This document shows positions 1-64,000 of a stretch of DNA of 64,000 nt, in pieces; position 1 is the stretch's first letter, and each line of letters opens with the position of its first letter. Source of the DNA: Mesorhizobium sp. Pch-S (GTDB lineage: Bacteria; Pseudomonadota; Alphaproteobacteria; Rhizobiales; Rhizobiaceae); the NCBI RefSeq assembly GCF_004136315.1, contig NZ_CP029562.1, positions 3,495,501 through 3,559,500 of the forward strand, read 5' to 3'. The position numbers were made by a program, and so were the translations under genes. The notes below the pieces were generated by a model. It was not told where the DNA came from. It did not search any database and saw nothing but the letters and a program-made list of their open reading frames with translations.

Positions 1-155
1 CCGCCGGTGACGATGCCAACCTTGCCTGTCGTCGCCCCGCCCGCGCGGGCGATCACCCGGCGCGCTGGCTGGGCATAATATTCCGGATGGGCGGCCACCA
101 GGCCTTCCAGCATTTCGTCGACATAGTCGGCGGGGTTGTTGAGGATTTTCTTCAT
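1..155 (-). CDS. DhaK-type dihydroxyacetone/erythrulose kinase, N-terminal fragment
   Basis: Only the first 51 codons lie inside the window; the gene continues beyond base 1. The translation starts MKKILNNPADYVDEMLEGL and reaches GKVGIVTGG, which matches the N-terminus of DhaK/DAK1 kinases, where this Gly-rich segment precedes the substrate-binding GGGSGHEP motif (just outside the window). The family phosphorylates short ketoses such as dihydroxyacetone or erythrulose. It starts 17 nt after the permease stop, with an AAGGAAA ribosome site, so it is the next gene of the same sugar operon. It could be a stand-alone kinase or the first half of a two-domain enzyme. The kinase family is well supported; the substrate is unknown. 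Confidence 0.8.
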   Translation of the reverse strand, partial: MKKILNNPADYVDEMLEGLVAAHPEYYAQPARRVIARAGGATTGKVGIVTG

Positions 156-172
156 CGCTGTTTCCTTCGGGA

Positions 173-1204
173 TCATGCGCTGAGGGACCGCGAGATGCGC
201 TCGCGATGGCGGGACAGGCGCTCAATGACGATCGGCAGGCCGGTGCCGACGATGATCAGGCCGCCAATGACCACCTTCTGCCAATATGACGGGACGCCTG
301 CCATCAGCAGCGTCGTGTTGATCATGGTGATGACGAAGACACCGAGCAGGGTACCAGTCACCGTGCCGTAGCCGCCGGTGATGCGAGCGCCGCCGAGTAC
401 CACGGCGGCAATCACGTTGAGCTCCATGCCGACGAGATCGAACGGATTGGCCATGCGCGACAGCGTCACGTGGGTCATGCCCGCCAGGCCTGCTATCGCG
501 CCGGCAAGGACGTAGATCATCACCTTGACGTGCCTGACCTTGATGCCGATGCGTTCAGCCGCCTCCTCCGAACCGCCGATCGCGTAGATCTTGCGTCCGA
601 ACAGGGTGAGGTTGATGAGGATGGCGACGACCGCCGCAACCCCGACCAGCACGAGGAACGAATAGGGTAGCGAGACCATCTGCCCGGCTGCATTCTCCAT
701 TCGAACCAGGACCTTTCGCGAGAAGGCGATGATTTCGCGCGGCACGGTCGTGATGTAGGTCGTGCCGAGGAAGGTCAGCAGCACGCCGCGGTAGAGGCTG
801 AGCGTGCCCAGGGTCACGATCAGCGTCGGCAGGCCGAGAATGCCGATGAGCAATCCGTTGAACAGGCCGAGCATGGCGCCGATCAACGCGCTGAGGGCGA
901 AGAAAGCGAAGATCGGCAGATCCACGTCCACACCGAGCACGATCTTCATCGTGGCATACATGGCGAAAGCGCCGATGGCCGTACAGGAGACATCGATGCC
1001 GCCCGATGCCAGCACCATCATCACGCCGAGCGCGAAGATGCCCGTTACCAGCGAGTTGCGCAGCAGATCGATCAGGGTCGCGACCGAAAAGAAGGCAGGA
1101 TTGATGATGCCGAGCACCAGCGCGAAAACCAGCACCGTGATGAGCACAACGCCCTGCGGCGTTGCCAGAATCCGGGCCAGAATCCGGGAAAGAGGCTTGC
1201 TCAT
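173..1204 (-). CDS. sugar ABC transporter permease, RbsC family
   Basis: A 343-residue, very hydrophobic protein with the BPD_transp_2 pattern of ribose-type permeases. The first membrane segment is near residues 15-35, and the conserved ASGGIDVS segment near residues 65-72 is diagnostic for RbsC-like permeases. It also has the family's Gly-rich AAVVLGGARITGG loop near residues 266-278. It should form the inner-membrane channel with the ATPase encoded immediately upstream. Its ATG overlaps the ATPase stop in an ATGA arrangement, implying translational coupling. A second RbsC-type permease is encoded in the same operon at 6429-7412, so the pore may be a heterodimer. Confidence 0.92.
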   Translation of the reverse strand: MSKPLSRILARILATPQGVVLITVLVFALVLGIINPAFFSVATLIDLLRNSLVTGIFALGVMMVLASGGIDVSCTAIGAFAMYATMKIVLGVDVDLPIFAFFALSALIGAMLGLFNGLLIGILGLPTLIVTLGTLSLYRGVLLTFLGTTYITTVPREIIAFSRKVLVRMENAAGQMVSLPYSFLVLVGVAAVVAILINLTLFGRKIYAIGGSEEAAERIGIKVRHVKVMIYVLAGAIAGLAGMTHVTLSRMANPFDLVGMELNVIAAVVLGGARITGGYGTVTGTLLGVFVITMINTTLLMAGVPSYWQKVVIGGLIIVGTGLPIVIERLSRHRERISRSLSA

Positions 1205-2715
1205 GCCCGGCCCTCCTTGATGACTTCGTTGTAGAGCCGGTCCTCATCGACATCGTTCGCGTCGAAGCGACCGGTGATTTTCCCGCGCACCATGACCAGG
1301 ATCGTGTCGGACAGCGCGATCGCCTCGCTGATGTCGTCGGTCACGACCATGACGGCCGTGCCGGATCGGCTCAGCGCGACCAGCAATTCGTGGATTTCGC
1401 GTTTCGAACCGACATCGACGCCGACAGTCGGGCCGTTGAGGATCATCAGTTTCGGGTTGCGCTCCATCCAGCGCGCCAGAACCACCCGCTGCTGGTTGCC
1501 ACCGGACAGGGTGGCGACGGAAGGCACTACGTCCGGGGTCTTGATGCGCAGTGCCTTGACCGCGTCACGCGCACGCTGAACAAGAGCACGCGCATCGATC
1601 AATCCTGCGCGCAGGTTCTTCTCCAGGCTGGAGACGACGATGTTGTCGCGAATGGTCTGGTTGAGGAACAAGCCTTCGGTCAGGCGATCTTCCGGAACAT
1701 AGGCGATGCCGTGATCGATGGCGTCGCTTTCGCTGGCGAAAACAACCGGCCGCTCTCCGATCTCGATGCGTCCTTCATCCGCCGCCAGGGTGCCGAACAG
1801 CGTAAGCGCCAGCTCGGTACGACCCGAGCCGAGAAGACCGACGACGGAGACGATCTCGCCAGGCCTGAGATCGATGTCGACATCGGCATATTCGCCGCGC
1901 CGTCCGAGTTTCCGGGCGGAAAGAAAGGGTGACGCCGGCTCAGCCTGGGCCCGCGGCAGGCGCTGGCTGTCGATCGAGCGCCCGGTCATCGCTTCGACGA
2001 GGCTTGCGGCATCGAATTCCTGGATTGGCCCTTCGACCACGACGCGGCCGTCGCGCAGCACGGTGATGGTATCGCAGATCGCGAAGACTTCCTCGATCTT
2101 GTGGCTGACGAACAGGAAGGCGACGCCTTCATCCCGCAATGCGCCGACGATTTCCAGCAGGCGCGCAACCTCGCTGCGGGTGAGCGCCGTCGTCGGTTCG
2201 TCCATCACGATGATGCGCGCGTTGTTGGCAAGCGCACGGGCGATCGCCACCAACTGCTTGGAGGCGACCGGCAGTCGCTCGACCGGGGTATCGGGATCGA
2301 TGTCGACGCGCATGCGCTTCAGCGTTTCGGTTGCAAGCGCGCGCCGTGCGCTGCGTCGATGCACCATGTCACGAGCCGTCACGGCGGCAAGAAACCCGAT
2401 GTTTTCCCAGACCGTGAGGTTCGGGAACAGCGAGAAATCCTGATAGATCACCGAAAGGCCGGCTGAGATCGCCGCCTTGGCGTCATTGCCCTGCCGTCTG
2501 CCTGCGATGGTCACCGTGCCTGCATCGGCGCCGACGACGCCGGACAGGATCTTGATCAGTGTCGATTTGCCGGAGCCGTTCTCGCCGGCGAGGCAGCGAA
2601 CCTCGCCCTCGGCGAGGGAAAGGCTCACATCTGCCAGGACGCGTACCGGACCATACGCCTTGCGTATGGCCCGCATCTCAAGCATGGCCGGTTTGTCTTT
2701 TGCTTCTGGTGTCAT
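1201..2715 (-). CDS. sugar ABC transporter ATPase, RbsA/MglA type (two NBDs)
   Basis: A 504-residue protein with two fused nucleotide-binding domains. The first has a canonical Walker A (GENGSGKST, residues 44-52) and an intact Walker B (IIVMDEPTTAL), but a degenerate signature (LPVASKQLVAIARAL). The second has the usual reduced P-loop (GSGRTE) and a good signature (LSGGNQQRVVLAR). Its Walker B, however, reads LMILNGPTVGVDVG: the Asp-Glu pair of the normal LDEPT is Asn-Gly. The catalytic glutamate is therefore missing from this site, unlike in the second RbsA-type ATPase of this window (46591-48144). It energises import with the two permeases and the binding protein around it. The start is 65 nt after the binding-protein gene. 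Confidence 0.93.
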   Translation of the reverse strand: MTPEAKDKPAMLEMRAIRKAYGPVRVLADVSLSLAEGEVRCLAGENGSGKSTLIKILSGVVGADAGTVTIAGRRQGNDAKAAISAGLSVIYQDFSLFPNLTVWENIGFLAAVTARDMVHRRSARRALATETLKRMRVDIDPDTPVERLPVASKQLVAIARALANNARIIVMDEPTTALTRSEVARLLEIVGALRDEGVAFLFVSHKIEEVFAICDTITVLRDGRVVVEGPIQEFDAASLVEAMTGRSIDSQRLPRAQAEPASPFLSARKLGRRGEYADVDIDLRPGEIVSVVGLLGSGRTELALTLFGTLAADEGRIEIGERPVVFASESDAIDHGIAYVPEDRLTEGLFLNQTIRDNIVVSSLEKNLRAGLIDARALVQRARDAVKALRIKTPDVVPSVATLSGGNQQRVVLARWMERNPKLMILNGPTVGVDVGSKREIHELLVALSRSGTAVMVVTDDISEAIALSDTILVMVRGKITGRFDANDVDEDRLYNEVIKEGRA

Positions 2716-2733
2716 AGGGCCTCCGCCACGACC

Positions 2734-2752
2734 GCCGGGCGCAAGGCCCGGC
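2734..2752 (-). other. GC hairpin between binding-protein and ATPase genes
   Basis: Inverted repeat with perfect 7-bp arms (GCCGGGC / GCCCGGC) and a 5-nt loop, lying in the 65-nt gap between the binding-protein stop and the ATPase start. There is no T-run, so it is more likely an mRNA-stabilising or attenuating hairpin than a full terminator. Similar hairpins follow the other sugar binding-protein genes at 48179-48269 and 62717-62750. Confidence 0.5.
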
Positions 2753-2780
2753 GATAGCTGGCGTCATTGGGAGCAGAGGG

Positions 2781-3779
2781 TCAGAACTTGTATTCGCCCA
2801 TGTTGTCCTTGGTCACGTCGACCCAGGCTTGGCCATAGATCACCTTCCCGGTGAGACGCACCTTGTTGTAGCCCTCGACGCCGAGATCCATGCCGTCGGT
2901 GACCTCCTTGCCTTCGATCGCCATGGCCGCGACCTTGTTCATGGCGATGCCTGCCTTGGCCGGATCCCAGAACGAGATCATGTTGATCTCGCCGCTCTCC
3001 AGATAAGGTCCGGCGACCGAGACGAGGCTGGTGCCGACGATCGAAACCTTGCCGGTCAATCCTGCTTCTTCCACCGCGAGGGCGGCGCCGACGACGTCTT
3101 CACCGGCCGACCCCTGGATACCCTTCAGGTTCGGATAGGTGCGCAGCAATTCCTTGGTCTTCTGGTAGGCGACCTGCTGCTGCTCGGTGCTTTCGATCTT
3201 GTCGGCGACCAGTTTCATCTTGGGGTACTTGGCTTTCTGGTAAGCGATCGCGGCGTCCACCCATTCGTTATGGGTCTTGGCGCTCAGATTGCCGACGAAA
3301 ACCGCATACTCGCCTTCACCGCCCATTGCCTTGGCAAGCGCTTCCATGAGGTGTTCGCCATAAGCGGCATTGTCGAAAGCTTCGACGTCGTAGGTGACGT
3401 TCTTGAGGCTTGATGCCTCGTGGCCAACGACCTTGATGCCTTGGCCAAGCGCTTTGGCCAGGACCGGTTCCAGCGCCTCGGGCGAATTCGGCACCACGGT
3501 GATGGCGTCGACCTTCTTGGCAATCAGGTCTTCGATCATCTGCACCTGAAGTGCGGCATCGGCCGAAGCCGGGCCGACCTGCGAGGCATTTTGCCCGGTG
3601 TCCGCCGCATACTGCTTGACGCCTTCTTCCATGCGGTTGAACCAGGCGATGCCGGAGAGCTTCACCACCGTGACGATCGTATGCTTGGCATCCTGGGCAT
3701 TGGAAGCCACCATGGCTCCTCCGAGCAGCATGGCGCCCAACGCCGCTCCCGCTGCCATTTTCTTGAAGTTGAAAGTCAT
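2781..3779 (-). CDS. periplasmic sugar-binding protein, LsrB/RhaS-like
   Basis: A 332-residue secreted protein. A signal peptide covers about residues 1-28 (positive MTFNFKK, hydrophobic core, likely cleavage after SNA). The mature part is a type I periplasmic fold (Peripla_BP_4). Segments such as GSAGEDVVGAALAVEEAGL and ISFWDPAKAGIAM resemble LsrB/RhaS receptors for autoinducer-2 or deoxy-sugars more than ribose-binding protein. It delivers the ligand to the permeases of this operon. A TGGAGGACTT ribosome site precedes the ATG. The 56-nt gap to the upstream kinase gene holds nothing else obvious. The ligand cannot be told from sequence; the linked kinases suggest a small sugar or polyol. Confidence 0.9.
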   Translation of the reverse strand: MTFNFKKMAAGAALGAMLLGGAMVASNAQDAKHTIVTVVKLSGIAWFNRMEEGVKQYAADTGQNASQVGPASADAALQVQMIEDLIAKKVDAITVVPNSPEALEPVLAKALGQGIKVVGHEASSLKNVTYDVEAFDNAAYGEHLMEALAKAMGGEGEYAVFVGNLSAKTHNEWVDAAIAYQKAKYPKMKLVADKIESTEQQQVAYQKTKELLRTYPNLKGIQGSAGEDVVGAALAVEEAGLTGKVSIVGTSLVSVAGPYLESGEINMISFWDPAKAGIAMNKVAAMAIEGKEVTDGMDLGVEGYNKVRLTGKVIYGQAWVDVTKDNMGEYKF

Positions 3780-3835
3780 AAGTCCTCCACCACTCTTCTT
3801 GTTTGCTCGTTGCAGCCCGTTGCGCAGGGCTGTTT

Positions 3836-5332
3836 CTACCTGCCGAGCCCCACCGTCAGATCCTTCGTCCTGGCGTAGAGCTCCCTGTAGGTCCGATAGC
3901 CGGATGCATAGACAGACCGGTTTCGCGCGTCCGGCTCGATTTCGCGCTCAACCGGATTCCAGTTCTGGATATCGCCGCGCCGGGCATCGCCCACGGCGAC
4001 GGATGCGAGGAAGGCATTGCCAAGGGCCGCACCGATGGTCTTGGCGCATACAGTCTGTCGCCACCCGGTGACGTCGGAGATCGCCTGGGACCAGACACGG
4101 TTCTTGGTGCCGCCGCCGACTGCCGCAATGCGCTGCAGTGGCGCGCCGGCATTCCGGTACGTCTCGACAATGTCGTTGACGCCGTAGGCGATACCCTCAA
4201 GCAGGCCACGGTAGATGTCGGCACGCCGGTGGGTGAGATCCAGACCGAACACCATGCCCTTGGCATGGGGGTCGTGGATCGGCGTGCGCTCGCCCGAGAA
4301 ATAGGGAAGGACCACAACGCCGTTTGCCCCAACCGGGGATGTCTCGGCTTCTTCAGCGAGCTGCCGCAGGGCGGACTGGGGATCGAGCTCGCGGGCGAAC
4401 TGTTCCTGGAACCAGCGCGTCAGCGTGCCACTGGTCGAGGTGCCGGACATGCACGTATGCTGTCCCTCGAACAGCCATGGCGCGTACCACAGCCTCGGAT
4501 CCTCGACCCGGCTGTCGGTGACGAGGATGATGAACATGGTCGAACCGTACATCATCATCATCTCACCGGCGCCGAGAACGCCGACGCTGACGGCTTCGGA
4601 TGCCGCATCGATGGTTCCGGCAGTAACCGGTGTCCCGACCGCGAGACCCGTCGCCTCGGCGGCAGCCTGACTTACGGTCCCGGCGATATCGGTCGTCCAG
4701 AGCAGTTCCGGAAGGCGCTCGGGCGCGATGATGCGCTCGGCATAGCGATCATTCCATTGATGCGTGCGCACATCATAGAGCGGACTCGAGCTGCCGGCCG
4801 AATAGTGATCGATCACATAGCGACCGGTCAGCCGATGGATGAGAAAGGACGACGAGTTGAGGACCTTGTGGGTGCGTGCATAAAGATCGGGCCGGTTCTT
4901 CTTCAACCACAGGATCTTCGGTCCGACCGACTGTGATGTGAGTGAATTGCCGCCCGATCGGATCAGCTCTTCAAGACCGATCTCATTCGTGAGTTCCTCG
5001 ATCTCGACTGCCGCGCGAGTGTCGACACCGTAGAGCACGGCGTTCATCAGCGGTTCGCCGTCGGCATCCACCGGCAGCATGCACGGACCAATGCCGCTGG
5101 TTCCGACCGAGCGGATATCGGCGGGGGCAACGCCGCTCGTTGCGATCAACTCCTTGCTGATCGAGCAGAATTCGAGCCACCAGTCGCGCACGGCGTCGTG
5201 CTCGGCCCAACCCGGACGCGGCACGAGCATCTTGTGCGGCCGCGTCGCGGTCGCGGCGATGACACCGTGACCGTCGACGAGGACGCCCTTGGACTCGTAT
5301 GTCCCGATATCGATTCCAAGATAGTATGACAT
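3836..5332 (-). CDS. FGGY-family carbohydrate kinase
   Basis: A 498-residue kinase of the xylulose/glycerol/erythritol kinase family. The N-terminal phosphate-binding motif is LGIDIGT (residues 4-10). The GTIDAASEAVSVGV segment carries the conserved catalytic Asp, and a C-terminal GGGTKNRVWSQ motif forms the ATP site. The reading frame runs 43 codons further upstream, but that part overlaps the M42 gene and has no family similarity. The ATG at 5332 shares one base with the upstream TGA stop (TGATG), which fits a coupled start. It should phosphorylate the imported sugar or polyol. Substrates of FGGY enzymes cannot be assigned by eye. Confidence 0.92.
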   Translation of the reverse strand: MSYYLGIDIGTYESKGVLVDGHGVIAATATRPHKMLVPRPGWAEHDAVRDWWLEFCSISKELIATSGVAPADIRSVGTSGIGPCMLPVDADGEPLMNAVLYGVDTRAAVEIEELTNEIGLEELIRSGGNSLTSQSVGPKILWLKKNRPDLYARTHKVLNSSSFLIHRLTGRYVIDHYSAGSSSPLYDVRTHQWNDRYAERIIAPERLPELLWTTDIAGTVSQAAAEATGLAVGTPVTAGTIDAASEAVSVGVLGAGEMMMMYGSTMFIILVTDSRVEDPRLWYAPWLFEGQHTCMSGTSTSGTLTRWFQEQFARELDPQSALRQLAEEAETSPVGANGVVVLPYFSGERTPIHDPHAKGMVFGLDLTHRRADIYRGLLEGIAYGVNDIVETYRNAGAPLQRIAAVGGGTKNRVWSQAISDVTGWRQTVCAKTIGAALGNAFLASVAVGDARRGDIQNWNPVEREIEPDARNRSVYASGYRTYRELYARTKDLTVGLGR

Positions 5333-6432
5333 CAGGTGTAGAGATCGCGATCGAGGCTGAACTTGGAATCGATCCGCCGGATACCGGCGACCAGCAGCCT
5401 GGTCAGCCCTTCGAGGTCGCGCAGGTCGCACATTTCGAGCGCCGTATGGGTGTAGCGGCAAGGGAAGCAGAGATCGATGCAGGCGACCCCTTCGCCGACC
5501 AGCTGCACATAGGATGAATCGGTCAGCGCGCCGGTGTGTGCCGTGCGCTGCAGGTTGATGTCCTCGGCTTTCGCGGTCTCGTCGAAAAGACGCGGCAGAG
5601 CCGGGTGCGGGATCGTTCCGTTCAGCGTGCCGCGGCCGTGGAAGGAATAGAGAGCCATGGCAGGTCCCGCGCCCAACTCGACCTCGCCGCGATGCGCCAT
5701 GTCAGGGGTGTCGGAGTTGAGCGCGAGATCCAGCTGGATCGCGATGTCGGGCTTGATTGCCTGGGCCGCGACCATTGCGCCGCGCAGGTTGAATTCCTCC
5801 AGAACGGCGAAGACGAAATGCACGGTCGGCCGGGCGTCGCTCCTGGCAAGCTGGCGTGCGACCTCCATGACGACGGCACACCCGGCGCGGTCGTCGACGG
5901 AGGTTCCGATCAGACGGTTTTCGTTGAGATGGATGACGCGTGGATCATAGACCACGGGCGTTCCGATCTCGATACCCAGGGCACGCACCGCGTCGGCATC
6001 CTGGGCGCCGACATCGATGAAGAGATCGGCATAGGGTGTGACCTTGTATTTCTCTTCGGCCGGCGTGGCGTGATGGCTCTTGTTGGCGATGACGCCGTGC
6101 ACGTCCTTGCCCTCGCCAACGCAGAACAGAACCGCCTGCGCTGGCAGGGCTTTTTCCGGAATGCCGCCGAGACGCTCGATGCGGACCAGGCCGTTGGCTT
6201 CTATCTTGCGCACGATGAAGCCGAGCTGGTCGATATGAGCGAACAGCATCACCGAGGGTGCTGCTTCATCACCTTCCAGCGTGGCGATCAGATTGCCGAG
6301 TTTGTCCGTGCGCAGTTTCAGCGGCAGGTCGGCAAGCTCGCGGGCGATCAGGCGGCGCACGCGATCCTCATGGCCCGACAGGCCAGGAGTGAGCATCAGG
6401 GTTTCGAGCAGGGAGCGGAGACGCGCCTTCAT
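5332..6432 (-). CDS. M42-family metallohydrolase, SgcX/FrvX-like
   Basis: A 366-residue protein with the full metal-site pattern of M42 (TET/glutamyl aminopeptidase) enzymes: FAHIDQLG (first His and Asp), VDDRAG (bridging Asp), LEEFNLRGA (catalytic Glu plus metal Glu), a LDLALNSD segment, and a C-terminal YTHTALEM His. It is therefore likely an active dinuclear zinc or cobalt hydrolase. M42 homologues encoded in sugar operons (SgcX, FrvX in E. coli) have long been annotated as glucanase or peptidase without a proven substrate. Here it sits between a permease (ATGA overlap) and the FGGY kinase, so it probably acts on an imported conjugate such as an aminoacylated or amide-linked sugar. That role is inference. 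Confidence 0.9.
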   Translation of the reverse strand: MKARLRSLLETLMLTPGLSGHEDRVRRLIARELADLPLKLRTDKLGNLIATLEGDEAAPSVMLFAHIDQLGFIVRKIEANGLVRIERLGGIPEKALPAQAVLFCVGEGKDVHGVIANKSHHATPAEEKYKVTPYADLFIDVGAQDADAVRALGIEIGTPVVYDPRVIHLNENRLIGTSVDDRAGCAVVMEVARQLARSDARPTVHFVFAVLEEFNLRGAMVAAQAIKPDIAIQLDLALNSDTPDMAHRGEVELGAGPAMALYSFHGRGTLNGTIPHPALPRLFDETAKAEDINLQRTAHTGALTDSSYVQLVGEGVACIDLCFPCRYTHTALEMCDLRDLEGLTRLLVAGIRRIDSKFSLDRDLYT

Positions 6433-7412
6433 GAGGGCTTGGCCTTTCGTTGGAACAGCGTGGCAAAACCGACCGATCCGGCAGCCGCGCGCAGTGACAT
6501 GACGGCCACCAGAAGGCCGCCGAAGAAAAGATCGCGTGAGAACGCGCTGAAGGAGAGGCTGTTCAGCCCGCTCGAGATGAACTGCAGGCTGATCACCGCC
6601 AGCACCACGCCAGCGACGGTGCCGAAACCGCCCGCCGGGCTCACGCCGGCCAGGATGTTGATGAGGATCACCAGCAGCAGATAGGACGAGCCGTAGTCGG
6701 CATTGGCCGAGTTCACGCGGGCCAGCACGACAAGCCCGGCAAGTGCAGCGATGAAACCGGTGATGGCATAGATGCGGATCAGCAGTCCGCGTTCACGGAT
6801 GCCGGCAAATCTGGCGGCGACCGGATTGGCACCGAAGAGCCGCAACCTCAGACCAACTGGCGTTCGTCTCAACAGGACGGAAAGCGCCAGCGCAACGAGG
6901 GCGAAGAGCAGCAGCGGCAGAGGCAGGATGCCGCCAATCGACCAGTTGCCGAAAGCCGTGTACCAATCCGGCAAACCGGTGATCGCCGGACCACGGGTGA
7001 TGGCAATGCCGAAGCCGGCAAAGAGCTGCATCGTGCCAAGGGTGGCAAGGATCGGTGGTAGCCGCAGATAGGCAATCAGAAAGCCATTGAACGCGCCGCA
7101 TGCCGTGCCCACGGCGAGTGCGGCGGGGATGGCAAGCCAGGCCAGTTCGGGCGCGGCTTTCATGATGACGGCAGCTGTGATGGCGGCAAGGTTCGCGGTG
7201 GCCACCACAGAGAGGTCGATGCCGCCTGATATCATCGTCGGCAGCACCGCCAGCGCCAGCAGCCCGAACTCGGGAAACTGGAAGCCCATCGAGTTCAGAT
7301 TGGTCGCGGTCAGGAAGCTCGGGGAGGCCACGGCCAGCACGGCGAAGATCAGCACTGTCAGAACAGCGAGGCTCTTCAGGTAGCTGTTCGTCGTGTCTTG
7401 TCTGGCGTTCAT
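6429..7412 (-). CDS. sugar ABC transporter permease, RbsC family (second in operon)
   Basis: A 327-residue hydrophobic protein of the RbsC family, with the typical MISGGIDLSV motif near residue 60 and a C-terminal Gly-rich INILAGVSPAGGFG loop. I place the start at 7412 rather than at the ATG four codons upstream, because the upstream ATG overlaps the GGGAGGAA ribosome site that serves the second ATG. Its stop overlaps the M42 start (ATGA). It should pair with the other permease (173-1204) and the RbsA-type ATPase. Two different RbsC-like proteins with one ATPase and one receptor is the pattern of LsrC/LsrD-type heterodimeric importers. Confidence 0.92.
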   Translation of the reverse strand: MNARQDTTNSYLKSLAVLTVLIFAVLAVASPSFLTATNLNSMGFQFPEFGLLALAVLPTMISGGIDLSVVATANLAAITAAVIMKAAPELAWLAIPAALAVGTACGAFNGFLIAYLRLPPILATLGTMQLFAGFGIAITRGPAITGLPDWYTAFGNWSIGGILPLPLLLFALVALALSVLLRRTPVGLRLRLFGANPVAARFAGIRERGLLIRIYAITGFIAALAGLVVLARVNSANADYGSSYLLLVILINILAGVSPAGGFGTVAGVVLAVISLQFISSGLNSLSFSAFSRDLFFGGLLVAVMSLRAAAGSVGFATLFQRKAKPS

Positions 7413-7438
7413 GTTTCCTCCCACTCGCCGCGCCGGTC

Positions 7439-8248
7439 TCAGTGACCCCGCGCAGTCTTGACGATGCGCATGAACTCCTTGGCCCGTTCCGGATCGACAG
7501 CCTTCCAGGTGTCGCCGTCGATCTTCAGCGAAGAGCCGACGATGCAGCCGTCCGCGATCTTGAGGATGTCGGCGACGGTGTTGTGGCGCACCCCGGTATT
7601 GGCGAGCACCGGTGTGGTCGACAGGACCGCCTTCACCGATTCCAGCGCGTTCATCTCCGCTGCCTCGCCAGTGATGGCTCCGGAGACGAGAACGGCATCG
7701 GGGATGGAAGAGAAGACCGCCGAGCGTGCGCGATCGGCGAGCGCGCGGCGGTCAAGGGAGTCGGCGAATTCAGCCGACACGTTATAGAGCATTACCAGAT
7801 CGGCACGGTTCAGCCTGTTGCGATAGCGCATCGCGGCGCCGGCGTTCGGCTCCCACGGACCCATGTCGGACGCGTAGGTGCCGGTGAAGATTTCGCGTAC
7901 GAAGGACGCACCGGTGGCCGCCGCAAGCGCAACCGTGCTGGTCGGATCCCACAGCACGTTGACGCCGAACGGCTTTTCGATCTCGGAGCGCAGCTGGCCG
8001 ATGACATAGGCCATGGTCGCGGTCGAGGCGACGTCGACCTTGAGCTCATAGGGGCGGTCGTTCTCATTGCCGAACATGACGGCATCGACATCGGCGGCCT
8101 GGAGCGCCTTGAGGTCGCGACGCGCCGCTTCCACGATGCCGTCGATACCCGCCTCGGCATCGTAAAGGGGGGTGCCGGGCAGCGGGTTCAGGTGCACCAT
8201 GGCGATGATCGGTTTCTTGCCGCCGAACAGCGCGTTGAATTTGCTCAT
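7439..8248 (-). CDS. BtpA/SgcQ family protein
   Basis: A 269-residue TIM-barrel-like protein of the BtpA family: IAMVHLNPLPGTPLYD near the N-terminus, a central FGVNVLWDPTSTVALA, and a C-terminal VLANTGVRHNTVADIL followed by GCIVGSSLKIDG, a phosphate-binding-like end. BtpA was first described as a photosystem I biogenesis factor in cyanobacteria; the enterobacterial homologue SgcQ is encoded in a sugar operon. The function in bacteria without photosystems is unknown, and a sugar-phosphate aldolase or epimerase-like role is a guess from the fold. I start it at 8248 (MSKFNALFGGKK); the 46 upstream codons overlap the regulator gene and are not conserved-looking. Confidence 0.88.
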   Translation of the reverse strand: MSKFNALFGGKKPIIAMVHLNPLPGTPLYDAEAGIDGIVEAARRDLKALQAADVDAVMFGNENDRPYELKVDVASTATMAYVIGQLRSEIEKPFGVNVLWDPTSTVALAAATGASFVREIFTGTYASDMGPWEPNAGAAMRYRNRLNRADLVMLYNVSAEFADSLDRRALADRARSAVFSSIPDAVLVSGAITGEAAEMNALESVKAVLSTTPVLANTGVRHNTVADILKIADGCIVGSSLKIDGDTWKAVDPERAKEFMRIVKTARGH

Positions 8249-8286
8249 TTTTGGTATTGCCTTTCTGCGTTGCGGGTGACGAGACG

Positions 8287-9060
8287 TCACACCGTCTGGA
8301 TGGCGCCAAACCGGCCGCGATAGGGAGTGAGCAGCGGTTCGGCGTCGGTATCGGTGATGAACAGGTCGACGGCTTCCAGCGGGCACACCGCTGTGAAGCT
8401 TCTCGTGTTGAGCTTGCTGTGGTCGGCGACCAGGACCGTGCGTGTCGCCTGCGCGATTGCAATGCGCTTCGTCTGCGCTTCGTCCTGTGTGGAATTGGTG
8501 ATGCCGGTTTCGTCGATGGCGTCCGCCGCCAGGAAGAACGTATCGGCGCGGATGTCTTTCAGGGCGTCGGCGACCCAGGTTCCGACGATGCTGAAGTAGC
8601 CGTTGCGGACACGACCGCCGACGAGATGCACTTCGGTGTCGCCGCTCGCCGCCGCTTCCGCGACTTTCAGGTCCATGGTCACTATCGTCAGCGGACGCCC
8701 AGCCAGAGCACGGGCAACGGCCAGGGCGGTGGTGCCGGAATCAAGGATGACCACCTTCTTGTTTTCGACCGTGGCAGCAGCCGCAACGCCGATGCGTTGC
8801 TTGAGATTTTGATGGACGCGGAGCTTCTCCAGGAAAAGCGGTTCGGTGATGCTTTCGCCGACGCCACGCGCCACGACGCCGCCATGCGTGCGCGCAACCA
8901 GACCGGCCTGCTCGAGCACCGACAAGTCGCGACGAATAGTGGCCAGCGAAATGCCCAGGCGGGATGCCAGCTCGGTGGTGCCGACGCGCTTCAGGTCAAC
9001 GATGAGGTCCAGCATCTGCTGATGCCGTTCATGTGGAAACCGCGTTCGTGAGCTTTCCAT
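8287..9060 (-). CDS. DeoR-family transcriptional repressor
   Basis: A 257-residue regulator. The N-terminal DeoR helix-turn-helix is at about residues 8-60 (TTELASRLGISLATIRRDL). The C-terminal DeoRC sensor domain has the phosphosugar-binding ILDSGTTALAVARAL and the VADHSKLNTRSF signature. Family members usually repress sugar operons and respond to a phosphorylated intermediate. It is the first gene of the operon that runs leftwards off the window, so it probably represses its own promoter and the whole gene set. The corresponding position in the E. coli sgc locus is taken by SgcR, also DeoR family. A GGAGGA ribosome site precedes the ATG. Confidence 0.93.
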   Translation of the reverse strand: MESSRTRFPHERHQQMLDLIVDLKRVGTTELASRLGISLATIRRDLSVLEQAGLVARTHGGVVARGVGESITEPLFLEKLRVHQNLKQRIGVAAAATVENKKVVILDSGTTALAVARALAGRPLTIVTMDLKVAEAAASGDTEVHLVGGRVRNGYFSIVGTWVADALKDIRADTFFLAADAIDETGITNSTQDEAQTKRIAIAQATRTVLVADHSKLNTRSFTAVCPLEAVDLFITDTDAEPLLTPYRGRFGAIQTV

Positions 9061-9077
9061 GTCGTCCTCCTGCGATG

Positions 9078-9119
9078 ATTGATAATGATCGTTTTGAATG
9101 AGTCAAGCATTGTCGATCA
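9078..9119 (-). promoter_or_regulatory. probable promoter/operator of the DeoR-led operon
   Basis: On the minus strand, TTGACT (9106-9101) is followed after 16 bp by TATCAA (9084-9079), a reasonable sigma-70 pair ending about 18 bp before the ATG. An inverted repeat TGATCG (9086-9091) / CGATCA (9114-9119) flanks the -35 element and could be a DeoR operator. The sequence supports the elements; their use is inferred. Confidence 0.45.
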
Positions 9120-9324
9120 AATTTTGGTGTTGATTTTGGTTTGCGCGCTGGCGCGTCGCGTAGCACTCATTCAGTCTCAAGCAAGAGCTGTCGGATCTCG
9201 CCTCCGAGAGGCATCCATACGGCTGGGAGAGTTTTCTACCGATCACGGGCGCGAGGCGGGAGGCAGGAGAGCCGAAATCGTCAAGGCTCCAGACGCTTTG
9301 GATGCAGTCCGAAACCGATCGCGA

Positions 9325-9363
9325 GACGGGCCTCTCTGCGTGGCAAGCGCAGAAAGGCCCGTC
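9325..9363. terminator. strong hairpin between the GST remnant and the sugar operon
   Basis: Near-perfect inverted repeat with a stem of about 16 bp and one mismatch, beginning GACGGGCC and ending GGCCCGTC, with loop TGGCAA. It lies in the 354-base stretch 9061-9414 downstream of the GST remnant. A clear T-run is absent. It would work as an insulator or terminator for minus-strand transcripts coming from the GST side. Apart from this hairpin and the promoter at 9078-9119, I see no gene in 9061-9414. Confidence 0.5.
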
Positions 9364-9414
9364 TTCGAATTCAGGATGACCAGTTGTGTGTCGCGGATTG
9401 GATCCGTTCGGCAA

Positions 9415-10031
9415 TCAGTCGTGCGTCTCGCCATCATACGGGGTGGCTTGCATGGAAGGGCGTTGCAGAAACTCCCTGAACCATTTCGAGAGCCGCGGCC
9501 TTCCGGTTTCGAAGTCGGGCAGGTCGCGGAAGGCCAGCCAGTCGAGCGCAGTGGCGACAGCGATGTGGCCGACGTGAAGCGGCTCATCGAACTCGGTCGT
9601 CTGCTCGAGATAATCGTAGGATTCGATCAGCTTCGTCTTCATCCCTTCGGCAAGGGCGGGATAGCGGAGGTGTTCCGGGCGGCGCGAGGTGTCCCAGCGC
9701 AGACCGATGCCGGTTCGCACATACCTTGCGCGACTGCCTGCATGCGCAAGGCTGCCCAGCGGCGAGCGCCGACAGCCGGAATCAATGCAGCGTGCTTGTT
9801 GAACGTTTCAAGATAGTCGCAGATCACGACGGAATCGAAGATCGCCTCACCGTCGGCAAGAACGAGAACCGGCACCTTGCCCAGAGGATTGACTGCGAAG
9901 ACCTGGTCGTTGCGATTGGTTGGGCTGGTTTCGTGGTGAATGACACGCAATTGAGCGGCAAGCCCGGCTTCCTGGGCAAACACCAGAACCTTGCGCGCAT
10001 AGGGAGAGTGGGTCTGATAAAGTAGGTCCAT
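9415..10031 (-). pseudogene. glutathione S-transferase, frame-disrupted
   Basis: The N-terminal thioredoxin-like half begins at 10031 (MDLLYQTHSPYARKV) and includes NPLGKVPVLVLADGEAIFDS, the glutathione-site segment with the conserved Pro and Asp-Ser. It runs in frame to about 9725. The C-terminal helical half (residues ending in LIESYDYLEQ, ALDWLAF, FREFLQRPSM) continues in another frame from about 9720. At the junction the first frame drifts into unrelated residues after VAQGM. The joined protein would be about 200 residues, normal for this family, perhaps with a few residues lost at the junction. It is either a decayed gene or a small sequencing or assembly deletion near 9720. The family call is firm; the disruption is seen directly. 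Confidence 0.8.
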
Positions 10032-10236
10032 TGTCGATCCAGTCTGACGGTGAGGCACATGTTCGCCAACGGAGCAGCTGTCGCGTCCGGTCGTGTCGGC
10101 CTGTGCTGATGGAATAGTATTGCGCCAGAGTGGATAAGGGCGCTGCATTTGCCGTCTAATGACGAGCGAAAATTGCGCGACAATGGGCGCGCGCATACAT
10201 CTTCGCTCGTTGTGGCCAAACGGCCGGTAGCGCCCT

Positions 10237-11208
10237 CTATTCGATGATCAGTTGCGGCGTCATGTGCAGATAGCGTGCTGCCTTGCGCTTCGCGGCAATG
10301 TCCTTCCAGACAAACTCGACCTGATCGATGGTGAGACCAACGGCCTGGGCAGTCTCGGAGGCCGGCACGGCATGGTCCAATGCGTAAAGACAAAGATCCA
10401 TCTTGTCGTAAGGCAGCACGAAGTAGAACTCTTCCTGCGTCTGCGGCAGCGAATAGGTGTCCGTCGTCGGCGGCCGCGCGCGGATTTCGGCAGGAACGCC
10501 GAGATATTCGGCGAGCTTGTAGACCTGTGTCTTGTAGAGATGTGCGATCGGCTTGATGTCGGCTGCTCCATCCCCGTTCTTGACGAAGAAGCCCTGGTCG
10601 TATTCCAGCCGGTTCGGTGTGCCGAGCACGGCATAGTTCAAACGGTCGGCATGATAATATTCGAGCTGCTTGCGGGTGCGCTGCTTCATGTTGGTGGCGG
10701 CGACGATGCCGAGATAGGTCTCCACCGGTAGCCGCAGCTTCTTCTCCTCACCGTCCGGCGAGCGCACGACCAGCGATGAGAGATTGTAGCCGCCAGTGGT
10801 GAGACCGTTGTCGAACACGATCTTGGACGCCCAGCCCGCGCCATAGTCGGGCTCGACCTGGCGGATGAAAGCATCGCGGCGCTCATAGCAGCCCATCGCG
10901 GCCAACATCGGCGCCATGTCCTCGACGGTGTGCTCGATGCCGAACGTATCGGCGACCGATGTTCCGAGGCGCCGGCTTTCGGGATCGGAATCGGCTTCGG
11001 GCATCAGCAGTGCAAAGACGTGTCCGGGGCCAAGCGCGCGCACCGCCAGCCCGGCGCAGACGCTGGAATCGATGCCGCCCGAGAGGCCGAGGACGAGACC
11101 GCGCCGGCGCAGGTCCTTGCGCAGGCTTTCACGGATCATCCCGGCAATGCGGTCGGTTTCCGCCGCCGGATCGAAATCGAGCGCTGCGGCCGAAAAACGG
11201 ATGGTCAT
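10237..11208 (-). CDS. NAD synthase-like ATP-dependent amidase (NH3-type)
   Basis: A 323-residue member of the NAD synthase family: PP-loop LGLSGGIDSSV (near residues 39-49), AATNMKQRTRKQLEYY, GTPNRLEYDQGFFVKNGDG and DIKPIAHLYKTQVYKLAEYLG. There is no glutamine-hydrolysing domain, so it would use free ammonia or ammonia from a partner. Family members adenylylate a carboxylate and convert it to an amide. It is the last gene of a five-gene operon, and its ATG overlaps the ligase stop (ATGA). That setting, beside a carrier protein and an asparagine synthase, suggests a special amidation step rather than housekeeping NAD synthesis, but ordinary NadE function cannot be excluded. Confidence 0.85.
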   Translation of the reverse strand: MTIRFSAAALDFDPAAETDRIAGMIRESLRKDLRRRGLVLGLSGGIDSSVCAGLAVRALGPGHVFALLMPEADSDPESRRLGTSVADTFGIEHTVEDMAPMLAAMGCYERRDAFIRQVEPDYGAGWASKIVFDNGLTTGGYNLSSLVVRSPDGEEKKLRLPVETYLGIVAATNMKQRTRKQLEYYHADRLNYAVLGTPNRLEYDQGFFVKNGDGAADIKPIAHLYKTQVYKLAEYLGVPAEIRARPPTTDTYSLPQTQEEFYFVLPYDKMDLCLYALDHAVPASETAQAVGLTIDQVEFVWKDIAAKRKAARYLHMTPQLIIE

Positions 11209-12758
11209 GCGTCAGGCCCTTTTCTGGTGGAGTGCATTTCTGCCGCCAGCCGGCGGCTGAGCTTGCCGCTGTCGGTCTTCGGCAAAGCGGAGACGAATTC
11301 GACCACCTTGGGAACCATGTAGTCCTCCAGGTGGCGTGCGCAGTGGCGCAGGACTTCACGTTCGGTGAGGTTCGGATCGGCCAGAACCACAAAGGCCTTG
11401 ATCGATTGTCCAAGCACCGGGTCGGGAACACCGGCCACGAGCGCTTCCGCGACGCCGGGCAACGCATGCAGGACGGTCTCGACTTCCTTCGGCGGCACTT
11501 TTTCACCACGCGACTTGATAATGTCGTCGCGGCGGGCAACGAAGGTGAGGAAGCCGTCTGCATCGACGGTGAAAAGATCGCCGGTATGGAGCCAAAGCGT
11601 CCCGGTTTCCGGATCTGGGCGCAGTGCCAGGGCGGTTGCCTCCGGCGCTTCCCAATAGCCTTTCATCACATTTGGCCCGCTGACCACCAGCTCGCCGACG
11701 GCGTCCGGTCCCGCCGGTTTGCCGGCTTCATCCGCGACGTAGGCCCGCATGCCGGGAATGGCGATGCCGGCAGAGCCGGCACGTATGTCCAGCTGCTCAG
11801 GCGGCAGATAGGTGGCGCGAATGCACTCGGTCTGGCCATACATCGAAAAGATACGAACGTCAGGCAGGAAATTTCTTAGCCGACGGATATGATCGACCGG
11901 CAATGGTGCGGCTGCGCTGGTGAGATAACGCAGGCTGACGAACAGTGTCGGGTCGAGATCTTTCATCTGCAGCATCATGGCGACCATCGAGGGTACCAAC
12001 GGAAAGCCGGTGGCGTGTTCGTCGCGCAGGCGCTCGAAGACGGCGTAGGGAAAAGCAAAGGATTTTTCGAGGACGAGTGTCGCGCCGCTGAACACGGACG
12101 TCAGCAGTTGCGTCAGCCCATAGCCGAAGGACAGCGGCAGGACGCTGAGAAGAACGTCGTCGCTGGTATTGTCGAGGTAGGACACGATTGAGGATGTGGC
12201 CGCCTCGAGATTGGCATGCGCCATCATGACCCCCTTGGGATCACCCGTGGAGCCGGACGTGTAGAGGATTGTCGCGAGATCATCCTCTTGCCGACGATCG
12301 TCGATCACCGACATCGGCACGGCGAGGAGGGCATCTGCGAAAAGGGCCGCGTCTGGCAGCGCGGTGTGCGGTTCCGTCAACAGAACATGGAGCGGTGCAG
12401 CAAATTGCTGCACGGCGTCGGCAACGACGGGGGCCAGCCTGCCTTGCGCGATGACGGCGGCGGGCCGGCAATTGTTGAGAAGGAAGGCGATACGCCCAGC
12501 CTTTGCCGACGGATTGACCGGCACGAGTACAGCGGCCGATATCCACACTGCAAAGATGGAAAGCGCAGCCTCAAGGCCATTTTCCATGAAGACCAGGACG
12601 CGATCGCCGCGACGCACGCCGGCGCCGGCAAGTGCCGCGGCGAGACGTTCCGCCGATTGATTGAATTCGGCGTAGCTTATCCGCCGGTCACCACAGACCA
12701 GCGCCGTCTTCCGGCCTGCATCGGCTGCACGTGCGCGAAGATGACCTTCAAGACGCAT
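11205..12758 (-). CDS. AMP-forming acyl-CoA/acyl-carrier ligase
   Basis: A 517-residue ANL-superfamily enzyme. Core motifs are in order: ILYTSGSTGDPKGVMMAH (P-loop, about residues 168-185), SMYGQTE (A5), LWLHTGDLFTVDADG (A7), RRDDIIKSRGEKVPPKEVE (A8 hinge) and KTDSGKLSRR, with the C-terminal catalytic Lys (A10). It activates a carboxylic acid as the acyl-AMP and transfers it to CoA or, given the acyl carrier protein gene 14 nt upstream, directly to the carrier phosphopantetheine. The substrate cannot be read from sequence. Similar ligases occur with ACP, asparagine synthase and NAD synthase-like genes in exopolysaccharide/exosortase loci; no exosortase or polysaccharide gene is present here. 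Confidence 0.9.
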   Translation of the reverse strand: MRLEGHLRARAADAGRKTALVCGDRRISYAEFNQSAERLAAALAGAGVRRGDRVLVFMENGLEAALSIFAVWISAAVLVPVNPSAKAGRIAFLLNNCRPAAVIAQGRLAPVVADAVQQFAAPLHVLLTEPHTALPDAALFADALLAVPMSVIDDRRQEDDLATILYTSGSTGDPKGVMMAHANLEAATSSIVSYLDNTSDDVLLSVLPLSFGYGLTQLLTSVFSGATLVLEKSFAFPYAVFERLRDEHATGFPLVPSMVAMMLQMKDLDPTLFVSLRYLTSAAAPLPVDHIRRLRNFLPDVRIFSMYGQTECIRATYLPPEQLDIRAGSAGIAIPGMRAYVADEAGKPAGPDAVGELVVSGPNVMKGYWEAPEATALALRPDPETGTLWLHTGDLFTVDADGFLTFVARRDDIIKSRGEKVPPKEVETVLHALPGVAEALVAGVPDPVLGQSIKAFVVLADPNLTEREVLRHCARHLEDYMVPKVVEFVSALPKTDSGKLSRRLAAEMHSTRKGPDA

Positions 12759-12772
12759 CTCGCAGCTAGCCC

Positions 12773-13054
12773 TCAGTTGGCCCGTTTGCTGTCGACGTAA
12801 GCGAGGATGCGGGCGATCGAGTCGAGATTGGCAGGAACGATCTCGCGGTCCTCCACCTTGAAGCCAAACTCCTTCTCGATGTAGCCGACCAGTTCGAGGA
12901 TGCCTGTGGAATCGACCAGGTCGTTGTCGATCAGCGACATGTCGTCTGGCAGCGGCTGGTTGTCGTCGCCAAACAGGAAGTTCTCGATGATGAAGGCGCG
13001 GATCGCCGTTTTGGTGTCGTCTGCCATGATCTCTGTCCCGGTGTTTCCCATCAT
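12773..13054 (-). CDS. acyl carrier protein
   Basis: A 93-residue acidic four-helix carrier. The phosphopantetheine attachment site is DLVDSTGILEL, with Ser49 in an Asp-Ser-Thr context in place of the common Asp-Ser-Leu. Length and pattern match stand-alone acyl or peptidyl carrier proteins. The ATG at 13054 overlaps the asparagine synthase stop (ATGA), favouring this start; a second ATG nine codons later (13027) is also possible. It is presumably loaded by the ligase encoded just downstream and presents the acyl or aminoacyl group to the amidotransferase and the acyltransferase of this operon. It is not the housekeeping fatty-acid ACP by context. Confidence 0.9.
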   Translation of the reverse strand: MMGNTGTEIMADDTKTAIRAFIIENFLFGDDNQPLPDDMSLIDNDLVDSTGILELVGYIEKEFGFKVEDREIVPANLDSIARILAYVDSKRAN

Positions 13055-14967
13055 TCGGTCTTCGTGGAGAACGTGTCCAGCCAGAGCTGGGTCGAAACGA
13101 TGCCGATAAAGGCGGTGTCGTCCCGGAAGCTGGCCGTCTCCTGATGCAAGACCTTGTTTTTCAGTTTTTCGACTGCCGCCGCGTTGAAGAAACCACCCCT
13201 GGCAACAGCATCTCCGGAGAGCGCGTCGGCGAGGTAGCCAGGCGGCGTTGCGGCAAAGGCCTGGCTGTCCGGAGCGCGATACGGCTGTTTGGGCCGCTCG
13301 ATGATTGCCTCGGGAACCAGACCTTTCGCGGCCTGCTTGAGGATATGCTTTTCCCGTAGCCCATGCAGCTTCATGTCCGGCGACAGGCCGGCCGCAAAGT
13401 CGATGACACGCGGATCCAGGAACGGGAACCGGCCCTCCACGCTGTTTGCCATCATGACCCGGTCGCCCTGGGCGGAGAGGATGTAGCCCGGCAGCAGGAA
13501 CGACGTTTCCAGATATTGAGCCTGGTGCAATGGATGCCAGCGGGAAAAGTCCGCCGGCAGCATGGAAGCAAGTTCCGCGGTTGCATCATAATCGCCGAGT
13601 TCCCGCTTGAGTTCGGGCGAGAAGAACAGCTTGGCTGCACTCGTCGAACGGAAGCGCGGCCGATGTGAATAGAGGAGATCGTCGACACGATCGTCCCCGG
13701 CGCCGAAGAAGCGGGCCAGATATTCCGGCGATTGCCGCTGCAGGCCAGGCAGATAGGGATAGAGCCGCTGGAAGAGCAGCGGCCGCCATTGCGAATTGGG
13801 CTGGCGACCGCAGAAGCGACGCAGCTTCGCTTCGCGGAAGATGTCGTAACCGGCAAACAACTCGTCTGCACCTTCGCCGGTGAGCACCGCCTTGATGCCG
13901 TTTTCGTGCACCAGCGCGGAAAGCTTGGCGAGCGGCGCCGGCGCTGTGCGCAGGATCGGCCGTTCGACATGACGGATGACGGATGGAAACAATTGCGAGA
14001 TATCGCCAGCGGTGCAGCGGACTGTGGTGTGTTCCACGCCGAGTGCCGTAGCCATCAAGGCCTGCCACCTGCTCTCGTCATGCTCTTCGCTGTCGAAGCC
14101 GAGGGAAAAGGTGCTGAGCCGTTCCGGCTGCGCGCGAGCGGCGAGTGTCGACACGAGAGAGGAATCCAGGCCACCGGACAGATAGGAACCGACGGGAACA
14201 TCGGCGCGAAGGCGAATGCGGGTGGCATCGTCGAGCAACGCCCGCAGTTCTTCGACCGCGTCGGGTCGCGGCCGGACATGACCGGCATCTGGATAGCTCT
14301 GCTGCCACCAGGCGCGTTGGTCGATGCGCCCCTCTTTTACGATCATCAGGTGACCAGGCGGCAATTCCGAAATGCCCTGGAATGCCGTGCGGGGTGCAAG
14401 CGGCGCCCACAGGGTGAAGATCTGGTCGAGCGCGAACGGATCGAGACTGGCCTCGATGCCCGGTACGGTGAGCAGTGCCTTGATCTCTGAAGCAAAGAAC
14501 AGCGTGTCGCCGCGCTGGGTATGAAACAGCGGGCGCACGCCCATGCGATCGCGGGCCAGCACCATGCATCTTTGCCGCGTGTCCCACAGCGCAAAGGCAA
14601 AGTCCCCATTGAGATCGTCGAGGCAGTCCAGGCCCTTCTCGGCGTAAAGATGCAGGATGACCTCGGTGTCCGACTGCGTGCGGAACTTCCGGCCTCTGGC
14701 AATCAGCTCGTTGCGCAACTCGACATAGTTGAAGATCTCGCCATTGTAGGAAATCACCAGATAGTCGGATGGGTCCGACATCGGCTGGTGGCCATCGCTG
14801 AGACCGACGATCGACAGCCGTCGATGCGCCAGCCCGGCTTCGCCATCGATATGGATGCCACTGTCGTCCGGACCCCGATGAGAGAGTTTGCTCGCCATGC
14901 GAGCCAGCAGCGCCTTGGCCTCAGCCGGCGCTACACCCTTTCCGAAATACCCCGCCACCCCACACAT
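13051..14967 (-). CDS. asparagine synthase (glutamine-hydrolysing)-like amidotransferase
   Basis: A 638-residue protein with an N-terminal class II glutaminase domain (about 1-210) and a C-terminal ATP-PPi synthetase domain (PP-loop SGGLDSSLVSTL, about residue 255). I start it at 14967 because this makes the nucleophile Cys2 (MCGVAGYFG), as required in this family; the ten upstream codons are not used. It should release ammonia from glutamine and amidate an adenylylated carboxylate. Members of the family also make amide bonds in polysaccharides, lasso peptides and beta-lactams. It lies 10 nt after the GNAT-like gene and overlaps the ACP gene, so amidation of a carrier-bound or small acid is more likely than plain asparagine synthesis. 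Confidence 0.9.
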   Translation of the reverse strand: MCGVAGYFGKGVAPAEAKALLARMASKLSHRGPDDSGIHIDGEAGLAHRRLSIVGLSDGHQPMSDPSDYLVISYNGEIFNYVELRNELIARGRKFRTQSDTEVILHLYAEKGLDCLDDLNGDFAFALWDTRQRCMVLARDRMGVRPLFHTQRGDTLFFASEIKALLTVPGIEASLDPFALDQIFTLWAPLAPRTAFQGISELPPGHLMIVKEGRIDQRAWWQQSYPDAGHVRPRPDAVEELRALLDDATRIRLRADVPVGSYLSGGLDSSLVSTLAARAQPERLSTFSLGFDSEEHDESRWQALMATALGVEHTTVRCTAGDISQLFPSVIRHVERPILRTAPAPLAKLSALVHENGIKAVLTGEGADELFAGYDIFREAKLRRFCGRQPNSQWRPLLFQRLYPYLPGLQRQSPEYLARFFGAGDDRVDDLLYSHRPRFRSTSAAKLFFSPELKRELGDYDATAELASMLPADFSRWHPLHQAQYLETSFLLPGYILSAQGDRVMMANSVEGRFPFLDPRVIDFAAGLSPDMKLHGLREKHILKQAAKGLVPEAIIERPKQPYRAPDSQAFAATPPGYLADALSGDAVARGGFFNAAAVEKLKNKVLHQETASFRDDTAFIGIVSTQLWLDTFSTKTE

Positions 14968-14977
14968 CAGGCCACCG

Positions 14978-16081
14978 TCATGTGAAACGGTCGCCAATCA
15001 AGCGTGTCCAACCTTCTCCGGCAAGACCGTTGACGAAGGCCTGTCCGCTGGTGAAGGCCTCGATCAATTTCGGGTCGCGAGAATGAACGATGGTGGATGC
15101 GGCATGCACGAATGCGATCTTGCGTCCCATCATGGCGCCGAGAAGCGCAGGCTGCGTACGTCCGCGCAACGCTGGCATGTTCCGGGAGTCGGCATGACGC
15201 ATCATCCGGTCGATCACCAGTCCTTCGCGACCGGGCAGTGAGAGAACCTGGACGACGCGACCGAGACGCCCCCTGTCGCCATAGTAGAGAAACAGGCCGA
15301 TTGGCGCGCCGTTCGAGCGGGCGCGAACAACCCGCAGCACTCTTTCACCGTGGATGACCTTCTGGCGAGCCTCCGCCAGCATATAGCGCAGGCGTTCGGC
15401 ATCCCACTGCGGCCGCAGCGCGAACTGGCGCAGGAATGTCGGGATGATCTCGGCGGCTTCGTCCTCGCTGGCGTCGGCATCGATGAACGCGTCCGCACGA
15501 CTGGCTTCCGGAACGTAGCCATACCAGTCCGACTTGGCGCGCTGCGCCAGGGCGTCGAAGGGTCGGAGTAGAGGCGTGAGAAGTCTTGCCCCAGGCACAC
15601 GCTTCGCGACGCTGTCAGCAACAAAGGAAACCGGGCGCAGGATACGCAGCCATTCGAGGCTGTAGTCCGGCAGGATATGCCCGTTCACCTTTTGCCACAA
15701 AGCAGTCGACAGGTCGTTCGAGGTTTCGGTGAAGGAGAGATCCTGTGGGCCGGAGAGGACATCCCGCAACAGGCGGGCACCGGCGAAGGGGTCGTCCTCG
15801 CGGGCATCCACCATGAAGGTGCCGCAGACGGCTGCGCGCAGCGTCCTGCCGGCATGCTCCATCGCGAGCGGGAAGATGCCGAAGAAGCCACTCACGCTAC
15901 CGTCGTCACGCACATGGACCTTGGAGGCCAGTTCGGGGTCGTAGTTCGGGCCTTCGAGGAACAGCGTCTTCAGATAGTCGGCGAGGGCACGCGGATCCAC
16001 ACCGTTGCTGCGCAGCAGTCGCTGGAAAAGCGCAGCGACAGCCGGCAGATCCTGAGCCGTTACCGGTCTGATCTCAGGCAT
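14978..16081 (-). CDS. GNAT-like acyltransferase, first gene of the ACP operon
   Basis: A 367-residue protein starting MPEIRPVTAQDLPAVAALF, a GNAT beginning. It continues with VSGFFGIFPLAMEHAGRTL and AAVCGTFMVDAREDD, a GNAT-style strand and acyl-CoA loop. The remaining 200 residues resemble a second, diverged acyltransferase-like half (GLFLYYGDRGRLGRVVQVL). I place the start at 16081, where similarity begins; the frame extends 28 codons upstream without support. It leads the operon and could transfer the carrier-bound group to an amine or hydroxyl acceptor. The acyltransferase family is fairly clear; donor and acceptor are unknown. Confidence 0.65.
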   Translation of the reverse strand: MPEIRPVTAQDLPAVAALFQRLLRSNGVDPRALADYLKTLFLEGPNYDPELASKVHVRDDGSVSGFFGIFPLAMEHAGRTLRAAVCGTFMVDAREDDPFAGARLLRDVLSGPQDLSFTETSNDLSTALWQKVNGHILPDYSLEWLRILRPVSFVADSVAKRVPGARLLTPLLRPFDALAQRAKSDWYGYVPEASRADAFIDADASEDEAAEIIPTFLRQFALRPQWDAERLRYMLAEARQKVIHGERVLRVVRARSNGAPIGLFLYYGDRGRLGRVVQVLSLPGREGLVIDRMMRHADSRNMPALRGRTQPALLGAMMGRKIAFVHAASTIVHSRDPKLIEAFTSGQAFVNGLAGEGWTRLIGDRFT

Positions 16082-16297
16082 GCTTGTCGCCTCGGCCAAT
16101 CCTGAACACGTCCACGCTTCCAATCTCGAACACAGCTTTACGTATGGGCAGCGTCGTATCAGCAACTTCTAACCAAATGATTGGCGGCGCCATAGTTTGG
16201 AAGAAGATGTGAAGCTTGGCGAACAGATGCTTAAGACGTCTCAAGAAGAGCGTTCGTCAGAAGCCCCCCGGCATCTGCGCTCGATGCTGCCTTCAGA

Positions 16298-17284
16298 TCA
16301 CCGGCTGCGACGAAGCGTCTGCGACGGTGTTTCACCATATCTGCGGCGATAGGCAGCTGCAGCGCGGCCGAGATGCCCCAGTCCGGCCTGGCCGGCCAGG
16401 TCGGTCACGGATTGTCCGTTTTGCGGACCGGTCAGCAGCGAATGGAAGTGGTCGAGGCGCAGGGTCTCGACCATCTGCAGCAGCGTCGTTCGATTGTGGC
16501 GGCGAACCGTCTCCTGCAGCGTGCGCAGGCTGACGTCGACTGCAAGGGCGATGTCGCCCACACTGAAGTCACGTTCGATGTTGGCACGGATCCAATCCTG
16601 GGCCCGACCGACCGTGGACGACGTCGCTACCGGGGCAGGGGCATCGAGCACCGCCCGGTGCGAATGAGCAAGCGAGGAAAGCAGAAGCGAGGACAGGCTT
16701 TCACCAAGTCTCGCCAGATAGGTGCCGAACGCGGCATTGCCGTTCTCGATGCTCTCCAGCATCAGGCCGACATGATCGAGAGCCAGCCGCCCGGCAAGGC
16801 TCGACAGGTCGACGGCCGTCTCGAATTCGACCTTGTCGATGGCGCGGTCGGCCAGTTCGGTGCATTGCCGTTGCATGACCTCCCGTTCGATCAGCACGAT
16901 CAGCTTGGCGCAGCCGTCGGACCAACGCATGCGGGTCGGCAGCGTTGGCGACAGCAGCGAGGCGGTCTGGCCCGGATTTGCCAGCGCCGTGGTGGTGCCG
17001 CAGTGCACTTCGGCCGACCCGGCGAGCGGTATCTGCAGCAGGAAGAAGGAGGAGAGTTCGCCGGGGTCGATCTCGACTTCCGAGCCGTAGCCGACGAAAT
17101 TCAGCGAATAGCCACGCTGGCGCGAAGCGCGATGAACAGCGTGAAAGCCTGCGGCGCTGGCGTGGCGGGGCGACAGGAAGTGCGGGCAGAAGATACGGCC
17201 GATCTCCTGGCGCGCTTCCTCCGGTGAAAACGTGTCCACCAGGGCGTGCCGAGCGAGCGGCGATCTCAGATTGACTGCGTCCAT
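16298..17284 (-). CDS. AraC-family activator of the adjoining oxygenase genes
   Basis: A 328-residue regulator. The N-terminal ligand domain is of the AraC_binding_2 type seen in FeaR- and iif/and-type regulators. The C-terminal double helix-turn-helix covers about residues 215-325 (VGDIALAVDVSLRTLQETV; SVTDLAGQAGLGHLGR; YRRRYGETPSQTL). The start is taken at 17284 (MDAVNLRSPL); the frame is open 32 codons further, but that region is the divergent promoter. It is transcribed away from the flavin reductase-SDR-monooxygenase genes, an arrangement typical for a local activator responding to the aromatic substrate or its product. Confidence 0.88.
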   Translation of the reverse strand: MDAVNLRSPLARHALVDTFSPEEARQEIGRIFCPHFLSPRHASAAGFHAVHRASRQRGYSLNFVGYGSEVEIDPGELSSFFLLQIPLAGSAEVHCGTTTALANPGQTASLLSPTLPTRMRWSDGCAKLIVLIEREVMQRQCTELADRAIDKVEFETAVDLSSLAGRLALDHVGLMLESIENGNAAFGTYLARLGESLSSLLLSSLAHSHRAVLDAPAPVATSSTVGRAQDWIRANIERDFSVGDIALAVDVSLRTLQETVRRHNRTTLLQMVETLRLDHFHSLLTGPQNGQSVTDLAGQAGLGHLGRAAAAYRRRYGETPSQTLRRSR

Positions 17285-17459
17285 GCCGGCAGCCTTCCCA
17301 TTCGCACCATGTGGCCGCGTATTCTGGATAGTCTTTGCGCGTATTGGATTGCGGCCGCGGCGCTTCCACCTCACCCTCAATCTAGTTGAAGTCTAAAAGA
17401 AACGCGAGTCCGCCATAGAGATGGGCAACGCGTCGGGACGGGAATGCCTGGAGGAGATC

Positions 17460-17957
17460 ATGACGTCCGCGCCTTTCATCGCCGGCATGCGCAAGGTCGC
17501 AGGCGCCGTTTCCGTGATCACCACCACCGGCAGCGATGGAGAGCAGCGCGGCCTCACGGCGACGGCGATCTGTTCGCTGTCGGCCGAGCCGCCATCGCTG
17601 ATCGCCTGCGTCAACCGCAAGACCTGGGTGGCGCAGTTCGTGCCGGATTCAGGCGTGTTCGCGGTCAATGTGCTGTCGCATCTGCAGGAAGACGTGGCGC
17701 GTACCTTCGCCGGCCAGACCGACCTCGCAGCGGGCGACAGGTTCGGCGTCGGTGATTGGCATTCCGGAGTGACGGGTGTGCCGGTCGTGCGTGGCGCCCT
17801 GGCCGCGTTCGAATGTCGATTGGCACAGGTCGTCGAGCACGCCACCCATGTGATCCTGATCGGTCACGTGGTGGAGACTGTGCTCGGGGATGGGCAATCG
17901 CTGGTCTATGTCGAGGGCGGCTTCTCGGCGGTGGGACATGTCCGGTCAGCAGCCTGA
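17460..17957 (+). CDS. NAD(P)H:flavin reductase of a two-component monooxygenase
   Basis: A 165-residue flavin reductase-like (HpaC/StyB-type) domain protein: MRKVAGAVSVITTTG, then GLTATAICSLSAEPPSLIAC, which forms the flavin-binding pocket, then FAVNVLS. It supplies reduced FAD to an oxygenase partner, here most likely the StyA-like protein at 18818-20053. The start at 17460 follows a GGAGGAGA ribosome site; an in-frame codon 13 positions upstream is less likely. A second reductase of the same family, hpaC at 25490-25999, serves the hydroxyphenylacetate hydroxylase, so the window has two independent two-component flavin systems. Confidence 0.9.
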   Translation: MTSAPFIAGMRKVAGAVSVITTTGSDGEQRGLTATAICSLSAEPPSLIACVNRKTWVAQFVPDSGVFAVNVLSHLQEDVARTFAGQTDLAAGDRFGVGDWHSGVTGVPVVRGALAAFECRLAQVVEHATHVILIGHVVETVLGDGQSLVYVEGGFSAVGHVRSAA

Positions 17958-17990
17958 ACCGGCGGGACGAAACGAATCGGGAGGAAATCG

Positions 17991-18776
17991 ATGAAGGGTT
18001 TGAACGGAAAAACGGCGATCATTTCGGGCGGCGCGACGCTGATCGGCGAAGGCTGCGCTGCGGTTCTTGCTGGCTACGGCGTCAACGTCATCATCGCCGA
18101 TATCAATGAAGCGGATGGCGAAGCGGTGGCCGGCCGGATCGGCGCCAAGGCCAGTTTCATCCGCACCGACATCACCAGCGACGAAGACATCAAGGCGCTG
18201 GTCGAAACGACGGTGAAACGCCATGGCCGTCTCGACTTCCTGGTCAATGTCGCCGCCACCTATCTCGACAATGGCGCGGATACCACGCGCGCCGAATGGC
18301 TGAAGGCATTCGACGTCAATGTCATCGGGTCGGTGGTGCTGATGCAGGAGGCGCGTGCGCATCTGGCGAAAACCAAGGGGGCGATCGTCAATTTCGGTTC
18401 GATTTCGGCGCGTGTCGCCCAGGTCGGGCGCTGGGCCTATCCGGTTTCGAAGGCCGCGATCCTGCAATTGACCAGGAATCAGGCGCTCGATCTCGCCGCC
18501 GACGGCATCAGGGTCAACGCGGTGTCCCCAGGCTGGACCTGGAGCAACATCATGCGCCAGCTGTCCAACGACAACCGGCCGAAGACCGACGGTGTCGCCG
18601 CCCCCTTCCATCTGCTGAGGCGCACCGGCGATCCGGCCGAGGTGGCGGAAGCGGTGGCGTTCCTGCTTTCCGATGCGGCGAGTTTCATCACCGGCACCGA
18701 TATCCGCGTTGACGGCGGTTACACGGCGATGGGGCCGGAACGCATCGACCCGGCCATTCCGCTGCTGATGGAATGA
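17991..18776 (+). CDS. short-chain dehydrogenase/reductase
   Basis: A 261-residue classical SDR. The cofactor motif is slightly changed (SGGATLIGEG, residues 12-21, for TGxxxGxG), followed by an Asp after the second strand that suggests NAD(H). The catalytic YPVSK motif is present, with an upstream Ser in FGSIS, and the C-terminus carries the family TGTDIRVDGGYTA. It lies 33 nt after the flavin reductase and 41 nt before the StyA-like gene, so it is part of that operon. In iif-type indole pathways the equivalent SDR oxidises the dihydrodiol made by the monooxygenase; that is the best analogy here, not a proven function. Confidence 0.9.
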   Translation: MKGLNGKTAIISGGATLIGEGCAAVLAGYGVNVIIADINEADGEAVAGRIGAKASFIRTDITSDEDIKALVETTVKRHGRLDFLVNVAATYLDNGADTTRAEWLKAFDVNVIGSVVLMQEARAHLAKTKGAIVNFGSISARVAQVGRWAYPVSKAAILQLTRNQALDLAADGIRVNAVSPGWTWSNIMRQLSNDNRPKTDGVAAPFHLLRRTGDPAEVAEAVAFLLSDAASFITGTDIRVDGGYTAMGPERIDPAIPLLME

Positions 18777-18817
18777 GCCCGGCACGTGCCGCAACGACAA
18801 GCAAGGGAGGGAACACG

Positions 18818-20053
18818 ATGAGCAAGCGCATCACGATATTGGGAGGAGGACAGGCAGGCCTGCAGCTTGCCTGCGGCCTGCTTCAGCAGGGCGACTATGA
18901 GGTGAAGGTCGTCCAGAACCGTACGGCTGAGGACGTGCGCACCGGCAAGGTGCTGTCCAGCCAATGCATGTTCGATACCGCGCTGCAGAACGAGCGCGAG
19001 GTCGGCCTCAGTTTCTGGGAGAAGGAGTGCCCGACTGTCGATTCCATCAACTTCGTGGTGCCGTCACCCGATCAGCCCGGCGCCAAGGCGATCGACTGGA
19101 ACGGCAAGCTCGACAAGCCGGCGCAAAGCGTCGACCAGCGTGTGAAAATCCCGGTCTGGATGAGCGAGTTCGAGCGGCGCGGCGGCACGCTGGAGATCAA
19201 GGAAGCGGGCATCGCCGATCTCGAGACCTATGCCGCATCGTCGGACCTCACCATCGTTGCGGCGGGCAAGGGTGATATCGCCAGGCTGTTCGAACGCGAT
19301 GCCGAAAAATCCCCGTTCGACAAGCCGCAGCGCGCTTTGGCGCTGACCTACGTCCACGGCATGACGCCACGGCCGGAGCATTCGGCGGTCTGTTTCAACC
19401 TGATCCCCGGCGTCGGCGAATACTTCGTCTTCCCGGCTCTGACCAATTCCGGTGCCTGCGAGATCATGGTGCTGGAAGGCATCCCCGGCGGACCGATGGA
19501 TTGCTGGAAGGATGTGAGTTCGCCGCAGGAGCATCTGGCGCGGTCGAAATGGATTCTCGACACGTTCCTGCCCTGGGAGGCGGATCGCTGCCGCAACGTC
19601 GAACTGACCGACGCCAACGGCATCCTGTCAGGCGCATTCCCGCCAACGGTGCGCAAGCCGGTCGGACGCCTGCCTTCGGGACGGCTGGTGCTGGGTCTCG
19701 CTGATGCCGTCTGCCTCAACGATCCGATCACCGGGCAGGGATCGAACAACGCCTCGAAGGCGGCGAGGGTCTACATGGATGCCATCCTGGCGCATGGCGA
19801 CCGGCCGTTCGACGCCGCTTTCATGCAGGCGACATTCGATCGCTACTGGCAGTATGCGCAATACGTCGTCGGCTGGACGAACGCGCTGCTGACGCCGCCG
19901 CCCCCGCATGTGCTCAACATCATGGGATCGGCGCAGGCCTATCCGGCGCTCGCCAAAAGGATAGCCAACGGCTTCAACAATCCGCCGGATCTCTTCCCGT
20001 GGTTCGCCGTGCCGGAAGAGGCCGATCGTTACCTGCAGCAACTGGCGGCTTGA
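18818..20053 (+). CDS. StyA/indole-oxygenase-like FAD monooxygenase
   Basis: A 411-residue flavoprotein with an N-terminal Rossmann motif (ILGGGQAGLQLACGLL, residues 5-20) and the long insertions characteristic of group E monooxygenases such as styrene monooxygenase StyA and indole oxygenase IndA/IifC. Features include KIPVWMSEFERRGG and a C-terminal FAD site, LADAVCLNDPITGQGSNNAS. Its length is close to StyA (about 415). It uses FADH2 from the reductase to epoxidise an aromatic vinyl or indole double bond. The start at 18818 follows GGGAGGG. No styrene oxide isomerase or phenylacetaldehyde dehydrogenase is linked, so indole or a related heterocycle is a more likely substrate than styrene. 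Confidence 0.85.
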   Translation: MSKRITILGGGQAGLQLACGLLQQGDYEVKVVQNRTAEDVRTGKVLSSQCMFDTALQNEREVGLSFWEKECPTVDSINFVVPSPDQPGAKAIDWNGKLDKPAQSVDQRVKIPVWMSEFERRGGTLEIKEAGIADLETYAASSDLTIVAAGKGDIARLFERDAEKSPFDKPQRALALTYVHGMTPRPEHSAVCFNLIPGVGEYFVFPALTNSGACEIMVLEGIPGGPMDCWKDVSSPQEHLARSKWILDTFLPWEADRCRNVELTDANGILSGAFPPTVRKPVGRLPSGRLVLGLADAVCLNDPITGQGSNNASKAARVYMDAILAHGDRPFDAAFMQATFDRYWQYAQYVVGWTNALLTPPPPHVLNIMGSAQAYPALAKRIANGFNNPPDLFPWFAVPEEADRYLQQLAA

Positions 20054-20060
20054 TCAGAAC

Positions 20061-20090
20061 GTGGCATGGCCAAGTGGCCGGCCATGCCAC
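20061..20090. terminator. bidirectional hairpin between convergent genes
   Basis: Perfect 11-bp inverted repeat (GTGGCATGGCC / GGCCATGCCAC) with an 8-nt loop, located between the stop of the StyA-like gene (20053) and the stop of hpaH (20097). It has no T-run but lies exactly where a shared terminator for the two convergent operons is expected. Confidence 0.7.
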
Positions 20091-20096
20091 GCCGAA

Positions 20097-20912
20097 CTAT
20101 GCGAAGAAGACGCTGATCGTTCCATAGGGGCCGAAATCGGCGGCAATGGTGTCCCCATGCCGCGCTTCGACAGGGCGCACGAAGGAGCCCGACAGCACGA
20201 CTTCTCCGGCGGCGATGCCCATGCCGTAGGTGTGCAGCCGGTTGACCAGCCAGACAATGCCCATGGCCGGATGGTTCAGCACGCCGGCACCGAGGCCGGT
20301 TTCCTCGACCTCGGCATTGCGCGAAACGATGGCGCCGATCCAACGCATGTCGGCATCGAGTGGCCGGATGGGTCGCCCGCCGAGCACGATGCCGGCATTG
20401 GCGGCGTTGTCGGAGATGGTGTCGAAGAAGGTGCGGGCCTTGCCGGCTTCCTTGTTCGTGCGCTCGATGCGCGTGTCGAGGATCTCGAGCGCCGGGGTGA
20501 TATAGTCAGTGGCATTCAGCACATCGAAAATGGTGACGTTCGGGCCGCGCAGCGGCGCCTTCATGACGAAAGCGATTTCGGCCTCGATGCGCGGCTGGAT
20601 GAAACGATCGGCCGGAACCGTCCCGCCATCGGCGAAGAACATGTCGTCGAACAGGATACCGGAATCCGGGATATCGATGTTGAGCGCCGATTGCATGGCC
20701 TTGGATGTCAGGCCGATCTTCCAGCCCTTGATGACCGCGCCGGCCTCGGTCTTTTTCTTCACCAAAGCCGCCTGTACCCTATAGGCGTCGTCCATCGTGG
20801 CGTTCGGGAAATCCAGGCTGAGCAGGCGGATCTGGCGCCGAGCGCGTTCGGCCTCGAACAGGCGCGTGGCCGCATCTTCGATTTCGGCTGGCGTCATGGT
20901 CGTCGCGGTCAC
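20097..20912 (-). CDS. hpaH: 2-oxohept-4-ene-1,7-dioate hydratase HpaH
   Basis: A 271-residue member of the MhpD/HpaH hydratase family: VIKGWKIGLTSKAMQ, PRIEAEIAFVMKAPL with the metal-binding Glu-X-Glu, and a C-terminal LSGSFVRPVEARHGDTI. It hydrates the decarboxylated dienoate in the homoprotocatechuate meta-cleavage route, using a divalent metal. The ATG overlaps the stop of hpaG by four bases. It is the last gene of the hpaF-E-D-G-H minus-strand operon. The next enzyme of the pathway, the aldolase HpaI, is not encoded after it; a terminator-like hairpin and a convergent operon follow instead. Confidence 0.92.
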   Translation of the reverse strand: MTATTMTPAEIEDAATRLFEAERARRQIRLLSLDFPNATMDDAYRVQAALVKKKTEAGAVIKGWKIGLTSKAMQSALNIDIPDSGILFDDMFFADGGTVPADRFIQPRIEAEIAFVMKAPLRGPNVTIFDVLNATDYITPALEILDTRIERTNKEAGKARTFFDTISDNAANAGIVLGGRPIRPLDADMRWIGAIVSRNAEVEETGLGAGVLNHPAMGIVWLVNRLHTYGMGIAAGEVVLSGSFVRPVEARHGDTIAADFGPYGTISVFFA

Positions 20913-21772
20913 TCGTCAACAACTCCATTGCGCAGGATGCCGATGCCATCGGCCTCGACTTCGATCACGTCACCCGGCTTCAGCCAGATCGGCGGGTCGA
21001 AGCGGGCGCCGGCGCCGGTCGGCGTGCCGGTGACGATGACGTCGCCGGGCACAAGCGTCGTGAAGGTCGAAATATAGGCGATGATCTTGCGGAAGGAGAA
21101 GATCATGCGGCTGGTGCGATCGCTCTGGCGGACCTCGCCGTTGACGCGGGTCTCCAGCTTGATGTCGGCGATCTGCGCCTCGTCGGTAAAAGGCACCAGC
21201 CAGGGGCCGATCGAGCCGGTGCGGTCGAAGTTCTTGCCCTGGGTGACATTGAACTTGGCGTGCCGGACCCAGTCGCGGATCGTGCCTTCGTTGCACAGCG
21301 ATAGTGCAGCGATGTGATCGAGCGCGGTGGTTTCCGGAATGCGGCGGCCGCCTTTGCCAATGACGATGACGATCTCGCCTTCGTAGTCGAGCTGCGGCGA
21401 TTCCGGCGGGCGTACCAGATTTTCGCCATGGCCGACGAAGGAACGCGGGAAGCGGATGAACAGCGAAGGGTTGGACGGTGCGGCCTGGCCGTCCTTGTAC
21501 TCTTCGTTGCGGTCGGGGAAGTTGACGCCGACGCAGATGAGTTTCTCCGGCATCGGCACTGGGATTTCATAGGTGATGTCGGGCAGGGCGAAGTCAGCCG
21601 GCAGGCCGGCTGCTTCCTCCGCCAGGCGAAGCAAGGCGCCGGCTTCGATGACTTCCCGCAGCGTCGGCCATTGAGCGCCGTGGCGGCTGGAAAGATCCAC
21701 GGCACCGTTGTCGGTGATGGCGCCGTAGCGTGTCTTGCCGCCGGCGGTGAATGTGGCGATGCGTGCGCTCAT
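20909..21772 (-). CDS. hpaG: fumarylacetoacetate hydrolase-family decarboxylase/isomerase HpaG
   Basis: A 287-residue FAH-fold protein: EKLICVGVNFPDRNEEY, the metal-binding DYEGEIVIVIGKGGRRI, then TLVPGDVIVTGTPTGAG and a C-terminal LKPGDVIEVEADGIG. It should carry out the 5-oxopent-3-ene-1,2,5-tricarboxylate decarboxylation and/or the 2-hydroxyhepta-2,4-diene-1,7-dioate isomerisation after HpaE. E. coli HpcE/HpaG has two fused FAH domains of this kind, whereas only one is present here and no second FAH gene occurs in the window. One domain may therefore catalyse both steps, or the other half lies elsewhere. Confidence 0.88.
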   Translation of the reverse strand: MSARIATFTAGGKTRYGAITDNGAVDLSSRHGAQWPTLREVIEAGALLRLAEEAAGLPADFALPDITYEIPVPMPEKLICVGVNFPDRNEEYKDGQAAPSNPSLFIRFPRSFVGHGENLVRPPESPQLDYEGEIVIVIGKGGRRIPETTALDHIAALSLCNEGTIRDWVRHAKFNVTQGKNFDRTGSIGPWLVPFTDEAQIADIKLETRVNGEVRQSDRTSRMIFSFRKIIAYISTFTTLVPGDVIVTGTPTGAGARFDPPIWLKPGDVIEVEADGIGILRNGVVDE

Positions 21773-21804
21773 GCCCGGTTCCTTGTGATTGTCGTGTCAG
21801 CCGG

Positions 21805-22785
21805 TCAAGGCGCGATGATGGGCGAAGCGGCGAGATCGGGATCGCGCGGCTCGATGCCCGCGAAGACACTGCCTTCCTCGAACCACGAACGTGGTGCCGG
21901 CGCTCCCCACAGGGTCTGTCGCTGCGGATCCTTCAGGTCCCACTTGATCGGCTCGAGGTCGGGATCGACCGTCTGATAGTCCGAGCAATAGATCTCGATG
22001 CGATGGTTGTCGGGGTCGCGGACGTAGAGAAAGAAGGCGTTCGAAATGCCGTGCCGGCCGGGACCGCGTTCGATGTTGCCGATGTAGCCGGTCGTGGCCA
22101 TCAGATCGAGCAGGTCGATGATGTTGAGCGGCGTCGGCACCCAGAAGGCGACATGGTGAAGGCGCGGACCGCGGCCGTTGGTGAAGGCGATGTCATGCAC
22201 GCCGCCCTTGCGGTGCGTCCAGGCTGCCCAGAGCTTCCCGGTTTCCGCGTCTTCCGTGTATTCGGTCACGCGAAAGCCGAGCTCGTTGTAGAAGGCCACC
22301 GATTCATCGACATTCGGCGAGTAGCAGTTGAAGTGGTCGATGCGCAGCGGCTTCACGCCTTTGTAAAGGGCGTATTTCTGATGGATCGGCGGCAGGCGGT
22401 CCATCCTGGAATAGAATTCGAGCGGAATGCCATGCGGATCGCGCGTACGAAAGGTGCGCGACTGATAGGGCCGCTCGACCCACTCCACCGGCAGGCCCTT
22501 GGCCCTGAAGAAATGCTCGGCCTTGTCGAGGTCTTCCTCGCTGTAGAGCTTGAAGCCGAGGTCGCGGGCTTCCGCCTTGTCGGCCTTGCGCAAAACGATG
22601 CAGTGATGGCCGCGTTCTTCCAACGCACGCAGGTAGATGGCGTCCTTGCTCTCGTCGGTCACCTGCAGGCCCAGCGTATCGACATAAAACGCGCGCGATT
22701 TTGCCAGGTCCGTGACGGCAAGTTCGACATGGCTCAGCCGCACGATGTTGAAAGCGGGATAGAGATTGGGTTGCGGCAAAGGCAT
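21805..22785 (-). CDS. hpaD: 3,4-dihydroxyphenylacetate 2,3-dioxygenase HpaD (type I extradiol)
   Basis: A 326-residue two-module vicinal-oxygen-chelate dioxygenase. An N-terminal module (LSHVELAVTDLAKSRAFYVD) precedes the catalytic module, where the expected metal ligands can be seen: His151 in RIDHFN, His210/211 in LHHVAFW and Glu264 in HRIEIYCSDY. Spacing and length are close to the Fe- or Mn-dependent homoprotocatechuate dioxygenases of Arthrobacter/Brevibacterium, not to the unrelated LigB-type HpaD of E. coli. It cleaves homoprotocatechuate next to the ring hydroxyls, giving 5-carboxymethyl-2-hydroxymuconic semialdehyde for HpaE. Confidence 0.92.
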   Translation of the reverse strand: MPLPQPNLYPAFNIVRLSHVELAVTDLAKSRAFYVDTLGLQVTDESKDAIYLRALEERGHHCIVLRKADKAEARDLGFKLYSEEDLDKAEHFFRAKGLPVEWVERPYQSRTFRTRDPHGIPLEFYSRMDRLPPIHQKYALYKGVKPLRIDHFNCYSPNVDESVAFYNELGFRVTEYTEDAETGKLWAAWTHRKGGVHDIAFTNGRGPRLHHVAFWVPTPLNIIDLLDLMATTGYIGNIERGPGRHGISNAFFLYVRDPDNHRIEIYCSDYQTVDPDLEPIKWDLKDPQRQTLWGAPAPRSWFEEGSVFAGIEPRDPDLAASPIIAP

Positions 22786-22810
22786 CAGATTCCTCCTCGT
22801 ATGTGGCGCT

Positions 22811-22845
22811 GCGCGGCCTGGCCGCGCGGCGCGGCAAAGCCGCGC
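22811..22845 (-). other. two tandem GC hairpins in the hpaE-hpaD gap
   Basis: Two identical perfect 7-bp stems lie side by side between hpaE and hpaD: GCGCGGC-CTG-GCCGCGC (22811-22827) and GCGCGGC-AAA-GCCGCGC (22829-22845). Both have 3-nt loops. They sit inside an operon, so they could protect or process the transcript rather than end it. A similar twin arrangement precedes the APC permease at 32857-32900. Confidence 0.6.
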
Positions 22846-22854
22846 TGTACGGCG

Positions 22855-24372
22855 TCAACCGCCAAGCTTCTGGATGGCGTGTGGCCTGGTCGCGAAAGCG
22901 ATGTTCTTGGTTTCCATGTAGAAGTCGAATGACCAGTCACCGCCGTCCCGGCCGATGCCGGAATTCTTAACGCCGCCGAACGGCGTCGGCAGATGGCGTA
23001 CGTTCTCGGAATTGACCCAGATCATGCCGGCCTCCAGTGCTTCGGTGAAGCGGAAAGCGCGCGTCACATCGGACGTCCACAGATAGCCGGTGAGGCCGTA
23101 CTCGGTGTCATTGGCGATCGCCAGCGCCTCTGCTTCGTCCTTGAACGGAATCGCGGTGAGCACGGGGCCGAAGATCTCTTCACGGGCGATGCGCATGGTG
23201 TTGTTGGCGCCGGTGAAAAGGGTCGGGGTGACATAGCAGCCGCCGCCCGGACCGTCGAACTTGGTGCCGCCAGCGGCAATGGTGACGCCCTCCGACTTGG
23301 CGATCTCGATATAGGAAAGCACCTTTTTCTCGTGCACGGGATGGATCAGCGGACCGACAACGGTTTCGGGATCAAGCGGGTGGCCGATCTTGATGCGCTT
23401 TGCCTTCTCGGCGACCAGCGCCGTGAACTTGTCGTGGATGGAAGCCTCGACCAGCAGGCGCGACGAAGACGTGCAGCGCTCGCCATTCAGCGAATAGATC
23501 ATGAAGACGGCGGCATCGGCCGCGCGCTCCAGGTCGGCATCGGCGAAGACGATGACCGGGTTTTTGCCACCCAGCTCGAAATGCACACGCTTCAGCGTAT
23601 CGGCGCCCTGTTTCATGATCATGGAGCCGGTGCGGCTCTCGCCAACGAACCCGATCGCCTTGATGTCGGGGTGTTCGGTCAGCGACTTGCCGGCGTCCTC
23701 GCCGAGGCCGTTGACGAGGTTCCAGACACCCTTGGGCAGGCCGGCTTCCTCGGCGATCTCGACCAGCAGACGCGCGCTCAGTGGCGAAAATTCGGCCGGC
23801 TTGTGGACGATCGTGCAGCCTGCTGCGAGCGCCGGCGCGATCTTCCAGGTCGACAGCATGAAAGGGGTATTCCAGGGCGTGATGATGCCGACAGGGCCGA
23901 TCGGCACGCGTGTCGTCATGTTGACCTGGCCTGCGTCCTGCAGGGTACGGCCATCGCGAGCCTGGGGCGCGCGGTCGGCGTAGAAGCGGAAGTTCTCGGC
24001 GCCGCGCAGTGCTGCCTTGGCCATGAATTTCAGCGACTGGCCGGTGTCCATGCATTCGACGAAGGCGATTTCTTCGGCGCGCGCGACGATGGCATCGGCA
24101 ATCTTGTGCAGCAGCTTCTTGCGGGCATCGCCGGACATCGCCGCCCAGTCGCGGAATGCGGCCTTGGCAGCCTTGGCGGCGCGGTCGATGTCGGCAGCCT
24201 TGCCATGCGCCACCTTGGCCAGCGGCTTCAGGTCGACCGGCGAGATCGTCTCGAAGGTCGAGCCGTCGGCAGCCGGCACCGCTTCGCCGGCGATATGATT
24301 GAGCACGCCGTCGCGCTTGAAGCGTTCAAGATAGGCGCTTGCCTTGCGCAGATTGTCGTCCAGGGCGCTCAT
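22855..24372 (-). CDS. hpaE: 5-carboxymethyl-2-hydroxymuconic semialdehyde dehydrogenase HpaE
   Basis: A 505-residue NAD-dependent aldehyde dehydrogenase. The catalytic Glu lies in HFELGGKNPVIVFADADL, and the nucleophilic Cys in SLNGERCTSSSRLL; this Gly-Glu-Arg-Cys-Thr context is typical of HpaE/XylG-like muconic semialdehyde dehydrogenases. The cofactor site has IGFVGESRTG. It oxidises the ring-cleavage aldehyde to the tricarboxylate. I start it at 24372 (MSALDDNLRKAS); the frame is open 15 codons further, over the end of hpaF, without support. It lies 13 nt after hpaF. Confidence 0.92.
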   Translation of the reverse strand: MSALDDNLRKASAYLERFKRDGVLNHIAGEAVPAADGSTFETISPVDLKPLAKVAHGKAADIDRAAKAAKAAFRDWAAMSGDARKKLLHKIADAIVARAEEIAFVECMDTGQSLKFMAKAALRGAENFRFYADRAPQARDGRTLQDAGQVNMTTRVPIGPVGIITPWNTPFMLSTWKIAPALAAGCTIVHKPAEFSPLSARLLVEIAEEAGLPKGVWNLVNGLGEDAGKSLTEHPDIKAIGFVGESRTGSMIMKQGADTLKRVHFELGGKNPVIVFADADLERAADAAVFMIYSLNGERCTSSSRLLVEASIHDKFTALVAEKAKRIKIGHPLDPETVVGPLIHPVHEKKVLSYIEIAKSEGVTIAAGGTKFDGPGGGCYVTPTLFTGANNTMRIAREEIFGPVLTAIPFKDEAEALAIANDTEYGLTGYLWTSDVTRAFRFTEALEAGMIWVNSENVRHLPTPFGGVKNSGIGRDGGDWSFDFYMETKNIAFATRPHAIQKLGG

Positions 24373-24385
24373 GCTTTCGTCCTCG

Positions 24386-24772
24386 TTACTTGCCGCGCAG
24401 TCGCGGGTGGATCGCATTCTTCTTCCAGCTCAGTTCGGCGTCGATCTCGCGGATCTCCAGCGACAGCGCGAAATGAGGGGTAGCAAACAGCAGGGCCAGC
24501 CGCTGTGAAACGGCGGCAAAGATGGCTTCGCCGGTACGCTTCTTCTCCTCGGCGCTGCGGCCCTTGCCGATGCGGAAATTCATGTCGATGAAGCCGTTCT
24601 GAGGCAGCCTGTCGGCGATCGCGTAGGCTTCGGCACGGAATGCACGCACGCGGATGGCGCCGATCTCGAACAGGCCCGTCTCCAGGATGGTGTCGGCCAC
24701 CAGAGTGCACAGGCCCTGGATATCGACCGTTTCATCGAGATTCGCGGAATATTCGATCGCCATGTGGGGCAC
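24386..24772 (-). CDS. hpaF: 5-carboxymethyl-2-hydroxymuconate delta-isomerase HpaF
   Basis: A 128-residue protein of the HpcD/CHMI tautomerase family (E. coli 126 residues). The catalytic residue in this family is the N-terminal Pro exposed by loss of Met. A GTG start at 24772 gives M-PHMAIEY and so provides that Pro, whereas the next ATG (24763) would not. A strong GGAGGAA ribosome site stands six bases before the GTG, which supports it. The rest follows the family (NGFIDMNFRIGKGRSAEEK, FAAVSQRLALLFATPHFALS). It is the first gene of the hpaF-E-D-G-H operon. Confidence 0.9.
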   Translation of the reverse strand: MPHMAIEYSANLDETVDIQGLCTLVADTILETGLFEIGAIRVRAFRAEAYAIADRLPQNGFIDMNFRIGKGRSAEEKKRTGEAIFAAVSQRLALLFATPHFALSLEIREIDAELSWKKNAIHPRLRGK

Positions 24773-24801
24773 GGCGTTCCTCCACCAGTAAGTCGACTGT
24801 T

Positions 24802-24823
24802 TGTAATTAACATGTGAATTACA
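24802..24823. promoter_or_regulatory. near-perfect palindrome, probable HpaR operator
   Basis: A 22-bp imperfect palindrome with 7-bp arms TGTAATT / AATTACA around an ACATGT-centred core; only one pair of opposed positions fails to match. It lies between the divergent hpaF and hpaR genes, 30 bp upstream of the hpaF start. Size and position suit a MarR-family dimer. Assignment to HpaR is inference. Confidence 0.65.
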
Positions 24824-24824
24824 T

Positions 24825-24844
24825 CTTGACTGATGAAAGTCAAG
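24825..24844. promoter_or_regulatory. second inverted repeat in the hpaF-hpaR intergenic region
   Basis: Perfect 7-bp arms CTTGACT / AGTCAAG with a 6-bp spacer, starting one base after the preceding palindrome. The left arm contains TTGACT, which could also be a -35 element for plus-strand transcription. Its centre is about 22 bp from the first palindrome, two helical turns, so two repressor dimers could sit on the same DNA face. Confidence 0.55.
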
Positions 24845-24984
24845 CGCTGTTGAATGGGTTGTGCCATCCGCTCGCGGCGGGATTGCCGGTGCCGCCAAAA
24901 TCGCGGATATAGCGCTGAAAGCCGACTACGCGTCTTGCGTGCGCCGGTTCGCGAGACAGACGGAACCAGAGCGGAGACACCACC

Positions 24985-25422
24985 TTGCTGCCGCCTTCCA
25001 CACGACGCTCCCTGCCGATGACGCTTCTGCGTGCCCGCGAGGTGATCATGGCGCATTTCCGGCCAATGCTGGCCCGGCACGACATCACCGAACAGCAATG
25101 GCGTGTCTTGCGCGTGCTGGCCGAGACAGGGCCGCTCGAGGCGACCGAACTTGCCGGCCGCGCGTCGATCCTGCCGCCGAGCCTGACGCGCATCATCAAG
25201 GCGCTGGAAGAGCGCCGGCTGATTACCCGCAACCGGGTGAAGGATGACGGCCGGCGCGCGCTGCTCGCCATCACGCCAAGCGGCGTGGCGCTGATCGAGG
25301 ATCTGGCACCAGAACGCATCGCCATCTACGAAGCCATCGAGGGGCGATATGGCGCCGAGCAATACGAACAGCTGCTCGACATGCTTGAGAGCCTGATCCA
25401 GTCGGAGAGCAGCGAAGGCTGA
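24985..25422 (+). CDS. hpaR: MarR-family repressor HpaR of homoprotocatechuate genes
   Basis: A 145-residue winged-helix regulator: PMTLLRAREVIMAHFRPML, then HDITEQQWRVLRVLAETGPL, the recognition region LPPSLTRIIKALEERRLITR, and a DDGRRALLAITPSG wing. This is the HpaR/HpcR pattern. The family represses the meta-cleavage genes and is released by hydroxyphenylacetate or its homologues. The frame begins with TTG at 24985, preceded by GGAG at a suitable distance; ATG at 25018 is the alternative and matches the start of similarity. It is transcribed away from hpaF. Confidence 0.9.
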   Translation: MLPPSTRRSLPMTLLRAREVIMAHFRPMLARHDITEQQWRVLRVLAETGPLEATELAGRASILPPSLTRIIKALEERRLITRNRVKDDGRRALLAITPSGVALIEDLAPERIAIYEAIEGRYGAEQYEQLLDMLESLIQSESSEG

Positions 25423-25489
25423 GCTTTTTCCCCTGAAGGACGGATGGATCGCAAACCTCGTGCGGTCATCCATCGTTGCAGTCTGCTTT

Positions 25490-25999
25490 TCAGCCACCGA
25501 AACTGCCGAGCGCCATCGGTTGCGAGTAGTTGCGGTCGACATAAAGCAAAGCCGCTTCGCCGCTGCCGTGCCGGATATCGATGACCCGGCCGAACATCAC
25601 ATTGTGCGTGCCGACCTTGTTGACGTCACCGATCTCGCAGTCGAACGAGACGATGGCGTCGAGCAGCGCCGGCATGCCGGACGGCATGGTCTGCCAGTTT
25701 GCCGCCTGATAGCGCTCGGCCATGTCGCGGATGGCGCCGGCAAATTTCGAGGCGAGATGCATATGCGCCTGCGTCAGCACGTTGACGCAGAAACGCCGGT
25801 TGTCGAGGAACATTCCAGTTTGCGCCGAGCGCTCGTTCATGCAGATGAGCAAGGTCGGCGGATCGTCTGAAACGCTGCACATGGCCGTCGCGGTGAAGCC
25901 GCCGCGACCAGCCGGTCCGTCCGTGGTGACGATGTTGACCGGCGCGCAGACCCGCGCCATGGCGTCACGAAATTCCAGCCTGGAGACCTGCAGTTGCAT
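25490..25999 (-). CDS. hpaC: 4-hydroxyphenylacetate 3-monooxygenase reductase component HpaC
   Basis: A 169-residue flavin reductase: FRDAMARVCAPVNIVTTDG, GRGGFTATAMCSVSDDPPTL, NRRFCVNVLTQAH, and a C-terminal HGSGEAALLYVDRNYSQP. It reduces flavin with NADH and hands it to HpaB. Its ATG is 9 nt downstream of the hpaB stop, so hpaB and hpaC form one transcript separate from the ring-cleavage operon. The family and partner assignment are well supported by adjacency; a stand-alone flavin reductase role is less likely. Confidence 0.92.
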   Translation of the reverse strand: MQLQVSRLEFRDAMARVCAPVNIVTTDGPAGRGGFTATAMCSVSDDPPTLLICMNERSAQTGMFLDNRRFCVNVLTQAHMHLASKFAGAIRDMAERYQAANWQTMPSGMPALLDAIVSFDCEIGDVNKVGTHNVMFGRVIDIRHGSGEAALLYVDRNYSQPMALGSFGG

Positions 26000-26008
26000 G
26001 GCTGGTCC

Positions 26009-27556
26009 TCAATCCCGGCCGGTAGTGCCCAACGGCGGCAGCCAGGTGTCGCCGGTCCAGCCGTTCTCGTCATAGTCGGCCATGCAGGTGTCGACGAGCT
26101 CTTCCATCTGCTTCAGCCGGCCGCCGCGTTCGGCGCCCTTCAGCACCTGCAGGCGGACTTCTTCCTGGGCACCGGCATAATTGAGTTCGTAGAGCGCATG
26201 GCGGCCGCCGAACTCCGTGCCGGTGGCGTCCCAGAGCAGCTTCATGATCTTGATGCGCTCTATGTGGCCCATATTGTCGGAGCCGCGCACATATTGCGCC
26301 AGGTAGCGGTCGATGTCGGGATTGCCGAAATCCTTGGCGGAGGAGGGCAGGTAGATCAGGCCGGAGGCGACAACCTTGCGCACCGTCTCGATGACGCGTG
26401 GATAGGCTTCGGACATGAAGGTGCGATACGCCAGTGCGCCTTCCATGTTCGGCAGCACCGCGCCGCCAGCCCATGGGATCGGGTTGTAGGCCATCGCGTT
26501 GGAGAAGCTCCAGAACATGTGCCGCAACGCGATCACCTCACCGAGTGCTGCCTGGTTGCCACGGAAGGCATCGCCGCCGGTGGCGCGCAGTGCCTTGGCG
26601 AGCAAGCCGGCCAGGAAGTCGAGCTTTACGGCAAAACGTGTGCAGCCCTGGAAACAGTAGCCGTGCATGAAGCCGGACGCGGGGTGAAAGGAGAGGATCT
26701 TCTGCGCGTCCCGCAGCACCAGCACGTCTTCCCAGGGTACGAAGACATTGTCGAGCACCAGGATGGCGTCGTTCTCGTCGAAGCGGGACGACAACGGGTA
26801 GTCGAAGGGCTGGCCGACCGTGTTGGCCGTCTGCTCGTAGGAAACGCGGCAGAACATCTTCACGCCCGGCGCGTTCATCGGCACGATGAACATCACCGAC
26901 AGCGAAGGGTCTTCCGTCACCGTGGCAGAACTCTGTGCCAGGAAATTGTAATGAGTCAGCGCTGACGAAGTCGCCACCACCTTGGCGCCGGAAACCCAGA
27001 TGCCGGCATCATTCTCCTTGGTGATGTGGACGAAGACGTCCTTTACCTGCTCCGCCGGCTTGTGCCGGTCTATCGGCGGGTTGACGATGGCGTGGTTCAT
27101 GAACAGGACCGATTCCTGCGCGCGCTTGTGCCAGGCTCGTGCGTTGTCCTTGAACGGTCCGTACCAATCGGCATTGGCGCCCAGTGTGTTCATCAGTGCC
27201 GCCTTGTAATCGGCGGTGCGCCCCATCCAGCCATAGGTCATGCGCGCCCAATGGGCGATGGCGCCCTGCTGCGCGACGAGATCGGCCGGCGAATGGGCAA
27301 CACGGAAATACTTGTGGGTATAGCCGCCGGAGCCGGTATCGGTCGGCGACGTGAGAGCGGCCTGCTGCTTGGGATCGTGCAGGGCATCATAGAGACGGGC
27401 AAGCGAGCGCGCGGAATTGCGCATGGCCGGATGGGTGGTGACGTCGGTTATCCGTTCGCCGTTGATGTAGACCTCGCGGCCGTCACGCAGGCTTTCCAGA
27501 TATTCGGCACCCGTGAACGGGCGCGTCTTGTCGGCCCGGAAATCTTCCGCTCGCAT
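26009..27556 (-). CDS. hpaB: 4-hydroxyphenylacetate 3-monooxygenase oxygenase component HpaB
   Basis: A 515-residue FADH2-dependent hydroxylase, the normal length. Recognisable parts are FTGAEYLESLRDGREVYING near residue 14, YKAALMNTLGANADWYG, the flavin/substrate region HITKENDAGIWVSGAKVVAT, and FQGCTRFAVKLDFLAGL. It hydroxylates 4-hydroxyphenylacetate to homoprotocatechuate with O2 and FADH2 from HpaC. A GGGAGGAA ribosome site precedes the ATG. It is transcribed divergently from the AraC-type hpaA gene, the usual arrangement for this peripheral pair. Confidence 0.94.
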   Translation of the reverse strand: MRAEDFRADKTRPFTGAEYLESLRDGREVYINGERITDVTTHPAMRNSARSLARLYDALHDPKQQAALTSPTDTGSGGYTHKYFRVAHSPADLVAQQGAIAHWARMTYGWMGRTADYKAALMNTLGANADWYGPFKDNARAWHKRAQESVLFMNHAIVNPPIDRHKPAEQVKDVFVHITKENDAGIWVSGAKVVATSSALTHYNFLAQSSATVTEDPSLSVMFIVPMNAPGVKMFCRVSYEQTANTVGQPFDYPLSSRFDENDAILVLDNVFVPWEDVLVLRDAQKILSFHPASGFMHGYCFQGCTRFAVKLDFLAGLLAKALRATGGDAFRGNQAALGEVIALRHMFWSFSNAMAYNPIPWAGGAVLPNMEGALAYRTFMSEAYPRVIETVRKVVASGLIYLPSSAKDFGNPDIDRYLAQYVRGSDNMGHIERIKIMKLLWDATGTEFGGRHALYELNYAGAQEEVRLQVLKGAERGGRLKQMEELVDTCMADYDENGWTGDTWLPPLGTTGRD

Positions 27557-27584
27557 CGTATTCCTCCCTTGATGTCTTAAGAGT

Positions 27585-27600
27585 AGCGCTGGGCAGCGCT
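27585..27600. repeat. repeated AGCGCT palindrome upstream of hpaA
   Basis: The self-complementary hexamer AGCGCT occurs twice, separated by GGGC, so the 16 bases form a small hairpin or paired binding site. It ends directly at the first ATG of the hpaA frame, within the divergent hpaB-hpaA promoter region. Confidence 0.4.
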
Positions 27601-28524
27601 ATGGTTTATGGACAAAAGCCGAAAACCGCTTGGACTTTTTCGGGTGCCATGAGCCAGGTTTCCATCCCGGAATTCTTCGTCTACGGCGAACCCACGCGCG
27701 CGCTCGACGTCGGGTTCTTTCACGTCGAGACCGTTCGTGCTCGCGAGGGCATCCATCGCGGCCGCGTGCAGCCGCACAAGCACCCGCAGATGGGCCAGAT
27801 CACTTTCTGGACGAGTGGCCGCGGCAACTACCGGATCGAACAGTTTTCCGAAGATTTTTCAGCCCCTGCGGTCAGTTTCGTGCCGAGCGGCGTGGTGCAT
27901 GGCTTCATCATCGAGCCAGGCACCGACGCGATCGTCGTCTCGGTTGCCGACGATGCGCTTTCGGCGATTGCAGTGAACACGCTCCTGCGGCTCGACCGTC
28001 CGGTTTTCGTCACCGGACGCGGTGGTGATACGTTGTGGCGGAAACTGGAAAGCAGTGTTCTGGCAATCCAGGCGGAATATGCCGATGCGTTGCCTGGCAT
28101 GGACAAAATCCTGCCGTCCTTGATCGCGGTGACGCTCTCCGGCATTGCGCGGCTGGGCAGTGGGCCGCAACCGATCGAACTGCCAGCCGCAGGAGCGCTG
28201 GCCGCGAGGTTGCGGCATCTCATCGACCGGAACTTTCGGGAAGACTTGCCCGTAGAGCGCTATGTCGAAACGCTGGGCACGACCCGACACCTGCTCGATA
28301 AGGCCGCCCAGCAGGTGCTGGGCACCGGCGTGCGGCAAGCCGTCAATGAAAGGCGTCTGGTCGAAGCCAAACGACTGCTCGCCTTCACCATCCGGTCGGT
28401 GGAAGACATCACTTTCGAGACGGGCTTCAACGACCCCGCCTATTTCTCGCGGTTCTTCCGCAAGGCGACGGGTCTGTCGCCCGCTGCCTGGCGGAGGGAA
28501 CGATTGGGTCCCTCCACCGACTGA
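27601..28524 (+). CDS. hpaA: AraC-family regulator HpaA of 4-hydroxyphenylacetate hydroxylase
   Basis: A 307-residue regulator with an N-terminal cupin domain (QPHKHPQMGQITFWTSGRG, SFVPSGVVHGFIIEPG) and a C-terminal AraC DNA-binding domain (VERYVETLGTTRHLLDKAA, FETGFNDPAYFSRFFRKATG). HpaA activates hpaBC in response to hydroxyphenylacetate, and the divergent position next to hpaB fits. The first ATG (27601) has no clear ribosome site; the ATG at 27649 (MSQVSIPEFFVYGEP) is where family similarity starts and may be the true start. Confidence 0.88.
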   Translation: MVYGQKPKTAWTFSGAMSQVSIPEFFVYGEPTRALDVGFFHVETVRAREGIHRGRVQPHKHPQMGQITFWTSGRGNYRIEQFSEDFSAPAVSFVPSGVVHGFIIEPGTDAIVVSVADDALSAIAVNTLLRLDRPVFVTGRGGDTLWRKLESSVLAIQAEYADALPGMDKILPSLIAVTLSGIARLGSGPQPIELPAAGALAARLRHLIDRNFREDLPVERYVETLGTTRHLLDKAAQQVLGTGVRQAVNERRLVEAKRLLAFTIRSVEDITFETGFNDPAYFSRFFRKATGLSPAAWRRERLGPSTD

Positions 28525-28533
28525 AGCCTTTGC

Positions 28534-29889
28534 TCAGGCAATTGCCGCCGTCAGGCCAGCATCGATACCTTCGGCGATCCTGGCGACGTCGGCAGCAGTG
28601 ATGATGAGGGGCGGCGACAGGATGATCATGTTACCCGATACACGCAGCATGACCCCGGCGTCGTAGGCGGCATCGGCCACCTTGGCCATGGTCTTCTTGT
28701 CCGCCGCCTTCTTGGAATCGCGATCGGACACCAGTTCGAGCGCTGCCATCAGACCCTTGCCACGCACGTCGCCAACCAGCGCATGCTTGGCTTTCAACGC
28801 TTCCAGCGCCTTGCCGAGCTCAATGCCACGCGCGGCGGCATTCTCGTTGACGCCGAGGCGTTTGGTTTCGGCCAGCGCAGCGAGACCGGCGGCGCAGCCG
28901 ACAGGATGGCCGGAATAGGTGTAGCCATGGCCGATGGCACCGAAGCTGGTCTTGTCGGCTTCGAAGACATCGGCCACTTTCTGCCCGATCAGCGTAGCGC
29001 CGAGCGGGAAGTAGCCACAGGTGATCGCCTTGGCGATGGTCATGAAATCGGGCTGCACATTCCAGAGCCGCGAACCGGACCACGCACCGGTGCGGCCGAA
29101 AGCGGTCACAACTTCGTCAGCGATGAGCAGGATGTCGTGTCGGTCACAGATATCGCGCACCAGCGGCATGAAGGTTTCGGGCGGTACGATGACGCCGCCG
29201 GCGCCCAGGACCGGTTCCATGATGAAGGCAGCGATGGTGTCGGCACCCTGGAAGGCGATCTCTTCCTCAATGGCGCGCGCGCACAGCCAGGCGAGCTTGA
29301 TCGGGTCGGTTTCGTCGAACGGGTTGCGGTAGGTCCAGGGTGCCGGCGTATGGAAGCAGCCCGGCAGCAGCGGTTCGTAGTTGCGGCGGAAATTGGCATT
29401 GCCGTTGACCGAGGCGCCACCGAAATGCGTGCCGTGGTAACCCTTCTTCAGCGCCAGGAATTTGGTGCGGTCGGCCTGGCCGCGGATCTTCCAGTACTGG
29501 CGGGCAAGACGCAGCGCAGTCTCGACGGAATCCGAACCGCCGGAGGTGAAGAAGGTGCGCACCATGCCTTCGGGGGCGAACCACTGTGAAAGCTCATAGG
29601 CGAGCTCGATCGACGGCCCGGTCGAGGTGCCGCGGAAACCCGAATAGTAGGGCAGGGTATCGAGCTGGGCCGCAATCGCCTGTTTGATCGGATCACTGCT
29701 GTAGCCGAGATTGACGTTCCACAGGCCGCCGACGGCGTCCAGAACGGTACGGCCTTCGATATCGGTGACATGCGCGCCTTCGCCCTTCATGATCACACGC
29801 GGGGGCGACGCGCGCATCTCGGCGGGATGCGCCATCGGGTGCCAGATCGGCTTGGCGTTGTTTTCTGCGAAAAAATTGGTGTCGCGCAT
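28534..29889 (-). CDS. class III (omega) aminotransferase
   Basis: A 451-residue PLP enzyme of the omega-amino acid:pyruvate / putrescine-type group: [30 protein letters not shown] (phosphate-binding), [15 protein letters not shown] (the Asp that contacts PLP nitrogen), [15 protein letters not shown] (Schiff-base Lys), and a C-terminal [15 protein letters not shown]. It transfers a terminal amino group from an amine or omega-amino acid to pyruvate or another keto acid, producing an aldehyde. It lies 17 nt after the HAD gene. Together with the APC permease and aldehyde dehydrogenase nearby it suggests amine catabolism; the exact amine is unknown. Confidence 0.9.
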
Positions 29890-29906
29890 CTGAAGTCTCC
29901 AATTCC

Positions 29907-30563
29907 TTAAAGGGTGAGGCCGAAATGGCCGAGCGCTTCGGCGTAGGATCGGGCCGGGCTGGCCACATCGAAATGAACGGGCAACATGCCGGCGGCGATC
30001 GCGCCGTCGATGTTGCGTTGCTGGTCGTCGACAAACACGCAGGCGCCGGTCGGCAGGCCAAGTGTATCGGCGACGGATTGATAGGCACGGAGGTCCGGCT
30101 TCAGGATCTTCGTGTAGGTGGCATCGACGATGGTCTCGAACAGGGAAAGCAGCGGCAGCCGGCCGCGGAAGTCGGCGCCGTAAAACAGGTCGAGTTCGTT
30201 GGAGAGCACCGCAAGCCTCACGCCGGCGGCATGGGCCTTGCGGATGGCCCGATCGGCTTCCGGCCGGACAACGGCTACCGGATCGGCGCCGCGGGCGCGG
30301 CGTACGAAGGTCTCCATCGCATCCCAGTCTTCGCCGACGAGCTCGCCGACTTCACGGGTGCGGGTTTTCCAGTAGTCGCGTTCGCTGATCTCGTCCGCCT
30401 GCATCGATTGCCACAACGGATCGGAAGCCGGGTCGAACGGCCCCTGCCAGGTCAGTGTGCCCGGCTTGAGGCCGAGAGCCTTTTCGGTGAGTTCGTGGGT
30501 CTCGAACAGCGTCCTGGTGACGACACCGCCGAAATCGAGCACCAGGGCCTTGGGTATGCTCAC
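29907..30563 (-). CDS. HAD-superfamily hydrolase (subfamily IA)
   Basis: A 218-residue HAD phosphatase-like protein. Motif I is LVLDFGGVV (Asp nucleophile, with Gly in place of the second Asp, as in many haloacid-dehalogenase-like members), motif II is LAVLSNE, motif III is the Lys of [11 protein letters not shown], and motif IV is [14 protein letters not shown] start it at a GTG (30563) that overlaps the TGA of the upstream UPF0261 gene (GTGA); the frame is open for 70 more codons over that gene without similarity. It probably dephosphorylates or hydrolyses a small metabolite of this operon. Confidence 0.85.
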
Positions 30564-31825
30564 GATGACTGCTCCTGGCGAATGCCGGGTGCGATTACCC
30601 CACTTGCCGCCCAGCGATCGAAGATCGCCAACGCCGTCGTGGTGAATTCGACGCTGTTGATGTGTCCCTCGATCTCGTGCAGTTCGACGGGAGCCTTGAT
30701 GACGCGGCGCATCTCGTCGGAAAAGGCCGCAAGCGCGTCGGGTTCGTGGAGAGGCTCCCCTTCCTGATCCCATTGTTCGATGCCGCCGGCCGGCAGGATG
30801 AAAGCGACGGGTCCGGTGGCCAAAGCAAGCTTTTCCGAGATCGCCCGCGCGACGTGGCGGCGCCCGTCCGTGCCGGTGGTGACGGAGGCAAGCAGCCGGT
30901 TGTGTGCATGATAAGGCCGATCGGAGAGACCTTGCGGAACCGGTTTCCAGGTCGGGAAATCGACCATGTCGACCGCTCCTGGTGCCACGATCTGCGGGAT
31001 GCCGGCGCGGCCGGCGTTTTCCAGCCGGTCGACGCCCGAGGAAACGACGCTGCCGTTCAGATGGTTGGCGACTTCCTGCAGGCTGAAATCCAGAACGGCG
31101 ACGAAACGGTTGTCGGCGGCAAGCGATTCAAGCGCGCGGCCGCCCATGCCGGTGGTGTGGAAGATGACGACTTCATAGCCACGTTTCTCCAGCTCGGGCC
31201 GCAGCGTCTTCATGTAGGAAAGGCAGCTCGTGCCGAGCGACGAGATCGCGACCGTCGGCAGGTTCGGGCGTGGTTTCGCAGTGGTGAGCGCTGCGCCGAC
31301 AACGGCGCCGGAGGCCTGGGAGAGGACGGCCTTGCAGGTGTCGTTGAGGCCATAGAGACCGCCTGCCCACAGGATCATCATCAGATCCGGCGCGATCCGC
31401 TCCGGTGGGATCAGATGGGAATAGGCGATGGTCGAGACGATGAATTTCGGCACGCCGATCGGCAGCGCAAGCGCGATGTCGAGCGCGAGATCGGTGCCCA
31501 TCGTGCCGCCGATGGCAATGAAGGCATCGATCCTGGCGGAAGCTTCGAGGTCCCGCACGAGAACGGAGGCACCGCGCGCCATCAGTTCCATGGCGGTGTT
31601 TTCATCGCCCGATCGCGCAATCGCTTCGATGGTGGTGCTTATCGCGGAGGCCACGGCATGCTTGTCGTATTCAGGGCGGTAGGGCGGATCGCCGAGCACG
31701 CTGACGTCGAGCATGACGGGATCACCACCGGCGCTGCGGATGCGTTCGGCCATGTAAAGCAGCTCGTCGGCCTTGGTGTCGCCGGTGCCGCACAGAAGTA
31801 TCTTCGGGATATGCGTTCTGGTCAT
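30560..31825 (-). CDS. UPF0261 / Tm-1-like ATP-binding family protein
   Basis: A 421-residue protein: KILLCGTGDTKADEL at the N-terminus, FIAIGGTMGTDLALDIALALP in the middle, then VAISSLGTSCLSYM, VVIFHTTGMGGRALE and GRAGIPQIVAPGAVDMVDFP. These are the marks of the UPF0261 family, related to the N-terminal half of plant Tm-1, whose structure has a bound nucleotide and a TIM-barrel partner domain. The biochemical role is not established. I place the start at 31825 (MTRTHIPKILL), since the 109 codons upstream are low-complexity and cross the repeat and the IclR gene. It is encoded in one operon with the HAD protein and the aminotransferase. Confidence 0.85.
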   Translation of the reverse strand: MTRTHIPKILLCGTGDTKADELLYMAERIRSAGGDPVMLDVSVLGDPPYRPEYDKHAVASAISTTIEAIARSGDENTAMELMARGASVLVRDLEASARIDAFIAIGGTMGTDLALDIALALPIGVPKFIVSTIAYSHLIPPERIAPDLMMILWAGGLYGLNDTCKAVLSQASGAVVGAALTTAKPRPNLPTVAISSLGTSCLSYMKTLRPELEKRGYEVVIFHTTGMGGRALESLAADNRFVAVLDFSLQEVANHLNGSVVSSGVDRLENAGRAGIPQIVAPGAVDMVDFPTWKPVPQGLSDRPYHAHNRLLASVTTGTDGRRHVARAISEKLALATGPVAFILPAGGIEQWDQEGEPLHEPDALAAFSDEMRRVIKAPVELHEIEGHINSVEFTTTALAIFDRWAASGVIAPGIRQEQSS

Positions 31826-31854
31826 TCGTTCCGCTCTGATGGTCTTTGTTTCAT

Positions 31855-31943
31855 GAGCGTTTCCGTTCTGCGGAAACGCTCTAACTCTTTGTTTTTGTGC
31901 AATTCCGGACGGAGGACCGTTACACGCTCTTCCTGGAATTGCC
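31855..31943 (-). repeat. two-hairpin dispersed repeat, copy B
   Basis: Read on the minus strand, this is the same element as at 48179-48269: GCAATTCCAGGAA..., a first hairpin closed by TCCGGAATTGC, a linker ACAAAGAGTTAGAGCG, and a second hairpin from GTTTCCG/CGGAAAC. It lies between the IclR gene and the UPF0261 gene and overlaps the last eight codons and the stop of the IclR gene. Confidence 0.8.
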
Positions 31944-32708
31944 TTGGTCGTTGGCGGCCATGGCACGGCGGCCGGTGAGGCGCTCGCTGATCTGGGAGGC
32001 GGATTCGACGACGGCCGCTCCCAGGGACTCCGTGTCCGTCGGTTCGATGCGGGCACGTGGTGCCGCAATCGCAAGCGCGCCGACCGCGGTGCCGCGTGCG
32101 CCGAGGATCGGCGCGGCAACCGAGAAGACGCCGTCTTCATAGCCTTGTGCACCGATGGAATAGCCTCGGGTGCGCGCGGCCGAGACCAGCTCTCTGATCG
32201 CTGTCGGGTCGGTCACCGTGTGCGGGGTGTAGGATACCAGCTTGCCGCCCAAGGTGGCATCCATGACGCGACGGTCGGCAAAAGCCATGAAGGCGATGCC
32301 GGAGGCCGTGGCATGCAGCGGCAGGGTTTCTCCGACCGGCACCGCAACACGGTTGGCCTTGCTCGATTCCACCACATGGACAGAGATCAACCCGCGGCTC
32401 GAATATTCGGAGAAATGCACGGTCTCGCCAGTCCTTGCGGCGAGCGCATCGGCAACCGGGATCGCGGTTCTGAGAAAGGGAAACTGCGCTTCGCGCATCA
32501 AGGCGAGACGCGCCACGCCGATGCCCAGCCGATAGAGGCGGCTGCCGCCGTCCTGTTCGACCAGCCCCTGCTCCATCAGTGCCAGCAGCAGACGTCGTGT
32601 CGTCGCCTTGTCGAAATCGACTGAACGGGCGAGGTCCGCCAGCGTTCTTTCCGGCTCGCCCTGTCCCAGCACCTCCAGCAGGGACACGGCCTTGGCCACC
32701 GTGCTCAT
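31920..32708 (-). CDS. IclR-family transcriptional regulator
   Basis: A 262-residue regulator: N-terminal winged helix (TLADLARSVDFDKATTRRLLLAL, about residues 22-44) and a C-terminal IclR effector domain (ETLPLHATASGIAFMAF, GYSIGAQGYEDGVFSVAAPIL). The start at 32708 follows GGAGGAG; an in-frame extension of 22 codons is unlikely. It sits between the leftward UPF0261-HAD-aminotransferase genes and the rightward permease-dehydrogenase genes and probably controls both. Its last residues (QGNSRKSV and the TAA) are encoded by the dispersed repeat copy B, so the native C-terminus may have been replaced by a repeat insertion. Confidence 0.9.
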   Translation of the reverse strand: MSTVAKAVSLLEVLGQGEPERTLADLARSVDFDKATTRRLLLALMEQGLVEQDGGSRLYRLGIGVARLALMREAQFPFLRTAIPVADALAARTGETVHFSEYSSRGLISVHVVESSKANRVAVPVGETLPLHATASGIAFMAFADRRVMDATLGGKLVSYTPHTVTDPTAIRELVSAARTRGYSIGAQGYEDGVFSVAAPILGARGTAVGALAIAAPRARIEPTDTESLGAAVVESASQISERLTGRRAMAANDQGNSRKSV

Positions 32709-32790
32709 GCGTTTGTCTCTCCTCCAGATACTTAACGCGCGAATTAACTTGACAGGTGCCGAGCATCTTTGCAAGTCTATATTCGAAATG

Positions 32791-32811
32791 TCGTTTTAAA
32801 TAATGAAACGA
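32791..32811. promoter_or_regulatory. inverted repeat in the IclR-permease intergenic region
   Basis: Arms TCGTTT / AAACGA separated by 9 bp in an AT-rich stretch, about 105 bp upstream of the permease ATG and 83 bp upstream of the IclR ATG. The position is right for an IclR-family operator governing the two divergent units. Confidence 0.4.
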
Positions 32812-32856
32812 AAACAGGCCTTTCGGCCACTCGGCATTTCACTGGGCTTTTTTTGG

Positions 32857-32900
32857 CCCCGCTTCGCGGGGACGGGCTTGTGGGGCCCCGCGTGGCGGGG
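32857..32900 (+). promoter_or_regulatory. two tandem GC hairpins in the permease leader
   Basis: Two copies of a perfect 6-bp stem with 3-nt loops lie just before the permease ribosome site: CCCCGC-TTC-GCGGGG (32857-32871) and CCCCGC-GTG-GCGGGG (32886-32900). A run of seven T precedes the first. The second hairpin ends immediately before AAAGGAGGAGG, so folding could affect ribosome access or transcript stability. Confidence 0.5.
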
Positions 32901-32916
32901 AAAGGAGGAGGAATTC

Positions 32917-34365
32917 ATGACAACCGTAGTGGAATCCGGTGAGGCCAATCGGCTGAGAAAGAACAGCCTTGGCGTTGGTGCCGTGACGTTTCTGGTGGTT
33001 TCAGCCGCCGCGCCGCTGACCGCGGTTGCAGGGGGCGTGCCACTCTCCATGCTGATGGGCAATGGCGCCGGCATTCCCGGCACCTTCCTGATCGTGACCG
33101 CCGTGCTGCTGATCTTTGCGGTCGGCTATGTCGCCATGGCTCGCCATGTCGCCAATGCCGGTGCTTTCTACGCCTATACGGCCAAGGGCCTCGGCGGTGC
33201 GCTGGGTGGGGCTGCAGCGCTCATCGCCATCCTGTCCTACAACGCCATGCAGATCGGCGTCTTCGGCATGTTCGGTGCTGCGACCTCAGGCCTGTTCGCC
33301 GGTTGGGGCATCAATTTGCCCTGGTGGCTGTGGTGTTTCATCGGTGTCGCGCTGGTCGGCGTGCTCGGCTATCGCCGTGTCGACCTGTCGGCCAAGATCC
33401 TTACCGTCCTGGTGCTGCTTGAATATCTCATCGTGCTGGTGGTCGATCTTGCCATCCTGTTCAAAGGCGGCGATTCCGGTCTCAGCATGGCGCCGTTCAC
33501 GCCGACGCAGATCCTGAGCGGCGCGCCGGCCATCGGCCTGCTTTTCTGCTTCGCGGCCTTCATCGGCGTCGAAGCGACCACGATCTATTCGGAGGAAGCG
33601 CGCGAACCGCACCGTACTGTGCCACGTGCCACCTACATCTCCATTCTGATCATCGGCGTGTTCTACATGTTCACCTCCTGGCTGATGGCAAATGCCACCG
33701 GCGTCGACAAGCTGGTGCCGTCGCTGCAGGCGCTTCAGGATCCGACGACCTTCCTGTTCACGCTGTCGGACCGCTATGTCGGCACGGCGGTGACGCAGCT
33801 GATGAGCGTCCTGTTCGTGTCCAGCCTGTTCGCTGGCGTGGTCGCTTTCCATAATGGCGTTGCCCGCTACTTCTATGTCGCCGGTCGTGAAAAGCTCCTG
33901 CCGGAATCGCTTGGTGTCACGCATCCGGTGTTCAAGAGCCCGCATGTCGGCTCCTTGATCCAGACGGCAATCGCCTTCCTGGTGATCGCGCTGTTTGCCG
34001 TCACCGGCCAGGATCCGGTGCTGGCACTGTTCTCCTGGCTCACCAATGTCGGCACGCTGGGCATCATCACCCTGATGGCGCTGACGTCCTTCTCGGTGCT
34101 CGCCTTCTTCAGCCGCAACCCGTCGCTCGAAGGCAACGTGCTGAAGGCCAAGGTCGCGCCGGTCATTGCCGGCCTTGTGCTGGCCTATATCATTTTCCAG
34201 ATCGTGCTGAACTTCGGCAGCCTGTCGGGTGCGTCCGGTACGCTGTCATGGTTCCTGCCGTCGCTGGTGCTGATCGCGGCAGTGCTTGGCCTGGTTCTGG
34301 CCCTTGCTCTCAAGAGCAAGGATCCGGCAGCCTTCGCCCAACTCGGCAACGAGGTAAAGGAATAG
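32917..34365 (+). CDS. APC-superfamily amino acid/amine permease
   Basis: A 482-residue membrane protein with about 12 transmembrane segments and the APC-family start (LGVGAVTFLVVSAAAPLTAV) and helix-6-like region FIGVEATTIYSEEAREPHRT. The C-terminal half is fully hydrophobic, with no extra domain. It should import an amino acid or amine by proton or sodium symport. I start it at 32917, after AAAGGAGGAGG; the frame upstream runs through the leader hairpins. Downstream, after a repeat, is an aldehyde dehydrogenase on the same strand, consistent with an uptake-oxidation unit. Confidence 0.9.
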   Translation: MTTVVESGEANRLRKNSLGVGAVTFLVVSAAAPLTAVAGGVPLSMLMGNGAGIPGTFLIVTAVLLIFAVGYVAMARHVANAGAFYAYTAKGLGGALGGAAALIAILSYNAMQIGVFGMFGAATSGLFAGWGINLPWWLWCFIGVALVGVLGYRRVDLSAKILTVLVLLEYLIVLVVDLAILFKGGDSGLSMAPFTPTQILSGAPAIGLLFCFAAFIGVEATTIYSEEAREPHRTVPRATYISILIIGVFYMFTSWLMANATGVDKLVPSLQALQDPTTFLFTLSDRYVGTAVTQLMSVLFVSSLFAGVVAFHNGVARYFYVAGREKLLPESLGVTHPVFKSPHVGSLIQTAIAFLVIALFAVTGQDPVLALFSWLTNVGTLGIITLMALTSFSVLAFFSRNPSLEGNVLKAKVAPVIAGLVLAYIIFQIVLNFGSLSGASGTLSWFLPSLVLIAAVLGLVLALALKSKDPAAFAQLGNEVKE

Positions 34366-34372
34366 AAATGCC

Positions 34373-34500
34373 GGAAGGGTTGGCCAGAGCATTTCCGGCG
34401 AAAAGCGTCGCCTCCAATGCTCTGTCTCCTTGTTTTAACGCAATTCCAGCAAAACCGCTACGCACTTTTGCTGGAATTGCTCGAGGTGGCCAACCCTTCC
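34373..34500. repeat. two-hairpin dispersed repeat, copy C, with 14-bp terminal inverted repeats
   Basis: The ends are a perfect 14-bp inverted repeat, GGAAGGGTTGGCCA (34373-34386) and its complement (34487-34500). Inside are two nested hairpins: AGAGCATT/AATGCTCT (34386-34393, 34416-34423) and a 15-bp stem starting GCAATTCCAG (34440-34454, 34466-34480). The 19-base core AAAAGTGCGTAGCGGTTTT (minus strand) is identical to that of copy A. It lies between the permease and aldehyde dehydrogenase genes and could act as a partial terminator. With 34366-34552 otherwise empty, no gene is seen here. Confidence 0.85.
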
Positions 34501-34552
34501 ATCCTCCCAAGATAATATTCACGTAGAGCATAGCATTCGGAGACAAGCCCTG

Positions 34553-36040
34553 ATGGACCAGGCCACGATCGACGCGCTGCGGCAGAAACCTGTCGCGGCG
34601 CAAAAGCTTTTTATTGGTGGCGCGTTCGCCGACAGCCGGGATGGGGAAACACTCCCCGTCATCTCACCGATCGACGGCACGACGCTTACCTCGATCGCCG
34701 ATGCCGGAGCCGCCGATGTCGATCGCGCGGTGGCCGCCGCGCGTGCTGCCTTCGAGAAGGGAAGCTGGTCGCGGGCTGCACCGGCTGCGCGCAAGAAAGT
34801 GCTGCTGAAGCTTGCCGACCTGATCGAGAAACACGCGCTCGAACTGGCCGTGCTCGGCGTGCGCGACAACGGTACCGAAATCGGCATGGCCTACAAGGCC
34901 GAGCCTTTGTCGGCGGCGGGCACATTCCGCTACTACGCCGAGGCCATCGACAAGGTCTATGGCGAGATCGCGCCGACAGCACCCGAGGTGCTCGGCCTCA
35001 TCCACCGCGAGCCGCTGGGCGTCGTCGCCGCTATCGTGCCATGGAATTTCCCGATGATGATCGGCGCCTGGAAGGTGGCACCGGCACTGGCCGCCGGCAA
35101 CAGTGTTGTCCTGAAGCCGGCAGAAGTGGCATCTCTTACGTTGCTGCGCCTCGGCGAGCTGGCGGCGGAAGCCGGCCTGCCGGAGGGGGTTCTCAACGTC
35201 GTCACCGGGCGTGGCAGCGTGACCGGTGAGGCGCTTGGCCTGCACATGGATGTCGATGCCATCGTCTTCACGGGCTCGGGCGGGGTCGGTCGTCGGCTGC
35301 TAGATTATTCGGCGCGCTCCAATCTCAAGCGGGTGCAACTGGAACTCGGTGGCAAGTCGCCCAATGTCGTCTTTGCCGACGCGCCCGATCTTGATGTCGC
35401 CGCCAGGGTTTCCGCGCATGGCATTTTCCGCAATGCCGGCCAGGTCTGCGTCGCCGGCTCGCGGCTGCTCGTCCAGTCCTCGATCTACGATGCCTTCGTC
35501 GAAAAGCTGGTGGCGGCAACGACCAGGATGAAGGTCGGCGACCCGCTCGACATCAAGTCGGATATCGGCGCGGTGAGCAGCATGGAGCAACTCAAGAAGG
35601 ACCTCGGCCATGTGGCGACGGCGCTGGACGAGGGCGCGCAACTGGTTTCCGGCGGCCGCCGCATCCGCGAGGAGACCGGTGGCTACTACATGGAGCCGAC
35701 CATCTTCGGCGGTGTCGCCCCCGGCATGACCGTTGCGCGCGAGGAAGTGTTCGGCCCGGTGCTGGCCGTGCAACGTTTCGAGGATGAAGCCGAGGCTGTG
35801 CGTCTGGCCAACGGTACCGTCTACGGGCTCGCCTCGGCGGTGTGGACATCGAACCTTGCGCGTGCCCATCGCATGGTGCGGGCGATCCGCGCCGGCGTGG
35901 TGCACGTCAACACCTATGGTGGTGCGGACATGACCGTGCCGCTCGGCGGTTTCGGCCAGTCCGGCTTCGGACGGGACAAGTCGCTGCACGCCTTCGACAA
36001 ATATTCCGACCTGAAGACGGCCTGGATTTCGCTGGCCTAG
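34553..36040 (+). CDS. NAD(P)-dependent aldehyde dehydrogenase, PuuC/AldH-like
   Basis: A 495-residue aldehyde dehydrogenase: PWNFPMMIGAWKVAPALAAG, cofactor loop FTGSGGVGRRLL, catalytic Glu in QLELGGKSPNVVFADA, catalytic Cys in NAGQVCVAGSRLLV, and a C-terminal LGGFGQSGFGRDKSLHAFD. The best general match is to gamma-aminobutyraldehyde/betaine-aldehyde-type enzymes used after amine oxidation or transamination. In context it would oxidise the aldehyde made by the aminotransferase at 28534-29889, but the two genes are on opposite strands around the IclR regulator. The substrate is not certain. Confidence 0.92.
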   Translation: MDQATIDALRQKPVAAQKLFIGGAFADSRDGETLPVISPIDGTTLTSIADAGAADVDRAVAAARAAFEKGSWSRAAPAARKKVLLKLADLIEKHALELAVLGVRDNGTEIGMAYKAEPLSAAGTFRYYAEAIDKVYGEIAPTAPEVLGLIHREPLGVVAAIVPWNFPMMIGAWKVAPALAAGNSVVLKPAEVASLTLLRLGELAAEAGLPEGVLNVVTGRGSVTGEALGLHMDVDAIVFTGSGGVGRRLLDYSARSNLKRVQLELGGKSPNVVFADAPDLDVAARVSAHGIFRNAGQVCVAGSRLLVQSSIYDAFVEKLVAATTRMKVGDPLDIKSDIGAVSSMEQLKKDLGHVATALDEGAQLVSGGRRIREETGGYYMEPTIFGGVAPGMTVAREEVFGPVLAVQRFEDEAEAVRLANGTVYGLASAVWTSNLARAHRMVRAIRAGVVHVNTYGGADMTVPLGGFGQSGFGRDKSLHAFDKYSDLKTAWISLA

Positions 36041-36136
36041 GAGGCTGACGGCGCAAGCGTGGTCTTCTGATTGCGCTTGCGTATGTTCTTGTTTTGTTCT
36101 AATCGGGACGTTTCGGCCCCGCGAAGTGGGCGAGAC

Positions 36137-36730
36137 ATGTCCCAAGGTGTTTTCGATTTCGGTCAGTCAGAAGGTCCGCTCCGGCCCAAGAAACCGGAGC
36201 GGCTGATCTTGATGGTGCTGCTTGAAACGCCGGTCGGCAGTCAGGTGCTGGAGATTGCCACCGGGATACAGACGGCGAACAGGCTCCAGGCGAAATTGCG
36301 TCCGCTGAAGCACCTGCACATCTCGCTCCAGCACATCAGGGACGACAACCGTTTGCGCGAGAAATACGTATTTGCTGCCAAATGTGCCGCAAATTCCGTC
36401 AGCGTCGATGCGTTTGATGTCTGTTTCGATCGTATCGTCACGTTTCCCGGTGGTCGACCGGACAGGCGAGCAACGGTGCTTCTGGGCGGAAGCACGCCGC
36501 TGATGGATCTCCAGAGGAAGCTTGGTGCTGCTCTCGTCTCCAATGGGTTGCGTGGGACGCTGAGCTTCAACCCGCATATCACGCTTTTCTACAGTTCTCG
36601 GTCGGTTGTCCCGCAGCAGATCGATCCGTTGCGTTTCACCGTCCGAACGTTCTCGCTTGTCCACAGCGAGCGAGGACTGACAAAATACAACGTTCTTGAA
36701 TCCTGGCTGATGCCGGCGAAGTGGCACTAA
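36137..36730 (+). CDS. 2H-phosphoesterase (2'-5' RNA ligase/ThpR family)
   Basis: A 197-residue protein with the two signature motifs of the 2H superfamily: HLHISLQH (about residues 56-63) and HITLFY (about residues 149-154). These His-X-Ser/Thr pairs form the cyclic-phosphodiesterase/RNA-ligase active site. Such proteins hydrolyse 2',3'-cyclic phosphates or join 2'-5' RNA in vitro; the cellular role is poorly known. The start is at 36137 (MSQGVFDFG); the earlier in-frame codons lack similarity. It stands alone between the aldehyde dehydrogenase and an acyl-CoA synthetase, about 95 nt from either, and does not clearly belong to either unit. Confidence 0.82.
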   Translation: MSQGVFDFGQSEGPLRPKKPERLILMVLLETPVGSQVLEIATGIQTANRLQAKLRPLKHLHISLQHIRDDNRLREKYVFAAKCAANSVSVDAFDVCFDRIVTFPGGRPDRRATVLLGGSTPLMDLQRKLGAALVSNGLRGTLSFNPHITLFYSSRSVVPQQIDPLRFTVRTFSLVHSERGLTKYNVLESWLMPAKWH

Positions 36731-36819
36731 AAGGCATAGCCTTTGGTTCGATGGCTTCCTAAGTTGGTCCGCGCTATGTGATGCGACCTGAACGTTGCAT
36801 CGCCATCGCGGAGGAGAGG

Positions 36820-38457
36820 ATGGATTTTTCGACGGTCGACCGCACCTATGCCAGGGCGCGTGCGGGATTTCGCCTGGAAATACCCGAGCATTTCAATTTT
36901 GCGTTCGACGTCATCGACGACTGGTCGAAGCGGGACGACCGTACCGCGGTGATCGCCGTCTCGCGTGACGGCGAGACGATCCAGCGCATTGCCTATTCGC
37001 AGCTTTCGGAAAGCTCGAACCGCTTCGCCAATGCCTTGCGCAAGCTGGGTGTCAAAGCGGGCGACTTTGCCTGCCTCGTCATCGGCCGCGTGCCGGCCTG
37101 GTACACGGTGCTGTTCGGGTGCATGAAGGCGGGCGTTGTCTCGATGCCAGGCACCAACCTGCTCACTGCGCACGACATCGCCTATCGCGTCAACCACTCG
37201 AAGGCCACGGCGGTCATCGTCACCTCCGAGCATTGCGCCAAGGTCGACGCCATTCGAGCCGAATGCCCGACGCTGACGACCTTCATCGTCATCGATGGCG
37301 AACGCGACAGCTGGCTGTCGTTCGACAGGTTGTTGGCCGAGGCTTCGCCGGAACTGGACCGGAAGGATTTTCCGCCGAGCCGCGCCACCGACATGATGAT
37401 GGCCTATTTCACCTCCGGCACGACCTCGCTGCCGAAGATGGTGCCGCGCGACCATGGCTATGCGCTCGCCCATGTGGCGACCGGCCTGTTCTGGATGGAT
37501 CTCAGGCCCGGTGATGTGCACTGGTCGCTGACGGACACCGGCTGGGCGAAGGCGGCCTGGGGCATCCTGTTTCCGCAGCTGATGCTCGGGACGCCGGCAG
37601 TGCTCTACAATGGCGACGGTGCCTTCGACGCCGACATGCACCTGAAGCTGATCGGCAAACTCAGGGTCTCGACCTTCTGCGCGCCGCCGACCGTCTACCG
37701 TCTGTTCGCGCAACAGGATCTGAAACGCTACGATCTTTCCAGCCTGCGCCGTTCGCTGGGAGCGGGCGAACCACTCAATCCGGAGGTGATGCGCATCTGG
37801 AAGGAAGCGACGGGCACGACGATCGCCGACGGTTACGGCCAGACCGAGACCATCAACATCGTCGCCAATTTCCCGGGCGAGGAAGTGCGCTTCGGTTCGA
37901 TGGGCAAGCCGGTGCCGGGCTATGATGTCGACGTCGTCGATGACGACGGCAAGCGCCTGCCGGATGAGGAAGTCGGCCATATCGCGGTCAGGGTCACCGA
38001 CCCGCATCCAGGCGGCCTGTTCCACGGCTACTATACCGGCAAGGCACTGGACACCGGCTCGTTCCGCAATGGCTGGTATTATACCGGCGATACCGCGCGG
38101 CGCGACAAGGATGGTTATCTCTGGTTCGTCGGTCGTTCCGACGATCTGATCTCCTCCGCCGGCTACCGCATCAGCCCGTTCGAGGTGGAGAGCGCACTGA
38201 TCGAGCACAAGGCGGTCGCCGAAAGCGCGGTCATCGGCAAACCCGACCCGACCCGCGGCCAGATCGTCAAGGCCTATGTCATCCTGGCAAAAGGCTTCAC
38301 GGCGTCGGAAGACCTTGCACGCGACATCCAGGAGTTCTGCCGCAACCTGACCGCGCCCTACAAATATCCGCGCGAGATCGAATTCGTCGACGCGCTGCCC
38401 AAGACCATTTCCGGAAAGATCCGCCGGGTGGAACTCAGGCAGGCCAGCAAAGGGTAA
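36820..38457 (+). CDS. AMP-forming acyl-CoA synthetase, ACSM-like
   Basis: A 545-residue ANL enzyme: MAYFTSGTTSLPKMVPRDH (P-loop), HWSLTDTGWAKAAWG, which is typical of medium-chain/ACSM-type synthetases, ADGYGQTETINIVANFPG (A5), WYYTGDTARRDKDGYLWF (A7), RSDDLISSAGYRISPFEVE (A8) and KTISGKIRRVEL with the catalytic Lys. It activates a medium-chain or aromatic acid to its CoA thioester. The start at 36820 follows GGAGGAGAGG. It is convergent with the ATC-hydrolase-like gene, only 4 bp away. No CoA-dependent degradation genes flank it, so its pathway is unclear. Confidence 0.9.
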   Translation: MDFSTVDRTYARARAGFRLEIPEHFNFAFDVIDDWSKRDDRTAVIAVSRDGETIQRIAYSQLSESSNRFANALRKLGVKAGDFACLVIGRVPAWYTVLFGCMKAGVVSMPGTNLLTAHDIAYRVNHSKATAVIVTSEHCAKVDAIRAECPTLTTFIVIDGERDSWLSFDRLLAEASPELDRKDFPPSRATDMMMAYFTSGTTSLPKMVPRDHGYALAHVATGLFWMDLRPGDVHWSLTDTGWAKAAWGILFPQLMLGTPAVLYNGDGAFDADMHLKLIGKLRVSTFCAPPTVYRLFAQQDLKRYDLSSLRRSLGAGEPLNPEVMRIWKEATGTTIADGYGQTETINIVANFPGEEVRFGSMGKPVPGYDVDVVDDDGKRLPDEEVGHIAVRVTDPHPGGLFHGYYTGKALDTGSFRNGWYYTGDTARRDKDGYLWFVGRSDDLISSAGYRISPFEVESALIEHKAVAESAVIGKPDPTRGQIVKAYVILAKGFTASEDLARDIQEFCRNLTAPYKYPREIEFVDALPKTISGKIRRVELRQASKG

Positions 38458-38461
38458 GTGG

Positions 38462-38968
38462 TCAGGCCGCGTCGCGGTCGGTGAGCGCGATGTGACAGCA
38501 GCCGCTGCCATGGCCGGGCGACCAGGTGACGTTGTCGAAACGCACGCCGGTGGCTTCGAACAGGCCGCGATCGAAGGCGCCGGCAATGCGGCAGAGCGTG
38601 GTGAGCTGCTCTTCGCCGACGCCAGCCTCGACCCAGGCGTCCTTGAGTGGACAGCGCTTGACCTTGAAGGCGATGCGGTCCGGCGCGCGCTCGACATCGG
38701 TCGGATACATGCGTCCGTCATCCGGGCTGACGGAGAGGAAGGCCTCGCCGATGGCGCGCGCGTCATTGGGACCGAATTTGCCGAAGGCCGCAGCCGCCAC
38801 CTCCTGGCCGCGCTTTTCGATGGCGCGCACCATGACCGTCTCGGCCTGCTCGGCACCCAGTTCCGTCGTCAGTTCGTCCAGCATGAGCCGGTAAAGATCG
38901 GCGCGGTTGCGGAAGGCGGAATCGAGTTCGCGGGCAAGCTTTTCCGCGCGGGCCTGAGGATCGGTCAT
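38462..38968 (-). CDS. L-2-amino-thiazoline-4-carboxylic acid hydrolase-family protein
   Basis: A 168-residue soluble protein. The C-terminal half carries the pattern of the ATC-hydrolase family: KRCPLKDAW (Cys near residue 105), a middle Cys followed by IAGAFDRGLFE, and GHGSGCCHIAL near the end. Founding members open L-2-amino-thiazoline-4-carboxylate to N-carbamoyl-cysteine, but most relatives are uncharacterised. It is the last gene of the peptide-type ABC operon, 2 nt after the second ATPase stop, so it probably acts on what the transporter brings in. The family call is moderately sure; the actual substrate is open. Confidence 0.65.
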   Translation of the reverse strand: MTDPQARAEKLARELDSAFRNRADLYRLMLDELTTELGAEQAETVMVRAIEKRGQEVAAAAFGKFGPNDARAIGEAFLSVSPDDGRMYPTDVERAPDRIAFKVKRCPLKDAWVEAGVGEEQLTTLCRIAGAFDRGLFEATGVRFDNVTWSPGHGSGCCHIALTDRDAA

Positions 38969-38970
38969 GA

Positions 38971-39753
38971 TCAGTCCTGTGTTCGGGGCAGTCTGGGCAC
39001 AGCGGCAACCAGCGCCTTGCCGATGGTTGATTGCGGATTGTCGATGACGGCGCGGGCATCGCCCTGTTCGGCGATGCGACCGTCTTCGAGAAGGATGACC
39101 CGGTGCGCAAAAGCCCGCACCACGCCGAGGTCGTGGGAGACGAACAGATAGGCGATGCGTTCCGTGCGCTGCAGGTCGAGCAGCAGTTCGAGGATCTGGC
39201 CTCGCACTGAAACGTCGAGTGCCGACACCGCCTCGTCGAGCACGATCAGGGATGGCTTCGTGGCGATGGCGCGGGCGATCGCCACACGCTGGCGCTGGCC
39301 GCCGGAAACCTCGTGAAGGTGGCGGTTGCAGAGATCTGGCGCCAGGCCGACGCGTTCGAGGAGAGTTGCAATACGATCCGGGCGCTCGCTGCGGCTGGCA
39401 AGTCCGTGGATGCGCAGTGGATCATCCAGCACGCGCGCCACTGTCGCGCGCGGATTGAGCGCGGCAAGCGGATCCTGGAACACCATCTGCAGCCGTGCGC
39501 GTCTGGCGCGCAGAGCTGAACCGCGCAAGGCGAGGAAGTTCCCGCCTTCGAAATCCACCCGGCCGGCATCGGGTTCCATCAGCCGCAGGATCAGGCGGGC
39601 GATGGTGGATTTGCCGGAGCCGGAAGGACCGGCGAGCGACAGGGTCTCGCCGGTCGAAATGGAAAGGGAGATATCGTCGGCAGCAGTGACGATTGTCCCG
39701 CTTCGCCGGAAACGTTTGGTGAGCCCGGAGACGGCAAGCAGCGGCTCAGACAT
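38971..39753 (-). CDS. oligopeptide-type ABC transporter ATPase, DppF/OppF-like
   Basis: A 260-residue ATPase: Walker A AGPSGSGKST (about residues 38-47), Q-loop MVFQDPLAALNPR, signature VSGGQRQRVAIARA, Walker B LIVLDEAVSALD and the switch His in LFVSHDLGVV. All catalytic residues are present. It lacks the long C-terminal cluster region of many OppF proteins. It overlaps the end of the DppD-like gene by eight bases. It powers the importer together with that protein. Confidence 0.92.
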   Translation of the reverse strand: MSEPLLAVSGLTKRFRRSGTIVTAADDISLSISTGETLSLAGPSGSGKSTIARLILRLMEPDAGRVDFEGGNFLALRGSALRARRARLQMVFQDPLAALNPRATVARVLDDPLRIHGLASRSERPDRIATLLERVGLAPDLCNRHLHEVSGGQRQRVAIARAIATKPSLIVLDEAVSALDVSVRGQILELLLDLQRTERIAYLFVSHDLGVVRAFAHRVILLEDGRIAEQGDARAVIDNPQSTIGKALVAAVPRLPRTQD

Positions 39754-40546
39754 GGCCGCGTTCCGTGGCGATGATCATTGGCGTGGCGTCGAGGCCGATA
39801 TGGGCGTCCAGCAGTTTCCTGGTGTAGGCATGCCGGGGTTTCTGGATCACTGCGTCGGCGGTGCCAAGTTCGACCATCTCGCCGCTGTCGAAGACGGCGA
39901 TGCGGTCGGCCTGTTCGGCGGCAAGCGCGATGTCGTGGCTGACGAACAGCAGCGCCATCGCATCCTCGGCCACCAATTGCCGGATCAGCGCAACGATGTC
40001 GGCCTGCACGATGGTGTCGAGAGCGCTGGTTGCTTCGTCTGCGATGAGCAATCTCGGCCCGGCGGCGATGGCAGTGGCGATCGCTACCCGCTGCCTTTGT
40101 CCGCCCGACAGCTGGTGCGGATAGGCATGCAGGGCCGTGTCGGGGTCTGGCAGTCTGACACGCCGCAGCAGATCAAGTGCGCGGTCTCGCGCCTGTGCCC
40201 AACTGAGATCGAGATGTGTGCGGGCGACCTCGGCGATCTGCCGTCCGACAGCCATCACCGGGTCGAGGCTCGCCGAAGCGTCCTGGAAGACGAAGCCGAT
40301 GTCGCGGCCGCCGCGCGACAGCTGCGGCTGTCCCGACCACAGGATCGCGCCATCCACGGTGGCCGTCGGTGGCAGAAGCCCGGCGATAGCGAGCGCCAGC
40401 GTGCTCTTGCCGGAACCGCTTTCGCCGATGATCGCCAGCCGTTCGCCGGGGGCGATGTCGAGATCGACGTTGCGGAGCGAGAACGAAGCCGTATCGCGCC
40501 GGTATGAGACGGACAGGTCGCGAATCGAGACGAGTGGGCCGGTCAC
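39746..40546 (-). CDS. oligopeptide-type ABC transporter ATPase, DppD-like
   Basis: A 266-residue ATPase: Walker A IGESGSGKST, Q-loop FVFQDASASLDPVM, signature LSGGQRQRVAIATA, Walker B LLIADEATSALD and SHDIAL with the switch His. I place the start at a GTG at 40546 that overlaps the TGA of the upstream permease (GTGA), which fits tight coupling. The open frame continues much further through the permease region in the wrong frame and is not coding there. It is shorter than typical DppD (about 320), since the C-terminal oligopeptide-specific extension is reduced. Confidence 0.9.
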   Translation of the reverse strand: MTGPLVSIRDLSVSYRRDTASFSLRNVDLDIAPGERLAIIGESGSGKSTLALAIAGLLPPTATVDGAILWSGQPQLSRGGRDIGFVFQDASASLDPVMAVGRQIAEVARTHLDLSWAQARDRALDLLRRVRLPDPDTALHAYPHQLSGGQRQRVAIATAIAAGPRLLIADEATSALDTIVQADIVALIRQLVAEDAMALLFVSHDIALAAEQADRIAVFDSGEMVELGTADAVIQKPRHAYTRKLLDAHIGLDATPMIIATERGHV

Positions 40547-41364
40547 GACAGGCCCTTCCTGACGGCGGTGCCTTCGACGACGCCTTCGCCGGCGAGATAG
40601 ACACCGAGCACGGTCAGCACCAGCGCGATGCCGGGCACGATGGAGAGGAACGGTGCCGAACGCAGAACGGTGCGGCCCTCGGCAATCATGCCGCCCCAGG
40701 TGACGCGATTGGGATCGCCGAGCCCGAGGAAGGAAAGCGCGGCCTCGATCAGGATCGCTGAGGCAACGATGACGGAGGAGAGCGCGAGCACCGGAGGCAA
40801 GGCGTTGGGAAGAACCTCGCGCAAGGCGATCTCCAGCGGATGCATGCCGATGACCCGCGCGCCGGCAACGAAGTCGCGCTCGCGGATCGAAAGCACTTCG
40901 GCACGCGCGACGCGCGCCGGCCCTGTCCATGCCGAAAGGGCGATGGCGATCACCACAACCGTCAGCGACGGGCCGACGACACTGACGAAAGCTAGGGCCA
41001 GCAGGAAGGACGGTACGGTCTGGAAAGCGTCGGTGATGCGCATCAGTGCCTCGTCGACTATGCCACCGGCAAAGCCCGCCAATGTGCCAATCACCGCGCC
41101 GACGGCGATTGCGGCCGCCGCGGCGGCGAGGCCGACAGCCAATGATGTACGGGCGCCATGGAAGAGTTCGGCCAGCACGTCGCGGCCAAGACGATCGGTG
41201 CCGAGCGGCAGCGACCAATCCTGGAACGGCGGCAGCGACGGTGCTCCCTTGATGGCGAGAGGATCACCCGGGAAGAGCGTGGAAGCTGCCAGTGCCATCA
41301 CCGCGAGTGCCGACAGGATGCCGAACCCGACCAATGCTTCCGGGACGCGTGTCAATCGCCTCAT
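40543..41364 (-). CDS. oligopeptide-type ABC transporter permease, DppC-like
   Basis: A 273-residue permease with an N-terminal membrane helix, a periplasmic loop with DWSLPLGTDRLGRDVLAELFHGAR (typical of DppC/OppC) and five further helices. The cytoplasmic EAA-like loop is REVLPNALPPVLALSSV. The start at 41364 overlaps the stop of the upstream permease gene (ATGA). The long open frame that seems to join both permeases is a shift-frame artefact; the DppB-like protein is in a different frame. Confidence 0.91.
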   Translation of the reverse strand: MRRLTRVPEALVGFGILSALAVMALAASTLFPGDPLAIKGAPSLPPFQDWSLPLGTDRLGRDVLAELFHGARTSLAVGLAAAAAAIAVGAVIGTLAGFAGGIVDEALMRITDAFQTVPSFLLALAFVSVVGPSLTVVVIAIALSAWTGPARVARAEVLSIRERDFVAGARVIGMHPLEIALREVLPNALPPVLALSSVIVASAILIEAALSFLGLGDPNRVTWGGMIAEGRTVLRSAPFLSIVPGIALVLTVLGVYLAGEGVVEGTAVRKGLS

Positions 41365-42347
41365 GCGCTGGCCTCGCTGGCGCCGACGCGCGGGTCGAGG
41401 AAGGCGTAAGCGATATCGACCAGGAGGTTGATGAGAATGACCAGGACGGCGCTGACCAGGATGATGCCGAGCAGCAGCGGCGTGTCGCGCAGCGCCACGG
41501 CCTCCTGTGCCAGCCGTCCCAGGCCGGGCACGGAAAAGATGCTTTCGATGACGACGCTGCCCCCCAGCATCTGGGCGGATTGCAGGCCGAGCATGGTGAC
41601 CAGAGGCAGCAGCGCATTGCGCGCCACATGAGCCAGCACGATGCGCCGGCGGCTGAGCCCCCTGGCGCGGGCAGCGCGTACGAAATCCAGCCGCCACACC
41701 TCGGCCATGCCGGCGCGCATCATCCTGAGATAGAGCGCCAGATAAATCACGCCGAGAGAGGTCACCGGCAGGACGAGGTGATGGGCGATGTCGGCAGCCC
41801 GCGCGAAGCCGGTCTTGCCGGACGCGATTGTCTCGAAACCGGAGATGGGAAACCAGCGCAGATCGACGGCAAAGATGATGACCAGCACCAGCGCCAGCCA
41901 GAAACCGGGCACGGCGTAGAGCGCCAGCGATGCCGTCGACAGCAAGCGGTCGCGAAAGCTTCCAGGTTTCGCGCCGGCATAGATGCCGAGTGCCGAGCCG
42001 AGGCCGAAAGACAGGGCTGTCGAAGCGCCCATCAGGACAAGCGTCACTGGCAGCCGTTCCAGGATGACGTCGCGGATCGGCCGCGAGAAGGCAACCGACT
42101 GGCCGAGATCGAAGTGCAGCAGCGCCCACAGATAGTTGGCCAGCCGTGTCGCGGCGGACTGGTCGAGGCCCCAGCTCTGCCGCATCGCCTCGACGAGACC
42201 GGCATCGCCGCCGGTCGACACGAGATAGGCGTCGACCGCATCGCCGGGCGCTGCCTCGAGCAGGAGGAACGTGCCGACAACGACGATCAGGAGCACGAAG
42301 ACGGAGCCGACGAGGCGCCGGCGCAGAAGGAGGAAGGCACGTGACAT
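41361..42347 (-). CDS. oligopeptide-type ABC transporter permease, DppB-like
   Basis: A 328-residue permease with the DppB pattern: an N-terminal helix, GDAVDAYLVSTGG, GLDQSAATRLANYLWALLHF, then FDLGQSVAFSRPI, and the C-terminal EAA loop with LRMMRAGMAEVWRLDFVRAA. It forms the pore with the DppC-like protein. I start it at 42347 (MSRAFLLLRRRL); 21 further upstream codons are open but lie against the binding-protein end. The ribosome site AGGAGG is not obvious, so coupling to the binding-protein gene is likely. Confidence 0.9.
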   Translation of the reverse strand: MSRAFLLLRRRLVGSVFVLLIVVVGTFLLLEAAPGDAVDAYLVSTGGDAGLVEAMRQSWGLDQSAATRLANYLWALLHFDLGQSVAFSRPIRDVILERLPVTLVLMGASTALSFGLGSALGIYAGAKPGSFRDRLLSTASLALYAVPGFWLALVLVIIFAVDLRWFPISGFETIASGKTGFARAADIAHHLVLPVTSLGVIYLALYLRMMRAGMAEVWRLDFVRAARARGLSRRRIVLAHVARNALLPLVTMLGLQSAQMLGGSVVIESIFSVPGLGRLAQEAVALRDTPLLLGIILVSAVLVILINLLVDIAYAFLDPRVGASEASA

Positions 42348-42379
42348 GAGTACAAAACTTTGAGGCCGGAACCACCAGC

Positions 42380-44029
42380 TTACGCGCTGGCGGCTGGCGA
42401 CCTCAAGCACCGATCCCGATTACTTGGCCAGCCAGGTGTCCGACCAGTTCGACACCGCCCAGCGCGGATTGTGGCGATGTTGCCCACCTTGTCGCTGGCA
42501 ACCGAAATGAAGGTCCAGTCAGCGACGTTGATGAAGGGCAGGTCCTCGACGACCTTCTTCTGGAATTGCTTGTAGAGATCGGTACGTGTCGTGGCATCCA
42601 GCGTCTCGGCCGCCTTGGCGATGATGCCGTCGATGTCGGCGTTCTTGTAGCCGCCCTGGTTGGAGAAGGGCACGCCGTCGGGAATGCCGCTCTGCGCCAG
42701 GATGGTGGTGGAGATCGCCGGGTCGCCGCGGAACACGGGCGGGCCGACAGCGAGGTCGAAGGCATGGTCGGTATAGACTGCCTTGATATGTGCTGCGGAG
42801 TCGTTGTTGACCAGCTCGGCGTCGATGCCGATGGCCGCAAGCGCCTGGCGCAGATAGTCACCGAATTGCTTGGTTTCGTTGAAATAGGGAGCCGGCAGCA
42901 GCTTGAGCTTGAAGCGCTTGCCGTCAGCGCCGGCCTTGTAGCCGGCCTCGTCGAGCAGGGCGTTGGCCTTGGCGACGTCGAAGGCATAGGCCGGCACGTC
43001 AGCGGTATAGAACTGCCTGTCGTTTTTCGGCACTGGTCCGGAGGCGGTTTCCGCATAGCCGAGGAAGATCGTCTTGACGACGAAATCCTTGTCGATGGCA
43101 TGCGCGATCGCCTGCCGCACCTTCACATCGGCCAGTTCCTTGCGGCGGTGGTTGATTTCCACGACCAGCTGGTAGGTGAGGCCTTCATAACCCTTGGTGA
43201 CGACCTTCAGTCCCGGCACCTTGGAAATGCGGTCGAGGTCGGCCAGCGGCACGGCCGAGAAGGCAGCAAGCTGGATCTCCTCCGCTTCTAGCGCATTGGC
43301 GGCTGCCGAGCGATCCGGCAGCACCTGGTAGACGATCTCGTCGAGATTGGGTTCACCCTTGCCCCAATAGGCGGTGTTCTTCTCCAGCCGGTAGTACTGG
43401 CCGGCCTTGTGTTCGGCGAACTTGAAAGGACCTGTGCCGATCGGCGCGGTGTTGGCCGGGTTCTCCTCGATCTTGCCGTTCTCATAGACGTGCTTGGGCA
43501 CGACGCTGGTCAGCGCCGGCAGGGCGTTGCGGATCAGCTGGAACGGCGTGGGCTTGGCGAATTTGAAGACGGCGGTGTGCTTGTCCGGCGTTTCGACCGC
43601 TTCAAGGTCCTTGAAGACGACGCGGCCGAGGTTCTGCAACGGCTTCCAGATCTGCAAGGCCGAAAAGGCGACGTCGGCCGAGGTGAACGGCTTGCCGTCG
43701 TGCCAGGTCACGCCCTCGCGCAGCTTGAAGGTGACAGACTTGCCGTCTTCCGAGCCTTCCCAACTGGTGGCGAGACGAGGGCTGAGCCCGTCCTTGCCTT
43801 CATAGTCGGCTTCCGCGAGCGGCTCGACGATCTTGGACGAGATGAAGAAGACGCCGTTGGAGGCGACGATCGCCGGGTTCAGGTTGCGTGGCTCGGAATC
43901 GGCCGCGACCGTCAGACGCCCCCCTTTTTGCGGTTCCTGCGCCCAGCCGATGGTCGGGAGGGCGGTCGAGGCAAGCAACAATGCGGTGCCTGAAAGCAGC
44001 GAGCGCCTGGTGAGGCTGAAATCCGACAT
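42380..44029 (-). CDS. peptide/solute-binding protein (SBP_bac_5) with a frameshifted C-terminus
   Basis: A secreted family-5 binding protein: Tat-like signal (TRRSLLSGTALLLAST, about residues 7-22), then RLTVAADSEPRNLNPAI, TFKLREGVTWHDGKPFTSADV, TAPIGTGPFKFAEHK and QAIAHAIDKDFVVKTIF. The frame given ends in an Arg-rich tail after DKVGNIAT. The other frame, after restoring one A at about 42469-42470, would give PRWAVSNWSDTWLAK and stop at 42420, which is a normal C-terminus for this family. So one base seems lost from a short A run. The protein may still work, since only the last 15 or so residues change. It leads the operon with two permeases, two ATPases and the ATC-hydrolase-like gene. Confidence 0.85.
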   Translation of the reverse strand: MSDFSLTRRSLLSGTALLLASTALPTIGWAQEPQKGGRLTVAADSEPRNLNPAIVASNGVFFISSKIVEPLAEADYEGKDGLSPRLATSWEGSEDGKSVTFKLREGVTWHDGKPFTSADVAFSALQIWKPLQNLGRVVFKDLEAVETPDKHTAVFKFAKPTPFQLIRNALPALTSVVPKHVYENGKIEENPANTAPIGTGPFKFAEHKAGQYYRLEKNTAYWGKGEPNLDEIVYQVLPDRSAAANALEAEEIQLAAFSAVPLADLDRISKVPGLKVVTKGYEGLTYQLVVEINHRRKELADVKVRQAIAHAIDKDFVVKTIFLGYAETASGPVPKNDRQFYTADVPAYAFDVAKANALLDEAGYKAGADGKRFKLKLLPAPYFNETKQFGDYLRQALAAIGIDAELVNNDSAAHIKAVYTDHAFDLAVGPPVFRGDPAISTTILAQSGIPDGVPFSNQGGYKNADIDGIIAKAAETLDATTRTDLYKQFQKKVVEDLPFINVADWTFISVASDKVGNIATIRAGRCRTGRTPGWPSNRDRCLRSPAASA

Positions 44030-44267
44030 GACTGATCCCCCAAAATGACCCGCCAGGCGGGTTCAACATTGCGGACAGGTCTGGCACCTGTTTCCACCGG
44101 CGCGGATTATGACCTTTGTCGGCTGTTTCACCAGAGAAGGAATTGGCGCAAAAGGCCCTGGCGTTGAAATTTCCATCCGCTGGACCAGCCGTGGTGCATG
44201 CCAAAAGCGTTGCGGTTTGATGGTGCGCATGAGACAGCAGGGCAGCCATTGATCAAAGCAAGGTGAG

Positions 44268-45569
44268 ATGCCGATGCCCTCAGCGCGTGATCGTCTCGAA
44301 GCCGTCCTGTCGCGTCTCGCAGAGCGGGCCGCCGGCGAGAAGGTGTTCACCAAGCTCTATCCAGACGCGGCCCGCGCAGCGGCCGACGCAACCGACGCTC
44401 GGCGGAAGGCCGGAATCGCGCTGGGGCCGCTCGACGGCGAGATCGTCTCGATCAAGGATCTGCTCGACGTCGGCGGCGAACCGACGCTGGCCGGTTCGCT
44501 GCTTCGCCGCACCGCCGCACCGGCGCAGAAGGACGCACCGGTGGTGCAGCGTCTGCGCCAGGCCGGAGCCGTCATCATCGGCAAGACCAACATGACCGAA
44601 TTCGCCTTTACTGCGCTCGGCCTCAATCCGCATTACGGCACGCCGGGCAACGGTGCCGATGCCAGGCGCGTGCCGGGAGGATCTTCATCGGGCGCTGGCG
44701 TGTCGGTGGCCGAAGGCACCAGCGCCATTTCGATCGGTTCGGATACCGGCGGATCGATCCGCATCCCGGCGGCGCTGAACGGTGTTGTCGGCTTCAAGCC
44801 GACGGCGCGCCGTGTGCCTCTGGATGGCGCCTTCCCACTTTCTTTCGCGCTGGATTCGCTCGGCCCGCTGGCACGCAGCGTTGCCGAATGTGCCGCCACC
44901 GACGCGATCCTCGCCGGCGAGGAACCTCTGCCGTTGGTGCCCGCGCGGCTCGATGGCCTGCGCGTCGGTATTCCGCGTGGCGCCCTGTTCGACGACACGG
45001 AGGAAACGATCGCCCACGCCTTCGAGGATGCGATCCGCAGACTGGAGCGGTCGGGCGCACGCCTTTTCGACATTGCCATCGACGACCTTGTCGACGCGAT
45101 GAATGAGGCCACGCAATATGGTTCGATCGCAGGCATGGAAGGTGCTGCCATCCACGCCGACTGGCTGGAAGCCGGCACGAACGTCGCGGTCGATCCGCAT
45201 GTCAGCGTACCGCTGGCCCGTTATGCCAAGGCGCCGGTGCCGGTCTACATCCGCACCATGCGCAGTCGCCTCGGGCACATTGCCGAGATGGATCGCAGAT
45301 TGGCGGATTTCGACGTGCTGGCATTGCCGACCGTTCCGGTGGCGGCGCCGCTGATCGATGCGGTGATGGCCGACCCGAAATTCGACGACCGCATGGAAGG
45401 ACTTCTGCTGCGCAACACCGAGGTGTTCAACTATTTCGACCAGTGCGCGATCTCGCTGCCAATGCCGGGTACCGTTTTGCCATCGGGCCTGATGCTGGTC
45501 GGCCGCAATGGACATGACCGCCGCCTGCTGGCGATTGCGGCTTCGGTCGAGGCCTTGCTCAAGGCCTAA
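44268..45569 (+). CDS. amidase-signature family amidase
   Basis: A 433-residue amidase: catalytic Lys63 in VSIKDLLDVGG, the Gly-Ser-rich signature RVPGGSSSGAGVSVAEG carrying the cis-Ser, and GSDTGGSIRIPAAL carrying the nucleophilic Ser. These form the Ser-Ser-Lys triad of the amidase signature family (GatA, AtzF, indole-acetamide hydrolase). It hydrolyses an amide or carbamoyl bond in the cytoplasm. There is no C-terminal AtzF-like extension. It is divergent from the oligopeptide-type ABC operon across 238 bp, suggesting it processes the imported compound. The start at MPMPSAR is not strongly marked; a codon or two either way is possible. Confidence 0.9.
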   Translation: MPMPSARDRLEAVLSRLAERAAGEKVFTKLYPDAARAAADATDARRKAGIALGPLDGEIVSIKDLLDVGGEPTLAGSLLRRTAAPAQKDAPVVQRLRQAGAVIIGKTNMTEFAFTALGLNPHYGTPGNGADARRVPGGSSSGAGVSVAEGTSAISIGSDTGGSIRIPAALNGVVGFKPTARRVPLDGAFPLSFALDSLGPLARSVAECAATDAILAGEEPLPLVPARLDGLRVGIPRGALFDDTEETIAHAFEDAIRRLERSGARLFDIAIDDLVDAMNEATQYGSIAGMEGAAIHADWLEAGTNVAVDPHVSVPLARYAKAPVPVYIRTMRSRLGHIAEMDRRLADFDVLALPTVPVAAPLIDAVMADPKFDDRMEGLLLRNTEVFNYFDQCAISLPMPGTVLPSGLMLVGRNGHDRRLLAIAASVEALLKA

Positions 45570-45585
45570 GCCTTCCTGGAGGGCT

Positions 45586-45619
45586 GCCGACAGAGCAGGT
45601 TCGGGTTCGCTCTATCGGC
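45586..45619. terminator. bidirectional hairpin between amidase and permease genes
   Basis: Inverted repeat with 10 of 11 bases paired (GCCGACAGAGC / GCTCTATCGGC) and a 12-nt loop, located between the convergent amidase stop (45569) and the permease stop (45626). No long T-run. Confidence 0.55.
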
Positions 45620-45625
45620 CTGTCA

Positions 45626-46594
45626 CTATTTGCTGCCGCGCCGGCGCAGTCCGTCGAAATAGACGATGACGATGATCAGCACGCCGGTGATGACCCGCTG
45701 CCAGAACGCGTTGACGTTGAGCAGGTTGGCGCCGTTGTTGATGGTGGCCAGGATGAAGGCGCCGAGAAGGGGGCCGTGCACCGAACCGACGGCGCCGAAC
45801 AGCGACGTGCCACCGATGACCGAGGAGGCGATCGCCTGCAGCTCCCAGCCTTCGGCCTGGGTGGGATTGCCGATGCCGATGCGTGAGGCGAGCAGGACAC
45901 CGACAAAGGCCGCGCACAGGCCAGACAGCGTGTAGGCCATGTAGATGGTGCGCTGGACGTTGACACCGGAGAGGCGCGCGGCCTCGGCATTGGAGCCGAC
46001 CGAAAACAGATAGCGGCCCCAGCGCGTGTGGTGCAGGAAGATGTAGGCGGGTACGCCGACAAGGATGACCATCCAGAACAGGTTGGGCACGCCGACGAAG
46101 GAGCCGCGCGAGAACTCCTGGAAGGCGTCGTTGTTGATGGAAATCGAGTTGCCGTTGGTCATCAAAAGGCCGATGCCGCGCAGCGAGGTCAAGGTGGCCA
46201 GCGTGATGATGAAGGGCGGCAGCCCCATCTTGACGATGCCGAAGCCGTGGAAGAGACCGATGGCGACGCCGATCAGCAAGGTGATCAGGATGGCGACAAA
46301 AACCGGCAGGCCGGAATTGATCAGCATCGCCGTTGTCACGGTCGCAAAGCCGACGACCGCGCCAACGGAAAGGTCTATGCCGCCGGTGATGATGACGAAG
46401 GTCTGGCCGACCGCCAGAATGGCGATCATCGAGCCCTGGCGCAGCAAGTTGGAGATGTTGTTGGCGGTGGCGAAGCTGGAGGTCGAGAAAGAAAGCAGGA
46501 CCCACAACAGAACCAGCAGCGCCAGCAGCGTCAGCCCGAACAGCGCGTTGTAGTTGCGCTTCGGCTTTTCGGCGGGGATCGCCTCGGTGCTCAT
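45626..46594 (-). CDS. sugar ABC transporter permease, RbsC family
   Basis: A 322-residue hydrophobic protein with the RbsC signature ITGGIDLSVGAVVGFATV near residues 70-87 and the C-terminal IASSVIGGTSLFGAVGSV loop. Its start overlaps the ATPase stop (ATGA). It is the only permease of this importer, so it would act as a homodimer, unlike the first sugar system in the window, which has two. It is the last gene of the fucose-like operon. Confidence 0.93.
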   Translation of the reverse strand: MSTEAIPAEKPKRNYNALFGLTLLALLVLLWVLLSFSTSSFATANNISNLLRQGSMIAILAVGQTFVIITGGIDLSVGAVVGFATVTTAMLINSGLPVFVAILITLLIGVAIGLFHGFGIVKMGLPPFIITLATLTSLRGIGLLMTNGNSISINNDAFQEFSRGSFVGVPNLFWMVILVGVPAYIFLHHTRWGRYLFSVGSNAEAARLSGVNVQRTIYMAYTLSGLCAAFVGVLLASRIGIGNPTQAEGWELQAIASSVIGGTSLFGAVGSVHGPLLGAFILATINNGANLLNVNAFWQRVITGVLIIVIVYFDGLRRRGSK

Positions 46595-48144
46595 GGGTGT
46601 CCTCCCGTTCTTTCCTGCTTCTCGGCCAGCGCCTGGGTCAGGATGTCTTCGTGGCTGGCGGTGTGGAAGCCATGCGTGGCGACCAGCTTGCCGCGCCGGA
46701 AAACATGCAGCGTATCGGCCAGTTCATAGACTTCCGGCAGATAGGACGAGATCAGGATGATGCCCGCGCCCTGGGAGAGCAGCGTGGAGAAAAGCCGGTA
46801 GATTTCCGCCTTGGTGCCGACGTCGACGCCCACCGTCGGCTCGTCGAAGATGAACAGCTTGGCGCCATGGTTCAGCCATTTGCCGATGACGATCTTCTGC
46901 TGGTTGCCGCCGGAGAGACTGGAGGCCAGCGCTTGGCGTCCGGCCGTCTTGATGCGCAGGCCGGCGATCTGCTGCTCGGCATGTTTTGTCTCTTCTCCGC
47001 CGGAGATCAGAGCACTCCTGCTGATGCGCTTGTAGATCGGCAGGTTGAGGTTCAGGCTCACCGGCAGATTGAGGCAGAGGCCCTGGTCGCGTCGGCTTTC
47101 AGGCGCAAGCGCCATGCCGAGCTTGATTGCATCGTGCTCGGAACGGATGTGAACTTCCTTGCCGTCCCACAACACCATGCCGGAAGATTTCGGGTGACGG
47201 CCATAGAGGGTGGTGACGAATTCGCTACGCCCGGCACCGATCAGACCGTAGAGACCGACGATCTCACCTTCGTGCACGGTCATCGAGACATTCTCGAAGC
47301 CATTGCCGGAAAGCTCTCTGGTTTCCAGGATCGCCCTGCCGATCGGGAACGCGTCCTTGTGGTAGATCTGTTCGATCGTGCGGTTGATCATCAACCGCAC
47401 CAGTTCGGTCTCGTCGGTCTGCTTGATGTTGCGGGTGCCGACATAGGTGCCGTCGCGCAGCACCGAAACACGGTCGGCCAGTTCGAACACCTCTTCCATG
47501 CGGTGGCTGATGTAGATGATGGTGACGCCTTCGGCTTTGAGCCGGCGGATCAAGGCGAAAAGCTGGTCGGCCTCCTTGCGCGTCAGATAGGCAGTCGGCT
47601 CGTCGAAGATAAGGAACTTTGTGCCGCGCACCGTGGCGCGGGCAGCCGCGATCAGCTGCTGCTGGCCGATGGTCAGGTCGCCCAGCATGACGTGGGCGGG
47701 CAGGTTGAAGCCGAGGTCGTTGATGATCTTCTGGGCATCACGCACCATGGCACGCTGTTGCAGGAGGCCGTAGCGGACGTTTTCCTCGCCGAGGAACATG
47801 TTGGCGGCAACGGTGAGGTGACGGCACAACACCACTTCCTGATGCACCGCGTTGATGCCGAGCTCCATCGCTTCGTGCGGTGTGGCAAGCGCGACAGGGG
47901 CGCCTTCCCAGATCACGTCCCCGGACGTGCGTGGCATGACGCCGGTCAGAAGCTTGATGAGCGTGGACTTGCCGGCGCCGTTTTCGCCGACGATCGCGTG
48001 GATTTCGCCGGCTTTGAAGGCAAGGTTCACCGGCTTCAAGGCGTGGGTGCCGGGATATTTCTTCTCCAGGCCGCGCAGTTCCAGGATCACCTTGCCGGGT
48101 TCCAGTTCCGGCGCAGGATGCTGGTGCTGTGTCGCCGATGTCAT
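46591..48144 (-). CDS. sugar ABC transporter ATPase, RbsA/MglA type
   Basis: A 517-residue two-domain ATPase. The first NBD has GENGAGKSTLIKLLTG (Walker A), the reduced signature LTIGQQQLIAAAR and LIFDEPTAYL. The second has the usual degenerate P-loop (GAGRSE), an intact signature LSGGNQQKIVIGK and an intact Walker B FIFDEPTVGVDVG. I start it at 48144 (MTSATQHQHPA); the open frame upstream crosses the dispersed repeat. It energises the importer for the sugar bound by the 48398-49393 protein. Confidence 0.93.
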   Translation of the reverse strand: MTSATQHQHPAPELEPGKVILELRGLEKKYPGTHALKPVNLAFKAGEIHAIVGENGAGKSTLIKLLTGVMPRTSGDVIWEGAPVALATPHEAMELGINAVHQEVVLCRHLTVAANMFLGEENVRYGLLQQRAMVRDAQKIINDLGFNLPAHVMLGDLTIGQQQLIAAARATVRGTKFLIFDEPTAYLTRKEADQLFALIRRLKAEGVTIIYISHRMEEVFELADRVSVLRDGTYVGTRNIKQTDETELVRLMINRTIEQIYHKDAFPIGRAILETRELSGNGFENVSMTVHEGEIVGLYGLIGAGRSEFVTTLYGRHPKSSGMVLWDGKEVHIRSEHDAIKLGMALAPESRRDQGLCLNLPVSLNLNLPIYKRISRSALISGGEETKHAEQQIAGLRIKTAGRQALASSLSGGNQQKIVIGKWLNHGAKLFIFDEPTVGVDVGTKAEIYRLFSTLLSQGAGIILISSYLPEVYELADTLHVFRRGKLVATHGFHTASHEDILTQALAEKQERTGGHP

Positions 48145-48178
48145 GACAATCCTCCCGATTGGCACGCTTTGGACAGCT

Positions 48179-48269
48179 AGAGCAATTCCAGGAAAAGTGC
48201 GTAGCGGTTTTCCGTCCGGAATTGCGTAAGACAAAGAGTTAGAGCGGTTCCGTGAAAAACGGAAACGCC
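48179..48269 (+). repeat. two-hairpin dispersed repeat, copy A
   Basis: On the plus strand: AGAGCAATTCCAGG, the core AAAAGTGCGTAGCGGTTTT (48193-48211), TCCGGAATTGC closing the first hairpin, the linker ACAAAGAGTTAGAGCGG, then a second hairpin with ACGGAAACGC. It lies in the 253-bp gap between the binding-protein and ATPase genes of one operon, where a stabilising hairpin can favour the binding protein. The remainder of 48145-48397 shows no gene. Confidence 0.8.
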
Positions 48270-48397
48270 ATAGTGCAGCCCGGCGCATGGGACCCGAACC
48301 CGACAGGCTTCGCCGCTCTCTTCTGGTTCGAAGTCACAGGCCTTCTGGCAAGTTCTCCAGGGCCGAGACGGCCCCGGAGATATCTGTCGACACGCGA

Positions 48398-49393
48398 TCA
48401 GTTGAGCTTCGGATTGAGCAGCGCGTCGATCTTCGGCTCCTTCATGTTCGCCTTGGTGACAAGATTGGCGCCGGTGTCGACGAAGGTCTCGACCTTCTCA
48501 CCCTTCGAGGCGGCCAGCGCGGTCTTGATGCCGTCATAACCCATGCGATACGGGTCCTGCACGACAAGACCGGAAATGACCCCGTCATTGAGGAACTTGA
48601 TCAGCTTCTCGTCGCTGTCGAAACCGATCAGTCCGACCTTGCCGGAAAGGCTGTTTTCGGCAATCGCCTGGCCGACACCCTGCGCCATGATCAGGTTGGA
48701 GGCGAAGATGCCCTTCAGGTCCGGATTGGCGGTGATCAGGTCGGTTGCGATGTTGAGACCGGTCGTGGCCTGACCATCGGCATATTTGTCGGCAACCACC
48801 GTCAGGCCCGGATATTTGGCCTTGACCTGTTCGAGGAAGCCTTCGCGGCGCTGTTCAAGCGAGCCGGCACCTGGAAGTGCGGTGATGATCGCTACCTTGC
48901 CTTCGACCTTGCCGCCATTGGCGGCGCCGATCGCGGCGGCCAGACCGTCGGCTGCAACCTGGCCGCCGACCTTGTTGTCGGTGGTCAGGAAGGAGGTGAA
49001 GGCCTTGGAATCGGCCGAGGAGTCGATGCCGATGATCTTCACCTTCTTGGCTGCTTCGTCGATCGGCTTGCCGAGAGCCTTGGCTTCGGTCGGAGCGATC
49101 ACGACGGCGGCCGGATTGCCGGCCACCGCGTTTTCCAGGATCGAGATCTGGCCGTTCACGTCGGTCTCGGCTTGCGCGCCGAGTTCCGGCACGTTCACGC
49201 CAAGGTCCTTGCCGGCCTTGCGGGCGCCGGCAAGAACGATCTGCCAGTAGAAGGAGGTGGTGTCCTTCACGATGATCGGAATTGTGGTGTCGGCGGCAGC
49301 GGCCGGTCCCGGCTGAAATGCGCCGGCCAGCATCGAGGCAGCGGCGAGTGCCACGAAAGTGCGGCGGCTGAGCATGCTTTTCACGAATTTCAT
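48398..49393 (-). CDS. periplasmic sugar-binding protein, RbsB-like
   Basis: A 331-residue secreted protein. The signal peptide covers about residues 1-33 (KSMLSRRTFVALAAASMLAG, cleavage after AAAA). The mature part is a type I binding protein: IPIIVKDTTSFYWQIVLAGARKAG, VVIAPTEAKALGKPIDEA, GLNIATDLITANPDLKGIF and VGLIGFDSDEKLIKFLNDG. This is the ribose/galactose-binding cluster, more RbsB-like than LsrB-like. The start at 49393 is that of the signal peptide; 21 further codons are open. It is followed by the repeat and then the ATPase. The 233-bp region 49394-49626 upstream contains a nearly direct repeat GCGAAGTCC (twice) and probably its promoter, but no gene. Confidence 0.9.
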   Translation of the reverse strand: MKFVKSMLSRRTFVALAAASMLAGAFQPGPAAAADTTIPIIVKDTTSFYWQIVLAGARKAGKDLGVNVPELGAQAETDVNGQISILENAVAGNPAAVVIAPTEAKALGKPIDEAAKKVKIIGIDSSADSKAFTSFLTTDNKVGGQVAADGLAAAIGAANGGKVEGKVAIITALPGAGSLEQRREGFLEQVKAKYPGLTVVADKYADGQATTGLNIATDLITANPDLKGIFASNLIMAQGVGQAIAENSLSGKVGLIGFDSDEKLIKFLNDGVISGLVVQDPYRMGYDGIKTALAASKGEKVETFVDTGANLVTKANMKEPKIDALLNPKLN

Positions 49394-49626
49394 AGGCTTC
49401 CTCCCAAAGTCGCCCGGTCGATTACGCGAAGTCCCTTCTGGATAGGCGAAGTCCAATCAGGACTTTATGGATAAAAAACAGCATCTCGATTTTTAGTGGA
49501 TCGTGGCTGGGCTTGCAAGTGTGACGCTCCCCTCCGTGGCCCTCACGACCCTCGTTCCGATATGAGGCATCAATTCCAAAACAAGGTCAATGCGGAATAA
49601 TCATTCCATATTGTGTGCCGTGTCTT

Positions 49627-50064
49627 TCAATCCTGTTCCGAGCGGACCACGCCTTTCTTGAGAAGGATGTTGGCGTAGGAGGCACGCTCGCCGGAGGCAA
49701 CGATGTAAGCGGCCTTGGCCGCACGCTCATAGAAGGCGAACCGTTCCAGGGGAGCGACGACAAAAGGGCCGGCCAGGCGGTCGATGATCGACTGGTAGGA
49801 GCGGCAGATGTCAGGAAGTCTGTCCGCGTCTTCGACGACTGCCATCCGAAAAGCTGCGGCCGGTGCATAGGTGTCGAGCGGCATGTGAGTGAGGATCGCT
49901 TCAAGCAACGCCTCGCCGCCCAGCCCATCGGCGCGCACGACCTTGGGCCCCTGCGTACTTGCCGGAAAATTACCGTCGGCGATGACGATCTCGTCGCCAT
50001 GGCCCATGCTGCGCAACGCATGCAGCAGGTCGGGGCCGAGAAGAGGATGAATGCCGCGCAGCAT
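49627..50064 (-). CDS. FucU/RbsD-family sugar mutarotase
   Basis: A 145-residue protein: MLRGIHPLLGPDLLHALRSMGHGDEIVIADGNFPA carries the catalytic His (HGDEI) and Asp of the RbsD/FucU fold (fewer than 20 contiguous conserved bases are cited: IHPLLGPDLLHALRSMGHGD). It interconverts alpha and beta anomers of fucose or ribose. Full-length FucU is about 140 residues, whereas RbsD is similar; the spacing MGHGDEI favours FucU. It lies 49 nt after the aldo/keto reductase gene and upstream of the binding protein, supporting a pyranose substrate such as L-fucose. Confidence 0.88.
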   Translation of the reverse strand: MLRGIHPLLGPDLLHALRSMGHGDEIVIADGNFPASTQGPKVVRADGLGGEALLEAILTHMPLDTYAPAAAFRMAVVEDADRLPDICRSYQSIIDRLAGPFVVAPLERFAFYERAAKAAYIVASGERASYANILLKKGVVRSEQD

Positions 50065-50113
50065 CAGGCGATGTCCTTCGGAGTTGTTGTCTGGCCGTTG
50101 CGTCCAACTGGCT

Positions 50114-51130
50114 TCATTCGCGCACGGCTCCCGTCAGCGGCGGCTGCACGGTCGTGTAAGGACGGTATTTTTCGAACTCTGCTTCTGGAACCTTGATCTT
50201 GAGCAGGTCGACGTTGCGCGTCAGGCTGGAAGCCCTGGCGGTGCCGATCAGCACCGTCGACACCGCTTTCTCGTGCAGGGGAAATTGCAGCGCTGCGGCT
50301 GCCAGCGGGTATCCGGCCTCTTCGGCGATCGTTTCCATGGCCGACACCTTGGACAGGATCTCGGGCGAGGCCGGGCCATAGTCGAAATGCGAGCCGGGTT
50401 TGGCGCCTGTCGCCAGAATACCGGAGTTGAAGACGCCGCCGATGACCAGCGTGGTGCCGCTTTGATGGCAGAGTGGCAGCAACTCTGCCTCGGCCGAGCG
50501 GTCAAGCAGCGAATAGCGGCCGGCAAGCAGGATGCAGTCGAGCGGTGCGCGGCGCATCACCTCCACGCAGATCTCCACCTCGTTGACGCCGAGGCCATAG
50601 GCGGAAATGACGCCGCCGGACTTCAGCTCTTCCAGTGCCTTGATCCCGCCGCCCAGCAACTGACCGAGATGCACCTTGGTGAGTTCGATACCGTGGGTGT
50701 AGACGCCGATGTCGTGCACATAGAGGATGTCGATGCGGTTGAGGCCGAGGCGTGCATAGCTGAACTCGACCGAGCGCATGATGCCGTCATAGCTGTAGTC
50801 ATATTCCAGCTTGAAGGGCAGCGGGTTGAAGAAACCGAGGTTGGGAACCTCGTGTTCCGGCGCGGGCTTCAGAAGACGGCCGACCTTGGTGGAAAGCGCA
50901 TAGCCGTCGCGCGGCTTGTCGCGCAGGAAATCGCCGAAACGGCGTTCGGAAAGGCCGAAACCGTAGTGAGGTGCCGTGTCGAAATAGCGGATGCCGGAAT
51001 TCCAGGCCGCATCGAGAACCGCTTCGGCGTCCTTGTTCGGTATCGCCTGGTAGAGATTGCCCAGCGAAGCGCCGCCGAAACTGATCTCGGTGACCTCCAG
51101 CGCGGTTTTGCCGATGCGGCGCGTCTTCAT
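50114..51130 (-). CDS. aldo/keto reductase, D-threo-aldose 1-dehydrogenase-like
   Basis: A 338-residue AKR: RRIGKTALEVTEISFGGASLG, GIRYFDTAPHYGFGLSERRFG with the catalytic Asp and Tyr, the catalytic Lys in LSTKVGRLLKP, and His in DILYVHDIGVY. The combination matches D-threo-aldose 1-dehydrogenase/L-fucose dehydrogenase. It would oxidise the sugar C1 to the lactone with NAD(P). It lies 37 nt after the UxaA-type gene. Together with the mutarotase it points to oxidation of L-fucose or a related sugar; no lactonase gene is seen in this operon. Confidence 0.88.
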   Translation of the reverse strand: MKTRRIGKTALEVTEISFGGASLGNLYQAIPNKDAEAVLDAAWNSGIRYFDTAPHYGFGLSERRFGDFLRDKPRDGYALSTKVGRLLKPAPEHEVPNLGFFNPLPFKLEYDYSYDGIMRSVEFSYARLGLNRIDILYVHDIGVYTHGIELTKVHLGQLLGGGIKALEELKSGGVISAYGLGVNEVEICVEVMRRAPLDCILLAGRYSLLDRSAEAELLPLCHQSGTTLVIGGVFNSGILATGAKPGSHFDYGPASPEILSKVSAMETIAEEAGYPLAAAALQFPLHEKAVSTVLIGTARASSLTRNVDLLKIKVPEAEFEKYRPYTTVQPPLTGAVRE

Positions 51131-51167
51131 GCATACACTCCCATTTGCGGAAACGCTCCAGCCAAAG

Positions 51168-52673
51168 CTACAGCGTTGCGCCGAGATGCCAAGGCACGAA
51201 CTCGTTGTCGCCGTAGCCGAACAACTCGCTCTTGGTCTTCTTGCCCGAAGCGGTCTCGACGATCAGTTCGAAGATATCGCGTCCCATCTCCGCGATTGTC
51301 CTGTCGCCGGAGGCGATGACGCCGCAGTTGACGTCCATGTCCTCTTCCATGGCTTCGAAAAGCGAAGTGTTGGTGGCCACCTTGATCGATGGAGTCGGGT
51401 GGCTGCCGAAGCAGGAGCCGCGCCCGGTGGTGAAAACGATGACGTTGGCTCCGCCTGCTACCTGGCCGGTGGCGGAGACCGGGTCATAACCTGGCGTGTC
51501 CATGAAGACGAGACCGCTGCCGCTCACCTTCTCGGCATAGGCGAACACCCCGTTCAGTGGCGTCTGGCCACCTTTGGCGACGGCACCGAGCGACTTTTCG
51601 AGAATGGTGGTCAGCCCGCCGCGTTTGTTGCCGGGCGAGGGGTTGTTGTCGATGGAAGCGCCGTGCATGGCGGTATGGTTCTCCCACCATTTGATCAGGC
51701 GATCGAGTTTGTCGGCGATCTCCGGCGTGGCGGCGCGATAGGCAAGCAGGTGCTCGGCACCGTAGATTTCGGTGGTCTCCGAGAGGATGCCGATACCGCC
51801 GACGCCGGCGAGCAGATCGACTGCCGCGCCGAGTGCCGGGTTGGCGGTGATACCGGACATGCCGTCCGAACCGCCGCACTGCAGGCCGACCACGATCTCC
51901 GAGACAGGGATCGGTTCACGCTCCAGCCCGCCGACCTCTTCGGCGATTTCGGCCAGCACGCCCATTGCCTTCTCGACCGATCTGCGCGAGCCACCGGCGT
52001 CCTGGATGTTGAAGTGCCGCTTGCCCGCGGCGACGCCCTTCTGGCCGTAGAGGGTAAGCTGGTTGACCTCGCATCCCAGCCCCACCATCAGCACGCCGCC
52101 GAAATTGGGATGGCGCGCGTAGCCGGCGAGCGTGCGGTGCAGGACCATCATACCGTCGCCGGTGGCGCTCATGCCGCAACCCTGTCCGTGTACGATCGGC
52201 ACGAAACCATCGATGCCCGGATAGAGCGGCAGCAGGCGGCGGTTGGCCTCGTCGGCGATGGCGTGGCAGACGGTGGCCGAACAGTTCACGCTGGCGACGA
52301 TGCCGACAAAATTGCGGGTACCGGCGCGGCCGTCAGCGCGGCGATAACCCATGAAAGTGCGGACCTTGTCGGTCTCGGAGGCTTCCAGCGGTGCCGATGG
52401 CGGCACCACCGGCATGCGTCCGGATTCGAAGACCAGATTGTGCGAATGCACATGCTCGCCCGCAGCGATATCCTGCGTGGCGCGGCCGATCGCCTGCGCG
52501 TATTTCACGACCGCGGAGCCGGCCGGGATCTGCCTGATCGCCACCTTGTGCCCGGATTCGATCGCATCGGCTGTTGTCGCACCACCCGGCAATGTCGTGC
52601 CTTTCTCAAGTCGGCCGTTGGCGACGACGACATTGTCGGAGGGCGAAAGCACGATCGAATTGGCGGCGGTCAC
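51168..52673 (-). CDS. UxaA/altronate dehydratase-family sugar-acid dehydratase
   Basis: A 501-residue protein: an N-terminal SAF-like domain (NVVVANGRLEKGTTL to HVHSHNLVF), then the UxaA core (MGYRRADGRAGTRNF, SVNCSATVCHAIADEA, HGQGCGMSATGDGM), with Cys-rich motifs LGCEVNQ and GLQCGGSDGMSGI that can bind an iron centre, and a C-terminal TTGRGSCFGSHPTP. The family dehydrates sugar acids such as altronate or galactarate. I prefer a GTG start at 52673 after AGGA; an in-frame ATG at 52724 lies further up and overlaps the promoter. It is the first gene of the operon and likely acts on the acid made after the aldo/keto reductase. Confidence 0.85.
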   Translation of the reverse strand: MTAANSIVLSPSDNVVVANGRLEKGTTLPGGATTADAIESGHKVAIRQIPAGSAVVKYAQAIGRATQDIAAGEHVHSHNLVFESGRMPVVPPSAPLEASETDKVRTFMGYRRADGRAGTRNFVGIVASVNCSATVCHAIADEANRRLLPLYPGIDGFVPIVHGQGCGMSATGDGMMVLHRTLAGYARHPNFGGVLMVGLGCEVNQLTLYGQKGVAAGKRHFNIQDAGGSRRSVEKAMGVLAEIAEEVGGLEREPIPVSEIVVGLQCGGSDGMSGITANPALGAAVDLLAGVGGIGILSETTEIYGAEHLLAYRAATPEIADKLDRLIKWWENHTAMHGASIDNNPSPGNKRGGLTTILEKSLGAVAKGGQTPLNGVFAYAEKVSGSGLVFMDTPGYDPVSATGQVAGGANVIVFTTGRGSCFGSHPTPSIKVATNTSLFEAMEEDMDVNCGVIASGDRTIAEMGRDIFELIVETASGKKTKSELFGYGDNEFVPWHLGATL

Positions 52674-52734
52674 GACGATGGTTCCTGGGATTATCCTGGG
52701 TGAATGCCGGATTGACACCGGCAATCCTGCAGCT

Positions 52735-52760
52735 AATGTCTTTTATCGTAAAAAAACATT
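52735..52760. promoter_or_regulatory. palindrome over the divergent uxaA/gntR promoters
   Basis: A 26-bp imperfect palindrome with outer arms AATGT / ACATT and inner TTTT / AAAA, centred at 52747.5. On the minus strand it covers a -10 GATAAA (52747-52742) placed 17 bp after TTGACG (52770-52765), which would drive the UxaA gene. On the plus strand TTGACA (52712-52717) lies just outside. It is probably the operator of the GntR regulator. Confidence 0.55.
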
Positions 52761-52826
52761 TGGGCGTCAATTGGCATTTTCGGTTAGAGCGCTCTCCGGG
52801 AACGGTGCGCGGGCCAAGAGAACAGG

Positions 52827-53747
52827 ATGTCGAAGAGCAACAACGTCTACAAGGATGCCTATAATCGTTGCCTGCGGCTGCTGGAGGAAACCAGCAACCT
52901 GCCCTCCGAGCCCGAACTGGGAGCGACATTGGGGGTGAGCCGCACCACGGTGCGCGGCATTCTGGCCCGGATGGCTGACAACGGGCTGATCACCTGGGAC
53001 AAGCGCGACAAGACGGTACTACGCGCGCCGAAGGAAGAGGATTTCTTCCCGGAGGAAGAGACCGACTCGCTGTCACAGATCATCGAGCGCTCCTTCATGC
53101 GGCGGCTGCTGGCTGAAGGGGCGGAAGCCGGCATGCAGATCAACGAACTGGAACTGGCGCGGGAGATCGGCGTCGGCACCACCAGCGTGCGCGAATTTCT
53201 CATCCGCTTCAGTCGCTTCGGGCTGATCGAAAAGCGTCGCAACAGCCATTGGGTTCTCAAAGGGTTCACCCGTGCCTTTGCACTGGAGCTGGCTGATATC
53301 CGTGAGATGTTCGAATTGCGCTCGGCAGCCGCCTTCGTTGCCTTGCCGGATGACAATCCGGTCTGGGTCGATCTCGACCGCCTGGAAGTCGAGCACCATG
53401 CCCTGGCGCGCGATATCGCCAATCGCTATCCCGAATTCTCGGAACTGGACGAGCGCTTCCATCGGCTGATCCACAGCGCCTCGCACAACCGCTTCATCGT
53501 CGATTTCTACGACGTCATCTCCATGATCTTTCACTATCACTATCAGTGGAACAAGGCGGGCCAACGCAGCCGCAATGAGACGGCAGTGGCCGAACATCTT
53601 GCCTATATCGCGGCACTCAAGACGCGCGATGCGGCCAAGGTGGAGGACGCTTGCCGCAGGCATCTGACCTCGGCCAGGCAGACCCTGCTCGATTCGACGC
53701 CCGAAGGCAGGCAGACCATTCCGGCGAAATGGACCAGGACGCTCTGA
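52827..53747 (+). CDS. GntR-family regulator with two winged helices
   Basis: A 306-residue regulator. Residues 1-65 form a GntR winged helix (LPSEPELGATLGVSRTTVRG). Residues 80-145 look like a second winged helix of the same style (MQINELELAREIGVGTTSVREF). Residues 150-295 form an FCD-type all-helical effector domain (ELADIREMFELRSAAAF; ELDERFHRLIHSASHNRFI; HLAYIAALKTRDAAKVEDAC) with the metal-ligand-like Asp and His residues. A standard FadR-type member has one winged helix and about 240 residues. It is divergent from the uxaA operon and likely represses it until a sugar acid binds. Confidence 0.85.
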   Translation: MSKSNNVYKDAYNRCLRLLEETSNLPSEPELGATLGVSRTTVRGILARMADNGLITWDKRDKTVLRAPKEEDFFPEEETDSLSQIIERSFMRRLLAEGAEAGMQINELELAREIGVGTTSVREFLIRFSRFGLIEKRRNSHWVLKGFTRAFALELADIREMFELRSAAAFVALPDDNPVWVDLDRLEVEHHALARDIANRYPEFSELDERFHRLIHSASHNRFIVDFYDVISMIFHYHYQWNKAGQRSRNETAVAEHLAYIAALKTRDAAKVEDACRRHLTSARQTLLDSTPEGRQTIPAKWTRTL

Positions 53748-53871
53748 TACCGTCGGGCTTGTTGCCGCAGCGCTGATTTGGCGGTTTGCCGGCCCTCAGG
53801 CTCGTGATAGGTCTTTGCCGATTGGCAAGGGAGTGCGCGACGCCGTGATCGCCGGGCGCAGGAGATGGAGC

Positions 53872-54231
53872 ATGCCGACGGCCCTCGCCGTTGCGTGGCT
53901 GCTCGTCCTGCAATCCGTGCTCGGCGCCTTCGCCGCCGGCACAGGCCCCAATCCCGCGCAGCTCGATGCCTTCGGCAACGTCATCTGTACACATGACGGC
54001 GCCGCGCAACTGCCGCCTGGCGAGCAGCCGCAACAGCACCAGCAATCGTGCTGCGTGCTGGGTTGCAACATGTACGCGTCGGCCTTCGGTGCCCCGCCGG
54101 AAGCCTCCCCCCTGCTGGATGGCCTGGCCTTTGTCGCCAGCCTCCGCGTCGCGTTCCCAGCCAACAATGTCATCGGTTTCAGCCATGACTGGTCGCCGGG
54201 CAATCCACGTGCGCCACCGGCGTCGGCCTGA
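53872..54231 (+). CDS. DUF2946-family small secreted protein
   Basis: A 119-residue protein with a signal peptide (MPTALAVAWLLVLQSVLGA, likely cleavage after AFA). It then has a Cys-His-containing mature part with ICTHDG and CCVLGC, the pattern of DUF2946 proteins found beside copper genes. I start it at 53872 after GGAGATGGAG, because a signal peptide follows at once; a longer TTG frame is unlikely. It opens the copper cluster, 100 nt before the PCuAC gene. It may bind or sense copper, but no function is established. Confidence 0.75.
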   Translation: MPTALAVAWLLVLQSVLGAFAAGTGPNPAQLDAFGNVICTHDGAAQLPPGEQPQQHQQSCCVLGCNMYASAFGAPPEASPLLDGLAFVASLRVAFPANNVIGFSHDWSPGNPRAPPASA

Positions 54232-54330
54232 TCTTTGTCCGTTGCGCCAGGCCTTTGGCCGCGCCACGATTCCTCTCTTGTTTTTGTACTTGCGTGTCCG
54301 GCAACGGCGCGTCTGCCATGGAGCAACCCC

Positions 54331-54873
54331 ATGCCTGTTTTCAACAGCACTCTTTTGCCTGCATTTTCACTGAGAAACTCGATTCCTGCCCGGCTTGGCC
54401 TTGTGTCGGCTGCCTTCGCGGTTTTGCTTGCCGGCATGCCGGCCGCGTTTGCGCACGAATTCAAGGTCGGCAGCCTCGAGATCGATCATCCCTGGTCACG
54501 GGCGACGCCGCCCGGCGCCAAGGTTGCCGGCGGCTACCTCACCATCAAGAACAGTGGCGGAGAGGCGGATCGTCTTGTCTCGATAGCTTCGGATGTCTCG
54601 CAGAAAGCCGAGGTACACGAGATGGCGGTCAAGGACGGCGTCATGACCATGCGCAAGGTTGACGGCGGCCTGGAAGTCCCGGCCAACGGCAAGGCGGAAC
54701 TCGCGCCGGGTGGTTACCATCTGATGTTCATCGGCCTCAATCGCCAGCCGAAACAGGGCGAGAAGTTCGCCGCGACCCTGACCTTCGAAAAGGCTGGTCC
54801 TGTCACGGTGGAGTTCGATGTCGAGGCGGTGGGTGGCGCTGCGCCGAAGGCGCATGGCGATCACGCGAACTGA
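54331..54873 (+). CDS. PCu(A)C periplasmic copper chaperone
   Basis: A 180-residue secreted protein. The signal is within residues 1-41 (LGLVSAAFAVLLAGMPAAFA). The mature domain has the PCuAC motif: HEMAVKDGVMTMRKV (His-Met, then Met about 10 residues later) and a downstream GYHLMFIGL (His-X-Met), which together make the Cu(I) site. It delivers copper to the CuA or CuB centre of cytochrome oxidase or to other proteins. A His-rich tail (KAHGDHAN) may add copper capacity. Start at 54331 (MPVFNST); 32 further upstream codons are open without signal-like sequence. Confidence 0.9.
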   Translation: MPVFNSTLLPAFSLRNSIPARLGLVSAAFAVLLAGMPAAFAHEFKVGSLEIDHPWSRATPPGAKVAGGYLTIKNSGGEADRLVSIASDVSQKAEVHEMAVKDGVMTMRKVDGGLEVPANGKAELAPGGYHLMFIGLNRQPKQGEKFAATLTFEKAGPVTVEFDVEAVGGAAPKAHGDHAN

Positions 54874-54906
54874 TTTTCATCACGAGACGATTTCAGAGGA
54901 ATTCCG

Positions 54907-55428
54907 ATGTTCAGAACCATGATCGTTGCCGGCCTTTTCATGGGCGCGGGCGCAGGGTCGGCTTTTGCCCATGTCTCTCTGGAGACCCAGGAAGCACCAG
55001 TCGATTCCACCTACAAGGCGATTTTCCGCGTTCCGCATGGTTGCGATGGCAAAGCGACAACCGCCGTGCGCGTCAAGATCCCGGAAGGCGTCATCGACGT
55101 GAAGCCGATGCCGAAGGCCGGCTGGAAGCTGGAGACGGCGAAGGGCAAATATGCCAAGGCCTATAAGCTATGGGGTGAGACGGTCAGCGAAGGCGTGACC
55201 GAGGTCAACTGGAATGGCGGCAACCTGCCGGACGAATTCTATGATGAGTTCGTGCTGCGGGCGCGTTTGACAGGCGATCTGCCCGCCGGCGAGACCTTGC
55301 GCTTTCCTGTCGTGCAGGAATGCGAAGGAGGCGGCACCGCCCGCTGGATCGAAATCCCGGCCGCCGGTCAGGACGAGGACGCGCTGGAGCATCCGGCGCC
55401 AGGTCTGAAACTCCTGCCCAAGAAGTAA
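54907..55428 (+). CDS. YcnI-like DUF1775 copper-binding protein
   Basis: A 173-residue secreted protein: signal (MIVAGLFMGAGAGSAFA), then a mature N-terminus starting with His (HVSLETQEAP). In YcnI this first His contributes to the Cu(II) site, together with a downstream Trp. The conserved AIFRVPHGCDG and LRFPVVQECEGG segments are present. It is a periplasmic copper-binding protein of the YcnI/DUF1775 family. It lies 33 nt after the PCuAC gene and 50 nt before the CopCD gene, so they form one operon. A 10-bp GC hairpin follows it. Confidence 0.9.
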   Translation: MFRTMIVAGLFMGAGAGSAFAHVSLETQEAPVDSTYKAIFRVPHGCDGKATTAVRVKIPEGVIDVKPMPKAGWKLETAKGKYAKAYKLWGETVSEGVTEVNWNGGNLPDEFYDEFVLRARLTGDLPAGETLRFPVVQECEGGGTARWIEIPAAGQDEDALEHPAPGLKLLPKK

Positions 55429-55434
55429 TCGTCC

Positions 55435-55460
55435 GCGGCGCGCCTGCCATGGCGCGCCGC
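55435..55460 (+). other. GC hairpin between ycnI-like and CopCD genes
   Basis: Perfect 10-bp inverted repeat (GCGGCGCGCC / GGCGCGCCGC) with loop TGCCAT, directly after the stop of the ycnI-like gene. It could reduce read-through or stabilise the upstream copper-chaperone transcript. Confidence 0.6.
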
Positions 55461-55478
55461 TCTCCCGGTTGACCGATC

Positions 55479-57101
55479 ATGCGGAACTTCGCTCCACAAC
55501 ACTTACAGGCAGGCCTTCAGCGTCTGGTTGTCTCTATTGTCGTTCTGTTTGCCGTGCTGGCCGTGTTTGGCGCAGGTCAAGCTTCGGCGCATGCCAGCCT
55601 GGTCAAGACCGAGCCGACCGATGGAGCGATGCTGCAACAAAGTCCGAACCGGTTTTCGCTCGCTTTCAGCGAACCGGTTTCGCCGCTGGTGCTTACCCTC
55701 GTGCGGCCGGATGGCACGCCGGAACGGCTGACATCGTTTCGCAGCGACGGGCAGACGCTCGACATCGACAATCCGCAACCGCTCGGCAGCGGTACCCACG
55801 TGCTCAGTTGGCGCGTGATTTCCGCCGACGGGCATCCGGTCGGCGGTTCGCTGCTATTTTCCGTCGGTTCCGTCAGTGCCGCACCCGCTGCGGGCGATGC
55901 CATCGATCCCTGGCTGCATCGCGTGATCTGGGTCGTGAAGATCATGCTCTATCTCGGCCTGTTCCTTGGCGTCGGTGGGGCATTCGCACTCAGCTGGCTG
56001 GCGGGCGAGGGACGGGGCGGCGAACGCTTCGTGGTGACAATGCTGCTGGCCGGATTGATCGCCGCCCCCGTCTCGCTTGGCCTGCAAGGGCTCGATGCGC
56101 TGGGCGCGTCGTTCGAGCAGTTTGCGCAGACCATTGTCTGGAAGACCGCTTTTGCCACCAGCTTTGTCTGGACTGCTCTGATTGCCGCTATCGCGCTGGG
56201 ATTGGGTCTTCTGGCGCTCGTGCTGCCGCGCGCCGACGCCAGGCCCTTCGCAGCCATTGCCTTGATAGCGGTCGGCGTGGCACTCGCCGCGAGTGGCCAT
56301 GCCAGCGCGGCAGCGCCGCAGTGGCTGACGCGCCCCATGGTTTTCGTCCATGCTGTGGGTATCGCCTTCTGGGCAGGTGCGCTTACGCCGCTCGCCGTGG
56401 CACTCAAGCGCCAGACGGCCGGTGCCGACATGCTCCTGCGCCGCTTTTCGGTGGCCATCATGCCGGTGGTCGCTGCTCTCGTGGTTGCCGGCATCGTGCT
56501 TGCGGTGATCCAGGTGGAGACGGTGTCGGCGCTGGTCGACACCGACTACGGTCGTCTGCTGCTGGCAAAGCTCGCGCTTGTGGTCGGTCTGTTCGCGCTC
56601 GCCGCCACCAATCGCTGGGCGCTGACACGCCCGGCCGAAGCGGGGCAGTCCGCTGCACGTCACCGTCTGGTCCGCTCCATTGCGGTCGAGACCCTTATCG
56701 TCCTCGCGATCTTCGGCATTGTCGCCGGCTGGCGTTTTACGCCGCCGCCGCGTGCGCTGGCGATCACGGCAGCCGAGCCTGTGTCGACCCATATGATGAC
56801 GCTGCAGGCGATGGCTGACCTCACGGTGACTCCCGGCACGGCCGGACCCGTATCCGTCAGCATCATGCTGATGACCGGTGATTTCGGGCCGCTCGATGCC
56901 AAGGAAGTGACTTTGGTGCTCTCGCGGCCTGAAGCAGGGATCGAGTCGTTGAAACGCGCTGCGACAAAACCCGGTGACGGCACCTGGCTGGTCGACGGTC
57001 TTGTCATTCCGTTTCCCGGGCGCTGGACAGTGCGGCTCGACATCCTGGTTTCGGATTTCGAAATGGTGAAGCTTGAGGGGCCGATCGACATCCGTCCCTG
57101 A
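55479..57101 (+). CDS. CopC-CopD fusion (YcnJ-type copper importer) with a YtkA-like tail
   Basis: A 540-residue protein with three parts. First, after a signal peptide (about residues 1-37), comes a CopC domain that begins with His (HASLVKTEPTDGAML) and contains the second copper His in ADGHPVGGS. Second, a CopD membrane domain of about eight helices runs from about residue 145 to 415, including VHAVGIAFWAGALTPL and DTDYGRLLLAKLALVV. Third, a periplasmic C-terminal domain of about 110 residues ends in PGRWTVRLDILVSDF, which resembles YtkA/FixH-like tails of YcnJ proteins. It is probably a copper importer of the plasma membrane. Confidence 0.9.
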   Translation: MRNFAPQHLQAGLQRLVVSIVVLFAVLAVFGAGQASAHASLVKTEPTDGAMLQQSPNRFSLAFSEPVSPLVLTLVRPDGTPERLTSFRSDGQTLDIDNPQPLGSGTHVLSWRVISADGHPVGGSLLFSVGSVSAAPAAGDAIDPWLHRVIWVVKIMLYLGLFLGVGGAFALSWLAGEGRGGERFVVTMLLAGLIAAPVSLGLQGLDALGASFEQFAQTIVWKTAFATSFVWTALIAAIALGLGLLALVLPRADARPFAAIALIAVGVALAASGHASAAAPQWLTRPMVFVHAVGIAFWAGALTPLAVALKRQTAGADMLLRRFSVAIMPVVAALVVAGIVLAVIQVETVSALVDTDYGRLLLAKLALVVGLFALAATNRWALTRPAEAGQSAARHRLVRSIAVETLIVLAIFGIVAGWRFTPPPRALAITAAEPVSTHMMTLQAMADLTVTPGTAGPVSVSIMLMTGDFGPLDAKEVTLVLSRPEAGIESLKRAATKPGDGTWLVDGLVIPFPGRWTVRLDILVSDFEMVKLEGPIDIRP

Positions 57102-57234
57102 CGTCGGCACGATGGCTTAATCGATTGAAATTTCCGATGAATGGACGACCGCCCCTTGTTGACGAAGCGGGTGCCTGAGGCCAATCATGTCACCTCTACG
57201 GCGACAGCCGTTATTCGCAGACAGGAACGACAGC

Positions 57235-58650
57235 ATGGAAAAAGCCGAAATCGGCCTGATCGGCCTCGGTACGATGGGCTCCAACCTCGCCCTCAACATT
57301 GCCGAGAAAGGGCACCGCATCGCGGTATACAACCGCACGCCGTCGCGAACCGATGATTTCGTTGCCAAGGCGGGCGACCTCGCTGGCCGTGTCGTGCCCT
57401 GCGAGAGCCTTGCCGACCTCGCCGCCGCCATCCGCCCGCCGCGGCCGATCATCATCATGGTGCTGGCCGGCAGTCCCGTGGATGAACAGATCGCGGCGCT
57501 GCGCGGAGAACTCGCGGCCAACGACATCATCATCGATGCCGGCAACGCCAATTTCCGCGATACGATGCGACGCTTCAGGGAACTGGAGGGTTCGGGCCTG
57601 ACCTTCATCGGCATGGGCGTTTCGGGCGGCGAAGAAGGCGCACGACACGGTCCGTCGATCATGGTCGGCGGCAAGGAGGAATCCTGGCACCGTGTCGAGA
57701 GCGTGCTCACCGCCATTTCCGCCAAGTTCAAGGGCGAACCCTGCGCGGCCTGGCTCGGTCCGGATGGGGCAGGCCATTTCGTCAAGACGATCCACAACGG
57801 CATCGAATATGCCGACATGCAGATGATCGCTGAAATCTACGGCATCCTGCGTGACGGGCTGGGAATGGCGCCAAAGGAGATCGGCGCAGTCTTCGCCGAA
57901 TGGAACAAGGGCCGTCTGAATTCGTACCTGATCGAAATCACCGCCGAGGTGCTGAAAGCCGACGATGCCAGGACCGGCCAGCCGGTGGTCGACATCATCC
58001 TCGATCGCGCCGGGCAGAAGGGTACCGGAAAGTGGTCGGCGATCGAGGCGCAGCAACTCGGCATCCCCGCAACCGCCATTGAGGCGGCAGTGGCGGCGCG
58101 CGTGCTGTCGTCGCTCAGGGATGAACGGCTGGCAGCAGAGAAAATCTACGGCGGCGGGGTGGCGCCGATTACGGCGCCAAGGGAAACGCTGCTCAAGCAG
58201 CTGGAACTGGCGCTGTTTGCCGGCAAGATCGCCGCCTATGCGCAAGGCTTCGCCGTGATGGCGGGCGCTTCGAAGGAATTCGGCTGGAACCTGCCGATGC
58301 CGACGATCGCGAAGATCTGGCGCGCCGGTTGTATCATCCGTTCACAGATGCTGGACACCATGGCGGAAGCCTTTGGATCCGGCGCGGCCTCGACCAACCT
58401 CTTGATGGCGCCGGACTTCGTGAAGCTGATGCAGGAAGCGCACCCGGCGCTGCGGCGTGTGGTGGCGCTGGCCACGGAAGCAGGCGCGCCGGTGCCGGCA
58501 CTGTCGTCGGCGCTTGCCTATTTCGACAGCTATCGCCAGGGCCGTGGAACCTCCAATCTCATCCAGGCGCAACGCGATTTCTTCGGCGCGCATGGCTTCG
58601 AACGCATCGATGAAGCCGGCGCGTTCCATGGGCCCTGGGGGCAGGGCTGA
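57235..58650 (+). CDS. gnd: 6-phosphogluconate dehydrogenase, decarboxylating
   Basis: A 471-residue enzyme of normal length. The N-terminal Rossmann motif is IGLIGLGTMGSNLALNIA, with VYNRTPSRTD indicating NADP preference. The substrate-site segments GVSGGEEGARHGPSIMVGG and HFVKTIHNGIEYADMQMI are complete, and KGTGKW is present. It oxidises 6-phosphogluconate to ribulose 5-phosphate. Start at 57235 after AGGAACG; 16 codons further upstream are open. It is not obviously co-transcribed with the copper genes (133 bp gap) nor with the protease gene (103 bp gap). Confidence 0.95.
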   Translation: MEKAEIGLIGLGTMGSNLALNIAEKGHRIAVYNRTPSRTDDFVAKAGDLAGRVVPCESLADLAAAIRPPRPIIIMVLAGSPVDEQIAALRGELAANDIIIDAGNANFRDTMRRFRELEGSGLTFIGMGVSGGEEGARHGPSIMVGGKEESWHRVESVLTAISAKFKGEPCAAWLGPDGAGHFVKTIHNGIEYADMQMIAEIYGILRDGLGMAPKEIGAVFAEWNKGRLNSYLIEITAEVLKADDARTGQPVVDIILDRAGQKGTGKWSAIEAQQLGIPATAIEAAVAARVLSSLRDERLAAEKIYGGGVAPITAPRETLLKQLELALFAGKIAAYAQGFAVMAGASKEFGWNLPMPTIAKIWRAGCIIRSQMLDTMAEAFGSGAASTNLLMAPDFVKLMQEAHPALRRVVALATEAGAPVPALSSALAYFDSYRQGRGTSNLIQAQRDFFGAHGFERIDEAGAFHGPWGQG

Positions 58651-58753
58651 GGTCTTTCGGATAGCTCCTGAGCGCGCGGCGATCGCTGGATGGTGGCGTC
58701 GCGCATTCGTTCGTGTTTGGATGCGGTCCGCTGGCTCCGGGACTGGAGGACAT

Positions 58754-60019
58754 ATGCGGGCGAGGTGGCTCCTGTCGGCTGTTGCTGTCGTCTGTTCGGC
58801 GATGACCGCGCAGGCCGCAAACGAGATCGCTGCAGACGAATTGGTGGCGCGCGTCGCGAGCAGGGTCGAAGAGCTCATCGAGCGCAATTTTTATAAGCCT
58901 GTTGATTTCCCTTCTTTTGCCGGAAAGCATCCGACGAATGCAGATGTCGACAAGGCTCTGGCCGACCTGAAAGCCTCCCATACCCGCCGGTTTATGCCTG
59001 GTACGCTTGAATATTACGAAGTGGCGGACATCTACCAGCGTTGGCTAAGTCGGGATCTCAGTTCAATCTTTCCACCACGCGGCGAGGTCCAATATGAAGG
59101 TATCGGTATCGCCACAACTGTGATTGACGGCAAGCGGTTCGTCACGGACGTCTATGACGGTGCCATGGCAAAGACAGCCGGAATCCAGGTCGGGGACGAA
59201 ATACTATCCGTAAACTCACAACCTTTCGACGAGATCAGGTCCTTTAAGGGCGGCGCTGGAACAATCGCTATCGTCACAGTGAGGCGGGCTGCAAAGACGC
59301 AGCCGGTAGAGATTCCAGTGATGGTAGCGGCCATTTCACCGGTGAGAATGTTCCTGGAGGCGGTGAGCGCCAGTGCCCGTATTGTCGATTATGCCGGTCG
59401 AGATATTGGCTATGTCCGGCTCTGGACGCTTGCGTCTCCACTCACCAACGAAACCGTGGAAACGATGCTGCGCAGCGGGGTTCTAAGCGAATCCGATGGC
59501 CTGGTGCTCGACCTGCGCGGCCGTTGGGGCGGCATTTCAAGCGAGCTTCCCGAGATGTTGATGGAGGATTTTGCCGACATATCCTTCACGATGCGAAATG
59601 GGCGGAACTTCTCCCAGAGAGAAACATGGCGCAAACCCATTGTTGTTCTGATTGATGGAGGAACGCGCAGCGCCAATGAACTGCTGGCTTGCGCAATGAA
59701 AAAGCGCGGCTTTTCCCTGATTGGCGAGAAAAGCGCTGGAGCCGTGCTGGGCGGCAACGCCTATGTTCTTCCAGACGACAGCCTGTTGATGGTCGCTACT
59801 TCGATGGTTCGGGTCGATGGTGAGGTGCTTGAGGGCAGGGGAGTCGAGCCGGACAAAATTGTCAGTGCGCCCGTCCCTTATGCCGGGGGAGCAGATCCGC
59901 AGCTTGAGGTGGCGATGAAGGAAGTATCGGAGCAGCTATCCGGTGTCAGTCCGTGGCGCAGTTCTCTATCCCCGGAACAAAGACGCTGTTCGCAGGGAAG
60001 TGCGGCCAGGTCGAACTGA
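58754..60019 (+). CDS. S41-family (C-terminal processing-like) secreted protease
   Basis: A 421-residue protein: signal peptide (MRARWLLSAVAVVCSAMTAQA), then an N-terminal helical part, a PDZ-like region around residues 110-175 (VTDVYDGAMAKTAGIQVGDEILSVNSQPF) and the S41 core. The nucleophilic Ser is in GGTRSANELLACAMKKRG and the general-base Lys in IGEKSAGAVLGG. It is thus probably an active periplasmic Ser-Lys peptidase, in a family of CtpA-like proteins. Start at 58754 after GGAGGA. Its C-terminal tail is polar and arginine-rich, and overlaps no other gene. Confidence 0.88.
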   Translation: MRARWLLSAVAVVCSAMTAQAANEIAADELVARVASRVEELIERNFYKPVDFPSFAGKHPTNADVDKALADLKASHTRRFMPGTLEYYEVADIYQRWLSRDLSSIFPPRGEVQYEGIGIATTVIDGKRFVTDVYDGAMAKTAGIQVGDEILSVNSQPFDEIRSFKGGAGTIAIVTVRRAAKTQPVEIPVMVAAISPVRMFLEAVSASARIVDYAGRDIGYVRLWTLASPLTNETVETMLRSGVLSESDGLVLDLRGRWGGISSELPEMLMEDFADISFTMRNGRNFSQRETWRKPIVVLIDGGTRSANELLACAMKKRGFSLIGEKSAGAVLGGNAYVLPDDSLLMVATSMVRVDGEVLEGRGVEPDKIVSAPVPYAGGADPQLEVAMKEVSEQLSGVSPWRSSLSPEQRRCSQGSAARSN

Positions 60020-60065
60020 AAGCGCCACGATACTTTCTGCCTTGTGATCGAAAGGTCGCCTTCGG

Positions 60066-61106
60066 CTATTGTGGGGCTTTCACCTCGGCCGGCACCACCA
60101 GTCTCTGCATGGGCGCCGCCGACCTGTCGTCGATGCGATTGAGCACGGCGGTTGCCAGATCGTGTCCGGCAAGCCGGAAGTCCTCTTCGACGACGTGGAT
60201 TTCGGGACGCACCAGCTGCAGCAGATTGAACGGTTCCTTGGCGACGAGGTCGACATCGCGTCCAAGCTTGAACCCTGCCGCCTCGATGCCGGCGATGAGG
60301 GCGAAGGTCGGGCCGCCGGCGCCGCAAACGATGCCGTCGGGTCGGCCGGTCCGCCGCATCAGTTCGATGGTGTGGCGGCGAATGTCGTCGATGACGTTGT
60401 CGCTGCTGACGGATGAGAACGGAACCTCGCTCAACCCCTGCCGGTCGATCTCGTCGAGGAAGCCGCTGCGCATGTGCTGGTGATAGGTGAGGGCTGTCGG
60501 CGGAGCCAGAAGAGCGAGGCGCCGGCGTCCGAGCTCGGCCAGCCGTCGCACTGCCAGCCGCGCGAAGCTCTCATTGTCGAAGTCATGATAGGCGTGCTCT
60601 ATCCCCATTGCGGTGCGGCCATGAGCGGCAAAGGGAAAGCCACGCTCGGTCAGATAGCGCACGCGCGGGTCATTGGGCTGCGTGCGCGAGATGATGATGC
60701 CGTCGGCAGAGCCGGTTTCCACCACATAGCGGATTGGCTCCATCGGGTCGTTGTTGTGGGAATAGGGAGCGACAACCAGATGATAGGGCGTCGCCGCCAG
60801 ACGCTCTGAAATGCCGTAGATGAAATCGGACAGGAAGCCGCCGATCTGTTCGGTGGTGTTGAGCACGACCGAGATGACGTTGGTCTTGCCCGTGCGCAGG
60901 CGCACGCCGGCCCGGTTCGGCCGATAGCCGATCTGGCGCGCGACGAGCTGCACGCGCTTGCGTGTCTCGGCGCCGATCTCCGGTGCGTCCTTCAGTGCGC
61001 GTGAAACGGTTGTGACGCCAAGCCCCGTCATGAAGGCAAGCGTCTTCAGCGTCGGCCTGCCGGTCTCCGCTTCGTCCTCGTCCGTGTTGTGGCTCGATTT
61101 ATCCAT
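60066..61106 (-). CDS. LacI-family transcriptional repressor
   Basis: A 346-residue regulator. The LacI helix-turn-helix is at about residues 18-45 (PTLKTLAFMTGLGVTTVSRAL), followed by the hinge region and IGYRPNRAGVRLRTGKTN. The C-terminal sugar-binding domain has VISVVLNTTEQIGG and GIVCGAGGPTFALIAGIE. It is like AglR/GntR-type sugar repressors. Start at 61106 (MDKSSHNTDE); 15 further codons are open. It is divergent from the GtsA-like gene, and operator-like palindromes lie in front of both. Confidence 0.92.
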   Translation of the reverse strand: MDKSSHNTDEDEAETGRPTLKTLAFMTGLGVTTVSRALKDAPEIGAETRKRVQLVARQIGYRPNRAGVRLRTGKTNVISVVLNTTEQIGGFLSDFIYGISERLAATPYHLVVAPYSHNNDPMEPIRYVVETGSADGIIISRTQPNDPRVRYLTERGFPFAAHGRTAMGIEHAYHDFDNESFARLAVRRLAELGRRRLALLAPPTALTYHQHMRSGFLDEIDRQGLSEVPFSSVSSDNVIDDIRRHTIELMRRTGRPDGIVCGAGGPTFALIAGIEAAGFKLGRDVDLVAKEPFNLLQLVRPEIHVVEEDFRLAGHDLATAVLNRIDDRSAAPMQRLVVPAEVKAPQ

Positions 61107-61199
61107 AACCCTGCCCGCAGCGCGCATACCAGTCTGTTTCGGCGGCGACAATGCGCGAATTTGTCGGCCCGGCTAAGGCGGGTCGATCACGCAAATATA

Positions 61200-61213
61200 C
61201 TGAAACGTTACAG
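61200..61213. promoter_or_regulatory. LacI-type operator O1
   Basis: CTGAAACGTTACAG, an imperfect palindrome centred on AACGTT, about 95 bp upstream of the lacI-family start. Its inner sequence is the reverse complement of O2 at 61422-61435, as expected for a site read from either strand. Confidence 0.65.
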
Positions 61214-61280
61214 ATTTGCCAGTCGGACCTTGGTCGACCGCTTCCGAGCGGTCACCCGCAGTCATGTCCAATCCGGTTGG

Positions 61281-61313
61281 TTTGCACTGCAATTGCTTAT
61301 TTTGCAGTGCAAA
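61281..61313. repeat. twin TTGCA-N-TGCAA palindromes
   Basis: TTGCACTGCAA (61282-61292) and TTGCAGTGCAA (61302-61312) are 20 bp apart centre to centre, and together form one large inverted repeat with 12-bp arms (61281-61292 / 61302-61313) and a 9-bp AT-rich spacer. They lie in the 347-bp LacI/GtsA intergenic region, well away from the two LacI-type operators. They could bind a second regulator, or fold as a hairpin. Besides O1, O2 and this element, nothing else is clear in 61107-61453. Confidence 0.6.
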
Positions 61314-61414
61314 ATGGATGATTTCTCGACATTGCAGCTTATTTTGTCGAGCTTCGAAAAATAGTTTGGCGCGCCGATCGATTGGGGATTGCCACAACGA
61401 AACAATTGCCGTAT

Positions 61415-61442
61415 CCAAAATCTGTAACGTTTCAGATTTTGG
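61415..61442. promoter_or_regulatory. LacI-type operator O2 overlapping the gtsA-like leader
   Basis: A 28-bp palindrome with perfect 10-bp arms CCAAAATCTG / CAGATTTTGG around CTGTAACGTTTCAG. Its right end reaches the GGGAGGAAT ribosome site of the binding-protein gene. The core is the complement of O1. Repressor binding would block transcription of the importer operon. Confidence 0.75.
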
Positions 61443-61453
61443 GAGGAATCGGA

Positions 61454-62692
61454 ATGCGACGCACTTTGACGGCTGCCGTGCTGGCAGCCGGGACGGCTCT
61501 CGGTTTTGCCGGCCCCACTTTCGCTACGGATCTGGAAGTCACGCATTGGTGGACGTCGGGCGGTGAAGCCGCTGCCGTCGCTGAACTCGCCAAGGCATTC
61601 GACGCGACCGGTAACAAATGGGTGGATGGCGCCATCGCCGGCTCCGGCGGCACAGCCCGTCCGATCATGATCTCGCGCATCACCGGCGGCGATCCGATGG
61701 GCGCAACGCAGTTCAACCATGGCCGTCAGGCGGAGGAGCTTGTGCAGGCCGGGCTGATGCGCGATCTCACCGATATCGCCGCCAAGGGCAAGTGGACGGA
61801 TGTCGTGCGGCCGAAAGGGTTGCTCGATTCCTGCACCATCGACGGCAAGATCTATTGCGTGCCCGTCAACATCCATTCCTGGCAATGGCTGTGGCTGTCC
61901 AATGATGCCTTTGCCAAGGCCGGCGTGGCAGTGCCGAAGACCTGGGACGAATATGTCGCGGCAGCGCCCGCGCTGGAGAAAGCGGGTATCGTACCGCTTG
62001 CGGTGGGTGGCCAGCCCTGGCAGTCCTCCGGTGCGTTCGATGTGCTTCTGCTGGCTGTCGGCGGAACGGACGCTTTCCTGAAAGTCTACAAGGATAAGGA
62101 TGGTGCGTTTGCCGGCGGGCCGGAGATCGCCAAGGTGTTCAAGGCGGCGGATGATGCCCGCAGGATGTCCAAGGGCACCAATGTCCAGGACTGGAATCAG
62201 GCCACCAACATGGTCATCACTGGCAAGGCCGGCGGCCAGATCATGGGTGATTGGGCGCAGGGTGAGTTCCAGGTAGCCGGCAAGGTGGCCGGCAAGGACT
62301 ATACCTGTCTGCCCGGCCTCGGCATGAACAGCGCGCTCGCAACTGCTGGCGATGCTTTCTATTTCCCGCTGCTCAAGGACGCCGACAAGGCCAAGGCGCA
62401 GGAAGTGCTTGCTGAAACGCTGCTCGATCCCAAGACGCAGGTGGCTTTCAACCTGAAGAAAGGTTCGCTGCCGGTGCGCGGCGACGTCGATCTTGCTGCC
62501 GCCAATGACTGCATGAAGAAGGGCCTCGACATCCTCGCCAAGGGCAATGTGATCCCGTGGACGGACCAGTTGCTGTCGCAGGATACGCAGAAGCAGAAGG
62601 AGGACCTGTTCGCCGAATTCTTCGCCAAGCCGGACCTGACCGTCGAGGATGCGCAGAAGCGCTTCGCCGACATCATCTCCAGCGCTGACTGA
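61454..62692 (+). CDS. periplasmic sugar-binding protein, GtsA-like (glucose/mannose type)
   Basis: A 412-residue secreted family-1 binding protein: signal (MRRTLTAAVLAAGTALGFAG), then LEVTHWWTSGGEAAAVAELA, which is characteristic of GtsA and related glucose/mannose receptors, followed by GGTARPIMISRITGGDPMG, YCVPVNIHSWQWLWL, WDEYVAAAPALEKAGIVPLA and GDAFYFPLLKD. It should bind an aldohexose in the periplasm. It starts at 61454 after GGGAGGAATCGGA, immediately next to operator O2. The permease genes follow after 92 nt containing a hairpin. Confidence 0.9.
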   Translation: MRRTLTAAVLAAGTALGFAGPTFATDLEVTHWWTSGGEAAAVAELAKAFDATGNKWVDGAIAGSGGTARPIMISRITGGDPMGATQFNHGRQAEELVQAGLMRDLTDIAAKGKWTDVVRPKGLLDSCTIDGKIYCVPVNIHSWQWLWLSNDAFAKAGVAVPKTWDEYVAAAPALEKAGIVPLAVGGQPWQSSGAFDVLLLAVGGTDAFLKVYKDKDGAFAGGPEIAKVFKAADDARRMSKGTNVQDWNQATNMVITGKAGGQIMGDWAQGEFQVAGKVAGKDYTCLPGLGMNSALATAGDAFYFPLLKDADKAKAQEVLAETLLDPKTQVAFNLKKGSLPVRGDVDLAAANDCMKKGLDILAKGNVIPWTDQLLSQDTQKQKEDLFAEFFAKPDLTVEDAQKRFADIISSAD

Positions 62693-62716
62693 TCCTGTTC
62701 ACCCGATCCTCCCGGG

Positions 62717-62750
62717 CTCCGGCTCCGTCCAGTGCTTGGCGGGGCCGGAG
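62717..62750 (+). other. hairpin between the GtsA-like and permease genes
   Basis: Inverted repeat with arms CTCCGGC (62717-62723) and GCCGGAG (62744-62750), extendable by an outer CCGGG/CCCGG pairing. It lies in the 92-nt gap after the binding-protein stop and before the first permease gene. Confidence 0.5.
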
Positions 62751-62784
62751 TTCCCGGAGGTCCAGGACCTGGGACGGCACCTCC

Positions 62785-63675
62785 ATGAGCACTGTGACCA
62801 AGCGACCAAGCCGGCTGTTCCGCAACCTCAATGCCAAGATCGCCTCGGTGCCGATGATCCTCACCGCGCTGGTGGTGTTCGTCGGCGGCACGCTGTGGAC
62901 CGTGCTTTACTCCTTCACCAATTCGCGTCTGCTGCCGCGGCTCAAATTCGTTGGCCTCGACCAGTATGAGCGACTGTGGGCAACGCCGCGCTGGCTGGTG
63001 TCGATCGAGAACCTGGCGATCTACGGCATCCTGTCGCTGGTCTTTTCCCTGGTGATCGGCTTCGTCCTGGCGGCGCTGCTCGACCAGAAGATCCGCTTCG
63101 AGGACACCTTCCGCACCATCTTCCTCTATCCCTTCGCGCTTTCCTTCGTCGTCACCGGCGTGGTCTGGCAATGGCTGCTCAATCCGGATTTCGGGGTGCA
63201 GGCCGTGGTGCGCTCGCTGGGCTGGGAAAGCTTCGCCTTCGATCCGCTCTACACTTCGAGCATCGTCATCTACGGCGTGTTGATCGCGGCGCTCTGGCAA
63301 GGTACCGGCTTCGTGATGTGCCTGATGCTGGCAGGCTTGCGCGGCATCGACGAGGATATCTGGAAAGCGGCGCGGGTAGACGGCATCCCGGCATGGAGGA
63401 CCTATCTCTTCATCGTTCTGCCGATGATGCGGCCGGTGCTGGTCACCACGCTGGTCATCATCGCCGCCGGCATCGTCAAGGTCTATGATCTCGTCGTGGC
63501 GCAGACCAGCGGCGGGCCGGGCATCGCATCCGAGGTGCCGGCCAAATACGTCTACGACTATATGTTCTTCGCACAGAATCTCGGCCAGGGTTTCGCGGCC
63601 TCGACAATGATGCTTTTGTCGGTCGCCATCGTCATCGTGCCCTGGGCCTATCTCGAATTCGGGCGGAGGCGCTGA
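62785..63675 (+). CDS. sugar ABC transporter permease, GtsB/MalF-like
   Basis: A 296-residue permease with six predicted membrane helices; the first is at about residues 20-45 (VPMILTALVVFVGGTLWTVL). The EAA loop EDIWKAARVDGIPAWRTYLF, contacting the ATPase, is near residue 195. The protein resembles GtsB of glucose-type importers and the MalF class without the long MalF periplasmic insertion. It starts 92 nt after the GtsA-like gene and is followed, after 2 nt, by the second permease. Confidence 0.92.
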   Translation: MSTVTKRPSRLFRNLNAKIASVPMILTALVVFVGGTLWTVLYSFTNSRLLPRLKFVGLDQYERLWATPRWLVSIENLAIYGILSLVFSLVIGFVLAALLDQKIRFEDTFRTIFLYPFALSFVVTGVVWQWLLNPDFGVQAVVRSLGWESFAFDPLYTSSIVIYGVLIAALWQGTGFVMCLMLAGLRGIDEDIWKAARVDGIPAWRTYLFIVLPMMRPVLVTTLVIIAAGIVKVYDLVVAQTSGGPGIASEVPAKYVYDYMFFAQNLGQGFAASTMMLLSVAIVIVPWAYLEFGRRR

Positions 63676-63677
63676 CG

Positions 63678-64000
63678 ATGGCGATGTCACAGGCCATCGA
63701 GGGCCCGCGTGGACCGAAGCCACGCCACGCCTTCTCGAAGCGCAACATCTTCATCTACGGCACGCTGTTCGTGGTTGCCGTCTACTACCTGCTGCCGCTC
63801 TATGTGATGGTGGTAACGTCGCTGAAAGGCATGCCGGAAATCCGGCTTGGCAACATCTTCTCGCCACCGCTGGAAATCACCTTCGAGCCTTGGGTGAAGG
63901 CCTGGGCGACGGCGTGTACCGGGCTGAATTGCGACGGGCTTTCGCGCGGCTTCTGGAATTCGGTGCGCATCACCGTGCCTTCGGTGATCCTGTCGATTGC
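63678..64000 (+). CDS. sugar ABC transporter permease, GtsC/MalG-like, partial
   Basis: The first 107 codons are in the window; the gene continues beyond base 64000. The translation begins MAMSQAIEGPRGPKPRHAF, followed by a first membrane helix (IFIYGTLFVVAVYYLLPLYV) and a periplasmic stretch typical of MalG-class permeases (MVVTSLKGMPEIRLGNIFSPP), where the Ser-Leu-Lys and the following Pro-rich part are diagnostic. It starts 2 nt after the GtsB-like stop and should form the heterodimeric pore with it. The ATPase presumably follows outside the window. Confidence 0.9.
   Translation, partial: MAMSQAIEGPRGPKPRHAFSKRNIFIYGTLFVVAVYYLLPLYVMVVTSLKGMPEIRLGNIFSPPLEITFEPWVKAWATACTGLNCDGLSRGFWNSVRITVPSVILSI

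Follow-up and report, generated by a model that had tools for sequence, protein, structure and literature searches.

A conserved five-gene row of Mesorhizobium sp. Pch-S as a candidate pathway for amidation of a carrier-bound diacid

In the window, that is, the whole 64,000-nucleotide stretch of Mesorhizobium sp. Pch-S DNA that was analysed, a gene resembling NAD synthase is packed together with genes for an acyl carrier protein, a ligase, an amidotransferase and a putative acyltransferase, which raises the question of what such a set could make. Five intact genes are encoded on the minus strand from 16081 to 10237, in the order given by the original prediction, and they are as tightly packed as it claimed (10 bp gap, 4-bp overlap, 14 bp gap, 4-bp overlap). 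The residues and domains that it had named are likewise in place: Cys2 in the asparagine-synthase-like protein (ASN), Ser49 in the carrier protein (ACP), and a NadE-like protein lacking a glutaminase domain (sequence; Pfam). PF02540, PF00501 and PF00733 with GATase domains are the Pfam families found in the row, whose features are the following.

14978..16081, minus strand: first gene, predicted tandem-GNAT acyltransferase of N-myristoyltransferase/Eis build (367 aa; fold of predicted model)
13051..14967, minus strand: class II asparagine-synthase-like amidotransferase, ASN (638 aa from MCG; asn_synth_AEB 502 bits)
14962..14964, minus strand: Cys2 codon, ASN glutaminase nucleophile (sequence; Cys in 28/28 rows reaching the start)
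12773..13054, minus strand: stand-alone acyl carrier protein, ACP (93 aa; weak ACP-model matches; DSTG in 47/47)
12908..12910, minus strand: ACP Ser49 codon, predicted phosphopantetheine site (motif VDSTG, Ser in 47/47)
11205..12758, minus strand: AMP-forming ligase, LIG, with a VinN-type pocket (517 aa; PF00501 302 bits)
12123..12125, minus strand: LIG Gly212 codon, aligned with VinN Asp230, the amino-group contact (Asp in 68/116 ligases)
11817..11819, minus strand: LIG Arg314 codon, aligned with VinN Arg331, the carboxylate contact (Arg in 116/116 ligases)
10237..11208, minus strand: NadE-like ATP-PPi amidating enzyme, NF002048/PRK00876 subfamily, no glutaminase domain (323 aa; 513.5 bits)
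11065..11082, minus strand: PP-loop SGGIDS of the NadE-like protein (sequence, alignment)

The row is not a product of chance packing, a possibility that was rejected because the same four-gene core recurs elsewhere. Indeed, ASN, ACP and LIG all adjoin the NadE-like gene in 103 of 119 distinct loci, which were found via the NadE-like gene and come from related genomes, so that the counts of co-location are not independent. These 119 loci are what remained of 127 after deduplication, for which only the final 250 residues of NadE were compared (nine are under 15 kb), and the 80 named loci are the best 80 of at least 586 relatives. The gene order is kept in other genomes, as the original prediction required, and permuted orders of the core genes occur among the relatives too. 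In three loci (L147, L148, L150) LIG has departed from the row and ACP is directly followed by the NadE-like gene, which ties the latter to the carrier. The ACP of the window has no Pfam match, and its NCBIfam matches are far below cut-off (OlsHI ACP, 53.9 bits; AmcB, 37.3 bits); the serine of the DSTG motif is nevertheless present in all 47 aligned copies. A search of the open-licence PMC literature returned nothing on this gene set or its families, a result that does not establish their absence from print.

The reading favoured here, held with slightly less than even confidence, is that the row is a self-contained carrier-protein pathway in which a diacid would be loaded, amidated on the carrier and moved to an amine. 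We infer every chemical step and both substrates as follows: (i) LIG would adenylate one carboxylate of a small diacid and load it onto Ser49 of ACP, its conserved Arg gripping the second carboxylate as in VinN; (ii) the NadE-like protein, a repurposed ammonia-dependent NAD synthase, would activate the free carboxylate on the carrier with ATP and convert it to a carboxamide; (iii) the tandem-GNAT protein (N-myristoyltransferase/Eis-type) would unload the carrier, passing the amidated acyl group to an amine; and (iv) the ASN-like enzyme would form another amide, its most likely target being the acceptor, just as WbpS acts on a uronic acid. Most relatives would use an aspartate-like diacid, and their acceptor would probably be a surface-polysaccharide amino sugar; in the clade of the window, a non-amino diacid would be used and the acceptor would come from elsewhere in the cell. 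A fuller and more tentative version is that an NAD synthase was recruited as a carrier tailoring enzyme amidating the ACP-bound diacid, where VinN/BtrK pathways use a decarboxylase, and that isoasparaginyl- or succinamoyl-type acyl groups pass to amines via an N-myristoyltransferase-like enzyme. They would decorate glycans in most relatives (some being N-methylated by a PrmC-derived enzyme), while in one clade of rhizobia and their kin, including the window, the set would have become independent, as a unit of five genes that is sometimes carried on a plasmid and uses a new diacid. If true, NAD synthase chemistry would have gained a new use in amidating a carrier-bound group, bacterial glycans or small molecules would bear a new type of acyl decoration, and the kind of acid used by a strain, out of two, could be predicted from its ligase pocket.

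The first step is suggested by the ligase pocket. The best model for LIG is ligase_PEP_1 (TIGR03098), of which it is not a member since it scores 413 bits under a cut-off of 592, and the closest PDB entry for residues 150-420 is VinN (3wvn; E 4.9e-56). Three features of a VinN-type ligase, namely Arg331, a shorter beta13-beta14 loop and a bulky residue at position 231, have counterparts in LIG. Arg314, which corresponds to VinN Arg331 in the beta13-beta14 loop, is an Arg in 116/116 ligases of the family, and none of the 12 readable proteins among 15 other AMP-binding proteins of this genome (L261, L262 and L273 being unreadable) has Arg at that place; the loop is one residue shorter, with a one-residue gap in the alignment to LgrA; and Tyr213, at the place of VinN 231, is a Tyr in 115/115 readable sequences. 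Asp230 and Ser299 of VinN are replaced by Gly212 and Ala282 in the window; an Asp together with Thr is found in 68 of the 116 ligases, a count that comprises 115 loci plus the window, loci without a readable ligase having been dropped. The pocket of most relatives would thus fit an aspartate-like amino diacid, and the amino-holding Asp is kept in 36/36 methyltransferase-linked loci with a readable ligase (pocket code DYYNTKRC). The Asp, Thr and Lys of the pocket are all absent in 25/25 members of the clade of the window, and the loss of the amino-binding Asp predicts that the diacid there has no amino group and is, for example, succinate- or malate-like. Asp212 is also absent outside this clade, including in five polysaccharide-linked loci (L090, L093, L094, L095, L171), so its loss alone does not mean that a locus stands alone.

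Free-standing ligases with a carrier that load aspartate-type diacids via the side-chain carboxyl are known from VinN/VinL (vicenistatin), BolO/BolC and AfcQ, and the free alpha-carboxyl of the aspartate loaded by VinN and BolO is removed by a PLP decarboxylase (PMC11284099; PMC7756342, PMC11253843, PMC12186527). LIG resembles VinN in its pocket region, its short loop with Arg, the aromatic residue at the place of VinN Phe231 and the stand-alone carrier, whereas the row has a NadE-like amidating enzyme where the VinN and BolO systems have a decarboxylase; the LIG of the window has in addition lost the pocket Asp and Ser/Thr. The exosortase-type PLP decarboxylase TIGR03099 was over cut-off in 0/9 genomes with the set. 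Its best score (360 bits, cut-off 478) was obtained elsewhere in the genome of G390, a member of the clade of the window, and a decarboxylating step is therefore possible there.

For the unloading step, the original prediction had called the first gene GNAT-like. The sequence of the window itself did not bear this out, having no NCBIfam or Pfam match at 0.001 (Acetyltransf_9 matches weakly in 10/24 relatives), but its predicted model does: it has a tandem-GNAT fold, with two GNAT halves in one chain and a full-length structural match. On that model, the product of the first gene is a predicted acyltransferase whose tandem-GNAT build is that of N-myristoyltransferase and Eis. Among the loci, GNAT (two families pooled) is found in 92/108 without a thioesterase and in 0/11 with one, and 16/119 have neither; two loci of the clade of the window, L098 and L103, have no GNAT next to the core. 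This exclusion tracks clades and may reflect history rather than function.

The genomic setting bears on the acceptor. The original prediction had placed relatives in polysaccharide loci, and 43/119 loci are linked to polysaccharide genes against 5/40 control stretches, a count that favours the test side since proteins of the test loci served as seeds for the marker models. In the laboratory strain Sinorhizobium meliloti 2011 the glycan-linked form lies on pSymB. The lack of an exosortase and of polymer genes around the row, as first stated, is supported: PF09721 has no match in this genome (G000), and the marker models used here find no polysaccharide gene in the 64 kb of the window, nor in the 25 other loci of its clade, four of which are short or end early (L097 of 3.7 kb, L065, L070, L098). 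The row thus appears to stand alone in this lineage, a clade of 26 leaves without such markers, in which the leaf of the window was labelled marker-free by hand and checked afterwards. A role as a plain part of an exosortase locus was rejected, an exosortase being absent from this genome and present in only two of ten genomes searched (G439, G585), far from the row. The best model for LIG and the second-best for ASN are indeed exosortase A (XrtA) exopolysaccharide genes, ligase_PEP_1 and eps_aminotran_1 (TIGR03108; 410 bits for ASN), but the scores are far under the cut-offs of 592 and 817 and a NadE-like gene is present.

The lack of polysaccharide markers in the clade of the window, together with its altered ligase pocket, also suits a pathway that stands alone and yields a small molecule (compatible solute, signal or metallophore), in which the acyltransferase would join the amidated acyl group to a free amine, for example of an amino acid. 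N-acetylglutaminylglutamine amide, for instance, arises through an acyltransferase/ligase together with an asparagine-synthase-like enzyme, and ASN scores 352 bits on N-acetylglutaminylglutamine amidotransferase (TIGR03104), under the cut-off of 570. The largest reading-frame family common to the neighbourhoods of the clade, in 10/25 loci, could point the same way: by eye only, its frames lie over ABC-transporter ATPase genes. This pathway is nonetheless rather unlikely, as the row shows no gene for an exporter or receptor and relatives sharing its core have a link to surface glycans.

The role of ASN is the next question, because a diacid on the carrier offers one free carboxylate and ASN would need a second target, which is not seen in the window. 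The protein carries the motifs of the glutamine-hydrolysing superfamily (MCG, HxRLS, NGE, SDTE, SGGLDSS, GEGADE, Lys560), and these catalytic motifs are common to its closest PDB relatives, the hydroxyamidotransferase 7ylz (E 4.5e-62) and then AsnB (1ct9). Both of its sites are conserved: glutamine-site residues are found in nearly every aligned row (N75 in 45/46, E77 in 44/46; Cys2 in 28/28 rows reaching the start, the other 18 of 46 being gapped there by gene calls), and in the synthetase site GEGADE and Lys are kept in 46/46, SGGLDSS having one exception at each of two places. ASN is apart from the ligase and NadE-like genes in 11/119 loci, and in the two of those genomes that were inspected (G047, G140) it lies elsewhere, in a flippase-GNAT-Wzz-O-ligase-GT polysaccharide operon. 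In the Wbp/Vim pathway, which makes the linking sugar of type IX secretion, the asparagine-synthase-like WbpS makes a uronamide and the N-acetyltransferase-like VimA is proposed to put an amino acid on a sugar amine; relatives are placed in exosortase loci in that context, according to the available part of the paper (PMC7468200). The row shares with it an asparagine-synthase-like amidotransferase and an acyltransferase-like protein, but that part describes no carrier, ligase or NadE-like protein, and the row of the window has no sugar genes beside it.

The two amidating enzymes could instead act in series on one molecule: ASN would form an amide, which the NadE-like enzyme would then activate to an amidine or nitrile, so that an unusual head group results. 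Such chemistry is carried out by N-type ATP pyrophosphatases like WbpG/PseA or QueC. ATP-PPi motifs are kept in both enzymes, and a series would explain why there are two of them for one visible free carboxylate; it is improbable, given that ASN is found apart from ACP, LIG and the NadE-like gene in those 11 loci and that the closest relatives of the NadE-like protein are NAD synthases, whose target for amidation is a carboxylate. The presence of ASN in a sugar operon in the two inspected genomes makes a separate substrate the better fit. Still less probable is the idea, advanced with the original prediction, that ASN is a glutaminase only, channelling ammonia to the NadE-like enzyme: the missing glutaminase domain of the latter and the conserved glutamine site of ASN speak for it, but the synthetase residues, needless in a pure glutaminase, are kept in nearly every copy, and ASN is located apart in 11/119 loci. 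Of the interpretation first given, the set for loading, amidation and transfer on a carrier is supported, and ASN as mainly an ammonia supplier is not. In the carrier pathway favoured here, the division of labour between the two enzymes is something that we infer, as sequence cannot tell which of them amidates what.

The NadE-like protein is a member of NF002048 (PRK00876; 513.5 bits, curated cut-off 313). Its PP-loop SGGxDS spans S43-S48, with S43, G44, G45, D47 and S48 invariant in 23/23 aligned NadE-like proteins, and it shares with NH3-dependent NAD synthase (NadE) the family, the PP-loop and many ATP-site residues. It differs from NadE in a changed substrate loop, an insert and its partner genes. 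Compared with seven true NadE rows (two pairs being close kin), MPY has become MPE (Tyr>Glu71), the Thr at the GxxT place Val209 and a Leu Thr251 in 23/23, Ala has become Thr249 in most of the 23 (91%), the P-S/T-A-D/E-L loop reads PTTDT, and some 40-50 extra residues are present. Another NadE exists in 48/48 genomes having the NadE-like gene, although the PF02540 match is partial, and lies within a 695-826 aa open frame, in G014, G106, G117, G187, G360 and G473; this genome has one in an open frame of 561 aa, which speaks against the NadE-like gene being its only NAD synthase, an outcome that would have counted against the original prediction. A role in NAD metabolism was rejected on these grounds, and a second NAD synthase merely sitting in a lipid- or polyketide-like operon is very improbable, since the database name, PP-loop and shared NadE residues are outweighed by the separate NadE, the altered loop and insert, and the steady partnership with ACP, ligase and ASN. 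The gene is labelled NAD(+) synthase on plasmids of S. meliloti RCAM1115, Mesorhizobium ciceri, Shinella and Nitratireductor, and a biosynthetic system thus hides under a housekeeping name. It was not found in phage records at E 1e-30.

A PrmC-like methyltransferase accompanies the set in 37/119 loci. All three relatives tested score 159-178 bits on PrmC TIGR03534 (cut-off 199) and are over the hemK_fam cut-off, their match to TIGR03534 starting at model position 46-53 of 253. PrmC is a glutamine-amide methylase. The methyltransferase of the cluster is absent from the genome of the window, where the sole match (117 bits, while a true member scores 375) was taken for ordinary PrmC. A relative was also seen in Methanosarcina acetivorans, one of the control genomes. 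Two more GNAT relatives are encoded in tandem in the genome of the window (G000:C1:414767-417255), but their neighbours resemble pnp/rpsO and fabA-fabB-fabI (named by eye) and no polysaccharide model used here has a match in 40 kb around them. The idea that the row is accompanied, at another place in this genome, by a polysaccharide operon holding a second GNAT was therefore rejected.

Five open genes on the minus strand, running from position 16081 to 10237 of the window, make up the row described in the original prediction, whose claimed spacing (gaps of 10 and 14 bp, plus two 4-bp overlaps) was also confirmed. In reading order, they are:

First gene (5' end of the row), minus strand: acyltransferase, 367 aa, with a predicted tandem-GNAT fold
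Second gene, minus strand: ASN, asparagine-synthase-like, 638 aa, beginning with MCG
Third gene, minus strand: ACP, carrier protein, 93 aa
Fourth gene, minus strand: LIG, AMP-forming ligase, 517 aa
Fifth gene, minus strand: NadE-like enzyme, 323 aa

The host genome is a single contig of 6.62 Mb, and the nearest named copy among the matches listed is in Mesorhizobium loti LU, whose NadE-like protein is 95% identical. The most likely pathway of the row consists of loading by LIG, amidation by the NadE-like enzyme and transfer by the tandem-GNAT enzyme: (i) LIG would put a diacid onto the ACP, (ii) the NadE-like enzyme would turn the carboxylate once held by the arginine of LIG into an amide, and (iii) the tandem-GNAT enzyme would pass the amidated product to an amine.

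The NadE-like protein of the window belongs to NF002048/PRK00876 (513.5 bits against a cut-off of 313). The distribution of this family is patchy, as it was found at E 1e-60 in 36 of the 199 genomes sampled in the taxonomic family and in 15 of 398 in the phylum; three genomes of the same genus, among those shown, lack it. The loci read comprised 47 neighbourhoods and 80 named loci (the best 80 of 586 relatives), giving 119 distinct loci once near-duplicates were dropped, and a partner was counted when encoded on the strand of the NadE-like gene and within 8 kb of it. The NadE-like gene is joined by all three of ASN, ACP and LIG in 103/119 distinct loci, and the gene order of the original prediction is conserved for this core. 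ASN is missing beside it in 11 loci, a full ASN being found elsewhere in both ASN-less genomes tested (1064 and 1067 bits). Other losses concern five loci (L135, L147, L148, L150, L174), some of which lie at contig ends; in L147, L148 and L150, LIG is displaced or was not found and the NadE-like gene directly follows ACP. In three methyltransferase-linked loci of the same genus as the window (L084, 2500-5115; L088, 10458-13106; L089, 6921-9515), a ligase-like protein of 860-880 aa precedes the NadE-like gene, with adenylation and thioesterase domains in L084 according to Pfam.

The NadE-like gene also occurs in 116 plasmid records, most of them from Sinorhizobium (76), followed by Azospirillum (12), Ensifer (9), Shinella (8) and Mesorhizobium (7). 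On a plasmid of Nitratireductor rhodophyticola (L179), the five-gene row is immediately preceded by genes for TniB/TniQ and a Mu-type transposase (298-3673), which suggests that the row is mobile. Among three further loci (L176, L184, L178), the row is near minCDE on plasmids of S. meliloti RCAM1115 and Rhizobium sp. ACO-34A, and near phosphatidate-metabolism genes in Shinella sp. PSBB067. On a Streptomyces sp. NBC_01483 plasmid (L183, 9731-11989), ACP and ASN relatives adjoin each other, with neither a NadE-like nor a LIG match across the 21.9-kb stretch.

NAD synthesis is rejected as the role of the NadE-like gene, since a separate NadE is encoded in 48/48 genomes having the family (for six of them, what was found is a long open frame that matches PF02540 in part); the gene is therefore not the only NAD synthase gene there, in agreement with the original prediction. 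In an alignment with seven true NadE sequences from these genomes, the NadE-like proteins keep the PP-loop and many ATP-site residues, but MPY is changed to MPE, one Thr to Val and the P-S/T-A-D/E-L loop to PTTDT, and an insert is present near residues 115-168.

The ligase pocket is the part of the row that tells most. The best solved relative of LIG residues 150-420 is VinN (E 4.9e-56), which puts 3-methylaspartate onto a free carrier (PMC11284099) and whose structure is 3wvn according to a published table; an offset of 16 between the PDB chain and the papers' numbering was inferred from the fit of residues. In alignment, the carboxylate-contact Arg is kept in 116/116 ligases of the family, and the aromatic residue equivalent to Phe231 is Tyr in all 115 readable ones. 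Arg occupies that place in none of the 12 readable sequences among the 15 other AMP-binding proteins of the host genome; one of these (L269, G000:C1:3532425) is encoded at 36763-38454 of the window, matches the LIG model at E 2e-72 and lacks the pocket Arg. The Asp/Thr/Lys residues vary as a trio: the code DYYNTKRC is found in 36/36 loci with a PrmC-like methyltransferase and a readable ligase, and Asp occurs together with Thr in 68/116 ligases overall. At the Asp position, the window's clade has no Asp (0/25; Thr 11, Gly 13, Asn 1), and Thr282 and Lys313 are lost as well; Neorhizobium and its relatives form another clade without Asp, which is missing from basal polysaccharide-linked loci too. 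By alignment, the acid predicted for most relatives is an aspartate-like amino diacid, and for the window's LIG a diacid without that amino group; the S. meliloti ligase, of the Asp212/Thr282 form, would load aspartate. No decarboxylating step of the VinN-pathway kind was seen in the row, and the exosortase-type decarboxylase TIGR03099 exceeded its cut-off in 0/9 genomes; a relative scoring 360 bits (cut-off 478) is encoded away from the row in G390, which belongs to the window's clade, and the other genomes gave 148-213 bits or no match.

Of the 119 loci, 43 carry markers of polysaccharide synthesis or export (glycosyltransferases, sugar-phosphate transferase, Wza, Wzz, flippase, O-ligase), versus 5 of 40 control stretches, each taken from a different one of the first 47 genomes (p 0.005; 17/47 in the first set alone, p 0.014). 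By arrangement, they accompany 24/37 loci with the methyltransferase, 11/21 with neither partner, 4/33 with the window's arrangement and 4/28 with other GNAT arrangements. A tree of the NadE-like proteins places the window inside a 26-leaf clade (support 0.93); no marker was found at the 25 other loci of this clade or within the window's 64 kb, where the row is stand-alone as predicted. The largest reading-frame family common to the clade's neighbourhoods (10/25 loci) looks generic. Among the polysaccharide-linked relatives, Azospirillum lipoferum 4B has the order sugar transferase-O-ligase-glycosyltransferases-deacetylase-ACP-LIG-ASN-NadE-like-GNAT, and in S. meliloti 2011 pSymB the core row is about 10 kb from GNAT-methyltransferase-flippase. 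The relatives' methyltransferase is related to PrmC (159-178 of 199 bits in the three tested, over the hemK_fam cut-off), its match missing the first 45-52 model positions, as might be expected if it methylates an amide of some target other than a release factor.

The synthetase motifs of ASN are complete. Among glycan pathways, the best precedent for an ASN-type enzyme comes from WbpS: it produces a uronamide, VimA being proposed to attach an amino acid to the sugar amine; relatives in exosortase loci are named in the same source (PMC7468200). In two genomes (G047, G140), ASN lies within a flippase-GNAT-Wzz-O-ligase-deacetylase-glycosyltransferase run, away from ACP-LIG-NadE-like, which fits two separate targets. 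Harder to reconcile is the retention of ASN in the window's clade without a nearby sugar gene.

VinN-type loading, WbpS-type amidation and exosortase-associated ligase and amidotransferase are known part types; the window's LIG and ASN are below the cut-offs of the latter two, and the host genome has no exosortase. Two asparagine synthetase genes are reported in a Zoogloea polysaccharide cluster (PMC9012009). A search of openly licensed papers found none on this combination with a NadE-like enzyme, and there is a real chance that it brings new chemistry.

Upstream of the row, positions 16298-22785 encode two homoprotocatechuate ring-cleavage proteins that exceed their cut-offs, HpaH with 419 and HpaD with 430 bits. 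The same block has genes for a flavin monooxygenase resembling StyA (225 of 550 bits), a flavin reductase of HpaC/RutF-like type, an SDR-like protein and a divergent AraC-type regulator. It has the look of a pathway for an aromatic compound in which the entry enzyme, being StyA-like, is unusual; the AraC-to-HpaH part is found next to the row in L086 and L087 as well. Just downstream (9415-10030), a glutathione-S-transferase-like gene is apparently split over two frames and so looks broken in this strain. Finally, the host genome has a tandem pair of genes related to that for the acyltransferase of the row (scores of about 256-265 bits) at G000:C1:414767-417255, among pnp/rpsO-like and fabA-fabB-fabI-like genes (named by eye), and such relatives occur in two more genomes of the genus (G390, two copies; G387, one match).
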